Of a DNA stretch of 64,000 bases, positions 1 to 64,000 are shown in pieces. A program made the position numbers and the translations under genes. A model generated the notes under the pieces. The model saw only the letters and a list, made by a program, of their open reading frames with translations. It made no database searches and was not told where the DNA came from. Source of the stretch: Henckelia pumila (Eukaryota > Streptophyta > Magnoliopsida > Lamiales > Gesneriaceae); contig NC_133123.1 in assembly GCF_033568475.1 (NCBI RefSeq), positions 139,082,062 through 139,146,061 on the forward strand, given 5' to 3'. Positions within the stretch are counted from its first letter, which is position 1; the number at the start of each line of letters is the position of its first letter.

Positions 1-1847
1 TTGACAACACCTACAATAACACCTTGAGTAATTTGCAGCGGAATATAATTAAAGCGTAAATAAAATAAACAAGCAACCAAATAAATAGACTCAAATGATT
101 TAAGCAAGAGTATAAAATACTCTTGCAGCGCCTCAGGGAAAAACTTCACTAGAAAACTTCTAAAGAGTTTTACAAACCCTAACACTAGTGATTATTGTAA
201 ATTTCAATTTCTCAAACCAAGTGAGAAAATAAATAGTAAACGTTCTCCTAAAAGCATTCTATAAGAAATAGAATAACGAAAACACAGTAAGGAGAAAAAC
301 TATGTTGAAGCCAAAATCACACGAGCAGCACACTTCTTGATCTCCAATCTTCAAGTGTTCTACACGGCTTCACGTTGTCACAGCTTCAACTAAGCTTCAG
401 AGAGATCTTCAGCGTTTCACAATGTACGTACTTCGGTTCTCACGTTTTTCTCTATCAAAATCTCTCTCTCTCTTCTTGTGTACGCCTATCTCAAAATAAA
501 TAGGCCAAGAATCCTTTTTCAATATATATGTTTCCTTGTAGACGTAGGATTCCTTTGATTTGATCATATCAAATCTACACAAATAAAGAAAGATAAATAT
601 TAGATATGATATGTTAAATATTCTAATCAGCTTATCAATATCGCAAATAGGAAATAAATCACATAGATAAAGATTACTTCATGTCCAAGAAAGGCAAAAT
701 ATATTAAATAAAATCTTTTTCAAAATAGGATGATTTTAAGGAATAAAATATTCTTTTCATATATTGATCATGATACCTTTTTCATTGATTTATATATTTC
801 GAGTAAATTTATTAATGATGATCTTAATTCATAAAATTAATTACTTAAAATTTTAAAAATTAAATGCATAAAACTAAAATAAAAATTTATAAAAATAGTT
901 AATAAATATTTGTTTGCATATATTTTTCACAAAAAAATGTGGCTACGTCAAATGAATAATGTTCACAATATTTTTTTATTAAAACTATACAATTTGCCGT
1001 TAGACATTTTGTAAAAACAAATTAAAATAATATAAAATAAAAAATAATTTAAATTTTATTTAAAGTCGTATTTATTCCAAATAAGTACTTTATTTGCGGT
1101 CCTCTACATATATCTCCATGCATGAGTCACACCTTAAGCCTTTTTGCGAGAATATTTCATTATTTGCATATCATAGAATTTTCCGTGCGTTCACATGCCC
1201 ACTCACCTTCCTAGAAATTTAAGTAATTGTGTTTCACAAAATTTATTAATAAATTCTTTTCTTTTCCAAAAACCATTTATTTATAAGTTTTATGGGAAAT
1301 TGTAATGTCGTGCGATACAGTTGAAGCCAACTTTTTCGATCTCAATAAAAAGTTTGAACACTAATTAAAGTCCAAATATTCTTGTGGGATATGCGATATA
1401 TAGTAAATCTTTTGACCATCCCTCCTATTTAATGGTAGGTAATACCCACTTCGATCACTGATCATTCACTCCCCCTTAATTAAAATCTACAAATTTTTAT
1501 AATTTTTAAATATATATATAGTATTTGTAAATGTTTAAAAAAAATGATTACGAGTATCATCAAACTCTCTGAAAATTAATTTCATTACTCTAACAACATT
1601 ATTAGAACATGCCTAAATCCCAAGAATAAACAAACAAGCAAAATCCCATTTATACACAAACACATGCATAGAGTCCACGTGTGGTATACAGTCAGGGGTC
1701 CTAATTAACCTGACATTTAACTAACCCCACAAATCTTTGCCTTATCGTTTTTCACACCAAACACACTTAATCACGACAAATTTCACCGAATTATTATTAT
1801 TAACTACATGTAATGGATAACTTCAATTCGACCCCACTTTATATACA
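1..1847. other. AT-rich intergenic DNA, no gene seen
   Basis: No convincing coding sequence on either strand. Roughly the first 600 bases are less AT-rich than what follows and hold scattered short direct repeats and a CT-rich stretch (about 465-475). They look like the non-coding end of an old retroelement, but no matching terminal repeat is visible, so this is only a suspicion. The rest is low-complexity A/T sequence. Confidence 0.4.
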
Positions 1848-2137
1848 CTAGTTGTCGTGGCACACGCGATGCGTGTGTAAAACTTGGAAATGACAAAAAT
1901 TAAATATTTAAAAGTGTTTATATCTTTAATTTAGAAATAATACAAAACAGAAATAAAAATAAATTCAGAAAAATATATTATAAATAATGGATAGAAAATT
2001 CGAAGGATGGAGGTTGTTGGATGGAGTGAGAAGTGGGAAAGAAGTTGAGAGAGAGAGAGAGTGATGAGGGGTATAAAAGGAATAAATAGGTGAAAATTCA
2101 CCATGACACCAAAATCAGTTGGTATAGGGTGCTTAGA
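1848..2137 (-). mobile_element. Short non-autonomous Helitron
   Basis: On the minus strand the element begins with TC (at 2137, preceded by A). It ends with CTAG at 1851-1848, followed by T, which fits the A|TC...CTRR|T insertion rule of Helitrons. Just inside the 3' end is a hairpin built on ACACGC-AT-GCGTGT (about 1861-1878). No coding capacity; about 290 bp. The 5' end is chosen only from the TC rule and is less certain than the 3' end. Confidence 0.6.
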
Positions 2138-2139
2138 TT

Positions 2140-3470
2140 TAATAATATAGTAAGCGATATATTTTTAAAAATAAATGAATTTACAACTACTAATTAATTT
2201 TTTAAATAGAGGGCTTAACTCTTTCATCACCACATGACTAGAAGGTTGTATGCATGGTAAGATAACACGTTCATTTGTTGATGTATTTCTTTATTTGAAA
2301 ACTATATATATCATCCACCTATTACAGGCGAGTAATTAAATTAGATGCCAGATTCCAAACGCACAAAGCAAACATACCCTATTTAAATATTGCTTGATGT
2401 TTTAGGATTTGTACTAAATTGCAATAATTTATTTTTAAAAAAAAATCTAAATCGACATGATTATTTTATACCAGCTAGTTTTTTGACAAAACCTTTTTTC
2501 TTGTTGATCCAAAAAAAAAAAGTGAGAAAAGAGACGTGATTTGACCACATTGCATATATCTTTTGCATGTGTGAAATAAATAAATAATACTATATAAAGG
2601 AAGAATGGAGAAAAAGGGTCATCTGTATTTACGTGCCTTACTTCAATAAATGATTATATACTATATACATAATAAATAAATAGTTTTGACCACATGCATT
2701 TCAACGCAAGACAAAGATTCGAAGAGAAAAAATAATTATATATTTGCTGGTTGTACAACGCAGACTGGTTCTCTCTTACTGAATAGTGAATTGTATATTT
2801 TGAATTAATAACTCATCCGGGGATTTAATTAAGAAATTTTAAGTTGGTGGTTCATACTACGTACGTACAGAAATAAGGAATTTAATTAGGTAGGAAGAAA
2901 TTAAGCCACATAATACTTTATTAATGCATGTCAAAATTAAATAAAGTCGATTGGATTATTCAGATAAAAATAATAAAATGGTTATCCGGATCCAATCCTA
3001 AAAATGTCAACTCCCAAGTTGCACAAAAGTGCGGGTCTCCAGCTAAACCCCAAACACATTTGATTTGAGCCTTTTAAATTTGACTGCGGGGAGATTTACA
3101 TGGATCCTACATGGTTTTGGGTCGATCTCATAAAAATTTTCAAGATTCAATTTTTTTTAAAAAATACTTCGATCGACTTAGATTTAATGAAAATAATAAT
3201 AATATTTTTGTAATGAGTTTGATCAAATAAGAGCTTTATCTTATAAATTTATCCGAAAAATTGTTTTGTAAGAGTTTTTCTGAATAAAAAACATAACACA
3301 TAATTAATTAATTAAATTAAACAGTTAAAACACCTTATTCAAGATAAGGGACCCGGCGTAAAGTGTACAATTTGGAATATATTCATAAGTCTTTAACCCG
3401 TGGCCCACTTACCAAAAATCGGTTGCACATGAGTTTTCAAATTTCAACCATGACTCACTACAAGGTTTTA
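2140..3470. other. AT-rich intergenic DNA
   Basis: No gene, RNA gene or clear element boundary seen. Mostly A/T runs with a few TA-rich short repeats. Confidence 0.5.
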
Positions 3471-3471
3471 A

Positions 3472-3555
3472 GGTAGTGTTTGGATTGTTTCTATGAAGTT
3501 TTTTTTAGCTTTTATTTTACAAATTCAAAAGAGCGTTTTAGAATCAAACGCTACC
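3472..3555. mobile_element. Tiny Tourist-like MITE (84 bp)
   Basis: Ends are inverted repeats GGTAGTGTTTGGAT and AATCAAACGCTACC, flanked on both sides by TAA (3469-3471 and 3556-3558), the 3-bp target duplication of PIF/Harbinger elements. The middle also folds back. It may be a deletion derivative of a larger relative: another GTGTTTGGAT/ATCCAAACAC pair brackets 3470-3822. Confidence 0.65.
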
Positions 3556-3973
3556 TAAGTAGGATGTTCAAACTTCAAACTTTAGCTTAATTGAATAAAA
3601 AATCGCAAATCTAAATTGAAAAATATTTGAAATCGAATCAAATCGAATATCTGTTTTTAAAATTGTAGTGTTAAACCGAGATTTAGTGTCATTTGGATTT
3701 CAAAAATATTTTTTTAAAAAAATGTTTTTTTTAACTTTAATTTTTGGCTTTTGAAAAAACTTCAAATTTGACTTAAAAAGTGCTTTTTAAGCAATTAAAT
3801 GACCATCCAAACACCTTATAATTAATAATAAAATTGTTAATTTTTGTAATTAATTTTTGTTTGATTCATGTAGAATTTATAATTCAAGTATAATTTAATC
3901 ACTAATTAATTTAAATAATTATCCAGCTGTATAAAACAAACAAATCGAAATGACCGAACCTCGTTAATATAAA

Positions 3974-4268
3974 GGAAAAATAAGTTTTTTGGTCTAGTAA
4001 CTTTAACTCCTTTGGGTTTTGGTCTATTAACTTTTTCGATGTGGGTTTTGGTACACTAACTTTGCATTTTTAGTGTTTTTTGGTCCAACTACATACGTGT
4101 CAGCTTCCGATTGGTCCACGTCATCATTTTGGACCAATCAGAAGTTCACACGTATGCAGTTGGATCAAAAAACACTGAAGATGCAAAGTTAGTGTACCAA
4201 AATCCACATTGAAAAAGTTAATAGACCAAAAACATAGATAATTTAATGGACAAAAAACTTATTTTTCC
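3974..4268. mobile_element. Mutator-like foldback MITE (GGAAAAATAAG type)
   Basis: A near-palindromic 295-bp element beginning GGAAAAATAAG and ending CTTATTTTTCC, with almost the whole length forming one hairpin. It is flanked by a perfect 9-bp direct repeat TAATATAAA (3965-3973 and 4269-4277), the target-duplication size of Mutator-like elements. No coding capacity. A relative with the same GGAAAAAT end and its own 9-bp duplication lies at 15282-15596. Confidence 0.8.
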
Positions 4269-4499
4269 TAATATAAACTATAAAACTAAAATCGAACCAA
4301 AGTAGCAAGACACAAATATTAAAATTTACACAAAAATTATTATAAAACATATTTTTCATTTCATAAAAAAATATTATTTTATATTACATTTCATAAAAAA
4401 TGCATGTCAAGTTGACTCATCTCATGCGTGTCATAGAAAACTTATTTTAAAATAAATATTTTGGAAACCGAAATTAAATTGTGTATGAGACCAGGAGAG

Positions 4500-5152
4500 T
4501 AAACGAGTCGAGTATCATACTATTCGAATCGACTCGACTCGTATTTTGTCTACTCGAACTCGAGCTCGATCAAATAATTATCTTCAAACTCAAACTTGAC
4601 TCGTGTATATTTCGAGTTAATCGAGCTCAAACTTGAACTCGATAAACTCAAAATACAAATAAATATAGATAAATAAATAAATATATATATCTATTTTATA
4701 TATATATATATATATTATATATATATATATATTATAATGCATAAGGGTGCTAAAGTAACCGTTTTTGGTCATTTTAATGTTTGTACCAAATTACCCCTAC
4801 CAACATATAACTACCCACTTTCTCACATTCTTCTCCATGTTATTTTTTTAACTATCTATTTTGTAATAATAAAAAATAAATCATGATAATATATATATAT
4901 ATATGTATATGTATGTAAATACATAATATTATATATTTGCGTGTGCATGGATGCTAGTATCAATAATATATATATGTATATATATATATAATCAAATAAC
5001 TCGCGACCTACTCAAACACATATATATAATACTCAAGCTCAGTTTCTAGCTCGATTATAGATTCGAGCTCCTCAAACTCGATCAAGTCAAACTTAAGTCG
5101 AGTTTTCATCGATTGTTCTCGAGTTGTTCACGAGTAGCTTGACTCGTTTACA
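4500..5152. mobile_element. hAT-like non-autonomous repeat with GAGCTCGA motifs
   Basis: Both ends are rich in repeated CGAGTCGAG and GAGCTCGAA words. The outer edges form a 14-bp inverted repeat (GTAAACGAGTCGAG at the left, complement CTTGACTCGTTTAC at the right). The interior is mostly TA microsatellite. The motif style matches non-autonomous hAT-like repeats of plants, but I could not find a clean 8-bp target duplication, so class and exact ends are uncertain. Confidence 0.45.
4681..4736. repeat. TA-rich microsatellite
   Basis: Interrupted (TA)n tract inside the hAT-like repeat; a second (TA)n patch is at about 4890-4990. Confidence 0.8.
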
Positions 5153-5861
5153 ACTCGAATATGACTAATGAACTCCGCAGTTTAAGAGCACAAAAAATTA
5201 TGTCGGTAAAATAAATAGCAAATCAAAGATAAAACAGATAAATATTAAATGGTACTGGATTTGATGACGCAAAGAACACAATTCAAATATGGTTTCCACT
5301 GCTTCTCTTTCACACACACGAACACACACTTAAACAATAGAATCAAACCGACCTTGAAGCAGCTACAGCTAATTAAGGCTCCTTAACATTATTTGCAATG
5401 AATCAAGTGTGAACATATTCAAGTCGGCAACTTTTATTATCTTCCAACGGAAGCAAAATTAAAAAGAATAAAGATATTTTAATTTTCCAGATTTCCCCCA
5501 CGCATGTAGTATTAATTTTGTACGGATCCATATTTGAAGCACGTTTTATGCAGAGTCTTGTTTTAATTTCTATCTACACTGTTCCATTGGCGGCTTAATT
5601 AACCAGAGTTCTTGAATTTACTCTTTTTTCCCCTTTGTTATATATGTAGCTAGTTGGTCTTTGTCAAATTTTGTACTCCGAATCCTTCAAGAAGAAGAAA
5701 GGGTCGTAGGCGGCAGCTCAAAGTTGAATTTCGGATTTTGATAATTTGTGAACAATTAATTCACTTCTTGGAGAAAATTTCGAACAATGGTCTCTGTACT
5801 TTCATCGGAAAAACATTGGAATTTTCTTGTTTGATATCAATTACTTCTTTGAGTTGGGTAC
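5153..5861. promoter_or_regulatory. Upstream and 5' leader region of the ERF gene
   Basis: The 700 bases before the ERF start codon contain a CT/CA-rich patch at about 5300-5330 and a TATATATG sequence near 5639-5646, about 220 bases upstream of the ATG, which could be the TATA box. The start of transcription cannot be fixed from sequence alone. Confidence 0.35.
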
Positions 5862-7541
5862 ATGTTCTTGTTAAAGGTGGCGGACCGACGAGAGACCAAC
5901 GAGTATGCCCGATTTCAGGCAACGAACAATACAGAAAGTAATACAACCGCCGCCACCGCCGACTCAGCACCGTACTTTCCCATGCAACTGCAGCATGGAC
6001 AGCCAGATTATCTATTATCAGCGGTGGTGGCGCCGTCGATGCCGATGCATTCGGTGTACGACGGGTCGCGAGACATGTCAGCGATGGTAACTGCACTAAC
6101 ACACGTGGTGTCGGGGCAGAGGCAATCGTTTGCTGCTTCCTCCGCCGTGGGAACTGCCTCCCCTGTTTACTCTTCTTCGAGCTCGGGGTCGTGGGCTGGG
6201 CAGAAAAGGAGGCGGGGTCAAGAAGAAAGCGTGGCGCAGATGTCCGCACAAGAGGTTTATAATCCAGGCTTTGCGGACTTGTTTTCTTCCATTAAGCCTG
6301 GTTAGTTCGTTTACATACCATGCAGCTGCTCTGTTTTTTCTTGCATGAATTTGTGTTATTATTATTATTATACTTTTCTTGTGCATTTCATCTTATTTTA
6401 ATCGATTTGATTATTTATTTTCCTTGGAAAGATAATTCGTACTATCTGAATAATTTCATGTCAACTTTTTTTCCATCAAATTCGATTATTCTAATGTTTG
6501 ACATAGTATGTTCGTATGGTTTTGAATCATTCTTTTGTCATCAACTTTAAAGTTGATTTTTACCTTGTTCCTTGTGTTTGGTTGGCACATATATTTTAGG
6601 AGGCCATCTACATCAAAATATATATTTTCTTAAATAATGTTTTAATTTCAGATAAACATCAGGTCGCTCCTCGATCTTTCGATTCATTTCTTTTAAAAAA
6701 TAAAGATAAAGATGAAATAAACTGTAATTGAAAGTATATACCATTTCTATATCAATAATTTATGATGAATGTTGTACCAGAACCCGAAGCAGGCTCAAGT
6801 GCCGCAACATCTGGTGGCGCTGAACAAACTCCGGGACCAGAGTCATCGACACAGGAAGAAACAGGAGAAAGAAGAAGAAGATACAGAGGTGTTCGGCAAA
6901 GACCGTGGGGCAAATGGGCAGCAGAAATACGGGACCCACACAAGGCCGCCAGAGTCTGGCTCGGCACCTTCGACACCGCCGAAGCTGCCGCCAGAGCCTA
7001 CGACGAGGCAGCGCTTCGCTTCAGAGGCAACAGAGCCAAACTCAACTTCCCAGAAAACGTCAGTTTCTTGCCACCACCCCAATCCACACAAATCAGTACC
7101 ATACCCGCCCCTACTCAGCCATCCGCCGCCGCGGCTCCTCCCCCTCGACCGCCGCCGCCCGAATTTTTCCAGACCTCCGGAAGAGACTACTGGGAATACT
7201 CGCAGTTGCTTCAGAGCGGCGGTGATTTTCAGCCACAGCAGCAACCAACGACTTTGTTCGAACACATGATGTATAATGCATCCGTTGCTGATTGGTATTT
7301 GTCGAACTCGATGAACATAATTCCGACGGATACTTTTACATCTTCTTCGCAGCCTCCATTGATTTCTTCGTCCTTTGCATCTTCTTCTTCGACAACTTCT
7401 TCATATCCTCTGCAATTTTTTAGCGGCGAAACTATAAGTTTCCAGCCTCAAGGAGATACTCAGCAGAACCAATTAGGGAGCAGCTCGAATTTTCCAGCGC
7501 CGCCGTGGACCTCCGGCCCGTATCCTCCACGCTCTTCTTGA
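5862..7541 (+). CDS. ERF111: AP2/ERF transcription factor, group X, ABR1/ERF111-like
   Basis: Two exons, 5862-6300 and 6781-7541, joined across a 480-bp GT..AG intron in phase 1 (final G of exon 1 plus AA of exon 2 gives Glu147); 399 aa. The N-terminus [10 protein letters not shown] resembles the MCVLKVAN start of Arabidopsis ABR1 and fixes the start codon. [17 protein letters not shown] (about residues 69-85) is the conserved motif shared with ABR1, followed by the basic GQKRRRG likely nuclear signal (about 112-118). Exon 2 carries a complete AP2 domain from about residue 181 ([19 protein letters not shown], then [19 protein letters not shown]), with the Ala and Asp typical of ERF rather than DREB type. 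The tail is rich in Pro, Gln and Ser. ABR1-type ERFs bind GCC-box DNA in the nucleus and act in ABA, wounding and stress responses. That role is family knowledge, not shown here. Confidence 0.93.
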
Positions 7542-9229
7542 TTTTATTTGATTTATTTTTATTTTCTTTGGGGTTCTTCATTATTATATGCACACAACAC
7601 TCATGGACGTAATAATTTTTTTTTTTCCATACACGTTGTAAGATTATACACAAGACACAAAATTATCAAAAGTCCCTTCGTTTATTTCATTCAGCAGCAT
7701 ATTTTTGTTATTTTTAATTTGTTTTTGGGTGGAAGTTATGTTTCTTTGTGATATACGCAATTCGACAAGCTTTAGGTACAGAGTATATTTAGAAAATTTT
7801 TTACTTTCTAAATACCATGTAGTAAATACTATGTAGTAATATATAGATACCAAGCAAACAGTATATTAATTGCAAACTATAATTTGATGATATTGTTGTG
7901 CACTTGTTGTATCTATGTCCGTGGATTTTTAATAAATCTATTATTATATGATTAAGGATGAGAGTATCATCTTAAAAATTTGTGGTTGGTTGATATGATT
8001 TTTGTATCAAATTATAATTTGGTCTCAAATATAATTTCACCATGTTCTTTTATCAGTTTTTAGAATTATGGAATTATCTTTAGTTTAATATGAATCAAAT
8101 TATTGATAAAAAAAATATTAAACTTCAAAAAAATTGAAAAAAAAGAAGTGATTTGAAGTTAGAGTTTCACAAAATGAGTATATTCTAACTTGCTATTTAT
8201 TTTACGATGGAGTTTATGATAGTACTGCATGGTAAACGATCCTAGATAGATTTTTATTGGATTTTTTTTAAACATATATTTCATTTTGTTTAAATTTTAA
8301 AAAATCTATAGCATTTGGGCGTTTTCTTTCTGCTTAACCTTTTGATTTTTATTTGCCAAATTGTTTTCTACAATCTCGTAAAACCTCATCTTTTTGAAAC
8401 TACTTGCGTTGTGAAGAAAACAGTGAATAAATGCTAGAAGCTGGTCCACACACACAAACACATATTTATGTAAATAATATACTTTCAATCTTGGATTAAA
8501 TTATAAAGACAAATTAATTTAGATTACGTAAAATACCAAGACAAAGTCGTTTGTGTGCATGCACCTTCGAGGTTTTACGTGTCAAAGTATATTTTGCTCT
8601 GTCACCCCACTTTCACTTGACTTAAATTAAATACCGTAATATAATATTCCGGCAGGGGATATAATTAATGTTTTGAATTTTAATTTATTGACAGAGCTAA
8701 AAAAATATAATAAAAATTACATCGTAATGATGATGTAAACTTTACGTCAAGATTAACACCACAATTTGACACATACATGATACATGCCGCATAATAAGAA
8801 AATTAAACATATCCGAGTTGGTACTAGTGTTAATATAAACACTTATCAAGGATTCTTTCTGCTAAATTTTTTTTTTCAGGTGAGTCTGTAACATAAGATT
8901 TATTTTATGTAGACGTAGTTTATCATATTAGTATATTGTTTAGATGCGTTAATACAAAAGTTTATCTAGTGTCATCGAATGAGGGAAGAATTGTGGTTTC
9001 ATTTCATTAGAAATTTTTTTTTTTGTACTAGCTAGCTAGAACATAAAATATATAGTCAAAATAGAACATTAGATCAAAGTAACTTGAGTTACGTTTTAAG
9101 TTGTGGAAAAATGTTAACACGACCAGAAGCGACAATTAAGATATATAGTTAAAAATCGTTTAAAAATTTTCATGCTTGGTTGATGACTTTTGTGAAGAAG
9201 GATATATTATTGGGTATATTATCGTTGTT
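7542..9229. other. Intergenic, 3' of the ERF gene
   Basis: AT-rich sequence; the first few hundred bases should hold the ERF 3' untranslated region. No other gene or clear element recognised. Confidence 0.5.
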
Positions 9230-9239
9230 TGGTGGAACG

Positions 9240-9445
9240 ATCGATTCATAGTGTTTGAGATTCATAGTGTTTAAGATTTTGTACGATTCAAAAAATTAGA
9301 GTTGGACCATTACCACCAACTATAACTTTTAGTAAAACGGCAACTGCTCGGTTCTACAATTGGTATCAGAATTAACCAATGTCATGTGTTTGATTGTCAT
9401 TGATTGTAAGGAGTGTAATTATTGGGAAAAAGATTGTTGGGTGCA
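9240..9445. mobile_element. TRIM-like LTR remnant
   Basis: A degraded stretch with the order expected at an LTR/primer-site junction: a segment like ...CACTATTACCGCC...TAAAATAGCAAGCGCTCGGTCC (compare 48960-49040), followed at 9360 by TGGTATCAGA, the core of an initiator-Met tRNA primer site. Related fragments occur at about 48860-49045 and inverted at 50575-50665. It is an old relic with no coding capacity. Confidence 0.45.
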
Positions 9446-11394
9446 ATATACAATTGTCTCTTCTCGATAGAACGGTCGAACCATAATTGAGACAAAAAAA
9501 ACGTGACTTATATAATTGAGACGGAACTAGTAATTTAATTAGTTTCAAATGACAATTACCGAAGCAAAATTATTTTTAAAATACTAATAACGTGCACGTA
9601 TCGTAAAATTAAACGTCCAAATTCATAAATGAAATTTGACCAAAAAAGTCTTTTTACATGTCATATTTAATCAACATGTTCATTAATTTTCATATTTCAA
9701 ATTTTAAAAATTCAACATTTTGAATTATTGACAAACACAATTACCCAAAAATAGTGATACAATTGGCATAATAACTGTTGATCGCGACATTTGTTTTTTC
9801 AAAAAGAAAAAAACCCTACTTGAAGTATAATCGGGTTATAAATGAGATCCTACACTATTAGCATTATCCAAATCATGTATTCATATTTCTCGACATGAGC
9901 ATAATTAATGGTATATTGTTCATATTTCTCCACATGAGCATAATTAATGATATATTATTAATGTGGCAAATCACAAAACATTAACTTTATGATTAATTAG
10001 AGTCATACCCTTAAGATAATTGAACTCTACCTTATAACCGATCCTCCAATTAAACCAAATTGAACTGACAAATTAATGATATTGTTCTGAAGTGTGATTT
10101 AAGAAATCAATGAATGGATATATTCATTTATATTGTGTTTGGAGGGAAGAATTTCAAATCCATAAAATTCAAATATAAATTTTTTATTTAGAGAAGTAAT
10201 ATCATAAAAAAAAACTTGAATCCACACTTTATATGATTATATTGTTATTTCATGTTAATTAAAATGAATTTCAAATTTACTTAATATCAGTATCATTTAA
10301 AATACATTTTACTTTATATTACTACTATATAAATAATTTATGAATAAAAAATTTAATTTATTATTTTATTGTTAACAATAAAATTATAATCAAAATTCTT
10401 GAATTTCAAATCCATATCCCTAAAGACAGTCTTAGAATATTGTTAACAAAGAATGAGGATAATGAAATAATTATAAGATAGGACATGGAACTCTCATCGT
10501 ATTATAATATTGTTAACAAAGAATGAGGATAATGAAATAATAATTATAAGATAGGACATGGAACTCTCATCGTACACTACTTGATTTGTTTGCTTGCTTG
10601 TTTTCTCGCATGGGAATATAAAAAATAAAAAAAGAAATTGTAGAAACTAACCATAATTATATAACTTATATTAGAACATTGAATTCGGCATGCTTTTGTA
10701 AAAATATTTTTGTTAATATCTAATTGTTCGTCTCTATTTCACATGATTGCCTTACATAAAAGTTATTAATCTCGACGACCACAATTATAATTTCATTTGT
10801 TTAAATAAAAGACTAACTATTCAAGTATTATTAATGATTTATTTATTTATCAAACAAGTAAAGTTTTTTTCCCCTTATAGAAAGATTATTGAAAATATGA
10901 TAAATCGAGTTCTTTTTGGAAAGAACCAAAATACTTGATACGCGCACATAGGGACAATTAACTTTGGACACGACACCAAAGTCTTTCACCACTTCAGGAT
11001 TTTCCGGTGCACGCACACACACACGACAAATTAAAGGACCATATAAGATCATGAATTAACCGACAATCAGAAAAAATATATATATATGAAAAGTATCAAA
11101 TTCAATAGTGAGCTAAATCTTGAACACCTTTTTCGCGAAATCCGATCAAATTACACTTTGCTATTGTATCACGAGTCAAGCTAGATATATATATGTTACT
11201 GTTATTGAACATATAAACCCCAAGACCCCAAATATATTAATATCCCATATAAATTAAACTTAGCTTGAGCATTTGGTTCAATTCAGAAACACACAATTCA
11301 CACAAATGAAAGGTCACAATCAAAATTTCAATTCTCCATAAAACGATCATGCAAGAAAATATTAAAAAAAATTAATTTATACAGTTGATGATCA
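9446..11394. other. AT-rich intergenic DNA with a local duplication
   Basis: No gene seen. About 9560-9900 resembles the two flanks of the CACTA element (15950-15990 plus 20463-20740), suggesting an older segmental duplication. About 10133-10433 has weak inverted ends reminiscent of a MITE. Confidence 0.4.
10433..10573. repeat. Tandem duplication, two ~70-bp copies
   Basis: The block ATATTGTTAACAAAGAATGA...GGAACTCTCATCGTA occurs twice head to tail with period 70 and almost no differences apart from a 3-base TAA insertion, so the duplication is recent. Confidence 0.85.
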
Positions 11395-11970
11395 TCAGAG
11401 TCGATCCGAAGGAAGACGGTCGACGGTGTTGAATGCGACTGATCCGAACACATAGATGAACTCATTCCCTTTCGAAACCGCAACATCTTTCACGTTCTTG
11501 GAACTCAGAGCATTTCGACATTCGTCTATATTATCCGTATACCCAATTTTAATGTCATAGGTCGCCGTGTCGTACTCTTTTTCTTTCACTTCACCCAAAG
11601 CACTTCCAAATGACCAACCAAAATGTTCATATCCACGGTCACACTTTTGCAACACGTATTTGTGATCCGGTTTCAATCCGGGCTGTTTGAGCAACTTTTG
11701 CACGTAAGACCGCGTCTTGGTCGCATTTGAGATCCCTGCCTCGAGTAAAGCAATCGATACACTCACCAGGTCTTTAGCTGCTACAACACCAGGTTCAGAT
11801 TCAAGAGTTGCGACGCAGATTCTCTGGTCAAGATTAACCTCCTTGCGAGTACTGCCGCACACATCTAGTATAAGGGAAGAATTACAGCCAGCGACTTTGG
11901 GAACTGAGGAAAGAAAAAGGGCCGACGCCAGAAAGGTCAAGATAGCTATGGAAACAGCTCCACAAGTCAT
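11395..11970 (-). CDS. PMEI/invertase-inhibitor domain protein (cluster gene 1)
   Basis: Single exon, 191 aa, started at the ATG at 11970 because a hydrophobic signal peptide follows at once (MTCGAVSIAILTFLASALFL). The reading frame is open further upstream but has no ATG giving a better start. The mature part has the four-cysteine pattern of plant invertase and pectin methylesterase inhibitors: a Cys pair in LILDVC and QRIC, then Cys in QKCDRGY and in DECRNAL, plus the buried helices of the four-helix bundle. Such proteins are secreted to the cell wall or vacuole and block pectin methylesterase or acid invertase; which target applies cannot be told from sequence. A TATATA box lies at 12021-12026, about 50 bases upstream of the ATG. 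First of four related minus-strand copies; its C-terminal part is closest to the dead copy at 24880-26066. Confidence 0.88.
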   Translation of the reverse strand: MTCGAVSIAILTFLASALFLSSVPKVAGCNSSLILDVCGSTRKEVNLDQRICVATLESEPGVVAAKDLVSVSIALLEAGISNATKTRSYVQKLLKQPGLKPDHKYVLQKCDRGYEHFGWSFGSALGEVKEKEYDTATYDIKIGYTDNIDECRNALSSKNVKDVAVSKGNEFIYVFGSVAFNTVDRLPSDRL

Positions 11971-12597
11971 TCTTTTTTTACTTTTTCTCGAGTGCTGGGG
12001 TGTTGGTTTTGTTGGGACTGTATATACCACCATGTGGGAATATATGTACATATATAAATGCCAAGAAATCAAGTGGTATTATGTGTAACAAATAAGATTA
12101 AATGGGATTATCTATTTTGGAAAACATTTATTGATTGTAATAATTTTGAAACGATTTAATAAAAATTCATGAATTCAGATATTGGAGTGTCACAAAAGAG
12201 ATTTTTTCTTCTTAAATATATATAAGCTATTGTCATCTGATCTCAAACAAAAAACGTAAGAATGACAATGCTACGGTTTTAGCTAGCTAGTAAGACTCGT
12301 CTCGAACCATGTAATTAAATCTAACCTTATACTTGCTTTGACCTATGTCCTAAAGTTAATGGGTTGTAGTAAAATCCACTAGATCCGTTATATAATTAAT
12401 TATAGTCGTAATATTTTATAAATCTCATAAATATTAATATGATATTTAAAAATATAAGAACCATAAAATCTCATATAAAAAAATCTCCATAGGTGGCGAA
12501 GCGGTATGTTTGGAATGAAAGAAATATATTTTCGGAACTAACACAAACTTGGTCCCATATAATATATGGTTGGACTCTAGCTATAACTTGAAGTCTA
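11971..12597. other. Promoter of cluster gene 1 and intergenic spacer
   Basis: Contains the minus-strand TATATA at 12021-12026 serving the gene to the left. The rest is AT-rich spacer and the likely 3' untranslated region of the next gene. No other coding sequence seen. Confidence 0.5.
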
Positions 12598-13173
12598 TTA
12601 ATTATTGATGAGATTAGAAACGGTCTGGTACGCAACTTGTTCAAACAAATGCATAACCTGATCCCCTTTGGAAATCACACCATCTACAACTTTTTTGGAA
12701 CTCATAGCATTTCGACACCGATCTAATTGATTTGTTTCCCCACTTTTAAGACACCAAGCCGCCGAGAAGTAGTCTTCTTCTTGAATAGTCTCCAAAGCAT
12801 TTGCGAGCCAGTACGTAGCATATAATCCGTAGCCAGCGTCACACTCTCGCAATGCGAAAATATAATCTGGTGATTTCCTCCCGGGCTGATTGAGCAACTT
12901 TCTCACGTAAAACTGTGTTTTCGTTGCTCTCGAAACCGACGCTTCGATTATAGCAATCGACATTTTCAGATAATCAGTAGCTGCTACGACACGAGGTTCA
13001 GTTTGGAGAACCTCGACGCACAAGTTGTAGTCGATGGGCATTAGTCTCCCAACACACACCTCTTTAATAAGGGGAGTTGCACGAGATATGCTAGCAACTT
13101 TGGGCACCGAGGGGGAAAGAACAAGTGCCAATGCAACAAAAGTCATGCATATTGAAGCAACCAAACAAGCCAT
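12598..13173 (-). CDS. PMEI/invertase-inhibitor domain protein (cluster gene 2)
   Basis: Single exon, 191 aa. The ATG at 13173 opens a signal peptide (MACLVASICMTFVALALVLS). Conserved cysteines lie in IKEVC, YNLCVEVL, LRECDAGYG and LDRCRNAM, the PMEI/invertase-inhibitor signature. There is a fifth Cys in AAWCLKSG that the neighbours lack, which could pair or stay free. The TATA element is at 13221-13227 (TATATAA on the minus strand), 48 bases before the ATG. A roughly 1-kb block holding this gene and its upstream DNA is duplicated at about 20880-21940, where the copy is dead. Expected to act outside the plasma membrane as an enzyme inhibitor; the actual partner is unknown. Confidence 0.88.
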   Translation of the reverse strand: MACLVASICMTFVALALVLSPSVPKVASISRATPLIKEVCVGRLMPIDYNLCVEVLQTEPRVVAATDYLKMSIAIIEASVSRATKTQFYVRKLLNQPGRKSPDYIFALRECDAGYGLYATYWLANALETIQEEDYFSAAWCLKSGETNQLDRCRNAMSSKKVVDGVISKGDQVMHLFEQVAYQTVSNLINN

Positions 13174-13227
13174 TTTTTTTTTTGGGGGTATTGATTTTGA
13201 TTGGACTCTACAACATGGGATTATATA

Positions 13228-14168
13228 GCAAAAGAAATATTAAAAAAAATATAGTAAACATTATGGGATTATGTATACGGGTAAAAAAAAAATATACAGT
13301 GAGACTTGCTATTAATTTTTGGGACGATCATTAAAATATTGTTGCATTTGGTACGTAATTTATTATAATTTTTAAAGGATTTAAGGAATCCATGATTAAT
13401 GTAGAATGAAGACTTTGAATTAAATAGATATAATTAGATTGGATTGGATATATGACATCTCACTTGGTTTGACCCTTTTTTTCTTCATATTCAACCTAAA
13501 ATAGGCAAAATGTAGATTACCATCCCTATAATTAAATAGATATAATGTTGATTGTTGAATTCTGCATGCTTTCAAAAATCTCATATATAAATTTTTTTGA
13601 AGAAGTTTTTAAAATATTTTTGATGATGATATTATCTAATATTGGTAATTTATTTCAAATTATTACCACACGTAAAAATTATTAATGATTCTCCATGACG
13701 GCAATAGTTTCATTAAATTATTTTAAAAAAATTTCTGTGCAAGACGGGTTTGCAAATGTCATTGTTGTTTTAAGGTGAACTTTTCCTACTAATAGTCATA
13801 AGAAGAAGTTATGAGTAATGTTAATAAATCATTTTTGTAATGATTTATTTAGAAAATTCTAAAAAAGTTACATTCAAAATATGTATGTTTAAGTTACAAA
13901 AAGTTATAGCCGTTTATCCATCTCTATCTCTTGTAAAATATTGATTCGTTAATTGAAAAATCAACTCATAAAATAATGTTGTAGTTTTTAGTCTTCATGA
14001 GAAGGAAAAATAGTTTAACTTTTTTAAATTTCAACGTTTACATGTATGGTATGTGTTGTTGGTGTATTTTTTATTTATTATTTTGGATTAAAAGTTGATT
14101 TCATTTGAATTGATATATTTGAACGCAATATGTAATTTAACACACACACACATATATATATATATATA
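13228..14168. other. AT-rich intergenic DNA
   Basis: The first ~300 bases match the upstream region of the dead paralogue at 21600-21940. The rest is AT-rich and holds nothing recognisable; a (CA)n/(TA)n tract runs up to 14168. Confidence 0.5.
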
Positions 14169-14914
14169 GAGGAATGATGATCCATGGGCGCTAGCTGAGC
14201 TGGAAGCCCAGCTGGCGCCCACATAATTTTATATTTATTTTTTTAATTTTTTAACTAATGGGGCAAAAGTAATGGCAGCCAGGCTTTCTATTCCTTTGCC
14301 GGCCCGACAGAAACTATGTCCGCCTTTCCCACCTTCATCAGCTTCTCACCACCACCACCACCACCGCCACCGCACCATTTCTCCAACCACCGTCAGCTTT
14401 TGTTCCTTCAAATCAACAGTTATCGAGTCAACCCTTGAATTAAATTCCTTAATTTTAATAACCAAACAAACAGAGTAATTAAAATCCAGTGATGTTTTCA
14501 AGAGTTTAGATCTGGAGTCCGGATTCATGCTGCTGGGAACAGAAATTCCAACAAATGAAATATGGTGGATCGATTATCGGGGCTGAACATGAATACAAAT
14601 AATGGAAATAGAAGGTGGGTCGGTCGGTCGGAAAGAAGGTATGTGGGAATCGGGGGAAAAAAGGTAGAGAAAACACAAAAATTTAATCAAGAAAAATAAA
14701 ATTAGTCAAGAACTTAAAGGTTGAGTTGCGGCGACGGAGCGTTCCGAGAGAAGAAGATAGCGAAGAAGCTATGCGTTGGGATCTCAGAGAAGACAGCTTC
14801 TACATTTGGGCTGCAATATTGGGCCAAATAAACTAAAAAAAAAAAAAAAAATTATGTTGGCACTAGCTGGGCTGCCAGCTCAGCTGGCGCCCATGGATCC
14901 CCTGCACACTCCTC
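14169..14914. mobile_element. Non-autonomous TIR transposon, Mutator-like (746 bp)
   Basis: Inverted ends of about 75 bases: the left starts GAGGAATG and carries CCATGGGCGCTAGCTGAGC, and the right, read in reverse, starts GAGGAGTG and carries CCATGGGCGCCAGCTGAGC. The inner part has no transposase, only a short His-rich frame (14341-14372) that is probably noise. Both edges sit in (TA)n DNA, so the target duplication cannot be read. Long inverted repeats with no coding capacity favour a Mutator-like assignment; hAT is possible. Confidence 0.7.
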
Positions 14915-15281
14915 TATATATATATATATATATTAATAACATTTACAAATCTGATATTTTTTAATATATATTTATGAACTCGTTATTTAATTATTTAGCT
15001 CAATAGGTTCCTACACAAATTAAAATACATACATAAGTTTTTTTGTGAAAAAATATGTTCTTTCCATCCGTGTTTCAATATTTTATGAAATTTGATGACT
15101 ATTTAATTAAGATTTTTGTGAAAAAAAATCTGTTCAATTTATCTATAATAAGCAAATAAAAGTCAAAGTATTTGGTATTTTAATTTTTAAGAAAATTGTA
15201 TCCTTATCTATTGTGCACATAGTTTGTCAATTTTTACCTTATCATATGATTTCACAAAATCATCCTCACATATAAATTTAT
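14915..15281. other. Intergenic spacer between two transposons
   Basis: AT-rich; nothing recognised. Confidence 0.5.
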
Positions 15282-15596
15282 GGAAAAATTGCAAATTTGG
15301 TCATGTATGTTTGTCACTTTGCGATTTTGGTCCTTTATATTTTTATATTGCAGTTTTAGTCCTACTACATATTCCGATTTTTGGAAATTTCGATCTTTTT
15401 TATTCAAAAATGTTTACGTGACACTATACACGTCAGCTCCACATCAGTACTGAATTTGTGCCACGTCAGCGCCATGTCGGAAAAAGGGCTAAAATTACCA
15501 AAAAATGAAGATAGCGAACTAAAACAAAAATCTGAAAATATAAAGAATTGAAATCGCAAAGTGACAAACATATAGGACAAAAAAAGTAATTTTTCC
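15282..15596. mobile_element. Mutator-like foldback MITE (GGAAAAATT type)
   Basis: 315-bp hairpin-forming element from GGAAAAATTGC to AATTTTTCC with a perfect 9-bp target duplication TAAATTTAT (15273-15281 and 15597-15605). Both arms carry TTTGGTC-type words, as does the element at 3974-4268, so the two belong to related families. Confidence 0.8.
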
Positions 15597-15605
15597 TAAA
15601 TTTAT

Positions 15606-15987
15606 CAAAAGTGTACAAAACCAAGGACATAGTTGATAATATATAATATATAATGAAAAATTTGATCTTGGTTCACACTTTTATAATTGGTATAGATGTA
15701 CAAACCAAATAAGGAGTTTACAATGTACAATGGATCGAAAACTTTAAACTTGGTTCACGATTTTATAGATGGTATATAGATTAATTAATTAAACGGAGGA
15801 TTTCTCACCATAAATTCTTAACTTAATTCCGACCTGATCATTTGCTACAAATTTGTGTTCATTTTTTTGACGTAATTAATTTCCTGTTCATTTTAAAAAC
15901 GCAAAAATTAGTATTTAATGAGTGTAAAAAGAAAATTAGAATACGTACAATATACAGAAGCAAAATCGCTTAAAAAACACAACGTGC
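15606..15987. other. Intergenic spacer left of the CACTA element
   Basis: AT-rich with no gene. Its right edge resembles 9560-9600, the unoccupied counterpart of the CACTA insertion region. Confidence 0.45.
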
Positions 15988-16247
15988 ATTCACTACAACA
16001 AATATGGCTTTTCGCAGCGCGATATCAACGGCGCATAATAAAAATATGTCGTTGATGTTATTATTAACAGTGCGTGCATTTATGTGTGCTGTTAATATAT
16101 TGATATCTTATAAAAATAACAGCATGCAATAGTTGGATGATGTAAATTATAGTTTCAACGGCGAGCAATTAAATGCACGCTGTGCAAAATTTTAACAACG
16201 GCGTTCAATCTGCGCGCCTTGAATATTGTGAAATAAAAATATTATTT

Positions 16248-16574
16248 TCAAGGGCGCGTAAAGTAAAACACGCCGTTAAAAAAACACACCGCCAAAAGTC
16301 CCCAAATCTCTTTCCCTTCTCTCCGCTCTCTCCTCTTTTCCCTCTGATAGAAACCCTCGGAAGAAATACGTCCTTCTCTTGCGGCTCTTCTTTTCGTCAT
16401 CGCTGGAGTCTGAATCCTCGGCATGAAGTAGAAGAAATAATGCGAATGGTCGAGCTTTACGGCGATGAGATCCTTGGTTAAGGGCCACTGGATGTCATCG
16501 GAGACGGAGGTGAGAGATGCAACAGTGTTGCTCCCCTGAAAGGAGGCGGAGGATCCGAAAATCACCAGTGGCAA
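16248..16574 (-). other. Unidentified open stretch inside the CACTA element
   Basis: The minus strand stays open over about 100 codons in one frame and about 70 in another, the latter with an acidic/basic run (AEDSDSSDDEKKSRKRR). On the plus strand the same DNA begins with a CT-rich leader-like stretch (16300-16345). It could be a third captured host fragment (a first exon with its leader), but I do not recognise the source. Confidence 0.3.
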
Positions 16575-17380
16575 GCTCGACGGAGTAGTGTCTGTCGATC
16601 AAGTGAAGAATGGCACCAGGGATCGTGACAAGGGATTCCTCGATCGATTCCATACAAAATTGCAAAAAAGAAAAAAATTGCTCGGTCGTGCGAAGCCAAT
16701 GAATCTGAGATTTCTTCCAAAACCAACACTTTTGCGTAGCAATAGAATTTCTACAGTGAAGCTAATCTAACTCTGTAGCGTCTTTCCTATTTCCACCATT
16801 TCATCTGTTCTCACATGAAAAACAAGGTATTTTCTGTACCGTTTTTTTTTTCAATTACATGTTTTTATATGAGAAAACAGCTATATTATTTTTTGCTCTT
16901 GGAATTGTCCATTTTCCATTTGTCAAGGTTCTTTTGTAATTGAGAATACTTCTTCCGTTTGGAAAGCTTCAATTTTTTTTTAAATATTGGAGTTTATTAT
17001 GCTTTTCAGCAGTCTGTGGAGAACAAAATGTTGCTGATTTAGGTTCTTTTAATTTTGCGACCCAGTTCCAATATTGACATTATACACACCTGCCATGGAG
17101 CATAATTCATTGCTGAAGTCCTAAGTTTCCTCGTATTGTTTTGCAGCTTTTTCTTGTGTGGTTTCATTATTAGAAATTACTATGGTTCTAATTTGATTCT
17201 AGAAACAATTTGCTCGAGGGTAGTGTTTTAATTTGTTGGAGAAGAATCTTCCTGTAAGATGACTTTATCACAATAGACATGTTTGCATATGTTGTATAAT
17301 GTTGCATTTTTTGGCGTTATGCTGGTACGTTTTGTACTTCCTTGACCTGTCAGGTATTTTTTTTTTCTGATGATGCGTTT

Positions 17381-17526
17381 TGGAAATGGTTGAACTTCGA
17401 GAAATTGATACAACACGCGCTATATTAAGGCAAACCCAAGTGATGGGTTTCGTGACACAGGAGCAGTCGGAACGATACCTACGGCTTGAGCATCTGTTAG
17501 TTCGGACTTATTTTGATCCCAATGAG
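17381..17526 (+). pseudogene. SMU1: Captured exon fragment of SMU1 (WD40 splicing factor)
   Basis: Translation gives LEMVELREIDTTRAILRQ, then QVMGFVTQEQSERYLRLEH and LLVRTYFDPNE, matching the N-terminal region of plant SMU1 (LEMIELRELDTARAILRQ...YFDPHE), the WD40 protein of pre-mRNA splicing. The exon ends at a retained GT donor (GAG|GTAAGA at 17527), so the fragment came from genomic DNA with introns. The following bases look like intron, and no WD40 repeats are present. Residue changes and the lack of the rest of the gene show it is a fragment, not a working gene. Confidence 0.85.
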
Positions 17527-19022
17527 GTAAGAGCTGAATCTTATTTACTGCCTCTGTTAGTGCTATTTATTTTGTACAGCCTCATGATTATGGGCTTTCA
17601 GAAATAGTTGGTTCGCAGTTCCTTGGCTGATTAATGATTTTGTTGACCATCTAATGCCTAGAGATAGCAGATTTATAGTCTCCCGTTTTTGCGGTTTTTG
17701 GAGAAGATCATAAAATTCTGATTGCTCGAGATACGATTTTTATTGTTCTTATTTCTAAAGTTGTTAACTAGTAAATAAAATAAGTTAGGGAGAATTATTA
17801 TTTTTTGTTTACTGGATAGTGGTCGTTCTTAGAAAGCAAAAAAAATAATAGCAAAGATTCTTGAATTATGCCCTTGTCTTGTAAAGATTTATTCATGGTC
17901 TGAACTAATAAAATGTTGGTATAGTGTGATAAAGTTCCGTTCTGAAGACATACTATTTACTTTTAGGAATTTTCCGAAAAATTTCTAGAGACTTTTAAGT
18001 TTCTTTTTAGGAATTAATAAGGATAAATAAGCAAATTACTAATGCAATGTTTGTTTACATTTTCAAAAAATATGTTCAATTGTTGAAAACAAATCATACG
18101 TATCTTTGATTAATAAGATAGGTTTTTTACGGTGTCCAGATTTTATTATAATTATAAGTTACTTAGATTAAGTAGTATGCCACAAAATATGTTCACCCTT
18201 CATTATTGTAATTTGCACACTTCCCCCTTTTCCATTGGTTTTTGGTTCTTGATGGGTGTTTTATGTTGTAATTGTGAAATTATCAATTTTATATCTGCTG
18301 CTTCTACTTGTGGGAGTTGAAACTGATATTGGCATCATTCAGGTTGGAAAAAATACCAGTTTTGGTTACTTGTGCAGTAGGAGAATCTTATATATTTTAT
18401 GACAAGCATTAGAAGATATACTTCTCTGAGTTAGATAATATATTTCCAGATTGTTTCTTTATCAAAGTCTCTTGATTTAAAAATTTATTGTGGAATAAGA
18501 TTGACTAAGTTTGAAGCCTTAGAACATAGTATCTCAGAACATTGTTTCTTTGTCACCTGATTCACATTTCTTACTTTCTGGCGGTAATCTTTAATACAGT
18601 AGCTTTTTCACAGGTCGATCCAGGCCTATCTTTGAGCATTGATAAAGATTTGCTTATTCATTCAAGTAGCATGGTGCTGGTTGTCTGATATTTAAATTAA
18701 GGGTTGATACCAAAATTACGTGTTCTTGATGCTTTTAGTTTTCTAGAAATTAAATCTCCCGATAGGATTACTCTGTTTATTTTCCGAATTCAGTTATTCG
18801 TTCATTTGAAAACTGTTAGGATGTTGAATTTCTTTGACATCTTAAGCAGGCCTTTCTCCCCTCCCACTTTTTTTCCTCTTAAAAATTAACAAGTCTACAG
18901 TAGATGGAAAGTTGTGACTACGTGACTTAATTGTGCTTTGCTAATTGGTAATGGTCAAACAAATTTTTCCACTTTGTTGGTTCTGCTGATTGGTACTGTT
19001 ACATATTTAATTTCCTTCTCAG

Positions 19023-19325
19023 AAATGGTTGAGAGCATGAAAAAGTTGCAAAAATAAATGTTGAATCATCGGTCGATGAGAGAAACATACTTTCCGTTGG
19101 ATACAAGAATGTAATCGGTGAACACAGAGCTTCATGGCGCATCATGTCGTCGATTGAGCAGAAGGAAGAGGCCAAAGGAAACGAAAACAATGTTAAACTG
19201 ATTAAAGATTACCACTAGAAGGTGGAGGATGAGCTATCCAAAATCTGCTTTGATATTCTTAGTCATTGACAATTGCATCTAATTCCCTCTTCTGGTTCAG
19301 CAGAAGCTACTGTATTCCCTCTTCT
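19023..19325 (+). pseudogene. GRF: Captured exon fragment of an epsilon-type 14-3-3 gene
   Basis: Preceded by an intact intron end (TTCCTTCTCAG, AG at 19021-19022), the sequence encodes in pieces [66 protein letters not shown] and LIPSSGSAEATVF. These are helices 2-4 of a plant 14-3-3 protein. One base is missing near 19045, a stop follows the KDY segment, and another frame change occurs at the ILS..IDN segment, so it is dead. Like the SMU1 piece it retains splice-site sequence, so capture was from genomic DNA. Confidence 0.88.
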
Positions 19326-20125
19326 AATTCATATGGGTCGGTACACACTATTTTTCACATTTCTTACTTTGTTCTATTTTAATTTCAGAATATAAGTTAC
19401 CTCTGCATTTTGATTCGTGTCACACAACCTAAAATATTCAAACGAATGAAGACCAGGGATATATTAGTCATGTTTTACATTTAAGACTGATAGATTTTAT
19501 TGAGCTAGCTTGACTTCGATTCGAAACTTGAAAAATAATGTATTTTTAACTCATGCTTGCGTTGAATTAGAATTCAAATTTGCTCAAGGTCACAAGGAAA
19601 ATTACAATTTTGATTATTTGCAGAAGTTCACAAGAAAAAATGGGCAACCTAATTTTTTTATTTTATTTAGATATTATCTTTTTTTATTTGCAGAAATAAA
19701 TAGAAGAATGTCCACCTGAATCTCAAAACACAACATTGTAAATGATGCAATTAGCCCTGTATTTGGCAAAGAAGCTCGAGTAGAGTGCGCGCAATGGGCG
19801 TTGGCGTTCATCATCGAAAGTTGGAGCTTCTGTGTGATTGATATAGATTCTACTGCTTTGAGTGTATTAAAACGCTTTGAGTGTATTAAAACTCTAATCA
19901 TTGTTATGTGTATCTAGTTTGTGTTTATAGTTAAAATTTGTGCTTAATTGAAAAGATATGATTTTTCTATTTTCATGAATGAAATTGGAATATTTTGTTT
20001 AGTTTTTCATTTTCATTAGTATATTTTGTTGGTTGAAGTTTTATGTTACATTTGAATCATATATGACTATAAACGGTGGTGTCAATTTTTTTTTGTGATG
20101 CAAATCTCTACTTTTAATAGTGTTT

Positions 20126-20372
20126 TCGCAGCGTGCTTTGCACGCTATCGATGTGAGTTTTCGCGGCGTGCATTGCGCGCTGCCGATATGAATTTTCGCG
20201 GCATCTTTTGCGTGCTGTTGATGTGCGTTTTCGCGGCTTGCTTTTGTGCGCTGTCCATGTGAGTTTCCGCGGCATGCATTGTGCACTGCCGATGTGAGTG
20301 TTCGCGGCGTGCTCTGTGCGCGGTCGATGTGAATTACCGCGGCGTGCATTGTGAGCTGTCGATAGCCCATGA
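20126..20372. repeat. 35-bp GC-rich subterminal tandem repeat of the CACTA element
   Basis: Seven copies of a ~35-base unit (TTTTCGCGGCGTGCATTGCG, then CGCTGCCGATGTGAG) run from about 20126 to 20372. Similar words (CAACGGCG, GTGCGTGC, CGCGCC) lie inverted near the left end. In CACTA elements subterminal repeats bind the transposase; that role is inferred. Confidence 0.75.
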
Positions 20373-20462
20373 TTTTCAACAGCTTTTAATTATGCAGCGT
20401 TCGATGCACGCTGCGGATAGCGGATTTGCGCGCCGCTAAAAATCATTTTTGTTGTAGTGATT

Positions 20463-20944
20463 CGTCAAACGTCACAAGCTAAGTCATGTGTATATATACA
20501 TGAAATAATCTACAACCTAATAAAACCCTTAAAATTTGACCAACAACAATACTCATCATTTTCATGTTTCAAAAACAGAAAAAAAATAAATAAATAAAAT
20601 CTCAACATTTTTAGAATATAATTATCGACTCACACAATCACCCGGCCCATACGTGTCGACTCATATAGGAGCTGCTATTTTTTTACAGAACATACGTACA
20701 TAGTAGCTATTGATTGCGATATTTTGATTTAAAATAAATGAATGTGAAGTAAATAAAACCATGCAGATGGATTAAATTAAAATTAAGAGAGGACTAGAAG
20801 TAAAATCTTTCGGGGTCCTTCGATGCTAGTGGCATAGGGTCGAATTACCCAATCTTTGGATATATATGGAAATTTATAAATATATTTTCAGAACTAACAC
20901 AAACACTGTCCCATATATATAATAACTTAATTAAAGTCTATCAA
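20463..20944. other. Intergenic spacer right of the CACTA element
   Basis: No gene. 20530-20740 resembles 9600-9900. The last ~60 bases match the 3' flank of PMEI cluster gene 2. Confidence 0.45.
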
Positions 20945-21531
20945 TTAATTATTGGTGAGATTAGAAGCGATCTGGTACGCAACTTGTTTAAACAAATGAA
21001 TAGCCTGATCCCCTTTGGAAATCACACCATCTTCAACTTTCTTCGAAATCAGAGCATTTCGACACCGATCTAAGTCCTCATTATGTTCAAAATACGCAGC
21101 CGCCGAGAAGTAGTCTTCATCTTTAAGACACTCCAAAACACCTGGAAGCGTGTACTTACGATATGTTGCGTATCCAGCGTCACACTCTCGCACTGCGTAA
21201 ATATATATAATCATCTGGTAATTTCCTCCCGGGGTGATTGAGCAACTTTTGCACGTACAAATGTGTTTTCGTTGCTCTCGAAATCGACGCGTCGATTACA
21301 GCACTCGCCATGCTCGCATAACCAGAAGTTGCTAGCTACGACACGAGGTTCAGATTGGAGGACCTCGACGCACTAGTTGTAGTCGATGGGCACTATTCTG
21401 CCAACACACACCTCTTTAATAAGAGGAGTTGCACGAGAGATATTATTGCTACCAACTTTGGGCACCGAGGGGGAAAGAACAAGTGCCAATGCAACAAAAG
21501 TCATGCATATTGAAGCAACCAAACAAGCCAT
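20945..21531 (-). pseudogene. Dead PMEI/invertase-inhibitor copy (cluster copy 3)
   Basis: Close duplicate of cluster gene 2, including the signal peptide (MACLVASICMTFVALALVLS) from the ATG at 21531. Compared with gene 2 it has a TTG-to-TAG stop right after PIDYN, a one-base insertion shortly after RVV, and a second frame change just before the RECDAGY segment. The last 80 codons (RECDAGYATY... to the stop at 20945) are open and keep the third and fourth cysteines. Upstream DNA (to about 21940) and downstream DNA also match the gene 2 region, so a block of about 1 kb was duplicated. A short in-frame ATG at 21214 exists but would give no signal peptide. Confidence 0.88.
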
Positions 21532-21540
21532 TTAATTTTT

Positions 21541-22583
21541 ATTTTTTTTTGTGGGGGGTATTGATTTGGGATTGAACTCTACATGCAATATGGGATTATA
21601 TAGCAAAATAAATTAAAAAATAAAATAAAATCGTATATAATATGGGATTATGTATACGGGTAAAAAAATGTACGGTGAGACTGATGACTGTTAATTTTTT
21701 GGGACGATATATCACTAAAATATTGTTGCATTTGGTACTTAATTAATTTATTATAATTTTGATATGATTTAAGGAATCCTTGATTGATGCAGAATGAAGA
21801 CTTTGATTGAATTAAATAGATATTATAATTAGATTGGATTGGAAAACGAATTTATATGACAACTCATAACTTGGTTTGACTTTGACCTTTTTGTCTTCAT
21901 ATACGACATAAAATAGGCAAAATGTAGATTACCATATTCCCTAATTAAACTGTTGAATCCTGCATGTTTTCATAAAGCATATAGTTTCACTAATTTGTTG
22001 AATACATGCACCAATTCAGATTTGATGTTCTTTTAACAACAATATAATGGTCATGTTTTAGAATATGAAATCCTTTACTCCAATTTGGCAATTAATATTC
22101 CTATTACAAAAAAAATATACATATGATATATAACTGACCTTTATAATTTGCATTTTTTGGCAAGTAATTTCTATACATATGTGAAATTGTCGTTATACTA
22201 TATTTAGGCTAATTTTGTCCATCTACCATATGAATGTTTAATTTTTGTCTAAAATGGCTGATTACGCAGTGAAAGAGACGACGTGGCAAAAAAAATTACG
22301 ATTTCTTGATTTATAACGGAAATCAATTACTTGATAGCAACATAACATTAAAAAAAAAAATTGAAACAAATTTTACAAGTTTTATGCATATTTAATTTGC
22401 TTAACAGAAACATTGCACTAGACTATTTTATTCCAAGTTTTCGATGGGATTCATTTAAAATACGCCATTAAAATATGATAATATTTAGAAAATAATTAAG
22501 GAAATTTGTGATTTTGTGGGATTCTTACGTTAGGCACGCGGTAATTGACTTTATTACGCAATATTGTAGTAATGATGGAATAT
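21541..22583. other. Duplicated upstream block, then AT-rich spacer
   Basis: 21541-21940 is the copy of the cluster gene 2 upstream region (shared GGGATTATATAGCAAAA, GGGATTATGTATACGGG, GAATGAAGACTTTGA). 21940-22583 is AT-rich with nothing recognised. Confidence 0.55.
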
Positions 22584-22593
22584 TATGAAATAT

Positions 22594-23473
22594 GGGTTTT
22601 TTTTTATTTTTAATGTAAAAAAAAGTTTTAATTTCAAAAATAACGTGAAATGGATACAATAACAAAAATAATGTAAAACGCCATTGAAAATGGCGGACAC
22701 TCGATTATTTAATCGAGCGTCCGCCACAGTGTGTGGCGGACAATGCCATGTAGGCAGCGTCCTCCACACCGTGTTGCGGACGCTGCCTACATGGCATTAT
22801 TTATATATTTATACATATATATATATATATATATTTATTTGTATATGATATATTTATATGCACGATATATATATTTGTATGGTTATATATATATATATAT
22901 ACGATATATATATATCTATAAATATATTTATATTTTTATACATTTTATATTTATATAGAATATTAAAAAAAACAAGATATATATATATATTTATTTAACG
23001 AGCAAAATATATTTTGGTATACGAACTATTGGTAAAATATCATATTGGTACACGAAATATTGAAAATGGCTTAATTGGTACATGTTCCAAATAAAAGGTC
23101 AATTTTATTCATAATATAAATTAATATTATATTGGTTAATTTTAAAATATCATATTTAGTCCTACATGCATATTATTTATTGATTTTGTGGTTTTATTAA
23201 TATATAATTTATATCAATTTTTTTAAATGGATAATTATTTACATTGATAGAAAAAATATCACTTCGTTATATATTATTTATATTTTAAATATATAAATAA
23301 TTTATTAATGAGTATTTTTTTATTAATAAATTATTTAAATTTTAAAATATAAATTATTTATTAATGAGTGTTTTTTTATTAATAAATTATTTATATTTTT
23401 AAAATATAATAATTTATTAATGAGTATTCTTAGTCTTACATGCATATGATTTATTTATTGAGTTTGTGGTTTA

Positions 23474-23516
<43 letters not shown>

Positions 23517-24111
23517 CTTTTTAATAAATATGATATTTTAAAATTAATCAATATAATATTAATTCATATTAAGGGTAAAATTGACCTTTTATTTGGACCA
23601 TGTACCAATTAAGTCAGTTTCAATAGTTTGTGTACCAATATGACATTTTACCAATATTTCGTGTACTAAAATATATTTTTCTCTTTAAATAAATAAATAA
23701 ATGTATATATATATCTTGTTTTTTTAATCTTCTATATAAATATAAGATATATAAATATATTTATAGATATATATCATATATATATATACACGATATACAA
23801 ATATATATCGTATATATAAATATATTATATACAAATATATATATATATACCTTTATATATAGACGATATACTATATAAATATATATATGTATATAAATAT
23901 ATAAATAATGCCATGTAGGCAGCGTCCGCCACAAGATGTAGAGGACGCTGCCCACATGGCACCGTCTGCCACTATGTGTGGCGGATGCTCGATTAAAAAA
24001 ATCAAGCGTTTGCCATTTACATTGACGTTTTACATTATTTTTGTTATTACTCCAATTTCACATTATTTTTGAAATTAAAACTTTTGTTTACATTAAAAAT
24101 AAAAAAAACCC
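22594..24111. mobile_element. Palindromic Mutator-like element with long inverted repeats (1518 bp)
   Basis: Starts GGGTTTTTTTTTATTTTTAA and ends with its complement. It is flanked by a perfect 10-bp direct repeat TATGAAATAT (22584-22593 and 24112-24121), within the 9-11 bp range of Mutator-like elements. The arms contain GTGTGGCGGAC...ATGCCATGTAGGCAGCGTC blocks at 22720-22795 and, inverted, at 23905-23990, then AT repeats. An inner inverted pair (ACGAGCAAAATATATTTTGG, TTGGTACACGAAATATTG and complements, 22998-23690) may be a second element nested in the first. No coding capacity. Transcribed, it would fold into one very long hairpin. Confidence 0.8.
23477..23514. repeat. (TA)n microsatellite near the centre of the palindrome
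   Basis: About 18 uninterrupted TA units. Confidence 0.9.
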
Positions 24112-24121
24112 TATGAAATAT

Positions 24122-24583
24122 ACAATTTGCACCAAACTCCATTGGGGGAAGTTCTTAGCTGGACAGTGGACTGTCCATATGCCCAAATCAACGGTCATGA
24201 GATGATCTGCAGATCAATCTCAATCGTTAGATCTACCCTTGAGGTAGCAACCCCAAAGCAGCATCTCGATTGGATTGATTTATATTCTGATTCCAATCAA
24301 CAAATTACAAACCAAAACCTTCACGTCATGTGAACATAAATTGATCTAAACCTAAGAAACATATATAACTTGAATTCAATTAATGTGAAAAGTTTAGTAA
24401 ATTCCACATGATGATCATATACTAGTGTCTTTGATTTACATGCATGATTCGAACAAATTTAGGGTAGGTTAGATTCTACCCCATGAGGTAGATGTCAATC
24501 ACTGGTTGGTTCAAATCATGTGGGTCCCACTGAATTATATGGAGCTCACATGATTTGAACAAATAAGATACATACACCTGTCC
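24122..24583. other. Intergenic spacer
   Basis: No gene. A small fold-back (CAAATCATGTGGG / GAGCTCACATGATTTG) lies at 24511-24560. Confidence 0.4.
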
Positions 24584-24756
24584 AGCTTTGTCTACGCTAG
24601 CACATGGGCAGTGCCCATGTGCTGCATCCAATGACCCATCTTTTTTTGAATTTGATTTGATCTCATTTTAAATGAGATCATATCAAATCCAAAAAAAACA
24701 TGAATCGTTGGATCCCCATTCGGACACTACCCGAATGGGGTAGCATAGACAAAACC
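24584..24756. mobile_element. Small Mutator-like foldback MITE (173 bp)
   Basis: Inverted ends TTTGTCTACGCTA and TAGCATAGACAAA enclose a second perfect fold (GATTTGATCTCATTTTAAAT / ATGAGATCATATCAAATC). The element is flanked by a perfect 9-bp direct repeat CACCTGTCC (24575-24583 and 24757-24765). Confidence 0.7.
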
Positions 24757-25037
24757 CACCTGTCCCATGGGTAATACTCATGAGCTAGGTTGAAATTTTT
24801 CCAAATTTAGGTAGTGCTTGCAACCTCTAAAAATAAGTGATTATGAAGATTTTCTTCACAAACCTTATAAAACAAGGCTCTACATATTCGATTCAAGAAT
24901 ACGAGAAACGGTCTGGAATGCGACTGCTCCGAACACTCGAATGAACTCATTCCCTTTCGAAATCGCGACATCTCTAACCTTTCTGGACCTCTGAGCATTT
25001 CGACATTGATCTATATAATCCATGTGCCCGATTTTAA

Positions 25038-25260
25038 AAAGGGTGAGCCCCACCCCCAAGGGCCCCACACAGAGCCGCCCCAAGCCCCGACGTGAAGGGA
25101 GGTAAATCAGGGTTATGCCTGGCCAGGTAAGTACCCAAGGAGAGGAAGGCTCGCAAGCGCGATAAACAAGGCCAAATACACCTTTTACGGGATTTGAATA
25201 CTCGTCACCTTCTTTTTCACCAAGGCCTTTGCCAGTTCAGCTGTGCCCCTGGGGGCCCGT
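25038..25260 (-). mobile_element. tRNA-derived SINE inside the dead PMEI copy
   Basis: A 223-base insert flanked by a perfect 14-bp direct repeat GTGCCCGATTTTAA (25024-25037 and 25261-25274). Read on the minus strand it has an RNA polymerase III box A-like CAGCTGAACTGG (about 25244-25233) and a box B-like TATTCAAATCC (25200-25190), and ends in CACCCTTTTT. Much GC-richer than the surroundings. Family name not assigned. Confidence 0.75.
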
Positions 25261-25673
25261 GTGCCCGATTTTAAGATCGTAAGTGGCGTGGGAATAGTGT
25301 TTGTGATCTTTAACTTCACCTAAAGCACTTCGAATTATGACCAATAACAGCTGTCGTACCCAACGTCGGGCACATACGTATTGGTAATCGGGCTTCAACG
25401 TCGTCTTCGATTGCTTGAGCAGCCTGTTACATTCGAAATCCCAGCTGCCTCAATCACAGCGATCAATATGTTGAACAAATCGGAAGCGGATACGACTCGC
25501 GGTTCGGTGTTGAGAACTTGGATGCAGAATTGGTAGTCAATGGGAACTTCTGTGCTAACACACACATCTTTAATAAGGGATGTTGCAGTGGAAGTAGTGC
25601 TCGCAACTTTGGGCATTATTGAGGAGGAAATTAGAATTAGAATTAGAAGTGTCAATGCGAGAAAGGTCATAGC

Positions 25674-26034
25674 TAGGGCTGGGTACGGTACGGTATATCG
25701 TACCGAACTACGATACCGTATATCGTACCGGTATGAAGAAATTCATACCGGTACCATACCGTAAATTCGGTATACTTATACCGGATACCGTGCCGGAAAT
25801 AAAAAAAAATTCGGTATACCGAAAATTTTCGGTATACCGTGAAAAAAATTTTTAAAAAAATTCGGTATATTCGGTATACCGAAATAAAAAATTTTATATA
25901 CCGATACCGATACCGATACCGAAAATTTCATTCCGTACCAAAATTTTCGGTATACCGATTTTTCGGTATATTCGATAAATTTTTCGGTACGATATGACGG
26001 TATTTTCGGCATTCGGTATTTTTTCCTAGCCCTA
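25674..26034. mobile_element. hAT-type MITE (TAGGGCTGGG ends)
   Basis: 361 bp, ends TAGGGCTGGG and CCTAGCCCTA, perfect 8-bp target duplication GTCATAGC (25666-25673 and 26035-26042), which marks the hAT superfamily. The body is made of CGGTATACCG-type words repeated many times, a style widespread in plant hAT MITEs. Intact target repeats suggest a fairly recent insertion. Confidence 0.85.
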
Positions 26035-26104
26035 GTCATAGCTTTTGAAACATCCAAGCTAGCCATTTTTCTTTTGAATATCATGGGTAACTCTACAATA
26101 TGGG

Positions 26105-26106
<2 letters not shown>

Positions 26107-26148
<42 letters not shown>
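26107..26148. repeat. (TA)n microsatellite
   Basis: About 21 TA units, in the promoter position of the dead PMEI copy 4 (the intact paralogues have a TATATAATCCC box there). Confidence 0.9.
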
Positions 26149-26152
<4 letters not shown>

Positions 26153-26399
26153 GGTATGCATATATATAATATGGGATTATATGCACAAATTTGGGTTATT
26201 ATTATATTATGTAAATAATTGATTTTATTATACTACGATATTGTAATTTCAAATATACAATTGGCTTTATTGCCAAGAAAATAAAAAAAAAACTAAAAAT
26301 ATGATTGATTTACGTTTTTCAGATTCCAGCCCAGCCCCAGTGATAGTAGTTTCAGGAGCCCGATAGGTTTCATATTGGGCCTCATGTTCGATTCACTTA

Positions 26400-27229
26400 G
26401 GCTGCGTTTACCTACGTTGATAGGATTGTGAAGATATAATTTATTAGGTGATTATTAAACTAATTAGATATGATATAGAGTGTTATGGATAAATAATAAT
26501 TTGTTTACTGTGATTGATTACGTGAAGATATAATTTATTAGGTGAAGATATAATTTATTAGGTGATTATTAAACACATTTTTGTCCTTTAACACAGTGTT
26601 TGGTTCAATTGATAGGATTATTGAATGCTTATTAAATGAATGATAAAAAATTGATAAATAAGGATTGATAATTTGTGTTAAAAATAGTATTGTGTTTGGT
26701 TTGATTTTTAGGAATAAGATTAAATAATGATTTAAAATTTTTTGCCAACAATACCATTTATATCTTATTGGATGAGTGATTTTTAGATTGGAGGGAAAGG
26801 GTAATTATGGAATTTATGAATAAGATAAAAACAAGGATAAATAATACTAGGGTGAGAGGAGGGTTTAGTTAACTTACTATAAAACAACTTTATTCTTTCT
26901 AGGTTAGATTAGCTTGTTTTAATAAAAATCCTACCAAACAATGGATTAAATAAAAAATCACACACAAACCTACCTAATCCTTTGTACCAAACACTGCGTA
27001 AATATAATAGAAATGATTAGAAATAAGGGTATATTAGGAGTTTTCTAATTTTCTTTTCATTTATACAAGTCATAGATTATTTATCCTTAATAAAATTGAG
27101 GATTAAAAATCATGCTCAAATTTAATTATTAACGGGTCATTGAGTTTAGGATTTTTTTTAAATTTTTAAGTAAACATAGAATTAATTAATATTAATAGTC
27201 TATCATATTTACCTCAAGTAAACGCAACC
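26400..27229. mobile_element. Tourist-like (PIF/Harbinger) MITE, host of a nested MITE
   Basis: Inverted ends GGCTGCGTTTAC and GTAAACGCAACC with target duplication TTA (26397-26399 and 27230-27232). 830 bp, of which 407 are a second MITE. The block GAAGATATAATTTATTAGGTGA is repeated just left of the nested element. Confidence 0.75.
26592..26998. mobile_element. Nested Tourist-like MITE
   Basis: Ends CACAGTGTTTGGT and ACCAAACACTGCG, target duplication TAA (26589-26591 and 26999-27001). Inserted inside the MITE at 26400-27229 and therefore younger than it. Confidence 0.75.
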
Positions 27230-27524
27230 TTAAAGGATCTAAAGAATATCCAGTAAAAGGGGAAGAAAAATAGAAAAATGCAAGTAATCCAAAAGCATAA
27301 TGATTAATCATATTAATAATCAGAAATTATAATATGAAAGACTTTTGGGAGATTGTTCCGTTCATCTTCTCCATTCATCAAATTTCCCAATTCTCATACG
27401 AAACCTAACAGCCTGCTGTGGTTTTGCTCTCCTCAATTTCTGAAATCGTAATTTCTAGGTCAATTTTAGCGACCAAATTTGTGGGTTGTTTGTGAATGTG
27501 TCTTTTCTATACCTAAACGGGAGG
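27230..27524. promoter_or_regulatory. Promoter and 5' leader of the 159-aa protein gene
   Basis: The 300 bases before the ATG at 27525 include a C/T-rich stretch (27362-27440) typical of plant 5' leaders. No firm TATA box assigned. The nested MITEs end only about 300 bases upstream. Confidence 0.4.
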
Positions 27525-30266
27525 ATGAAGTTTTTAACAAGGAAACTTAATTGGATATTTGGTTTGGGGAGAGACGAGGAACAACAGCATGAGGCCGCCA
27601 CTGGGGCAAGCATTGCATCGGGATCTTCACCGATTGCAGCTGAATTTGCAGCTCAAGGTCATCATGGTCCCCGTAAAGGCTTCAGTGTACCAGTTCAGGT
27701 CCCGGTGGAGCGGGCTCCACTGCCTCCCCTTCTTGTACCCTGCCCCGAAGGAGACGGTGGACTTCAGGTTAGTCTGATTAGTAGAAGATATATTACATTT
27801 TATGATGGTTAGTTGTTTTTGTTTGTGATAATGTGTTTTTCTTAAAGTTCGTCCAAGTTGAATTGGTAGGATTGGATTGTATACTGTATTTTTAATTATT
27901 TGAGTTTTGAGAGTATCTGCTCTTACAGGCCTGATTTTCCTGTGTATTAATTCTTCAGTTCTTTAAGACAATGTGCACATCCTTTGGTTTGATGTATGAG
28001 ATGTGATGATTTTCTGGAGTCTAATTTTTTATGATGCTGAGAATCCATTTGCTTTTACTAGTTTCATGTTGCAAAATGTGACGTTGTGAAGATAAGTTAT
28101 CACCTGCAGAGTAAGGTTGGTTTAAAAATTTATTAACCTTGCTGAATATCTTGTCCTTCTTTACTTGGTACTGTTCCAGCAAGGCCTGTCTTGTTGGTTA
28201 ATAAGTAACACATACGACTTAAGTTTCCAGTTAGATTTCTGAAAAATGCTGTGGTTTATTTCTTATTTATTTGACAGTTTCACAAAATAGAGTTGTTTTC
28301 TTAATCTTCAGCGGTGTTGATGACTTTAAATAATTGGCAATTGCAGATTGTCGGTAATTTTGGAAAGAGGGTTTAGTTCCTTTATAAGATATATATATGA
28401 AATATGGGAAATCATTATTCTCTTGAATCTTAAGACAAAGGCCAGAACTGTGATTTTCTTTGCATGTGTAAACCAAAGGAAAGGGGTGTTCGTTTGGGGA
28501 GAGCCTGATTAGTTATAAATAACATATAAGAATATGATTGAAATTACTAGGAAATACCATTTATTCTTCTGTGAACCAGCTTCTTTGTGTGAAAGTTTTC
28601 TTTAGTGGTTTAGATAGAAGCTAAAGGCTAAATAGTAGTATCTGTTTTGCGGTTTCTGAAATGTTGGCTTTCATGGTATGTTATGTGTGGAATTATATTT
28701 CTTAAAAAATTGTATCACTTTTTCAACTATCAAGATTAAAATGATGATGTAGGACAGCTTGAGAATGGGTTGATTTTAACAGGAATGGTGGCCCAGAGGC
28801 CAAGGCTTGTTAGATGTTCACAGCTAGCATCTGTATTATTTTCGCAGTAATACATTTTTGTATGTTACTTTTGATTACTCGGCAGCAGCAGCAAACATTT
28901 AGTTTCCGTTGCTCTTGATTGGATTATATCCTTGAATTTAACTAGAGGTTATTTTTCCTTTACCAAATACCAATGAATGTTAAACATGACAGGCTGCATG
29001 CTAATGTTAATGTTAGTTTGTAGATGTCACATAAAATTCATGGAATAAAGTAATTGCCATTCTCAGAATCTTAAAACAAAGGCCATATTTGGTAGATAAT
29101 AGTGCCCAAAAATTTGTTTCTAGTGAAGTTGATGTTCTTAGCTTGTATGAATGGGAGGGAAGGGGTCGTAATGTCTCAAAGGATGAAGAATGGGAAGGAA
29201 CCAAGGCTGCATTTGGATGAATGGATTTCAGGGTAAAACATATAAGATGTTTAGTTGAAATCTGCAAAACTTATATGGATAGTCTTCTCCAATTCAACTG
29301 CCCACATAAAATGATTTAATCCAAATGTAGTTTTGTGGTAAGAAAACTTGTTTGGAGATTTTAAAAGGTACGCCAATAATTTTATAGTTTAACTGCATGA
29401 AGGTTCAAAGAAATGATGTAGGTTATGTAGTCTGTCAGTCACAAAAGATGTTACTTGAGCAGTCTAGTCTGGTGAATAAAAATTGAGACCTGTGTTATGC
29501 GTCTTTTTCATTCTGCGTATAACGTGAGCATTCATACGTATTTTACACACCTGGGTACCTCAGAAAAAATGTATGACGGCAAGCCTCAGGCCGAGGCTCG
29601 CGCAACCATGATTGTACAATGAACTCCTATACCAAATAATTTGTATTCGTCCTCACTTAAATGAGTTAATATGCGTAGTGATCTTCAATTATATCCAAAA
29701 GCAGTAACCTGGTTGTATATATCAGCCGAGATTTTGTATTTATTATTCTTTTGTTTTAAGTTTTTACTGAATAAAATCTCCATTAATGGGAAGGAACTAC
29801 CTATATTGTCCTGTATTCCACAACAAGCCTCCAATAGAATATACTGCTAGTTAGAGGACTATGACCAAAGTTCATTTCCAAATTTTCTTATTTATATGGA
29901 TGCACGAATTATTTACCTCATCTACTTTTTCTATGATTTATTTGTTTTTTTATTTGGAATGATTATGCTTGTGGTTAGTGACTTGTTTGATATGCGCACC
30001 TTATATTGGTTTGTATCCTAATTGCTCAGGGCTTGAATTGGTATGCAAGGCGCCTAAGAATAGATGAAGATGGAGATGTCGCTGATGAGTTTCTTGACGA
30101 GGACTCACCAGATATTTCAACTAGCACGGAAGAGCAAAATAGGCCATTGCCAAGATTTAAAGTGAAGTCTATCATGAAGCCGGCAAAAGTGAAGAAACAA
30201 GAACTCTTGCGAAATGGTAAGATTCGGCATCTCGTGGAACACCATGGCAGGCTTGAGTGGGTGTAA
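27525..30266 (+). CDS. Conserved uncharacterised plant protein, two exons
   Basis: Exon 1 27525-27767 (81 codons) and exon 2 30030-30266 join in phase 0 across a 2262-bp GT..AG intron (CAG|GTTAGT ... TGCTCAG|GG), giving 159 aa. The ATG at 27525 (MKFLTRKLNWIFG) is preferred to the upstream in-frame ATG because it starts a basic, aromatic N-terminus and fits the compact size. Features: a Gly/Ser/Ala-rich linker, then KGFSVPVQVPVERAPLPPLL, LVPCPEGDGG, and across the junction LQGLNWYARRLRIDEDGDVADEFL, an acidic/Ser stretch and a basic C-terminus ending HGRLEWV. No signal peptide or membrane segment. The pattern looks like a small conserved plant family of unknown role; I assign no function. Confidence 0.8.
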
Positions 30267-31097
30267 ATGACATTTGTGAAGCAATCAAATTAATGCCTCA
30301 ATATCATCAAATCTATGGCAGCGGCCCAACTAATTTAAGGGATCTCCGATATAGTAATTTTTCTTGAATGTTGTGTTGTCTGATTATGTTCCTTACTTCT
30401 CAAGGTAAACAAGGATTTAAAAAAAAAAAGAACATTTGATATTCCTCTTTGGATGAAGGTATGTGCATCATCTCAAGTGCTTTTTCATTACCCAGACATG
30501 GGATTACTTTGTGCTCTTTTGTGCGGTGTTTTGTGGAGCAATAGGAGGCAACTACGTACTTCTATTTAAAACAAATATGGGTGAAGTACACCGGTTACTC
30601 CTTTAGTTTGGTTTCGCTTGTGCCCTCCTACGTTTGAATAATCCATGATTCTCAAGAACTTATCCTCAATCTCTCAATGTGTTCACCTCAAAATTACAAT
30701 GTAATGGCAGGGGTTGTACCCTTATAAACGTCATGAATCTATTTTGTCATTTACCCTCAAGTATCCATGTCATTTGCCCATACGATTACGAGTGTGTTAT
30801 TTTGTATGTAATAATAATTATTGAATTTTGCTGGAAAAATCTGGAAATGGGTGCATGGTTAAAACAAGCACGATCAGAGAATTCCAACTAGAGCTCTTTA
30901 GGACAATAAAGGAGGCCAATTCACATACCAAGGAAATGATTAAACTCGTCGAACATATATACTTACCGATATAAGTAAGTGTTTATCTCAATACTCACTA
31001 ACTTAAATCATAAATAAACTGTTTTTTCTACGGGATATTCCTCTAAGCCCATATAACATGACCATGAATCCTCAGTATCACGTCACCTATTCCATGT
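30267..31097. other. Convergent 3' flanks
   Basis: Holds the 3' ends of the plus-strand gene ending at 30266 and of the minus-strand gene ending at 31098. No other gene seen. Confidence 0.5.
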
Positions 31098-33029
31098 TCA
31101 GGGATTATCTGTAATGTCGATCAGGAGCTTAGAATAATTCTTAGAAATCTGATTCTTCACACCAACCTCATTATTTCGTTTCTTTGGCACGGCCCTAACG
31201 CAACGATTTATGTCTTGTACGATCACTTCGCCATCTAATCCTGCAATGGTCGATTCTTGGCTGGCATCTGCTAACACAAGTTTGATGTATTCTGCTATTT
31301 CTTGATAAGCTATCACACATTCTCTCATGGATGGTTTAAGAGCTGGATCCATATTCTTGTCTTTATACAGTGTTATGAGGTATTTTAAGGTTTTGATGAC
31401 ATGGCGCGTTGTTGCCTCTGTAGCTACTTGTAACAGGGGAGTGTAGTCATCTGCGGTTGCATTGGCAGCTTTAGGGTTCTTGAGCACCTTGAGACAGAAG
31501 ATCCGATTCACGCTGAGTCTTTTGTAGAGACAGAAATTGTTAACTGTTTGGTATGGAACCGTGGGGTTTGTAGTTGGTTTGGAGGGTGTTGGCTCAGGGG
31601 GTGATTTTGAGCCTTGTTCTGGATTGGGGGTTGGTTTTATGGTTGGTTCTGGTTCCGCGCTTGGTCCTTCGGTTGAATTTGGATCATTGTCTGATTCAGT
31701 AGGTGCAGAACTTGGTTCGGGGGCTGGTTTTGGTTTAGAGCTAGGTGCAGGGGATGTTTTTGGTTTAGAACTTGGTGCAGGACTATCTTCTGCTTCTGTA
31801 GGTGGTTCTGTTTCGGAACTTGGTGATTGTGACATGGAGGGTTTTGGTTTAGAGCTAGGTGCAGGGGTTGGTTTTGGTTTAGAACTTGGTGCAGGACTAT
31901 CTTCTGGTTCTGTAGGCGGTTCTGTTTCGGAACTTGGTGATTGTGACATGGATGGTTTTGGTTTAGAGCTAGGTGCAGGGGATGGTTTTGGTTTAGAACT
32001 CGGTGCAGGACTATCTTCTGGTTCTGTAGGTGGTTCTGTTTCGGAACTTGGTGATTGTGACATGGATGGTTTTGGTTTAGAGCTAGGTGCAGGGGATGGT
32101 TTTGGTTTAGAACTTGGTGCAGGACCATCATTTTGTTCTGTAGGCGGTTCTGTTTCGGAACTTGGTGATTGTGACATGGATGGTTTTGGTTTAGAGCTAG
32201 GTGCAGGGGATGGTTTTGGTTTAGAGCTTGGTGCAGGACCATCATTTGGTTCTGTAGGTGGTTCTGTTTCAGAGTCTGGTTCAGAGTTTGGTGATGGTGA
32301 CATGGATGGTTTTGGTTTAGAGCTAGGTGCAACGGATGGTTTTGGTTTAGAGCTTGGTGCAGGACCATCATCTGGTTCTGTATCAGGGCTTGGTGATGGT
32401 GACATCGATGGTTTTGGTTCAGAGCTTGGTGCAGGACCATCATCTGGTTCTGTGGGTGGTTCTGTTTCAGGTTCAGAGCTTGTTGATGGTGACTTGGATG
32501 ATTTGGGTTTAGAACTAGGTGTAGGGGTGGGTTTGGGTTTAAAGCTAGGTGCAGGACCATCGCATGGTTCCGTGGGCGTTTTTGTTTGCTCAGAGCTTGG
32601 TGCGGGACCATCACATGGTTCTGTGGTCGGTTCTGTTTCACATTCTAGTTCACAACTCGGTGACGGTGAAGTGGATGGTTTTGGTTTAGAGTTGGGTGCA
32701 TGGGATGGTTTTGGTTTAGAACTTGGTTCTGTGGGCGGTTCTACTTCAGAGCTTAGTGATGGTGGCATGAATGTTTTTGGATGATTGGTTGACTGTGGAG
32801 CCAAAGCTGGCCTAGAGCTTGGTGCCATGGACCATTTTGAGTCCAAGGGCAGAATTGTGTCATAGTCGTCTGATTCCGATTCAAATCCCGGTTCTGAATC
32901 AATGTCATTCTCTATAGATGATTTTGGAAGCGTGGGTGGTTTCAATGTAGGGATGGATTGTGAAAGGGAGAAGGCGGAGAAAGAAAGAACAACTACAAGG
33001 CAAATTAACACCTTTCGTGAAGAAACCAT
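31098..33029 (-). CDS. Secreted chimera: Pro/Ser/Lys-rich repeat region plus C-terminal PMEI domain
   Basis: Single exon, 643 aa from the ATG at 33029; the frame is open a little further upstream but without an ATG. Residues 1-24 are a signal peptide (MVSSRKVLICLVVVLSFSAF). Then about 470 residues of low complexity follow, dominated by PAPSSKPKPS, SETEPPTEP and similar blocks. The core is a 38-residue (114-bp) unit repeated nearly identically four to five times (31831-32300), with more diverged units around it. Ala-Pro and Ser-Pro pairs are sites for hydroxylation and arabinogalactan-type glycosylation in plants. The last ~150 residues form a PMEI/invertase-inhibitor domain with four cysteines (NNFC, RIFC, RECVIAY, INRC). 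Likely a cell-wall glycoprotein tethering an inhibitor-like domain; whether that domain still inhibits an enzyme is unknown. A TATATAA lies about 70 bases upstream of the ATG. Confidence 0.85.
   Translation of the reverse strand: MVSSRKVLICLVVVLSFSAFSLSQSIPTLKPPTLPKSSIENDIDSEPGFESESDDYDTILPLDSKWSMAPSSRPALAPQSTNHPKTFMPPSLSSEVEPPTEPSSKPKPSHAPNSKPKPSTSPSPSCELECETEPTTEPCDGPAPSSEQTKTPTEPCDGPAPSFKPKPTPTPSSKPKSSKSPSTSSEPETEPPTEPDDGPAPSSEPKPSMSPSPSPDTEPDDGPAPSSKPKPSVAPSSKPKPSMSPSPNSEPDSETEPPTEPNDGPAPSSKPKPSPAPSSKPKPSMSQSPSSETEPPTEQNDGPAPSSKPKPSPAPSSKPKPSMSQSPSSETEPPTEPEDSPAPSSKPKPSPAPSSKPKPSMSQSPSSETEPPTEPEDSPAPSSKPKPTPAPSSKPKPSMSQSPSSETEPPTEAEDSPAPSSKPKTSPAPSSKPKPAPEPSSAPTESDNDPNSTEGPSAEPEPTIKPTPNPEQGSKSPPEPTPSKPTTNPTVPYQTVNNFCLYKRLSVNRIFCLKVLKNPKAANATADDYTPLLQVATEATTRHVIKTLKYLITLYKDKNMDPALKPSMRECVIAYQEIAEYIKLVLADASQESTIAGLDGEVIVQDINRCVRAVPKKRNNEVGVKNQISKNYSKLLIDITDNP
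31827..32300. repeat. 114-bp in-frame coding minisatellite
   Basis: The word GACATGGATGGTTTTGG recurs at 31831, 31945, 32059, 32173 and (with a longer unit) 32299; spacing is exactly 114 bases between the first four. Near-identity between units points to recent unequal exchange, so copy number probably varies between individuals. Confidence 0.9.
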
Positions 33030-34974
33030 TTTAGTTTTCTTGCAAGAATATGGTGGTAGCTTAGCCAATTCGATACGATTTGAGATGAAATAGATCGTTA
33101 TATATGTACAGTGACACTATTGTAATTCAATTAATGCGGGTGTTACCCTTACATAGTATAGTAAATTAATCTTTATTACATTCATTAAATAATCTGTCTT
33201 CAATTAAGTAGAGGAATTTATTACAACTCGTGCCATGGCATAAACTATCAAGTGTTGGACCCGTTGGAACTTGGAATTGCACTTTGGGCTCACTTGTTTC
33301 GGGCTCTTTATGCGGACTTTTCTTAAATTGAATTGTATAAAGAAAAGTAGATAATAAATATGGAGAAGTATTTCAAACATTTTGAAAAATAAATGAGAAC
33401 AATGTTCTAAATTCTTAGGGGGTGAGAGGTTATGCGATTTTTCTTTTTAGTCTACGTACTTAATTCTTCTTGTTCATTGCAATATTTTTTCAATAATTTT
33501 TTTATAAATTCAAACTCAAAATTCATATCATATCTTTATATATTTTTTCCAATGCAAATTGATTGACAAATACTCTTTTTAAAAATTAAAATTTAATAAC
33601 ATAAAAAAATATTTAATCTAGGCGATCGCTTAGACGAATTTTCAGTCGTCTAAGTGGCTACTATTCGCCAATTAATGTAAAATCACTCAGAGACTTTCAC
33701 TGTTTAAAAATTGAAACAGTGACCAACCCTCTAACGCCGAAGTGATATAGACATCCCTTAGCCATTTCATAAGGGATTAATAATAATAGAAGGTTTTCAA
33801 ACAATCACATGATTTAATTTAATAAGATTAATATATGCAATTATCCCTAGTTAATATCATACATTACTCGTTTTAAATCTAATATCTCAAAAACTAATAT
33901 TTTTAATCAATCAAAAAATATCTTAAGAACATATATATGTTTTAAAATATTGAGCACACAAACTTTTGTTCCTACCTATTAATATTAAATGTATATATAT
34001 ATATGTGTGTTCAAAATTTTAAAATACAATGTTAAAAAAAAATTTAAATACAGAAGTGTAAAATTATGAACGAATTTTCATTATTAGAGCAGCCCCAAGG
34101 GCCAAACTTGATCACTCGTTTTTTTCCTCGCCCCCTCCAAGGGCCGAGGAAACCGGGGGCTCCGCGCGGTCAAGCCCTCCCATTTTTTTTTTAATTTTTT
34201 TTATGCGAGGCCCACCACTATTGTTTGTCTTCTTTTTTTTAATTTTTTTTTTCACGCGGGTCCCACCATTATTTTTTAAAAATAAATGAAATAAATTGTA
34301 AAAAAAATCAAAAAATTTAAGAATAATTAATAAAAATATTTAAAAAGGTCAACGACTATATTTTTTTAAATTTATTTTTGTCAAGTTTAATTCATGTGTA
34401 TTTTTTTCATGTTTGTTTTTTTATTTTGGAATATTATGTATGTTTTTAAAATTATTTTTTATGTTTTAAAAAATATTTTTTATTTTTTATATTTATGTGC
34501 ATTTTTAATGTAATTTTAAATTTAATTAAGTTAATTTTTGATTTGTTATAAATTTGTGTATTTTATTATATTTTAAAAACATTATTTAATATATTAAAAA
34601 ATTAATATTTCAACATCATCACATCATTGTAGAAACACACAATGAAGTTATCAACGCTAACATCATCATGCGATCAATTTATCAACTTGACCACACCAAC
34701 TTCCACACGTCCTTATGTCCTTATGCATGCTCTTCATCTCGAAATTGTTTCCTAGGAAGCTTCCACAAACGGCTCAAAGCGTTGACCGTGTGCCTGAGTC
34801 TACACTCCATAGCCATTAGCAGAATCTTCCAGTCAATTTTCATGCCCCGTTAATGGAGGCGGCTCTTTATTTTCCTCTCGTGTTTCCTCTCTCCCTTTTC
34901 CTCTTATTTTTATTTTTTACAAATACAAACTCTTCGATCCATAGCTTTCCCATATCCTGCGCGTGTGGAGGAAT
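33030..34974. other. Divergent promoter region and AT-rich spacer
   Basis: Separates the minus-strand PMEI chimera from the plus-strand kinase. It contains a TATATAA box for the former at about 33099-33106. At 34090-34180 there is a C/G-rich patch (CAGCCCCAAGGGCC...) resembling one end of a MITE, with no partner end found. The rest is AT-rich. Confidence 0.45.
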
Positions 34975-36108
34975 ATGGATCCAGCGCTGCAAGGAGCTCT
35001 CGCATCTATTGGAAGCTTTTTCTTAGTAAGCTTGATCATCGCCTCAATCTTGATGATCTGTGGAGAAAGAAAGCGCAAGAAATCTGATTCTCCCCAACTG
35101 AGCTGGGAACCATCGAAGCCCAAACCCGGTACCAATTTCGGGCTTTCTTCGATTTCCGTAGGCGTGAGCGCCAGTTTTGACCCGACCCTGCACTCCATAT
35201 CGATGCAAGATTTGATTGACGCGACCAGGGATTTCTCCCCGGACCTAATCGTCGGAGACGGAAGTTTCGGGCTTGTTTACAAAGCCCGTCTCTGTTCGGG
35301 CCAACTCGTTGCTGTGAAAAGGCTCTCCACGGATGCCTTTCAAGGCCTCCGCGAGTTCCGGGCTGAGATGGAGACCCTCGGCAAGATCAAGCACCCCAAT
35401 ATCGTAAAACTACTCGGGTACTGCGTCGCCGGTTCCGATCGGATATTAATCTACGAATTCATGGAAAAGGGGAGTCTTGATCAATGGCTTTATGATACAT
35501 CCTACTCAGAAGAGGGAGAGAGTGGTGGTGAAGTAGAATCAAGGCCGCCTCTTTCTTGGCAAACTAGGATCAAGATCGTTAGATCATTAGCTAAGGGCCT
35601 CTCTTATATGCATAATTTTACTACTCCTATCATTCACAGGGATATCAAAGCTAGCAACGTTTTACTCGATTCGAGTTTCGAGTCCCACATTGCGGATTTC
35701 GGGCTGGCTAGATGTATCGAAGGGTCTCATTCGCATGTGTCCACGCAGGTTGGGGGGACTTTGGGGTACATGCCACCAGAGTACATCAATGGCACCACTA
35801 CGGCCACTGTGGTTGGGGATGTATATAGCTTTGGGGTGCTGATGTTGGAGACTGTGACGGGGAGGAGGCCAAGTTTCCCTTTCCCCGGAGATGATGGAAA
35901 GGAAGTCAGATTAATGGAGTGGATTGGTTCGATGGCGGAACAGAATCGGTACATGGAAATGGTGGATTCGAGTATTTCCAAGGATGATATCAAAGAAAGT
36001 ATGGTTGTGGAGGTTTTCAAGATCGGCTTGAAATGTGCTAATGAGAAACGGAAAGATAGGCCTACCATGGAGGAAGTTGTGGAGGAGTTGGATAAGATTT
36101 TGGCTTGA
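34975..36108 (+). CDS. Membrane-anchored RD-type Ser/Thr protein kinase without ectodomain
   Basis: Intronless, 377 aa. The ATG at 34975 is used; the frame is open slightly upstream but lacks an ATG. Residues 6-29 form one hydrophobic segment followed by KRKK, giving a short N-terminus outside and the kinase in the cytosol. The kinase domain runs from about residue 88 to the end: glycine loop GDGSFG (94-99), VAVK Lys115, helix-C Glu131, HRDIKASN (221-228, an RD kinase with catalytic Asp223), DFG 241-243, GTLGYMPPEY in place of APE, and the conserved Asp282 of GDVYSFG. All catalytic residues are present, so it should be active. The domain resembles those of leucine-rich-repeat receptor kinases of the PSKR/EMS1 type, but there are no LRRs: either a receptor-like cytoplasmic kinase or a co-acting partner. 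Substrate unknown. Confidence 0.9.
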   Translation: MDPALQGALASIGSFFLVSLIIASILMICGERKRKKSDSPQLSWEPSKPKPGTNFGLSSISVGVSASFDPTLHSISMQDLIDATRDFSPDLIVGDGSFGLVYKARLCSGQLVAVKRLSTDAFQGLREFRAEMETLGKIKHPNIVKLLGYCVAGSDRILIYEFMEKGSLDQWLYDTSYSEEGESGGEVESRPPLSWQTRIKIVRSLAKGLSYMHNFTTPIIHRDIKASNVLLDSSFESHIADFGLARCIEGSHSHVSTQVGGTLGYMPPEYINGTTTATVVGDVYSFGVLMLETVTGRRPSFPFPGDDGKEVRLMEWIGSMAEQNRYMEMVDSSISKDDIKESMVVEVFKIGLKCANEKRKDRPTMEEVVEELDKILA

Positions 36109-37070
36109 AATTGCAATCGGTTTAGGTTCTACGAAGAAAGGGTGTTTACCATATGTTTATGTGCTGACAAGTGAGACGTCCCCTTGTATGCTCTTAACTA
36201 TGTTGGTGATGTATTGTGATGGTGTATATTCATCGGTCGGTCGCCCTTTCGGCTGAGGAATTGAAGGGTGATGAGAAATGGTTGCTAGATAATGGAAGAT
36301 GTGATAATATGTGGGGTGTTGAGCTTAAGGTGATTGCTAAGTTGGTGGATTAATCTTTGGTTACATCTGCCCATTTTGAGTTGGCCTTGATTGCTTTGGT
36401 TGTTATATTATGTTTGGAGATTTCTTGTTGGGACACAGCCAAATATGGATTCATGTTCTCGATTGAGCTTAGGCCTTAGATTTCGTTTGTTAATATGGTT
36501 CCTGTTGATTAATCCGGAATCATATCATCGAGGCCAGTACATGTTTCCTCTCTTCATTGTTTCATTTGTATGAACACAAATGTTAAATTTGAGATACCGT
36601 TTGGTATCATGGACGTGATGTATGATAGATGAGTAAAATAAACAATATGATGAGACGTGGATAAACAATACATAATATGAATAATATGTTTTTTTGTATG
36701 TTTTTAATTTTGTAAGATTATTGTGTTTATTCTCTTAATTACCCTTGTCAATTTCACACAATTACAAGTTTATAGAAAATTCCTATTATGTAGGGTTTGT
36801 TGTGGAGAGAGGGGTACATCAGTAAAATTTCACTTATATGACACTCATCTTTTACTAATTTCATGGGTTGGAAAATATTTTTCATCAAGTCCACATTTAA
36901 TATCATACCGGACCATGAGATATCATTGAATTAACAAAAAAAATAAGAGAAACATAGGATGAATAAAAATTTGTAGATCATTTCATTTTCATCAAATGTA
37001 CCAAACGGTGCGTGAATCGTTGGACGAGAGACATTTCCCAAAACCAATTAAAAATAAATTTTCAGAGAGA
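36109..37070. other. 3' flank of the kinase gene with a probable MITE
   Basis: The first ~450 bases are likely 3' untranslated sequence. At about 36593-37012 the inverted pair ATACCGTTTGGTATC / GTACCAAACGGTGCG suggests a Tourist-like MITE, but a clean target duplication was not found. Confidence 0.45.
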
Positions 37071-38560
37071 CGTGTTGTCACGCTCCGCTCCCGGGGTCGT
37101 GTGACATCGGCGTTGCTTTCAAATAAAATTCGAAAACAACCAGCTTCTTAGTACAGAATTTAACTAAAACCAGTCTATTTCATAAATAAATTCCATAATA
37201 AATATTTTTGTACAGTTCAAAATTCCCAAATATGAAATAAACTTGCGAAAGCGTATTACAACTTAAAAATCAAAATAATATCTATAAAAAATCTCTTCAT
37301 CACCATCTCCATTATCTCACAAATTAAAATATAAATTCTAAAAATCCGAATTTAACACGTGTTCTCTGGTGGCGTAGTTAGGAGATTGTGTTGACTTAAT
37401 AACATGTTGGTTTGACTTTTTTTCCCCTAATTTATGAATCTAGTGGACGCATCTTTGCTTCAGGCTTAAATTAAAGAAACGGCTATTGATAATGAATTCA
37501 ATAAAGTTATAAAACAATAGCTTCTAGCCAGTTTAAAGTTATAAAACAATAGCTTCTAGCCAAAATTACAACTGGCTATCTTCCTTTAAAAAAAAAACAA
37601 CTGGCTATCTCCATAAAAAAAAATTAATTAAAAGCTCAAGCGAAACACGTTGCACAACATTGTTCGAATCAATTGCCCAGAACACATTTTGTATTGAGAA
37701 ATTACATCAAACATTATGTAGTTCCATATTCTTATAAAGTGCAAAAAAACGATTCAAAAAAATAATAATAATAAACTTCAAAAAAAAATTCTTATTTTTA
37801 TATACAAGTAAGTTCAATTTTCATCAATTAAACAAGAAACGCCACGAGCATACCATATCCTAATCCTAACTAGGAAAATGCTCCGTAAAAAAATATATAA
37901 AATAAATTCACAGCAACTTGAGCAATCATTTTATAATTTCTTTTGAGTGCACTATCTATATATGGAGGATTTTGATTAATTCTAAATGTCATTCATGTAA
38001 CATGTATCCATTAATTATCTCAACTGATTTGGGGTCGTAGGATCCAAATCACTCGGAGTCGTCATGACCTCGGTATCTCGAATATATGTGATACTTTGAA
38101 TTATGTGTGTCACATATCGCGATCATAGGAGAATAATGAAAATCTTCATTTACATTTATATATATAGAGGGTGTTTTTATAATAGATTAACTTATATATA
38201 TTTATTTTAATTATGATAAAATATATTATCACGGCACCAAATTCAGGACAAGAGAGAGGAGCAACGTGGTCAATTTGGTGATTGGTATACTGGTGGCCTA
38301 GCTAGCTATCACATTCATTGCTATTTATTTATAACCAAAGTCTCGGAAACTCTCGAAATCAACTAACCAAAAAAACATGGTTTCTTGGCTTGTTTGCTTT
38401 TCTTGCTATCTAATTATCTTCTAGTGTCCACAAGTTTTCGTTCTACCCAATGCTCAATCAGGTCCCAACCTATAGTTGAGGGACTTTCATGGAACTTCAT
38501 GTCCAAACTTGGAATCCATTGTCAGAAAACAGCTCGAGAAGGTGTTTAATCTACAGGGCT
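37026..38560 (+). pseudogene. Truncated duplicate of the peroxidase promoter and first exon
   Basis: Two blocks match the intact peroxidase locus. 37026-37440 matches its distal promoter (ACATTTCCCAAAACCAATT...GGCGTAGTTAGGAGAT...AACATGTTG) and 38225-38560 matches its core promoter and exon 1 (CACCAAATTC...GGCCTAGCTAGCT...ATGGTTTCTTGG). The ATG is at 38377. The copy has a one-base loss a few codons in, a deletion of the FYDSS segment, and stops matching just after the GTTTTCAAG region, before the haem-binding His. It cannot make peroxidase. A solo LTR lies in the promoter part and the ~520-bp tandem array follows directly. Confidence 0.85.
37076..37357. mobile_element. Solo LTR (282 bp)
   Basis: Begins TGTCACGCTCCG and ends TTTAACA (TG...CA), flanked by the 5-bp duplication CGTGT (37071-37075 and 37358-37362). 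Comparison with the other two copies of this promoter (53838 and 54670), which lack it, shows the empty site directly. No internal retroelement sequence remains. Family not determined. Confidence 0.8.
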
Positions 38561-38680
38561 ATTTCTTTGAATAAAACTATTATCAAATAGTTTCAGGTGA
38601 ATTTGTGAGATAAATTTTTAATTTGATCTGACTCATTATTTTAATAATATCCTTAAAACATTATTTTTAATATATATCTA

Positions 38681-40767
38681 TAACCTATCTAAAAGATATC
38701 TAAAAGAGTGAATAAAAGGATAAAGTTTTACGATTGTGAATTTACAACTTTGCCTTTTATTCACTCTTTTACATATTCCAAAAAAATATGTACAAGGGTA
38801 TAACAGTAAATATGTACACACACTTCATCTATAATACAGGAATATAAAAGTAAATATATGTTGGTCATTAATTAATTATTAATATAATAATATATAGTTA
38901 TTATTATTTCTGTTGGCTACATTAAGACAAATAAATACATGAAATTAAATATATATATGGGCACCGTTTCAGAAATCCCATTCAAAGAGAAGACAAAGAG
39001 AAGCATTGACCGTTTCAGAAAGTTTTCCAAATAGATCGAAATTAAATACATGATATATGGGTCACCGCGGCGTCTCAGAACACCCACTCAATCCACTCCA
39101 ACGTTCCAAAAAAAAAAAAAAACACTGAAAGGAAAAGAAACGAAGGATACAATAGAAGAAACAAAGGAAAAGAGAAGCGATTGTGGTTGCACCCCAGTGG
39201 CTTGTCAATTCTATAACCTATCTAAAAAAGTAAATAAAAGGATAAAATTTTACGATTGTGAATTTACAACTTTGCCCTTTATTCACTCTTTTACATACTC
39301 CAAAAAAATATGTACAAGGGTATAACAGTAAATATGTACACACACTTCATCTATAATACAGAGATATAAAAGTAAATATATGTTGGTCATTAATTAATTA
39401 TTAATATAATAATATATAGTTATTATTATTTCTGTTGGCTACATTAAGACAAATAAATACATGAAATTAAATATACATATGGGCACCGTTTCAGAAATCC
39501 CACTCAAAGAGAAGACAAAGAGAAGCATTGACCGTTTCAGAAAGTTTGCCAAATAGATAGAAATTAAATACATGATATATGGGCCACCGCGGCGTCTCAA
39601 AACACCCACTCAATCCACTCCGACGTTCCAAAAAAAAACCACTGAAAGGAGAAGAAACGAAGAAGACAATAGAAGAAACAAAGGAAAAGAGAAGCGATTG
39701 TGGTTGCACCCCTGTGGCTTGTCAATTCTATAACCTATCTAAAAAAGTGAATAAAAGGGTAAAGTTTTACGATTGTGAATTTACAACTTTGCCCTTTATT
39801 CACTCTTTTACATACTCAAAAAAAATATGTACAAAGGTATAACAGTAAATATGTACACACACTTCATCTATAATACAGGGATATAAAAGTAAATATATGT
39901 TGGTCATTAATTAATTATTAATATAATAATATATAGTTATTATTATTTCTGTTGGCTACATTAAGACAAATAAATACATGAAATTAAATATACATATGAG
40001 CACCGTTTCAGAAATCCCACTCAAAGAGAAGACAAAGAGAAGCATTGACCGTTTCAGAAATTTTTCCAAATAGATCGAAATTAAATACATGATATATGGG
40101 CCACCGCGGCGTCTCAGAACACCCACTCAATCCACTTCAACGTTCCAAAAAAAAAAAAACCACTGAAAGGAGAAGAAACGAAGGAGACAATAGAAGAAAC
40201 AAAGGAAAAGAGAAGCGATTGTGGTTGCACCCCTGTGGCTTGTCAATTCTATAACCTATCTAAAAGAGTGAATAAAAGGGTAAAGTTTTACGATTGTGAA
40301 TTTACAACTTTGCCCTTTATTCACTCTTTTACATACTCCAAAAAAATATGTACAAGGGTATAACAGTAAATATGTACACACACTTCATCTATAATACAGG
40401 GATATAAAAGTAAATATATGTTGGTCATTAATTAATTATTAATATAATAATATATAGTTATTATTATTTATGTTGGCTACATTAAGACAAATAAATACAT
40501 GAAATTAAATATACATATGAGCACCGTTTCAGAAATCCCACTCAAAGAGAAGACAAAGAGAAGTATTGACCGTTTCAGAAAGTTTGCTAAATAGATCGAA
40601 ATTAAATACATGATATATGGGCCACCGCGGCGTCTCAGAACACCCATTCAATCCACTCCAACGTTTCAAAAAAAAAAAAACCACTGAAAGGAGAAGAAAC
40701 GAAGGAGACAATGGAAGAAACAAAGGAAAAGAGAAGCAATTGTGGTTGCACTCCTGTGGCTTGTCAA
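38681..40767. repeat. Tandem array of four ~520-bp units
   Basis: The marker CGATTGTGAATTTACAACTT occurs at 38731, 39253, 39770 and 40291, giving spacings of 522, 517 and 521. Units run from ATAACCTATCTAAAA to GTGGCTTGTCAATTCT and differ by only a few bases and by A-run length. Each holds a direct duplicate TTTCAGAAA...GACCGTTTCAGAAA, a CCACCGCGGCGTCTCA block and an A-run. The short open frames inside (MGHRGVS...) shift between copies and are not convincing genes. Confidence 0.9.
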
Positions 40768-41489
40768 TGGGTCGAAAACCATCAACTTTTTTCTCCAAAA
40801 GGTTTGCCTATGGTTTATTATTCCAAAACACATGCCCATATGCTCTTGGGATTCAATACATTGTTTACGTTATTGGTGTATATGTTGTAAATCTCGATTT
40901 AGCATTTAATTAAAAACAATTGACTACGATTTATTCTTGCTTCGTCGTTATTTCTATAACCTATGTGTTTTGATTTGTATTTGTTAACATTTCTTTGGGT
41001 TGTAAACTAAGACATGGCTCAGTCACCTTCAAGCCGATGCATATTTCTCTAAAAGTTCTTCGACCATGGATACCTAAATTGTGTAAAGAATTTCAACAAG
41101 TACTATTTGTAAAATGAAATTTGATGTAACAAGTTCTTGGTGTAACCCTCGAAGAATTCATACAATGAAAGTGCTCCAATAAAGGGTTTAATGGTACACG
41201 GGGTGTGCGAAACTCCAAGGGATAGACATATTATCTCATGAAAGGGGAAAGGACAAACAGACAGAATGAGAAAGATCTCGTGATAGATCACGACAGACCA
41301 AGGCATTGTGACCTAACTGGCCTCCCTAAAGGAGCTCCGACAATTGAAGACGGGGGCCCCTCTGACAACCCCAGTATTTTGAATTAATTTTTGTAATTGG
41401 GCCGTAGAAGCCCCTCTTCTTGTACTCCTTTATTCGCAATGAAATTCGTCTGTTCTCTTTATCCATTGTTTAATGCTTTACTTATAAAA
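40768..41489. other. Spacer between the tandem array and the Gypsy fossil
   Basis: No gene. From about 41340 the composition becomes more GC-rich and may already belong to the 3' untranslated part of the Gypsy element, whose left end I could not fix. Confidence 0.4.
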
Positions 41490-41492
41490 GAG

Positions 41493-42600
41493 TAGATAGT
41501 GCCAAGGGCTTATAGATGCCCTGGGGCTGAAGACGGGTGCCGGGGCCTGGAACCTCCCGAGCTTATACAATTCCAAGGGCTTATATATGCCTTGGGCTTA
41601 AGATGGGTGCTGGGGCCTGGATCCTCCCGGGCTTATATAATTCCAAGGGCTTATATATGACTTGGGCTTAAGATGGGTGCCGGGGCCTGGAACCTCCCTA
41701 GCTTATATAGTGCCAAGGGTTTATATATGCCTTGGGCTTAAGATGGGTGCCGGGGCCTGGAATCTCCCGGGCTTATATAATGCCAAGGGCTTAAATATGC
41801 CTTGGGCTTAAGATGGGTGCCGGGGCCTGGAACCTCCCGGGCTTATATAGTGCCAAGGGCTTATATGTGCCTTGAGCTTAAGATGGGTGCCGGGGCCTGG
41901 AACCTCCCGGGCTTATATAGTGCCAAGGGCTTATATATGCCTTGGGCTTAAGATGGGTGCCGGGGCCTGGAACCTCCCGGGCTTATATAATGCCAAGGAC
42001 TTATATATGCCTTGGGATTAAGATGGGTGTCGGGGCCTGGAACCTCCCGGGCTTATATAATGCCAAGGGCTTATATATGCCTTGGGCTTTAAGATGGGTG
42101 TCGGGGCCTGGATCCTCCAGGGCTTATATATGCCTTGGGCTTAAGATGGGTGCCGGGGCCTGGAACCTCCCGGGCTTATATAGTACCAAGAGCTTATATA
42201 TGCCTTTGGCTTAAGATGGGTGCCGGGGCCTGGAACCTCCCGGGCTTATATAATGCCAAGGGCTTATATATGCGTTGGGCTTAAGATGGATGCCGGGGCC
42301 TGGAATCTCCCGGGCTTATATAGTGCCAAGGGCTTATATATGCCTTGGGCTTAAGATGGGTGCCGGGGCCTGGAACCTCCCGGGCTTATATAGTGTCAAG
42401 GGCTTATATATGCCTTGGGCTTAAGATGGGTGCCGGGGCCTGGAACCTCCCGGGCTTATATAATGCCAAGGGCTTATATATGTCTTGGGCTTAAGATGGG
42501 TGCCGGGGCCTGGAACCTCCCGGGCTTATATAGTGCCAAGGGCTTATATATGTCTTGGGCTTAAGTTGGGTGCCGGGGCCTGGAACCTCCCGAGCTTATA
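41493..42600. repeat. 70-bp minisatellite beyond the Gypsy integrase
   Basis: About sixteen copies of a 70-base unit (GCCAAGGGCTTATATATGCC, TTGGGCTTAAGATGGGTGCC, GGGGCCTGGAACCTCCCGGG, CTTATATA). GGGGCCTGG recurs at 41542, 41612, 41682, 41752 and onward, with one shortened unit near 42110. Copies are very similar, and the array begins about 50 bases after the end of integrase. Confidence 0.92.
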
Positions 42601-42649
42601 AAACATTCTTGAATGAATAAACCCCTTCATTAATAGACATTAATTACAA

Positions 42650-45600
42650 TCAAAAAACAAAATATTTCTTCAAATGCAAAGCATTCCATGGCCGTTTAAG
42701 GAGGCGTCCCTGACTATCTTGTAGGTACCAAGTATTAGCACCGACCCTTCTGATAAGCTTGTATGGCCCCTCCCATCGGGCATCTAACTTCCCTACTTCC
42801 CCTGCTGGATTAACCATCTTCAACACAAATTCTCCTTCTTTGAATTCCCGAGGCTTGACTTTTTGATTATAAGCTCTCATCACCCGAGCTCTATAGGCTT
42901 CCATTCTGTGAGCCGCTTTCTCCCTTCGTTCTTCAATGAGATCCAATTCTTGTACCCGGGCTCCTTCGTCTGTATCATCATATGCCCTAATCTGAGCTGA
43001 AGGCTGTCCAATCTCTACTGGCAGAATAGCCTCCGAACCATATACCAGGCTAAAAGGTGATTCTTGTGTGGTAGTATGCGGAGTGGTGCGATAGGCCCAC
43101 AACACACTCGGAATCTCCTCTACCCAGTCTTTTCCCATTCCATGAAACCGAGCCTGTAAAGATCGAACAATAGTACGGTTGGTTACCTCCGTTTGACCAT
43201 TACTTTGAGGATAGGCTATCGAGGTGAAGGCCTGTTTAATGTCCATCTCGGCACACCAGTCTGCCAATTTCTGCCCCTGAAACTGCCTCCCATTATCCGA
43301 GACCAACTTCCTTGGGAGCCCAAATCGGCAGACTATGTTCTTCCACAAAAACTTCATTACTTCAGCTTCTGTTATTTTTACCAAAGGCTCTGCCTCCACC
43401 CACTTGGAAAAATAATCCAAGGCTACCAACAAGAATTTCTTCTATGCCCGGGCTTGTAGAAAAGGCCCAACTATGTCCAGAACCCATTGATCAAAGTGGA
43501 ATGAGGCCCATACCGGATTTAAATTACTTGCCGGGCTATGCTGCTCATTACCAAACCTCTGACAGCCTTCACAAGACCGGGCAATCTTAGATGCATCAGC
43601 CTGCAAAGTGGGCCACAGTATCCTGCCAACAATACCCTTCGGGCCAGACTCATAGACCCTCCATGGTTTCCACAGCATCCTTCGTGCACTTCCCTCAAGA
43701 CATATTCTGTTTCCCCTTCCCCCAAGCATTTGAGCAAAGGACCCTGATATGAACGCCTGTATAGCCTACCTCCGAGGATAGCAAATCTGGCTATCTGTCT
43801 TCGTATGACCCGGGCTTGTCCTTTGTCTGCTGGGAGATCCCCATTGGTAAGATACCTGACCAGAGGGATCATCCATGTATATTTCCGGATGACCGGCTCC
43901 CGGGCTTCTATAGCAGCCACCATCTCCCTCTGTACCAGAGATTCTTTATCACCATTTTCCCCAGTTACAGCTCTTTTTGCCAAGGCGTCTGCTTCCATAT
44001 TTTTTTTTCGGGGTATCTGCTCTATAGTCCAAGTAATGAAACTGGCCCCAAGCTCTTCAATTACCTTACTATATTTTATCAATTTCTCCTCTCGGGTACA
44101 GAAGATCCTCTTTACTTGCTGGACAACCAATTGTGAGTCAGAATATATTATAATATGACTTACCCCGACTTCCCAAGCCTGTCGCATCCCAGCTATCACG
44201 GCTTCATATTCGGCTTCGTTATTGGAGGCCTGGAAATCCAACCTCATGGCGATTTTGATTTTCTCCTGGGTGGGTGAAACCAGGATGACTCCTACGCCAC
44301 TGCCTCCAACACCACTGGCTCCATCTACAAATATTCTCCATACCTCTTCCTGACCAAAAATGGCCACCTCTGTCAAGAAATCGGATAAGGCCTGGGCTTT
44401 AATGGCCTTACGCGGCTGGTATTCAATGTCATACTCTCCCAACTCTACTGACCATTTTACAAGCCTCCCCGAGGCATCTGGATGAGCCAGGATCCGCTCT
44501 AAAGGCTATTAGTAAGGACAGTTACCGGGTGAGACAAAAAATAAGGTCTCAATTTCCGGGCTGTTATTACCAAAGCCAGGGCCATTTTCTCAATCTCCGC
44601 ATATCTGACCTCCGCCCCCTTCAAAGCATGACTGACATAGTATACGGGCCTCTGATCTCCTCTTTCCTCCTTTATCAAAACGGTGCTGACCGCCCTCTCA
44701 GTAGTAGACAGATATACCCACAATTTTTCCCCTGGCTCTGGCTTAACAAGGATAGGCAAGCTAGTTAGATGCTCCTTCAATTCCTGAAAGGCTTGCTCGC
44801 ACTGCTCAGTCCAGCCAAACCTCTGGGCTGTGCGCAACACTTGGAAAAAGGGATAACTACGATGAGTTGACCGAGTAATAAATCGGGCCAGGGCTGTGAT
44901 TCGCCCAGCCAGCCGATGTACCTCCTTGATTGATGTGGGTGAAGGCATTTCCTGCAACAGCTTTACCTTCTCTAGGTTGACTTCTATCCCTCGTTCACTC
45001 ACCATGAACCCCAGAAATTTGCCACTTTTCACCCCAAACATACACTTGGCTGGATTCAACTTAATCTCGTACTGCCGAACGGTGGCAAAATTTTCTTCCA
45101 GGTCGGGTATAAAGCAATCTCGGGTCTTAGATTTCACCAATATATCATCCACATATACCTCCACGTTCCGACCCACCTGCTCCCGGAACACTTTGTCCAT
45201 CATCCTCTGATACGTAGCCCTTGCATTTTTTAGACCAAATGGCATAACCACGTAACAAAAAGTACCTCCCGATGTGATGAAGCTAACTTTGTCTTGATAT
45301 TCCCGGGCTAAAGAAATTTGATGATAGCCCTGATATGCATCCATAAAGCACAACAATTCACAACCGGATGTGGAGTCTACCAATTGGTCAATCCGGGGTA
45401 AAGGATAAAAATCCTTGGGATAGGCTTTATTTAAGTCCCGGAAATCCACACACATTCGCCACTTCCCTGTGGCCTTTGGTACTAGTACTACATTGGACAA
45501 CCAAGTAGGAAATTGCACCTCCTTGATGTGCCCGGCCCGTAGTAGCTCTTGAACCTGCTCCGCGATCACTTTATCCTTCTCGGCTCCGAAATGTCTTTTA

Positions 45601-45917
45601 TTTTGTATCACAGGCCGGGATCCAGGGGTGATATTAAGTTTATGCTCCGCAACATGAGATGAAACTCCTATCAAATCGCCCTGAGCCCAGGTGAATACGT
45701 CCTTGTTCCGGATGAGACAGCTTTTCAGTGACTCGGACAAATTTGTTTCCATGTTCCGGGCAATCCTGACAAACTTCCCAGACTGCCCGAGTACCAGCTC
45801 CACCTCTTCATATTCGCCTTTAGATTCCTCCACAGAATAGACTTCTCTTCCCCCCCTGGCCTCCCTCCTTCCCGATCTGCCTGGCCCTTTTGTAATCGAC
45901 TCTAACTGTCTCGGCAT
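42650..45917 (-). mobile_element. Gypsy pol region: reverse transcriptase, RNase H, integrase
   Basis: Parts of the fossil at 41493-48453. Reverse transcriptase lies in about 44500-45917 (YVDDILVKS catalytic box, KWRMCVDFRDLNKAYPKD), RNase H in about 43730-44440 (IFVDGASG...SNNEAEYEA), the integrase zinc-binding part near 43520-43700 (CEGCQRFG), and the integrase core in 42650-43432 (LVSDNGRQF, YPQSNGQTE). Degenerate; no function is expected from this copy. Confidence 0.85.
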
Positions 45918-45945
45918 AACATTTTCGGGACGAAGGTTGATCCCC

Positions 45946-47790
45946 TCAGACTTCTCCTACCTTATTTCCCACGGGAAATTTAATCTTCTGATGATAAGCT
46001 GAGGCCACAGCTCTGAGGGCATTCATATCCAGTCTCCCCAAGATGACGTTGTAAGAGGAGGGTGCTTCCACCAGCGTGAACTTTGTCATGATCGTCTTCT
46101 TCACATCTCCAGCTCCCAAGGTTATGGGTGGTAACATTTTCCCTTGAGGCTGTACTGTGTGCCCAGCAAATCCTTATAAGGCAGTTTTTACGGGGCTCAA
46201 CTCATACCCTTGCAAATCCATCTGCTCGAAGGCGTCCTAAAAAAGGACATTCACCGAGCTTCCTGAGTCTACAAACACCCTTCGTACATCGTAGTTAGCA
46301 ATCCGGGCCTGTATAAGCAAGGCGTCGTTATGTGGCAGGTTCATCCCCTCCAGATCTCGGGGTCCAAACGTGATGACTGGCCCTGCACCCGGCTTTCCTT
46401 CCTCCACCCCCAAACTTTCCCTCCGGCTCCAAGACTTTCTGGCTCTGTTTGAATCTCCGTCAGTAGATCCCCCAGAAATCATGTTGATAACCCCTTTAGA
46501 TGGTCCCTCTCCTGATTTTCTATTATCTGTGCGAGGACCTGTCTCTTGTTTCCCTCCCTCTCGGGAAACAACGCCAGTTCTGGGGGGAACCAGCGCCTGG
46601 GACCCCTGGATCCAAGGCGGACCCCGAGGCCTTTTTTGAACCGGCTTGCCATCCCGGATATAGGGTTGCTGCTGTCTCTGCTATAGCGTTTGGCATTCAT
46701 TGGTATCATGTGTGCCTTCCTGATGAAAAGCACAATACTTCAAAGATTTGTCCCTCATGACAAGAGTCTGAGATTCAGCACCTACTTTGCATACATGCAC
46801 AGCCCTATCCTGGATTACTCTGTGTGGTGCATACCGGGAAAAACGCCCCATGCGGTCCTGACTTTCTCTGCTTTTTCCATGTTCCCGAACTCCCTCTCTT
46901 CGAGTCACCTCCTTCTTTTGCCTCTGGGCCTCCTCCATATTAATGTATTTCTCGGCCCGAGCCAATAAGTCTTCAAAAGTTCGAGGTGCTTTTTTTACTA
47001 ATGATTTGAAAAATTCCCCCTCCCGAAGACCTTGAGTAAAGGTAGTGATCTTAGTCTCCTGGGCACAGGTCGGGACCTCTAGAGCAGTCTTATTGAACCT
47101 TTTAATGTAGGCTCTCAAAGACTCTTCTCCTGCTTGCTTTGCTTCAAATAAGCTATAGGCCGTTTTCTTATACCTCTTGCTGCTGCTAAAGTGTTGCAAG
47201 AACACTTGCTTGAAATCTGCAAATGATCGAATGCTCTGCGGCTCCAACTTTTCAAACCATCTTTGGGCAGAATCCACCAAAGTGGTTAAGAAGACTTTGC
47301 ACTTAATCTTGTCTCCGTAGCAATGTAGCATAGCCACATTCTCAAACCGAGCCAAGTGCTCTTCTGGGTCAGTGCTCCCATCATATTCTCGGATTTTAGC
47401 CGACTTATAATGGGATGGCAAGGGCTCCTCTATCACCTCCTGTGAAAAAGGGCAACCCGGAATCTTGACAGACCAGGCCATTTTGGGACCCTCTTCTTCT
47501 AACTTTTGTATTTTCTTCCTGAGTTCCTACAGCTCATCCGCCACAGAAGGCTGGATTGAGTGCATCCAAGAACTTTCCTCTTCTTCTCCTTCTTTGGTTC
47601 GGGCATTAGGGTGCGGATTATCCCGATTCCCCTCTTCCTCCATTGTTATTTCCTTTGATTGTGGTTTCTTTGTAGCTGCTAACGACTTCTGTATCATATT
47701 CTGAACATATGATTCGAGTTGATCCATAGGAATAATAATGTTCCGGCCCTGCTGGAGGCCTTTTGGTGATGTTTGTTCATGAGAAACCAT
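45946..47790 (-). mobile_element. Gypsy gag and protease region
   Basis: Gag lies in about 46700-47790 (the capsid-like part includes REYDGSTDPEEHLARFEN and FLQHFSSSKRYKKTAYSLF). The aspartic protease lies in about 46000-46480, with the active-site words VDSGSSVNVLF. Part of the fossil element; degenerate. Confidence 0.8.
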
Positions 47791-47831
47791 ACCTACGTCT
47801 TATAGAACAAGTTTTCCACAGACGGCGCCAA

Positions 47832-48453
47832 TGATGATTTTTGATAAAAAATGAGTGCCCGGGCTATCAAGGGTAGTATAGTGGGCTTGACGAGCTGACC
47901 GGGCTAGTAGAGATGAAGTGTGGTTTGTCCCTCCTTGATCGAAATGATCTGTACACAAGGGAAAGAAATAAAAGCACGTTAGTGGAACGCCGGAAGGTTT
48001 TCCGGCGGGACCACTCCGATACTTAAGTCAGACTCAGAAATAGAGTGGGCTTCAAGAAAAATGAATATAGTGCTTTGGAATTTTTTATGAACATACCTCT
48101 ACAAACACCTGAGGCAAGGTATTTATAATCCTTGGAGTGAGAGAGTCACTCCGCATTTCCAGGGTATTGGCCACGATCTGGGTCGTGGGTGCAAGAGTTG
48201 CCCACGTTTACCTGTCACACACGATGAAGCCGGAAGGCTTGGGATTATGGAAATCGTGGGGATCATGCCCTGGAGAAATGGGCTTTGTCTAAGTCATGAA
48301 GACCTGGTCCTCCCGGGATCCTGGAGCTCCAGGTCTGCCTTTATACATCCCTAACGTCCCTGACTCGGTATAGCTCTGTTCACTGCCCTGACTAGCATCC
48401 CCGATGCTTCTGCTTCTCCTTAGCCCTGATACCCCTGGCTTCCCGGGATATCA
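47832..48453 (-). repeat. LTR of the Gypsy fossil (622 bp)
   Basis: Read on the minus strand it begins TGATATCCCGGGAAGCC and ends ...AAAATCATCA just before the TTGGCGCC primer site (47831-47811). No second copy was found in the window. An (ATT)n tract follows its outer end at 48454-48484. Confidence 0.75.

Positions 48454-48484
<31 letters not shown>
48454..48484. repeat. (ATT)n microsatellite
   Basis: About ten ATT units abutting the outer end of the Gypsy LTR. Confidence 0.9.
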
Positions 48485-48486
<2 letters not shown>

Positions 48487-48859
48487 AATCAATACTCGTA
48501 AAACAAGTACTTAACACATAAATTAAAACATTACAAAATGAATATTTTATTTAATTTGATTAACATATCTCACTTATTAGCAAATACATAAAAATCATAT
48601 CGATTTTGAACATACATAAATAAGAAAGAAAATAAAACAAATACATGGTACCAAACATGTCATATTTGCTCAATATTAATCAACGAAATGATGGAAACTC
48701 GAGTTAATAATTGCATAAAAATCAATATCAATATTGTGCCAAAATAAAACTATATTAAACATTATATCTATAGGCTAACATGAGTTATTGATAATATATT
48801 ATTTTAAACTGTTAATCTATATAGCTATAAAATAATGAATATATTATTTTAAACTGTTA
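48485..48859. other. AT-rich intergenic DNA
   Basis: Nothing recognised. Confidence 0.5.
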
Positions 48860-49045
48860 ATACATTATGAGTTTGATTCTCATTGATTACAAGGAGTGCA
48901 ATGAAGATTTTTTAGTGCAATAATTGTCCTTGCTGGGTAAAATAATCGAATCATGACGCTTGGCTGCTGTGCGATTTAAAAGATTTGAGTTGCACTATTA
49001 CCGCCAGTTATAGCTTTTGGTAAAATAGCAAGCGCTCGGTCCTGT
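48860..49045. mobile_element. TRIM-like LTR remnant
   Basis: Contains GAGTTTGATTCTCATTGATT, ACAAGGAGTGCAATGAAG, then GATTTGAGTTGCACTATTACCGCC, AGTTATAGCTTTTGGTAAAA and AGCAAGCGCTCGGTCC. The same order of words occurs in degraded form at 9240-9445, and part of it inverted at 50575-50665. A miniature LTR element fossil with no coding part. Confidence 0.45.
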
Positions 49046-50029
49046 ATATTGTTATAAATTATTAATAAAGGCTTTTTTATTTATATGACAACACCACTTC
49101 AATATATTACAAGATTTTAGAGACACTAAATAAAAAAATATACATTTATTTTCAAAATGGATAAGACGGTTGAAATATAAAACGAAATGTTAACATTTTT
49201 AATTAAAAGCATTCAAAATTCGAGCAAAAATTTAGCAACAAAAATTATTGCAATTGTAGATTTCGAACAACTTAGCATGAAATTAAAAATAGAAAAATCG
49301 TTCAATAACACATTGATTATTAACGATATTGACTTACAAGTAATAGAAGATAATAACACAAGATTGAAGGTTGGAGACAATGAAATTATTTATACTCTTG
49401 CAAAGAATTATTTCAGCATGATCCAATAAAAGAATCACAGAATAAAGATAGAGAAAACATCACAAGAGTTATTATCGAAGAATATGAGAAAATTATTTTT
49501 TTAAGAATAAATAATGGATGACAAACAAAAAAATCGTGAAAGAAGAAAAAATGGTTATGTGAAGAAAGAAAAAACGTTGTAATTTAATTTAATGTTTAGA
49601 ATGAATTATCTGTATTATTTTTTTTTTTCAAAATCAGTAGTGGTAAAATAATTTTTCAACACTATGTATTTTTTGTTATATTTTTTTCTTAAATTTTATT
49701 AATTAAATATTTCATGACATCAAATTATATATTTTTCTCAATGTCTAATTTATACAAAATTATAGTATTTGTTAAAACAATTATTTGCAATAACGTCTAT
49801 AAATTCAATTAGATTTGTAACATATAAAATTTTTAAACAAAGATTATTCACACTTATTTTATAAAAAATGTTGTAAATATCATATTACATTGAATTTATT
49901 ATTTACTAAAATATCATGAAGATTATTAACTAATGCATGTTTATATCTTCTCATCTCAACTCATTTATTTAACAATATTCATCGATAATAAAAAGTGTTC
50001 CCACGTGCAACGCACGTGATTTTTACTAG
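49046..50029 (+). mobile_element. Helitron 3' end (5' end not located)
   Basis: The hairpin CACGTGCAACGCACGTG (50002-50018) is followed by ATTTTTA and CTAG at 50026-50029, then T: the standard Helitron 3' terminus. The 5' end cannot be placed, so the start given here is only the edge of the preceding relic. An 80-codon AT-rich open frame at 49187-49429 is not recognisable as replicase/helicase. Confidence 0.5.
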
Positions 50030-50160
50030 TATACTATAAAAGTGCACGGCGATGCACGTGGATTACTAACCGTTAAAAACATGATTACGAAATTTAGATA
50101 ATATTTAAATTCGTTTAATAATACTATTTTTATGAGTATTTATCAATCTAAATAGAGCAA
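50026..50160 (-). mobile_element. Second Helitron 3' end in head-to-head orientation
   Basis: On the minus strand the imperfect hairpin CCACGTGCATCGCCGTGCAC (50061-50042) is followed by TTTTATAGTATA and the same CTAG (50029-50026), so two Helitron-like 3' ends share the ACTAGT centre. The 5' end is not located; the right boundary is a guess. Confidence 0.4.
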
Positions 50161-51195
50161 AGCACATTAGATAAAAAAAACAACAACATGCATGACAATA
50201 AATCATATATATTCACCTATCCATATGTGACTTTTCAATTTGTGTTTTTTTTTTTTGACAACTCTCTTCAAGTCAAAAAAGATACTCCATGCATCCGTTC
50301 AAATTATATAGACTTGCCATTTTTCACACGGATTAAGAAAAAATCATTGGAAAATAAATTTCGTACAAACTCCCTATTTTATCACAATTTAATTTATTCA
50401 AAAAATTACTGCACAATTTTTAAGATGTAGTTAATAGCGGTATATTAGTAAAGAAGTGTAAAAAAATATTACTATATATTTGGGACAAAACAAAAAAAAA
50501 CGTGAACCATATAATTGGGACGAATGAAGTATTTTTTTCAATCCAAATACTAATCATAAAAAAATAATAAAAATAATGTAGGACCGAGTACATGCCACTT
50601 ACCAATAACTATAGCTGATGGTGACAGTGTAACTCAAATCTTTTAAACTACACAACAACTCAAGCTCCATATTTCAAAAAAAAAATTTAATTAAAAAAAT
50701 TATCATATTAATGTTAAAATACAACCCTAAAATTGTTATTAAATTCAATATCACTCATGTTTGTCCTAAAATTTTAACTATTTAAAACTTTTCTCTATTT
50801 TTTTAGAGTTACATAATATAAATAGTTAATTTTATATCACAATGATTATTCTGTAAATTAGTATTGATGAATATTAATTTCATGAGAAATAAAATTTCTC
50901 AAATAATATGAATTAAGTAAATATGTGTAATAAAACACATATTTTAAAGAAAAAATTAAAATACAATATGTGTTTTAGGAAAAAATGACCCAATTAAGTT
51001 AGAGAAAAAAATGACATAAATAACCTTATGAGCCACATATAAAGGATAGAATTATAAGCTCACAAATCAAAATAATATATTTATAGTTATGTTATAGTAT
51101 AGAATAGAGTATTAGATTAGATATTAGAGATATATAATAGAAAAATCAAATCAAATAAGAGAAAAATCAAATAATTATGTTAGTGAAAAAATGAC
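50161..51195. other. AT-rich intergenic DNA with a TRIM relic and one repeat copy
   Basis: 50575-50665 is an inverted piece of the TRIM-like LTR seen at 48960-49040. 51005-51195 is one copy of a ~180-bp repeat whose partner lies beyond the Copia-related element at 53244-53420. No genes. Confidence 0.45.
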
Positions 51196-51200
51196 ATAAA

Positions 51201-53243
51201 TGTTGTGAAAAAGTAAAAATTTATGCTAAAAATTAAAAACTCCAAAACTCAAAATATATCAAACTCTACACTTTATAATATTTTTCTCTCAACTCAATTG
51301 TATTTTTCATCACAAATGAAGACCTATTTATAGATCCATATTTGAGATTAGTCCAAAAATTAAAACATCATCATCTACATCATCACACACTAATTTTCCA
51401 CATTTTACAACTCAATATTCAATATTCAACATTCAATATTCAATATTCAACATAATAATAATAATAATATATTTTTCAACACTCCCCCTTGTGATGATGA
51501 TCGTGATACAATGACTGTCTTCATTACGTGTTTTATACTGCCTCGTTAAAAACCTTACTAGGAAAAACCCAGTGGGATAAAAACCATAGTAAGGAAAAAA
51601 GAGTGCAGTCACGTAAACTCTCCCTCATGTTAACATGAGTGACTCTTCACATATTCCGTAGATTGATGCGTGAAAAGTGGAAAATGTTTTCTCAAGCATT
51701 TCCATCTCTGTGAGTTCAAGTCCATAGAATTTTAATTGCGAGACTATTCGATACATCGCAGAATTATAATCACTGACTTTTTTAAAGTCTTGGAATCTCA
51801 ACGTATTTCATTCATCACGGGCGGTCGGGAGTATCACTTCCCTTATATGCTCAAATCTTTCTTTCAACCCTTTTCATAAAATTATTGGGTCTTTTTCTGT
51901 GAGATACTCACATTTCAACCCTTCATCAAGATGTCGGCGTAAGAAAATCATTGCCTTTGCTTTATCTTGTGAGGTTGATATATTAATTTCTTTGATGGTA
52001 TCACTTAGACCCAATGACTCAAGATGCATCTCAACATCAAGAGTCCATGACATATAATTTTTTTCAGTAATATCGAGTGCAACGAATTCAAGCTTTGCCA
52101 AGTTTGACATGGTGGTACTAGAAAAATAACAATGTATTTTATTAGTTAATTTCCATTAATATGACAATACAAAATAATGAAAAAATAAAGATTACAAGTG
52201 CGTGTATAAATAGAGAAAAAGTATGTGGTGGAAAATCGCTGGTGAGTACAAAAGTCGTGAGCATGATGATCATAATCGTTATGAAAAATAGCCTTATAAA
52301 TGTCATCATCTCCATCTTCGAAAAATCGAGTAAAAATATTTTGAGAGAAAGAGTGAATTTTGGTGTGATTGAAAATAAGTTTGAGTGAACATATTTATAG
52401 GCCAAAAACTAGCCGTTTGTGACCGTTGAGGGTAAAGAAAAAATCGAGTATATGTTGAATAAAAAATCGTGATAATGATGCAATGCATATAATGATAATC
52501 ATAATTAAATAATTATGTATATCATATCACATTATTATAAGGTCAGTGTCGTAGACAGCCTTTTATATAATATTGTAAAATTATACCAATATAGTTAGTA
52601 TAAAGTCAGGTATAGTATATCATATCACATTAGTATAAGATCGGTGTCATAGACAACCTTTTATATAATAACATGAGATTATACAAATATGATTATATTG
52701 TTTAAGAACCTTAGAGGCTTTTATACTTGTCGTATCCCTTACCGGGAGTGTAGGATGTCGTCTTAACATCCTCCCAGGATTTATAACAAGTTTTGAAAAA
52801 AAAACTTATTTTTTTTTCATAGCATGATATTATATATTAATATATACACAATAAAAATATATAAACAGTAAAATAAAAATTCTTACTTGTTGAATATTTT
52901 TGACTTCTTCTTGTATTTTGGAGCGTCAGAAATTATAGAGAACCTTCGAGCGATCGTGCTGATAACGTGTTGTGAAAAAGTAAATTTATGCTAAAAATTA
53001 AAAACTCCAAAACTCAAAATATATCAAACTCTACACTTTATAATATTTTTCTCTCAACTCAATTGTATTTTTCATCACAAATGAAGACCTATTTATAGAT
53101 CCACATTTGAGATTAGTCCAAAAATTAAAACATCATCATCTACATCATCACACACTAATTTTCCACATTTTACAACTCAATATTCAACATTCAACATTCA
53201 ATATTCAATATTCAACATAATAATAATAATATATTTTTCAACA
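51201..53243 (-). mobile_element. Small Copia-related LTR element with matched LTRs
   Basis: LTRs at 51201-51481 and 52978-53243 begin TGTTGTGAAAAAG and end TTTTTCAACA. The whole is flanked by the 5-bp duplication ATAAA (51196-51200 and 53244-53248). Minus-strand orientation: CGTTATCAGCACG next to the right-hand LTR is the likely primer site, and AAGGGGGAG next to the left-hand LTR the polypurine tract. Inside is a gag-like remnant (51874-52110, SNLAKLEFVALDITEKNYMS, DKAKAMIFLRRHLDEGL) typical of plant Copia elements; no pol was found. The two LTRs differ by few bases apart from repeat-length changes, so the insertion is young. Non-autonomous and coding-deficient. Confidence 0.85.
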
Positions 53244-53248
53244 ATAAA

Positions 53249-53837
53249 CAACCTTATGAGGACACAAATAAATAAGAGAGTAAAATTATAAGCTCACAAA
53301 TCAAACTCATATATTTATAGTTAAAAATAATATAATATAATATAATATAGAATAGAGTATTAGATTAGATATTAGAGATATATAGTAGAAAAATTAAATC
53401 AAATAAGAAAAAAAACCAAATAATAAATTGTAGATACACAAAATTTTAATTTTTTATTTGAAAGAGTGCTTATCAAAGAAGAGAAAAAACAATTAATAAA
53501 TAGTAGATGTACAAAATTTTAATTTTTTATTTGAAAGAGTGCATGATATATATTTTTAAATAAATTACTTAATTAATTGAATAGTCACATAAATAAATAA
53601 TTAAAAAATACGTGATATAATATAATATAAATATATGAGTAATACTTCTGTGAGACGGGTCAATCCTATTCATATTTATAATAATAAATAATATTTTTAG
53701 TATAAAATGTAATATTTTTTAATGAATAACTCATATAATAGACTCGTCTAAAAAAATGACTCTTGATACCGTCTAAATGAAATTTTTGTCATAAATAAAT
53801 AGATAATAGAATAGATATATAGATTGTGTGGACTTTG
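53249..53837. other. Repeat partner and AT-rich spacer
   Basis: 53249-53420 repeats 51020-51180 (TTATAAGCTCACAAATCAAA, ATAGAATAGAGTATTAGATT). A ~75-bp tandem pair (AATAAATTGTAGATACACAA...GAAAGAGTGC) lies at 53422-53545. No gene. Confidence 0.5.
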
Positions 53838-54110
53838 CATTTCCCAAAACCAATGAAAAAATCAATTTTCAGAGAGACGTGTTCTCCACGTGGCGTAGTT
53901 AGGAAATTTATGTTGATTTAATAACATGTTGCTTTGACTTTTTTCCCTAACTTACGATTTTAGCTCTAAGTGACATCTTCTTTTGATTAAGGATGCTATT
54001 CTTTTTTCTTTTTCTTTTTTTTTTTTCCCCAAAAAGCTGTAATCTTTGATGATCGAACTTTGTGATCATGAATTTAATCTTTTATCCTTTAAAAGACAAA
54101 GACACCGTCA
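53838..54110 (+). repeat. Extra copy of the peroxidase upstream region
   Basis: Matches 54685-54960 (CATTTCCCAAAACCAAT, CTCCACGTGGCGTAGTTAGG, AACATGTTGCTTTGACTTTT, AGTGACATCTTCT.TTGATTAAGG, TTTGATGATCGAACTTTGTGAT). Includes the CCACGTGG G-box at 53886-53893. With 37026-37440 this makes three copies of the same upstream block. Confidence 0.85.
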
Positions 54111-54669
54111 TTTTCATAGAGTCTCAAATCTATAGGGCTACTTATTTGAATACTAACTCCGTTTATACCATTATTAATAATTTATGTATAAAATTATTCT
54201 GTTTAATCAAACGTTCTTTTCATCATATTATTTATCTATCTATTAATTATAATTTTATATCAATCAAATCATTAATTATTTATCTTATATCAATCTAATT
54301 ATTTAATTAAAATTATTATATTACCCCTTATAAATAATATTATTTATATTTTTTTATTATTAAAAGGATAATATGATAATTTATCATTTTTTATATAAAA
54401 TTTAATCAATCAAATCAAATAAACTATAATCTAGCAATCAAATCATATCAAATATTCACCGTCCTTTCTTATTTATTTTTTATTACATTACATTACTTAT
54501 CTATATATTATTTATCTCATCAACCGTATCAAACTGAGCCTAAACTATTATCATTTATCAATGATTTCACGAGTCAAATTTGTATAATAAAATTTTAATT
54601 CGATTCATTAAAAAATATCATTTTTAATAATATTTTAAAAACATTATTTTTACTGGCCATGCTCCGCCA
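54111..54669. other. Spacer between the two peroxidase upstream copies
   Basis: AT-rich, no gene. Its ends do not show clear inverted or direct repeats, so whether it is an insertion or the unduplicated part of a tandem repeat is open. Confidence 0.4.
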
Positions 54670-55145
54670 CGGATAAGAGACATTTCCCAAAACCAATTGA
54701 AAATCAATTTCCAGAGAGATTTGTTCTCCACGTGGCGTAGTTAGGAGATATGTTGACATAATAACATGTTGCTTTGACTTTTTCCCCCTAATTTACGATT
54801 TTAATTAGCTCTAATAAGTGACATCTTCTCTTGATTAAGGATGCTACTCCTTTTCCTTTTCTCTCTCTCTCTCTGTTTTTTTTGGTTGCAAAAGATATAA
54901 TCTTTGATGATCGAACTTTGTGATAATGAATTTAAGCTTTTACCCTTAAAAAAAAAAAAATACACCATGATGGAACTTTGTGATAATGAATTTTAATATA
55001 TTCGCACGACACCAAATTCGGGGCAAGAGAGGAGCAACGTGATCAATTTGGTGATTGGTACTTGGCCTAGCTAGCTCATTCATTGCCATTTATTTATATA
55101 TGACCAAAGTTTGGGAAACTCTCAAAATCAACTAATAAAAAAAAC
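54670..55145 (+). promoter_or_regulatory. Promoter of the peroxidase gene
   Basis: Contains the G-box/ABRE-type CCACGTGG at 54728-54735, a TTGAC word at 54762 (W-box core), a CT-rich run at 54857-54874 and a TATATAT box at 55095-55101, 45-50 bases before the ATG at 55146. The G-box is the form recognised by bZIP and bHLH factors, so ABA or light input is possible; this is inference. Confidence 0.6.
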
Positions 55146-55413
55146 ATGGTTTCTTGGTCTTGTTTGCTTTTCTTGCTATCTAATTATCTTCTAGTGTCCA
55201 CAAGTTTTCGTTATACCAATGCTCAATCAGGGTCTCAACCTATAGTTGAGGGACTTTCATGGAACTTCTACGATTCCTCATGTCCAAAATTGGAATCCAT
55301 TGTCAGAAAACAGCTCAAGAAGGTTTTCAAGAAGGACGTCGGCCAAGCCGCTGGATTGCTTCGTCTCCATTTCCATGATTGCTTTGTTCAGGTACACCTT
55401 ATGCATAAAATAG

Positions 55414-55466
<53 letters not shown>

Positions 55467-58400
55467 TGTGAGTTAAAGTTGTGAGATTTCATAAGAAATC
55501 TTTTGATGTTTGATTCACTAAATATATATATTTGGTGCAGGGATGTGATGGTTCAGTACTGCTAGATGGATCTGCGAGCGGGCCCAGCGAACAATCTGCA
55601 CCTCCTAACTTGAGTTTGAGGTCTGAGGCCTTCAGGATCATCAACGATCTCCGACGAAGAGTGCAGAAGAAGTGCGGTAGAGTTGTTTCTTGTGCTGATA
55701 TTCTGGCAATTGCAGCTCGGGACTCTGTTTTTCTGGTCAGTTTCTTATTCACAGGGCAGGAATATTACATGCCATATTTTCTTCATTCATTTAATAACAA
55801 GAATACGACCATAAATTATACATGCTAGCTCCCGCTCCCTTATAGACAAAAGAAAATAAATAAAGATATGTGAACTAGGAATAAGGTATATATATAGTTC
55901 AAGAAATGACTGGGTTTCATTAGCTTGTTGGTCCATTATATTGAGTTAATCTTATTTCTGAAAGATTTTGCTACAGCTAATCAGTTTGATTAAATCGAGA
56001 CTTAAATAGTGTTTAAAAGAACTTTTTATTGAAATATTGTCCCACATCGGAAGGATATAATTCTTGGGAGTCCTTAATATAGACAAGGGCAACCCTCACC
56101 TCTTGAGCTAGCTTTTGAGGTGAGTTAGGTCCAAGTTTCATTTCTAACATGGTATCAAAGCCCGGGTTCCATCGTTATGTGTTGGACGGTCCATAGTTGG
56201 ACTCACCCGTCCCATAATTGGGCCACCCATTTAATTTGATCTCCACGTTCCAGTCAATTCATTCTTGAACGTGCGAGGGGTGTGTTGGTATGTTTAGTTT
56301 GTCCCACATCGGTTGGATGAATTTCCTGGGAGTTTAATATATAGGCTTGGACAAACCTCCCCTCTTGAGCTAGCTTTTGAGGTGAGTTAGGTCCAATTCT
56401 CATTTTTAACATGGTATCAGAGCCCGGGTTCCATCGTTATGTGTTGGACGACTCATAGTTGGCCTCACCCGTCCCATAATTGGGCCACCCATTTAATTTG
56501 ATCTTCACGTTCCAGTCAATTCATTCCTGGACGTGCGAGGGGTGTGTTGGTGTGTTTAGTTTGTCCCACATCGGTTGGATGAATTGCCTGGGAGTTTAAT
56601 ATATAGGCTTGGACAAACCTCCCCTCTTGGGCTAGCTTTTGAGGTGAGTTAGGTCCTAGTCTCAATTTCTAACAGCTAGCTCTAGAGGTGAGGGTTGCCC
56701 TTGTCTATATTAAGGGCTCCCAGGAATTATATCCTTCCGATGTGGGACAATATTTCAATAGACAAGGGCAACCCTCACCTCTTGAGCTAGCTTTTGAGGT
56801 GAGTTAGGTCCAAGTCTTATTTCTAACATGGTATCAGAGCTCAGGCCCTTCGTGTGTGTTGGACCGCCCATAATTGGGATGCCTATAGTTAGGCCACCCG
56901 TTAATATCTCCACGCTCCAGATGTTCATTCTTGGGCGTGTGGGGGTGTATTGAAATATTATCCCACATCGGAAGGATATAATTTCTGTGAGCCCTTAATA
57001 TAGACAAGGGCAACCCTCACCTCTTGAGCTAACTTTTGAGGTGAGTTAGGTCCAAGTTTCATTTCTAACACTTTTAAAAAATAATTCTCGGTTTTTTTTT
57101 AAACAAAATTTTCATCTTACGTTCCTAAAGTTCTATCTAATTATCTTTATTCATTCGTGAGGAAAGATAAATTTTCAACTTACATTTCTAGGGTTCTATC
57201 TAACAAAAAATCATGGACATCATATGTAAGAATAAATTCACATTACTATTGGATACACATTCGGGAATCGGGAATAGATTTTATTTTATACCTCAAATTC
57301 CTTTCTTTTTTTAAAAAAAAAAATTTGAAAATTGTCAAATGGACGGTAGCTTTCATGTTACCCTAATATATACCCCAAAGATAGCTTCAATGGCAAAAAA
57401 TGAATCATCGACAATTTTTTTTTTGGCATTAATTCACATAACAATGCGTATTTGGGCTCTTTTGATCTATATATACTTTGGGATTGTATCAAAAGATAAG
57501 GTGGAATAAATCCAATTGGACATGCATGGTGCAATGATGGATAAGGTCTGGTATGGGGTCCCTGTCTTGTAGTATTGGATCTTCAAGGACATGGAAGGGC
57601 TCAGTTGACCCAATAAAGTCATGATATTTTATCATCTAGTATACTTATTAGAAAATTATTTACAATAACAAGCGTATATATTATCTTATGCAAAACACGA
57701 GTATTCAACACGATATTAAGAAGTGGCCAAGGGAGAGATTTTGGGTAAGTGTCGCGACTCTTGACTTTTAAAATGTTATCCAGTTTTAAATGCTTGCCCT
57801 CTCAATCAAAATTGTTTATTATTTAAAATGTAATGTCCGAACTCCGAATATCATATATTATATGCATAATAATACTAATAAAATTGGGTAATTGTGAAAA
57901 AAAAAAACTATTATCCAAACTTAATTAACAATGTAAGATAAGTCGTGACAGAATTCTATCTACAGACATCTAGAATTAGTATTGATTTTTTATGCATGTT
58001 TTCCATAAATTTTAGTCCTCAATCCATCAAGAAAAATTTACCTTGAAATTATTCAAATAACATATAGATGATTCACAATACAAAACAACATGTTATTGAT
58101 CTCGTATATATCATACTTTCTACTCATATATCGTACATCTCATTCGTAATTCCAAACGATAACTTATATTGTTAACGTACAGTCTGGAGGCCCTGATTAT
58201 GAGGTTCCATTAGGCAGACGCGACGGCCTAAACTTCGCAACAAGAAATGCGACCCTAGCCAACCTACCTCCGCCGTCAAGCAACACCACCGCCCTCCTCA
58301 CCTCTCTCGCCACCAAGAACTTCACCGCCACGGACGTTGTCTCCCTCTCCGGCGGCCACACGATCGGAATCGGCCACTGCATCTCCTTCACGGGCCGCCT

Positions 58401-58803
58401 CTATCCTTCCCAAGATCCTACCATGGACCAGACATTCGCCCGGAACCTCAAAACAACCTGCCCCGCCGCAAACACAGACAACACCACCGTGCTCGACATA
58501 CGATCGCCCGACACATTCGACAACAAATACTACGTCGATCTGATGAACCGCCAGGGGCTGTTCACTTCAGACCAGGATCTGTACACGGATTCCAGGACAC
58601 GGGGGATTGTCACCAGCTTCGCGGTGAATCAGACATTGTTTTTCGAGAAGTTCGTGATTGCGATGGTGAAGATGTCGCAGCTGAACGTGCTGACAGGCAA
58701 ACAGGGGGAGATTCGCGGGAATTGCTCGGCCACGAATTCGAACAATCTGTGGCTCTCTTCCATCGTGGAAGAGACAAAGGAGAGTTCGTTGTCGGCATTT
58801 TAA
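55146..58803 (+). CDS. PER12: Class III peroxidase, PER12-like
   Basis: Three exons in phase 0, 55146-55391, 55541-55735 and 58183-58803, with GT..AG introns, 353 aa. Signal peptide 1-27. Haem pocket: Arg73 and distal His77 in LLRLHFHDCF, proximal His206 in SLSGGHTIGIGHC. Eight mature cysteines at 46, 79, 84, 127, 133, 213, 240 and 328 form the four family disulphides. Segments such as NFYDSSCPKLESIVRKQLKK and TFDNKYYVDLMNRQGLFTSD match Arabidopsis peroxidase 12. A C-terminal tail past the last cysteine (about 25 residues) could be a vacuolar propeptide. The enzyme oxidises phenolics with H2O2 in wall or vacuole. The usual third intron near GGHTIG is absent, exon 3 being continuous. Intron 2 (2447 bp) hosts a TRIM array. 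All key residues are intact, so it should be functional. Confidence 0.93.
55416..55465. repeat. (AT)n microsatellite in peroxidase intron 1
   Basis: About 24 AT units inside a 149-bp intron. Confidence 0.92.
56030..57070 (+). mobile_element. TRIM array (miniature LTR retroelement) in peroxidase intron 2
   Basis: Several LTR copies (about 56030-56149, 56283-56411, 56545-56674, a piece at 56757-56828, 56951-57070), each with GTCCCACATCGG...GCTAGCTTTTGAGGTGAGTT and an end TTCTAACA or similar. Between them are short internal parts starting TGGTATCAGAGCC, the initiator-Met tRNA primer site. One LTR piece is inverted (56675-56756). Two related subfamilies are mixed (TATAGACAAGGGCAACCC and TATAGGCTTGGACAAACC types). 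A fossil chain made by LTR-LTR recombination and nested insertion; no coding sequence. Confidence 0.85.
57071..58182. other. Remainder of peroxidase intron 2
   Basis: AT-rich intron sequence, ending GTTAACGTACAG before exon 3. Nothing recognised. Confidence 0.6.
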
Positions 58804-59179
58804 GGATCGATTTGCATGAGTTTTTTGACCCATACGTACATGTATGAACTTTTGCTAATAACAAGTTGGGTCATTGTATTTAAAATTTAAACCAATAACC
58901 TACTTAAATAAATAAACTATTGAGTTCTTATGATCAGTAATATTATATTATAACAACTTTGTTAAGAAATGAAAGTTATAACATATACTCGTTTGTTAAA
59001 CATAAAAGTAGCTCCAATGTCTGCTGGCCATTTCCATTTCGAGCGATTTAAACAGTGTATATATATTAGAATTTAAAGAATATTTTAATTGACACGTGAT
59101 TATTTGATTATATGGACTTACCTATCTATGTACGTATATGCGGCATTGAGACTTAATCTGCGAATCTCCCCATTTATAT
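58804..59179. other. 3' flank of the peroxidase gene
   Basis: Contains AATAAA-like signals near 58908 and is probably 3' untranslated sequence followed by spacer. Confidence 0.5.
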
Positions 59180-59520
59180 AGGAGCGGCTCCTCTTGTTGT
59201 CTAATTATCTTCTTCCGTGCACGCAATCCATTTCACATGAGCTCGAAATGAGTACTCTCAACTCTCATGGGACTTCATTAAATCTTCATGTCCTCGGGTG
59301 GAAACCATTATCAGAAAACGGGTTGCCGGAGAAATTCTCGAAGAAGGAACACTTACTTCCCGTGTTTCTTCGTCTCCATTTTCATGAATGCTTCATCAAT
59401 GTTTTTCATGAATGCTTCAGCTAGCACTGTTTGGTGCCTCTGCTACAGTTTACTACGATCTGCGTCCATACTTAAGTTTGAAGGCCGAGGCCTTCAAGCT
59501 TCATAGAAGAAGTCTAAAGG
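59180..59520 (+). pseudogene. Peroxidase relic with exons 1 and 2 fused
   Basis: Diverged copy of the neighbouring peroxidase: TTGTCTAATTATCTTCTTCCGTGCACG recalls its signal-peptide DNA. Then come words equivalent to LSWxFxxSSCPxxExIIRK, RLHFHxCF and, directly after, xLSLKAEAFK from exon 2. The intron present between these parts in the intact gene is missing. Frame changes, a small local duplication (HECFINVFHECF) and loss of exon 3 make it non-functional. It could be a reverse-transcribed piece or a deletion product. Confidence 0.7.
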
Positions 59521-60237
59521 TGAATTGGGACTCAGATATTTTTTTATTGCATTGAAAATGCATCAACAAAGGGAAAAAATTTCCAAAAAATTTCACTCAC
59601 TGGACCGTATAGCATTCTCATTGAAGATGTATTAACCAAAGGCCAAAAAAAAAAAGAAAAGAAGAAAAAAAGAAAAACATGTGTGGTAGAGATATTTAGG
59701 AAAAAATTTGCAATTCAGAACATTATGCGGTTTGCGAGAGATCATGGATTTCTTCAAAAGAATCCTGAAAAATAAGTAGATCTCCGCACCAGAACTCATA
59801 CTTCCATATCAACATCAATATGAATTTTATGCTACTGCTTTCAAATGAAATTCTACTGTATCTTCACAACTACACAATACCAAGAAAAATAAAATAAAAA
59901 AATTGTTTCCCAGTCATTTCCTAAGTCGAAGAAATACCAGAGAATAAATCAACATAACACCCCATAGAAAGAAAAAGGTAGAAAGAAAAAGGTAGACCTT
60001 TACTGCAAACTTGAACACAGCTAGGGAAAAAAATATACCCGGCGCAACAAAACCAAACAATAATATGGAAATGATAGATTTGTTGGCCGTCCTTGGCTTG
60101 TATATTGACACGCCTCGAAAATTCAGACAATTTAAGCAAAGATGAGCTGGTCCGTTCATGGGAATTAATGGAACATCTCACTGGTTGCCTCCTTCATAGA
60201 AACAAGGTTGATGAAAGGCCTGGATTAAAATCAATGG
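59521..60237. other. 3' flank of the minus-strand gene at 60238-62393
   Basis: Likely holds its 3' untranslated region (minus strand, left of 60238). A-rich tracts at 59646-59675. No coding sequence accepted. Confidence 0.45.
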
Positions 60238-62393
60238 CTACATTATGATACACGAACAAGTCTTTTCATTTCCGTCGTTGAATTCATTATCCAATCCATC
60301 TTCACTGAGATAACAAAAAACAACTTATTAGTCGAGAAGTCAGTTCTCTCTGCCCAAATGTTACGGAGATAACACAAAACAACTTATCAATCAATTTCAA
60401 TTATTTCAAAATGTATGGCACAAACTTATTTTCTATTTATGGTTCATAAAAAAAGAAGCCAACAACCTTGTGGTGCACTGGTATAAACCTTCTTTAATAG
60501 TGGAGAGGTGTTGGTTCGAATCCATGATATAATAAAATCCGTCGTAATGTTTTTTGAAAAAAAAAAAACAGATGAATTTGGTACTCCCAGAGTCCGAGAC
60601 CCAAGTCTAGACTTTCCAAAGTGACCCCAAAACTCAAAATAGTAAAAAATTATTTTCAAAAAGCATTACTTTACAAAAGTTTACTGATAAAAAAATAGAA
60701 TTAAAGTAAAGAGTTTTAATTCTACTAGGAAATAATTTTTGGATCCACAATTTTATACTTTGATATTTACTATTTAGAAATAATATGGATAAAATTTATA
60801 AAAAAAATAATTATGTCCACAAAATTTTCATTAGACAATTTGATGCACACACAATGTCTGTTTAATTCACTAATATGTATAAATTATAATCCAGCAAAGG
60901 GGGAAATGAATAAATTCCTCGGACGAACACAGAGGCTTAAACAAAACAATCCACCTAAACCAAATTAGTAAAATTTGTTATCTTGACAGACCTGTAATCT
61001 CTATCTTCCACATTGGTACGGCCATGAGATTCCTCGTGTACGGATTTATAAAATTCGCCTTTTCAAATAAGTGATGACCGATACATAATTACTTAAACAA
61101 GGCATTAGAAGTGCAATGAACATTCTCAAGTTGAGTTTCACCAGATTATCTAAATTGGCAAGTCTATGGTGTCAAGGCAATGGTCATGGTACCATGGTAC
61201 ATGCACCACTTACCACATGCAGTTTTCTTTATCTGCTTTCTTAAAAAACCGAAGACATCAGCATGATGGCACATTCACATTCCTCAGACAACTAATACTG
61301 CAATTTAAATCTTTAAAATTTTCATCCTTGCTGAACCTTACATCAGACTCTGAAAACTTTGAGCTTCAGAAACTTGACTAACCAGAAAGTCCCAAGTTCT
61401 TACTTAAAGTCGTCCCCAGTTGCCAAGATTCAAAGATGTGGTATGATTGTTTGAACCTTGACATGATGTTTAACAGGAGGATATTTGTACCACATACAAT
61501 GGGAAGCAGGGTTCCAATCAAATTATAGATACACATTTCGACGATTTTGAAGTTTTAACTCCGCATTTAAATTGATGTCATGTAGTCACTTCTCATCTCT
61601 CCCAAAACGTGAAACTTATAAATCTTAACCAATCATTCAGGCTATCAGCCACACGGTGCAAGCTCTACTACTTTAACAAAGCCAAAAACTAAGGAAATAG
61701 AATTTTTGACACACAAACATACTAGCAAAAAAATATCAAAGCAAACAAACAGGTTCAAGAAATATAGAAGTATTTAGATGGGAAAAATTAGCATATGAAG
61801 CTCTCGTACCTCATCTCAAATTCCCGAACCTCAACAAGCTCTCCCCCAGTTGCATCCATCCATTGCACATTCCTCCTCCCCATTTGACTAGCAGCAGCAT
61901 AATTCATTTCAGATAATGCCTCATGTTCATTTCTATTGGCACAACCTACACCAGCAGAAGCCACTGGAGACAGAGAACCATCTGTCGATTTCTTCAAACT
62001 GCTCTTTAAACTAAATATTTTCCTAGCACTAACATTATCATCAATTGGATCAGCTAAGTTCCTTTCATTTTTACTCTCAGCAAAAACTGTAGGTTCTGAC
62101 AAGACTTCTTGGTTTTGGTTAGGTCCAACTTTCAGAGGAGATGAGTTCTCCAATCCAGTCGCAGCACGTCCAAAACATCCAAACGAGCCGCACCCACGTG
62201 CAATTCTACCGTTACCAGAAGCCAGCTGGAGATCAGGAACCGTCTCTTGGTCCACCAACTGGTATTGATTCCACGGAGTTACTCTCATGGGTTTCGCTTC
62301 GTTTTTCTGACCCAATAATAGAAGTGTCAAACCCTTACTGTATCCAGAAGCTGAAGAAGAGAAAAATCCTCCTCCTTCTACTGCAAATAACAT
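60238..62393 (-). CDS. Conserved uncharacterised plant protein ending in a CaaX-like CIIM
   Basis: Two exons: 62393-61810 and 60304-60238, joined across a 1505-bp intron (donor ATGAG|GTACGAG, acceptor TTATCTCAG|TG), 216 aa. Reading through the donor would end after a few residues (YESFIC), whereas splicing gives SEDGLDNEFNDGNEKTCSC and IIM, the kind of acidic-then-cysteine tail I expect in this family, so the second exon is well supported. N-terminus MLFAVEGGGFFSSSASGYSK with LTLLLLGQ; mid-region GCGSFGCFGRAATGLENSSP; RKIFSLKSSLKK; and GRRNVQWMDATGGELVEVRE near the C-terminus. No signal peptide. The final Cys-Ile-Ile-Met fits a CaaX box, with a second Cys two residues before, suggesting prenylation and perhaps palmitoylation at membranes. 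Function unknown. Confidence 0.85.
60458..60570 (+). mobile_element. tRNA-derived SINE in the intron
   Basis: Box A-like TGGTGCACTGG (60471-60481) and a perfect box B GGTTCGAATCC (60513-60523), followed by a short body and an A-run (60557-60568). Lies in the intron of the gene at 60238-62393, in opposite orientation. Target duplication not resolved. Confidence 0.7.
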
Positions 62394-63557
62394 TAGTTCT
62401 TCTCATCCAAGCACCACACAACCCAATTCCTTTCTTTTAAGATTTATTTACCTGTCATGACAACAGACTCACATAAATAATGGAAAGACAGAGAATCAGG
62501 GCGAGATTTCCATTTTCAAGTACACAGAACACAGCGCTTTTCCAAGTAAAGAAAGAACTGAATCTTACCCAGCAATCCACATTACTTCGAACACGTATAG
62601 ATCACTGATGCTACAATACTAATTCATTACAAGTTTTTTTTTTAATGATTTTTAACAAGTTATTCCAAGTTAAGATCAACACACGTAAAACTGGAAAGAA
62701 AAAAAATTGAAAAGGTAAAAACCAAGAAGATAATTTCGCCTAAAAAGAGTCCAATTAATCGTAATCACTAGAATTCTCAAATAAAATTAAATTCCACCAA
62801 ACGAATCGCACAATCACTGTATAGAAAAAAAAATGAGAGCATACACTAAATGTCTAAATCAGTAACATTTTCCCAACAATATGGTCAAAGATCTCGCGAA
62901 AAAGCGGTAACAATTAAAGCAAATCAAGTCGCACACACTAAAAACGCTGCAGATAGTATTTATAGCACATGAGTATATAGATTTGAGCAGAAGCGAGAGA
63001 CATACAGATCTGAGAGCTATCTCCGACGACAATTCTGCAGGTAGAAAACTGCATCTCCGATCGGACACAAGATATCTTACAGATTAAGCTCGAAACAATT
63101 TTGTGTGAATATTATAGTCGAAAAATTTGGGAATGAAGATTAAAAAACCACAAGATTTCTTATTTAATTGGTTCTTTTTGCAGTGAGAGAGATGTGAGTG
63201 AAACTGTGATAGCAATGGCAATGGAAATGAAACGAATGGAATAAATATAGCAATTAATAACCCAATGGATAAAACCAATATTTAATGATACATAATTAAT
63301 TAATTATAATGAACTCCACACAAACACAAACCACACATTAATAATTTTTTTAACAATATATCCCATTACTTTCCTTTCAAATAAAATACCTCGTTATTTT
63401 TTTTAAAAAAATATATTTCAAAAGAGCAAAATGTAATTATTATTAGATTTATTGAAAATAATCTATCATTTATAAATAATAAAACTAAGAATTAAATAAA
63501 ATATATTTATATTATAATGACTATTTTACACGCACCAACATATGTTCCAAAATACTA

Positions 63558-63591
<34 letters not shown>
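62394..63591. promoter_or_regulatory. Upstream region of the minus-strand gene
   Basis: The leader probably starts near 63200, downstream (on the minus strand) of a TATATTTATT at about 63242-63251, with CT-rich leader-like DNA at 63180-63230. A leader intron between about 63000 and 62450 is likely given the distance to the ATG at 62393, but splice sites were not settled. Confidence 0.35.
63558..63591. repeat. (TA)n microsatellite
   Basis: About 17 TA units directly abutting a MITE. Confidence 0.9.
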
Positions 63592-63593
<2 letters not shown>

Positions 63594-63855
63594 GTTAATT
63601 GCATTCACAACCCCTGTAAAAAGTCTAAAAGTCATAAAACTCCCTAAGAAATATTAATAGGCTAATGCATCCCTCAGTTTTTTAAAATGTAGCACATTTC
63701 ACCCTATGTTATACAAACTCGGGCACATTTATACCCTCTCATAGGGGTTTTTATGCTAATTTTTTTAAAACATAGGATCTAACATACTATTAATTTTACA
63801 CAAGGTATTTTATGTCTTTTAAAATTTTCAGAGGGGGTGCGAATGCAATTAGCCC
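63592..63855. mobile_element. Foldback MITE (GGGTTAATTGCATTC ends)
   Basis: 264 bp with inverted ends GGGTTAATTGCATTCACA and TGCGAATGCAATTAGCCC, and a flank of ATATATATA / ATATGTATA that is compatible with a 9-bp target duplication inside TA repeats. Mutator-like is the most likely class. Confidence 0.7.
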
Positions 63856-64000
63856 ATATGTATATATTTAAAAACCAGCATATTACGATTAGTCTCAAGT
63901 GTAGATACAAAAAATTACTCTAAAAAATACAAAATTAATTTTAATATTAAGTCAGAAAAAGGAAATATTTCGTATTAAAACGTTCACTTTTCAAATTTAT

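Follow-up and report, generated by a model that had tools for sequence, protein, structure and literature searches.

Here, we describe a non-autonomous Pack-CACTA element in a 64-kb stretch of the Henckelia pumila genome (hereafter, the window). The element very probably acquired its cargo, fragments of five or more unrelated host genes, through repair with template switching, and was subsequently mobilized in trans. It is a further example of an already known type, in which the scars at the stitched joins are unusually readable. Five candidate donors, four copies, and their joins can be followed in one genome, and the templated filler bears on models of gene acquisition.

A CACTA element in four full-length copies

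The element shows the characteristics of the CACTA superfamily: inverted ends beginning CACTA, a 3-bp target site duplication, and subterminal repeats (Table 1). A 3-bp duplication is given as a CACTA (En/Spm) trait in passages of PMC4423477 and PMC8978399. Over their outermost 31 nt, the two ends show 84% complementarity. At ≤1 mismatch, CACTACAACAAA matches the 64-kb window only at the two element ends (n = 2; 0.53 expected). These ends alone are not decisive, because two or more matches arose in 12 of 100 shuffles.

The full-length composite is also present at three other loci of the same genome, with identities of 98, 96, and 91%. The duplications at these loci are AGG, TTA, and TTG, such that all four copies (c1, the window copy, to c4) have a 3-bp duplication. 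It is these additional copies, which share the same ends and cargo, that decisively bear out the original reading of a CACTA element with inverted ends and an ATT duplication. The first 15 bases are identical in the four copies; the last 15 are identical in three, with one base differing in c4. All joins that were checked are the same in all four. Since each full-length copy has its own, differing duplication, the composite moved as one unit. Mobilization as a unit with cargo, a Pack-CACTA trait, is thus observed in four dispersed copies. Copy c2 (C3:49775550-49780071) is set apart by 58 inserted columns and by 49 substitutions of its own (1 C>T, 3 G>A), which were left out of dating because they resemble residual read errors.

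No transposase domain of its own was detected in the element by a six-frame Pfam search with E up to 1, in which the sole match was 14-3-3. A suspected transposase-like remnant near 19720-19810 gave no Pfam match when read through and is not claimed.

Table 1. Features of the element and its cargo. Positions refer to the window; percentages are identities unless stated otherwise.
Feature	Positions	Strand	Match or basis
Left 3-bp target site duplication ATT	15988-15990	unstranded	read in sequence
Non-autonomous CACTA element	15991-20459		CACTACAACAAA ends, ATT duplication, subterminal 35-bp array
Left terminal inverted repeat CACTACAACAAA	15991-16002	+	longer imperfect repeat to ~16021
Family-own 5' subterminal region	15991-16283	+	75-84% to left ends of seven other genomic loci (L028-L034)
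CT-rich stretch	16284-16370	unstranded	present in copies and truncated relative L017
Senescence-domain (ERD7-like) coding exon piece, reversed	16371-16650	-	88.5% to C4:36219490-36219784
PNRC-motif gene, first part	16647-16898	+	71% to C2:146231062-146231343
Part of SMU1 intron 1	16886-17382	+	80% with gaps, 5.4% substitutions, to C4:219727164-219727615
SMU1 exon 3 minus first 3 nt	17377-17526	+	92% including intron 3 to C4:219726341-219726639
Beginning of SMU1 intron 3	17527-17676	+	
PNRC-motif locus, second part	17691-17772	+	83% to C2:146231474-146231556
Dispersed repeat	17743-17963	unstranded	71-80% to two loci compared (L040, L041); two more listed
Intron piece, papain-family cysteine protease gene with granulin domain	18228-18510	+	88%, 70% to C2:2559414-2559861
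Filler, 17 nt identical to element's own 19354-19370	18561-18577	+	
Filler, 28 nt of 14-3-3 exon 2 in inverted orientation	18573-18600	-	92.9% to 14-3-3 donor (L012 4461-4435)
Part of 14-3-3 intron 1 and acceptor	18612-19022	+	93% (with exon) to C77:12006845-12007554
14-3-3 exon 2, cut ~11 nt before end	19023-19317	+	alignment to donor gene, PF00244
Apparent 18-nt near-copy (89%) of 14-3-3 exon 19282-19299	19314-19331	+	right 14-3-3 join
Family-own 3' internal region	19330-20121	+	82-84% to relative L015 as far as 20083
Subterminal array, ~seven 35-bp units	20122-20363	+	
Right terminal inverted repeat CACTACAACAAA	20448-20459	-	
Right 3-bp target site duplication ATT	20460-20462	unstranded	read in sequence

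Cargo from at least five host genes

Two captured genes, SMU1 and an epsilon 14-3-3, had been proposed from the window. Both are real; however, at least five genes are present, one of them reversed, and intron sequence had been missed.

The SMU1 piece matches SMU1 structures over 17374-17607 (structure search, best E = 2e-12), and its source gene lies at C4:219.73 Mb. As foreseen, it is in the plus direction and retains its donor site (GAG/GTAAGA), while the acceptor is lost. Within this cargo, two donor segments are joined; exon 2 and intron 2 are missing, as is the acceptor of exon 3. Judged by eye, the two segments appear to overlap by GTT at their join.

The 14-3-3 piece, likewise in the predicted plus direction, matches Pfam PF00244 (E = 1.9e-24), and its best structures are 14-3-3 epsilon. 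Homology to the source, an epsilon-type gene at C77:12.01 Mb, spans 18612-19317. The expected acceptor (TTCTCAG, at 19022/19023) is retained and the donor site is lost. In the frame of the source gene, the exon piece has a one-base deletion and a TAG that is common to all four copies. The exon coordinates originally given for the two genes (17381-17526 and 19023-19325) were right to within ~10 nt. The possibility that the inverted 14-3-3 snippet represents another 14-3-3 gene, complete with a donor site, was rejected: comparison with the donor shows that it derives from the same exon in reverse.

The reversed piece is assigned to an ERD7-like gene because its source locus gave PF06911 (Senescence), downstream of the matched part. 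No Pfam domain matches the captured sequence, which fits a senescence domain later in the protein (residues 258-426, according to an excerpt of PMC8079945); a structure search was uninformative. The ERD7-like and PNRC alignments likewise appear, by eye, to overlap by 4 nt (ATTC). PF15365 is present in the PNRC-motif gene at C2:146 Mb. The first PNRC part probably lies upstream of the ORF, in the 5'UTR or an intron, and the two parts of this one locus flank the SMU1 insert. The cysteine protease piece consists of two blocks (18228-18351 and 18356-18510), with source exons identified by Pfam.

We find that the ERD7-like, SMU1, and 14-3-3 pieces differ from their sources by 5-9% substitutions in c1. 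The PNRC (71-83%) and cysteine protease (70-88%) pieces are more divergent from the loci found. Thus, capture was perhaps stepwise, or these loci are not the true donors. Source assignment covers the cargo apart from 16284-16370 and parts of 17964-18560. A ZF-HD gene neighborhood (L044) was considered for 18101-18266, where short matches of 74-76% are too weak for capture.

The SMU1, 14-3-3, and protease sources match through introns, and genomic DNA was therefore copied, as had been proposed for the first two. The introns likewise argue that the SMU1 and 14-3-3 pieces did not arise as retrocopies, and this origin is rejected.

Coding and RNA-level potential

Protein function of the cargo appears unlikely, because every one of the four copies carries the same 14-3-3 stop codon and, in the window copy, the hybrid splice runs into a stop after five codons. 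A functional chimeric SMU1/14-3-3 protein is rejected on account of this early stop. In the window copy, the SMU1 donor and 14-3-3 acceptor enclose a hybrid intron of 1496 nt, so that splicing from SMU1 to 14-3-3 is possible on paper. In c1 and c3, five added codons precede the stop of the hybrid frame; in c4, and in c2, which may carry assembly errors, the stop falls within the SMU1 part.

The element might instead act at the RNA level by being transcribed, by SMU1-14-3-3 splicing, or by yielding small RNAs that act on the parent genes. The two splice sites are retained in all four copies, where they bound one hybrid intron. Exact 21-mers are also shared with the donor exons, numbering 36-77 (ERD7), 3-35 (SMU1), and 44-72 (14-3-3) per copy, and soybean Tgm-Express1 yields such chimeric transcripts, as described in part of PMC1947982. 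However, the hybrid frame stops early in every copy, and the SMU1 acceptor and 14-3-3 donor site are gone. We therefore consider an RNA-level role rather unlikely.

Acquisition of the cargo

We propose that a CACTA ancestor bearing the same ends lost its inner genes. A break inside the element would then have come under repair, with the polymerase copying ERD7-like, PNRC, SMU1, protease, and 14-3-3 stretches. Repeated template switches would account for the short overlaps and the templated filler where pieces meet. The composite, its ends intact, would have been mobilized by a transposase acting in trans, giving rise to at least four dispersed copies, with the gene pieces as decaying passengers.

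In favor of this reading are the scattered positions of the donors, the reversed ERD7-like piece, the location of SMU1 between two parts of one PNRC locus, the apparent short overlaps, and the 18-nt near-copy at the right 14-3-3 join. The filler at 18561-18600 combines element-own sequence with an inverted 14-3-3 snippet. None of 5000 simulated fillers reached the observed 17 nt of element-own sequence, and none of 3000 reached the observed score of 21 for the inverted 14-3-3 copy. Control pieces of 17677-18560 (n = 84, overlapping) gave maxima of 12 nt and a score of 11. A looser control gives weaker support: a 17-nt direct repeat appeared somewhere in 1 of 100 shuffles of the element middle, and BLAST of the element against itself yielded E-values of 0.005 and 0.017. 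The templated filler favors template-switching repair synthesis rather than a fusion of neighboring insertions.

Most of the cargo may even have been built in one repair episode, by serial switching among at least five distant loci and the element, also backwards, although we regard this as doubtful. If true, such assembly mirrors template-switch complex rearrangements, with a product that was still transposition-competent.

Under the fusion model (Catoni et al. 2019, as set out in PMC8903248, which argues for it), neighboring CACTA insertions fuse and their outer ends mobilize the DNA in between. This has been reported for Pack-CACTA and other Pack-TYPE elements, and close neighbors do occur, as with truncated relative L017, ~7 kb from copy c4 and in the same orientation. 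Yet fusion would require a separate event at each of five distant loci (C4:36 Mb, C4:219 Mb, C77:12 Mb, C2:2.6 Mb, and C2:146 Mb), and no internal ends were found between the cargo pieces. Within the element, no further end motif was found at ≤1 mismatch in the search of the 64-kb window, nor any unit of the 3'-array type elsewhere among the best 30 scores. No CACTACAA[CG]A end was found within the 8-9 kb fetched around each of the three main donors. Fusion alone would also not explain why an inverted 14-3-3 snippet adjoins filler from the element itself, or why the SMU1 piece sits within the PNRC piece. Fusion as the source of the cargo is thus decidedly improbable. Chance resemblance, or the joining of two separate elements, favored by the shuffle frequency of the end motif, is almost certainly wrong: it is refuted by four full-length copies, each with its own duplication, and by the 14-3-3 match (E = 1.9e-24; 93% through the intron), such that the fragments do not align at chance level and the ends do not belong to different elements.

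Comparison with known elements

The filler at the joins bears on a question raised in the literature. The way in which DNA transposons take up host genes is described as not known in PMC3260210, and for Pack-MULEs as perplexing in PMC8277862.

The soybean CACTA element Tgm-Express1 (wp allele), similar in size at 5.7 kb, likewise contains fragments of five unrelated host genes, with both exon and intron sequence and with splice sites retained, according to sections of PMC1947982. The genes differ, and the present element has four copies, filler, and sources in the same genome; insertion inside a gene, a further difference from Tgm-Express1 as presented there, is not among our observations. The Pack-CACTA and Pack-TYPE elements described from Arabidopsis, maize, and rice (PMC8903248) are also non-autonomous, with CACTA ends, host coding DNA from multiple loci, and low copy number. 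There, tandem-insertion fusion was proposed, whereas the joins here point to template-switching repair; duplications are 3 nt here and 5 nt in that CACTA set (section 8). Chenopodium CACTA elements share the 3-bp duplication, subterminal repeats, and captured host gene pieces. In the portion of PMC8978399 describing them, transposase domains follow downstream of the gene pieces; the present element has no such domains. Maize Ds-l4 similarly contains intron-bearing gene pieces and other filler between terminal repeats, but belongs to the hAT superfamily with 8-bp duplications (excerpt of PMC3260210).

Our literature search found no account of a CACTA transposon with a 14-3-3 gene fragment, and cargo peptide strings had no match in paper texts; a search of viral contigs was uninformative. 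For annotation, SMU1-, 14-3-3-, and ERD7-like gene models at element loci are transposon passengers.

As to kinship with elements encoding En/Spm-type proteins, the related region L027, for which no left end was identified, gave a PF03004 match short of the curated cut-off (E = 1.5e-4; 22.4 bits against 28.7). A three-frame scan detected no host-gene domain inside the CACTA part of L015 or L027. In a six-frame scan, all three further family loci carried other host-gene domains, two of them only near or below curated cut-offs.

A composite element that moved as one unit

The element, a non-autonomous CACTA transposon carrying host-gene pieces (Pack-CACTA type), lies within C4:139082062-139146061 of an 885-Mb genome. 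Its outermost 31 bases are 84% complementary, and both flanks are ATT, a 3-bp duplication. The end motif by itself is too common to be convincing, because it was matched at least twice in 12 of 100 shuffles. A whole-genome search with the element returned three further full-length matches (c2, c3, and c4; the window copy is c1), a lower bound based on the 40 candidates scored among 278 at first look. Each of the four copies has its own 3-bp duplication (ATT, AGG, TTA, and TTG), confirming the CACTA element of the original prediction. The joins compared (those at the two ERD7 edges, inside SMU1, and at the two 14-3-3 edges) are identical in all four. Separate duplications and identical joins show a single origin of the composite, followed by movement.

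This kind of element is already known, since soybean Tgm-Express1 likewise holds pieces of five host genes, splice sites included (PMC1947982), and Chenopodium elements carry other host-gene pieces (PMC8978399). The value of the present element lies in its readable joins.

Coordinates of the element, its captured pieces, its copies, and related loci (bare positions, window; C1 to C4 and C77, contigs of the same genome)
Feature	Position	Match or remark
Element (c1)	15991-20459	starts CACTACAACAAA; reverse complement of CACTACAACAAA at other end
Right-end array	20122-20363	~7 units of 35 bp
ERD7-like senescence-domain gene, coding piece	16371-16650	reversed; 88.5% to C4:36219490-36219784
PNRC-motif locus, first part	16647-16898	71% to part of C2:146231062-146231556
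SMU1 intron 1 part	16886-17382	80% with gaps; 5.4% substitutions versus donor
SMU1 exon 3 minus first 3 nt, start of intron 3	17377-17676	92% to C4:219726341-219726639
PNRC-motif locus, second part	17691-17772	83% to neighboring part of C2:146231062-146231556
Dispersed repeat	17743-17963	
Papain-type cysteine protease gene with granulin domain, intron piece	18228-18510	88% (126 nt) and 70% (180 nt)
14-3-3 intron 1 part and exon 2	18612-19317	93% to C77:12006845-12007554
c2 (locus L002)	C3:49775550-49780071	98% to element
c3	C3:111133994-111138444	96% to element
c4	C1:140304330-140308752	91% to element
L028	C4:64383050-64393040	complete element C4:64388383-64393008; duplication CGA
L030	C3:177737500-177743490	MutS domain V, two frames, below curated cut-off
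L032	C77:8016020-8022010	SPT5 KOW domain, 26.9 versus 27 bits (just below cut-off)

Captured pieces and their donors

The original prediction named two captured genes, SMU1 and an epsilon 14-3-3. We find that it was real and that the cargo is richer than first described: both genes are represented, and the set also includes matches to an ERD7-like gene, a PNRC-motif locus, and a cysteine protease gene. Sources were assigned to the cargo outside 16284-16370 and parts of 17964-18560. The SMU1 identity has support from SMU1 structures that match the fragment (E = 2e-12) and from LisH (2.7e-12) and WD40 (1.9e-6) matches at its donor locus. Between its two segments, 524 donor bases are absent (exon 2, intron 2, and the exon-3 acceptor), and the inner join has a GTT overlap, read by eye.

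The 14-3-3 identity likewise stands (Pfam E = 1.9e-24 inside the element), with additional 14-3-3 exons at the donor locus. The top structure matches of this piece are named 14-3-3 epsilon. The epsilon type is likely but not proven, because plant 14-3-3 structures, which we take to belong to the non-epsilon group, score close behind; the best of them aligns to the piece with two extra residues.

The ERD7-like donor has PF06911 downstream, in three frames (best E = 1.2e-12). The matched PNRC locus sits upstream of an open reading frame with a PNRC motif (E = 2.4e-7), and the SMU1 piece lies between its two parts, replacing ~130 bases. Whether this locus is the true donor is uncertain, because C4:108777134-108778782 also matches part of the piece (80-86%).

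Scars at the joins

Between the cysteine protease and 14-3-3 pieces, 17 nt (18561-18577) duplicate 19354-19370 of the same element exactly and continue straight into a stretch of 14-3-3 exon 2 copied in reverse (18573-18600). None of 5000 simulated fillers matched the element's own sequence over 17 nt, and the filler's 14-3-3 score was attained by 0 of 3000. Controls from 17677-18560 (n = 84, overlapping) reached at most 12 nt and a score of 11, versus 17 and 21 observed. The two matches have E values of 0.005 and 0.017 within the element, and a looser control is less striking: when the middle of the element was shuffled 100 times, one shuffle contained a 17-nt direct repeat. It is the adjacency of the two matches, together with the match to a donor exon, that makes the filler telling. 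At the right 14-3-3 join, 18 nt of exon are repeated at 89% (19314-19331), a putative further scar. The ERD7 and PNRC alignments share an ATTC overlap.

Repair synthesis with template switching would leave templated filler of the kind present at the joins. Filler after excision is described as arising through synthesis-dependent repair (PMC4423477), animal Pack-TIR elements show gap filling with microhomology (PMC8277862), and replication errors in the repair of excision breaks are a cited suggestion (PMC3260210). An alternative, described for Pack-CACTA cargo in PMC8903248 and PMC13317346, is the fusion of neighboring insertions. Fusion predicts internal ends, and none were found: there was no additional end motif at one mismatch or fewer; the 30 best scores for the 3′-array unit type (as distinct from the left-end repeat type) included none from the rest of the element; and the 8 to 9 kb fetched around each of the three main donors lacked any CACTACAA[CG]A end.

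Coding capacity and age

In the donor's frame, the 14-3-3 piece carries the same TAG in all four copies, and it has a one-base deletion in c1 and c2. Compared with its donor, the ERD7 piece lacks 13 nt in c1, c3, c4, and the relative L017, with additional frame breaks in c1. The SMU1 donor site could be spliced to the 14-3-3 acceptor; in c1 and c3 the predicted hybrid frame gains five codons before its stop, and in c2 and c4 it stops sooner. RNA-level effects are possible, because every copy has exact 21-mers in common with donor exons (per copy, ERD7 36-77, SMU1 3-35, and 14-3-3 44-72).

Substitutions between the c1 ERD7, SMU1, and 14-3-3 pieces and their donors (5.1-8.7%), set against the c1-c4 divergence (5.5%), suggest that capture shortly preceded spread. 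Plant substitution rates are ~0.65-1.3e-8 per site and year, which would place capture, roughly, a few million years ago. Private substitutions number 1 in c1 and 49 in c2. An excess of C>T is absent from c2 (one C>T among the 49), which also shows 58 private inserted columns; c1 and c2 may therefore be nearly identical, and the last move recent, depending on assembly quality. The private differences of c2 resemble unpolished assembly, not mutation.

Related elements and surroundings

The left end is common to seven other fetched loci (L028-L034; 75-84%). Six-frame Pfam scans found host-gene domains in all three family loci scanned (L028, L030, and L032), which were selected for matches at both end regions and not at random. 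L028 is a second Pack-CACTA in the same family with different cargo, namely MutS domain V (2e-28) and a DYW deaminase (2e-15). Both ends are present at L030, without a matching duplication; the right end was not found at L032. Three-frame scans gave no host-gene domain at L015 and, at L027, a weak PF03004 match, plus LRR matches past the right end. The domain scans left out L016, L018-L020, L022-L026, L029, L031, L033, and L034.

At L015, a viral movement-protein domain (PF01107, 3e-24; ~1070-1400) lies outside the CACTA part, upstream of the CACTA relative. Near c4, L017 (C1:140294500-140303299) is a truncated c4-like relative that ends within the ERD7 piece and has two insertions in common with c4; repeated DNA joined to it also matches the insert splitting a two-part relative at L015/L016. 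L023 (C1:149427850-149437840) contains a short relative of 2250 bases (7704-9953) with ends CACTACAAGAAA and TTTGTTGTAGTG and duplication GAT.

The window is plant DNA, with AP2, PMEI, protein kinase, peroxidase, and reverse-transcriptase genes (Pfam). Tandem copies at 12505-13601 and 20861-22002 are 80% alike; the first holds a PMEI gene, the second, ~0.4 kb from the element's end, a short reading frame without a Pfam match. A 1.5-kb AT-rich stretch (22592-24114) is 79% identical to its reverse complement. A 672-codon reading frame (31101-33116) contains 114-bp tandem repeats and, near its end, a weak, sub-threshold PMEI match (E = 6e-4). Four head-to-tail copies of ~520 bp occupy 38688-40768 (95-96% identity), and a 70-bp tandem array (41496-42600) lies close to a retrotransposon whose reverse transcriptase is at 44502-45956.
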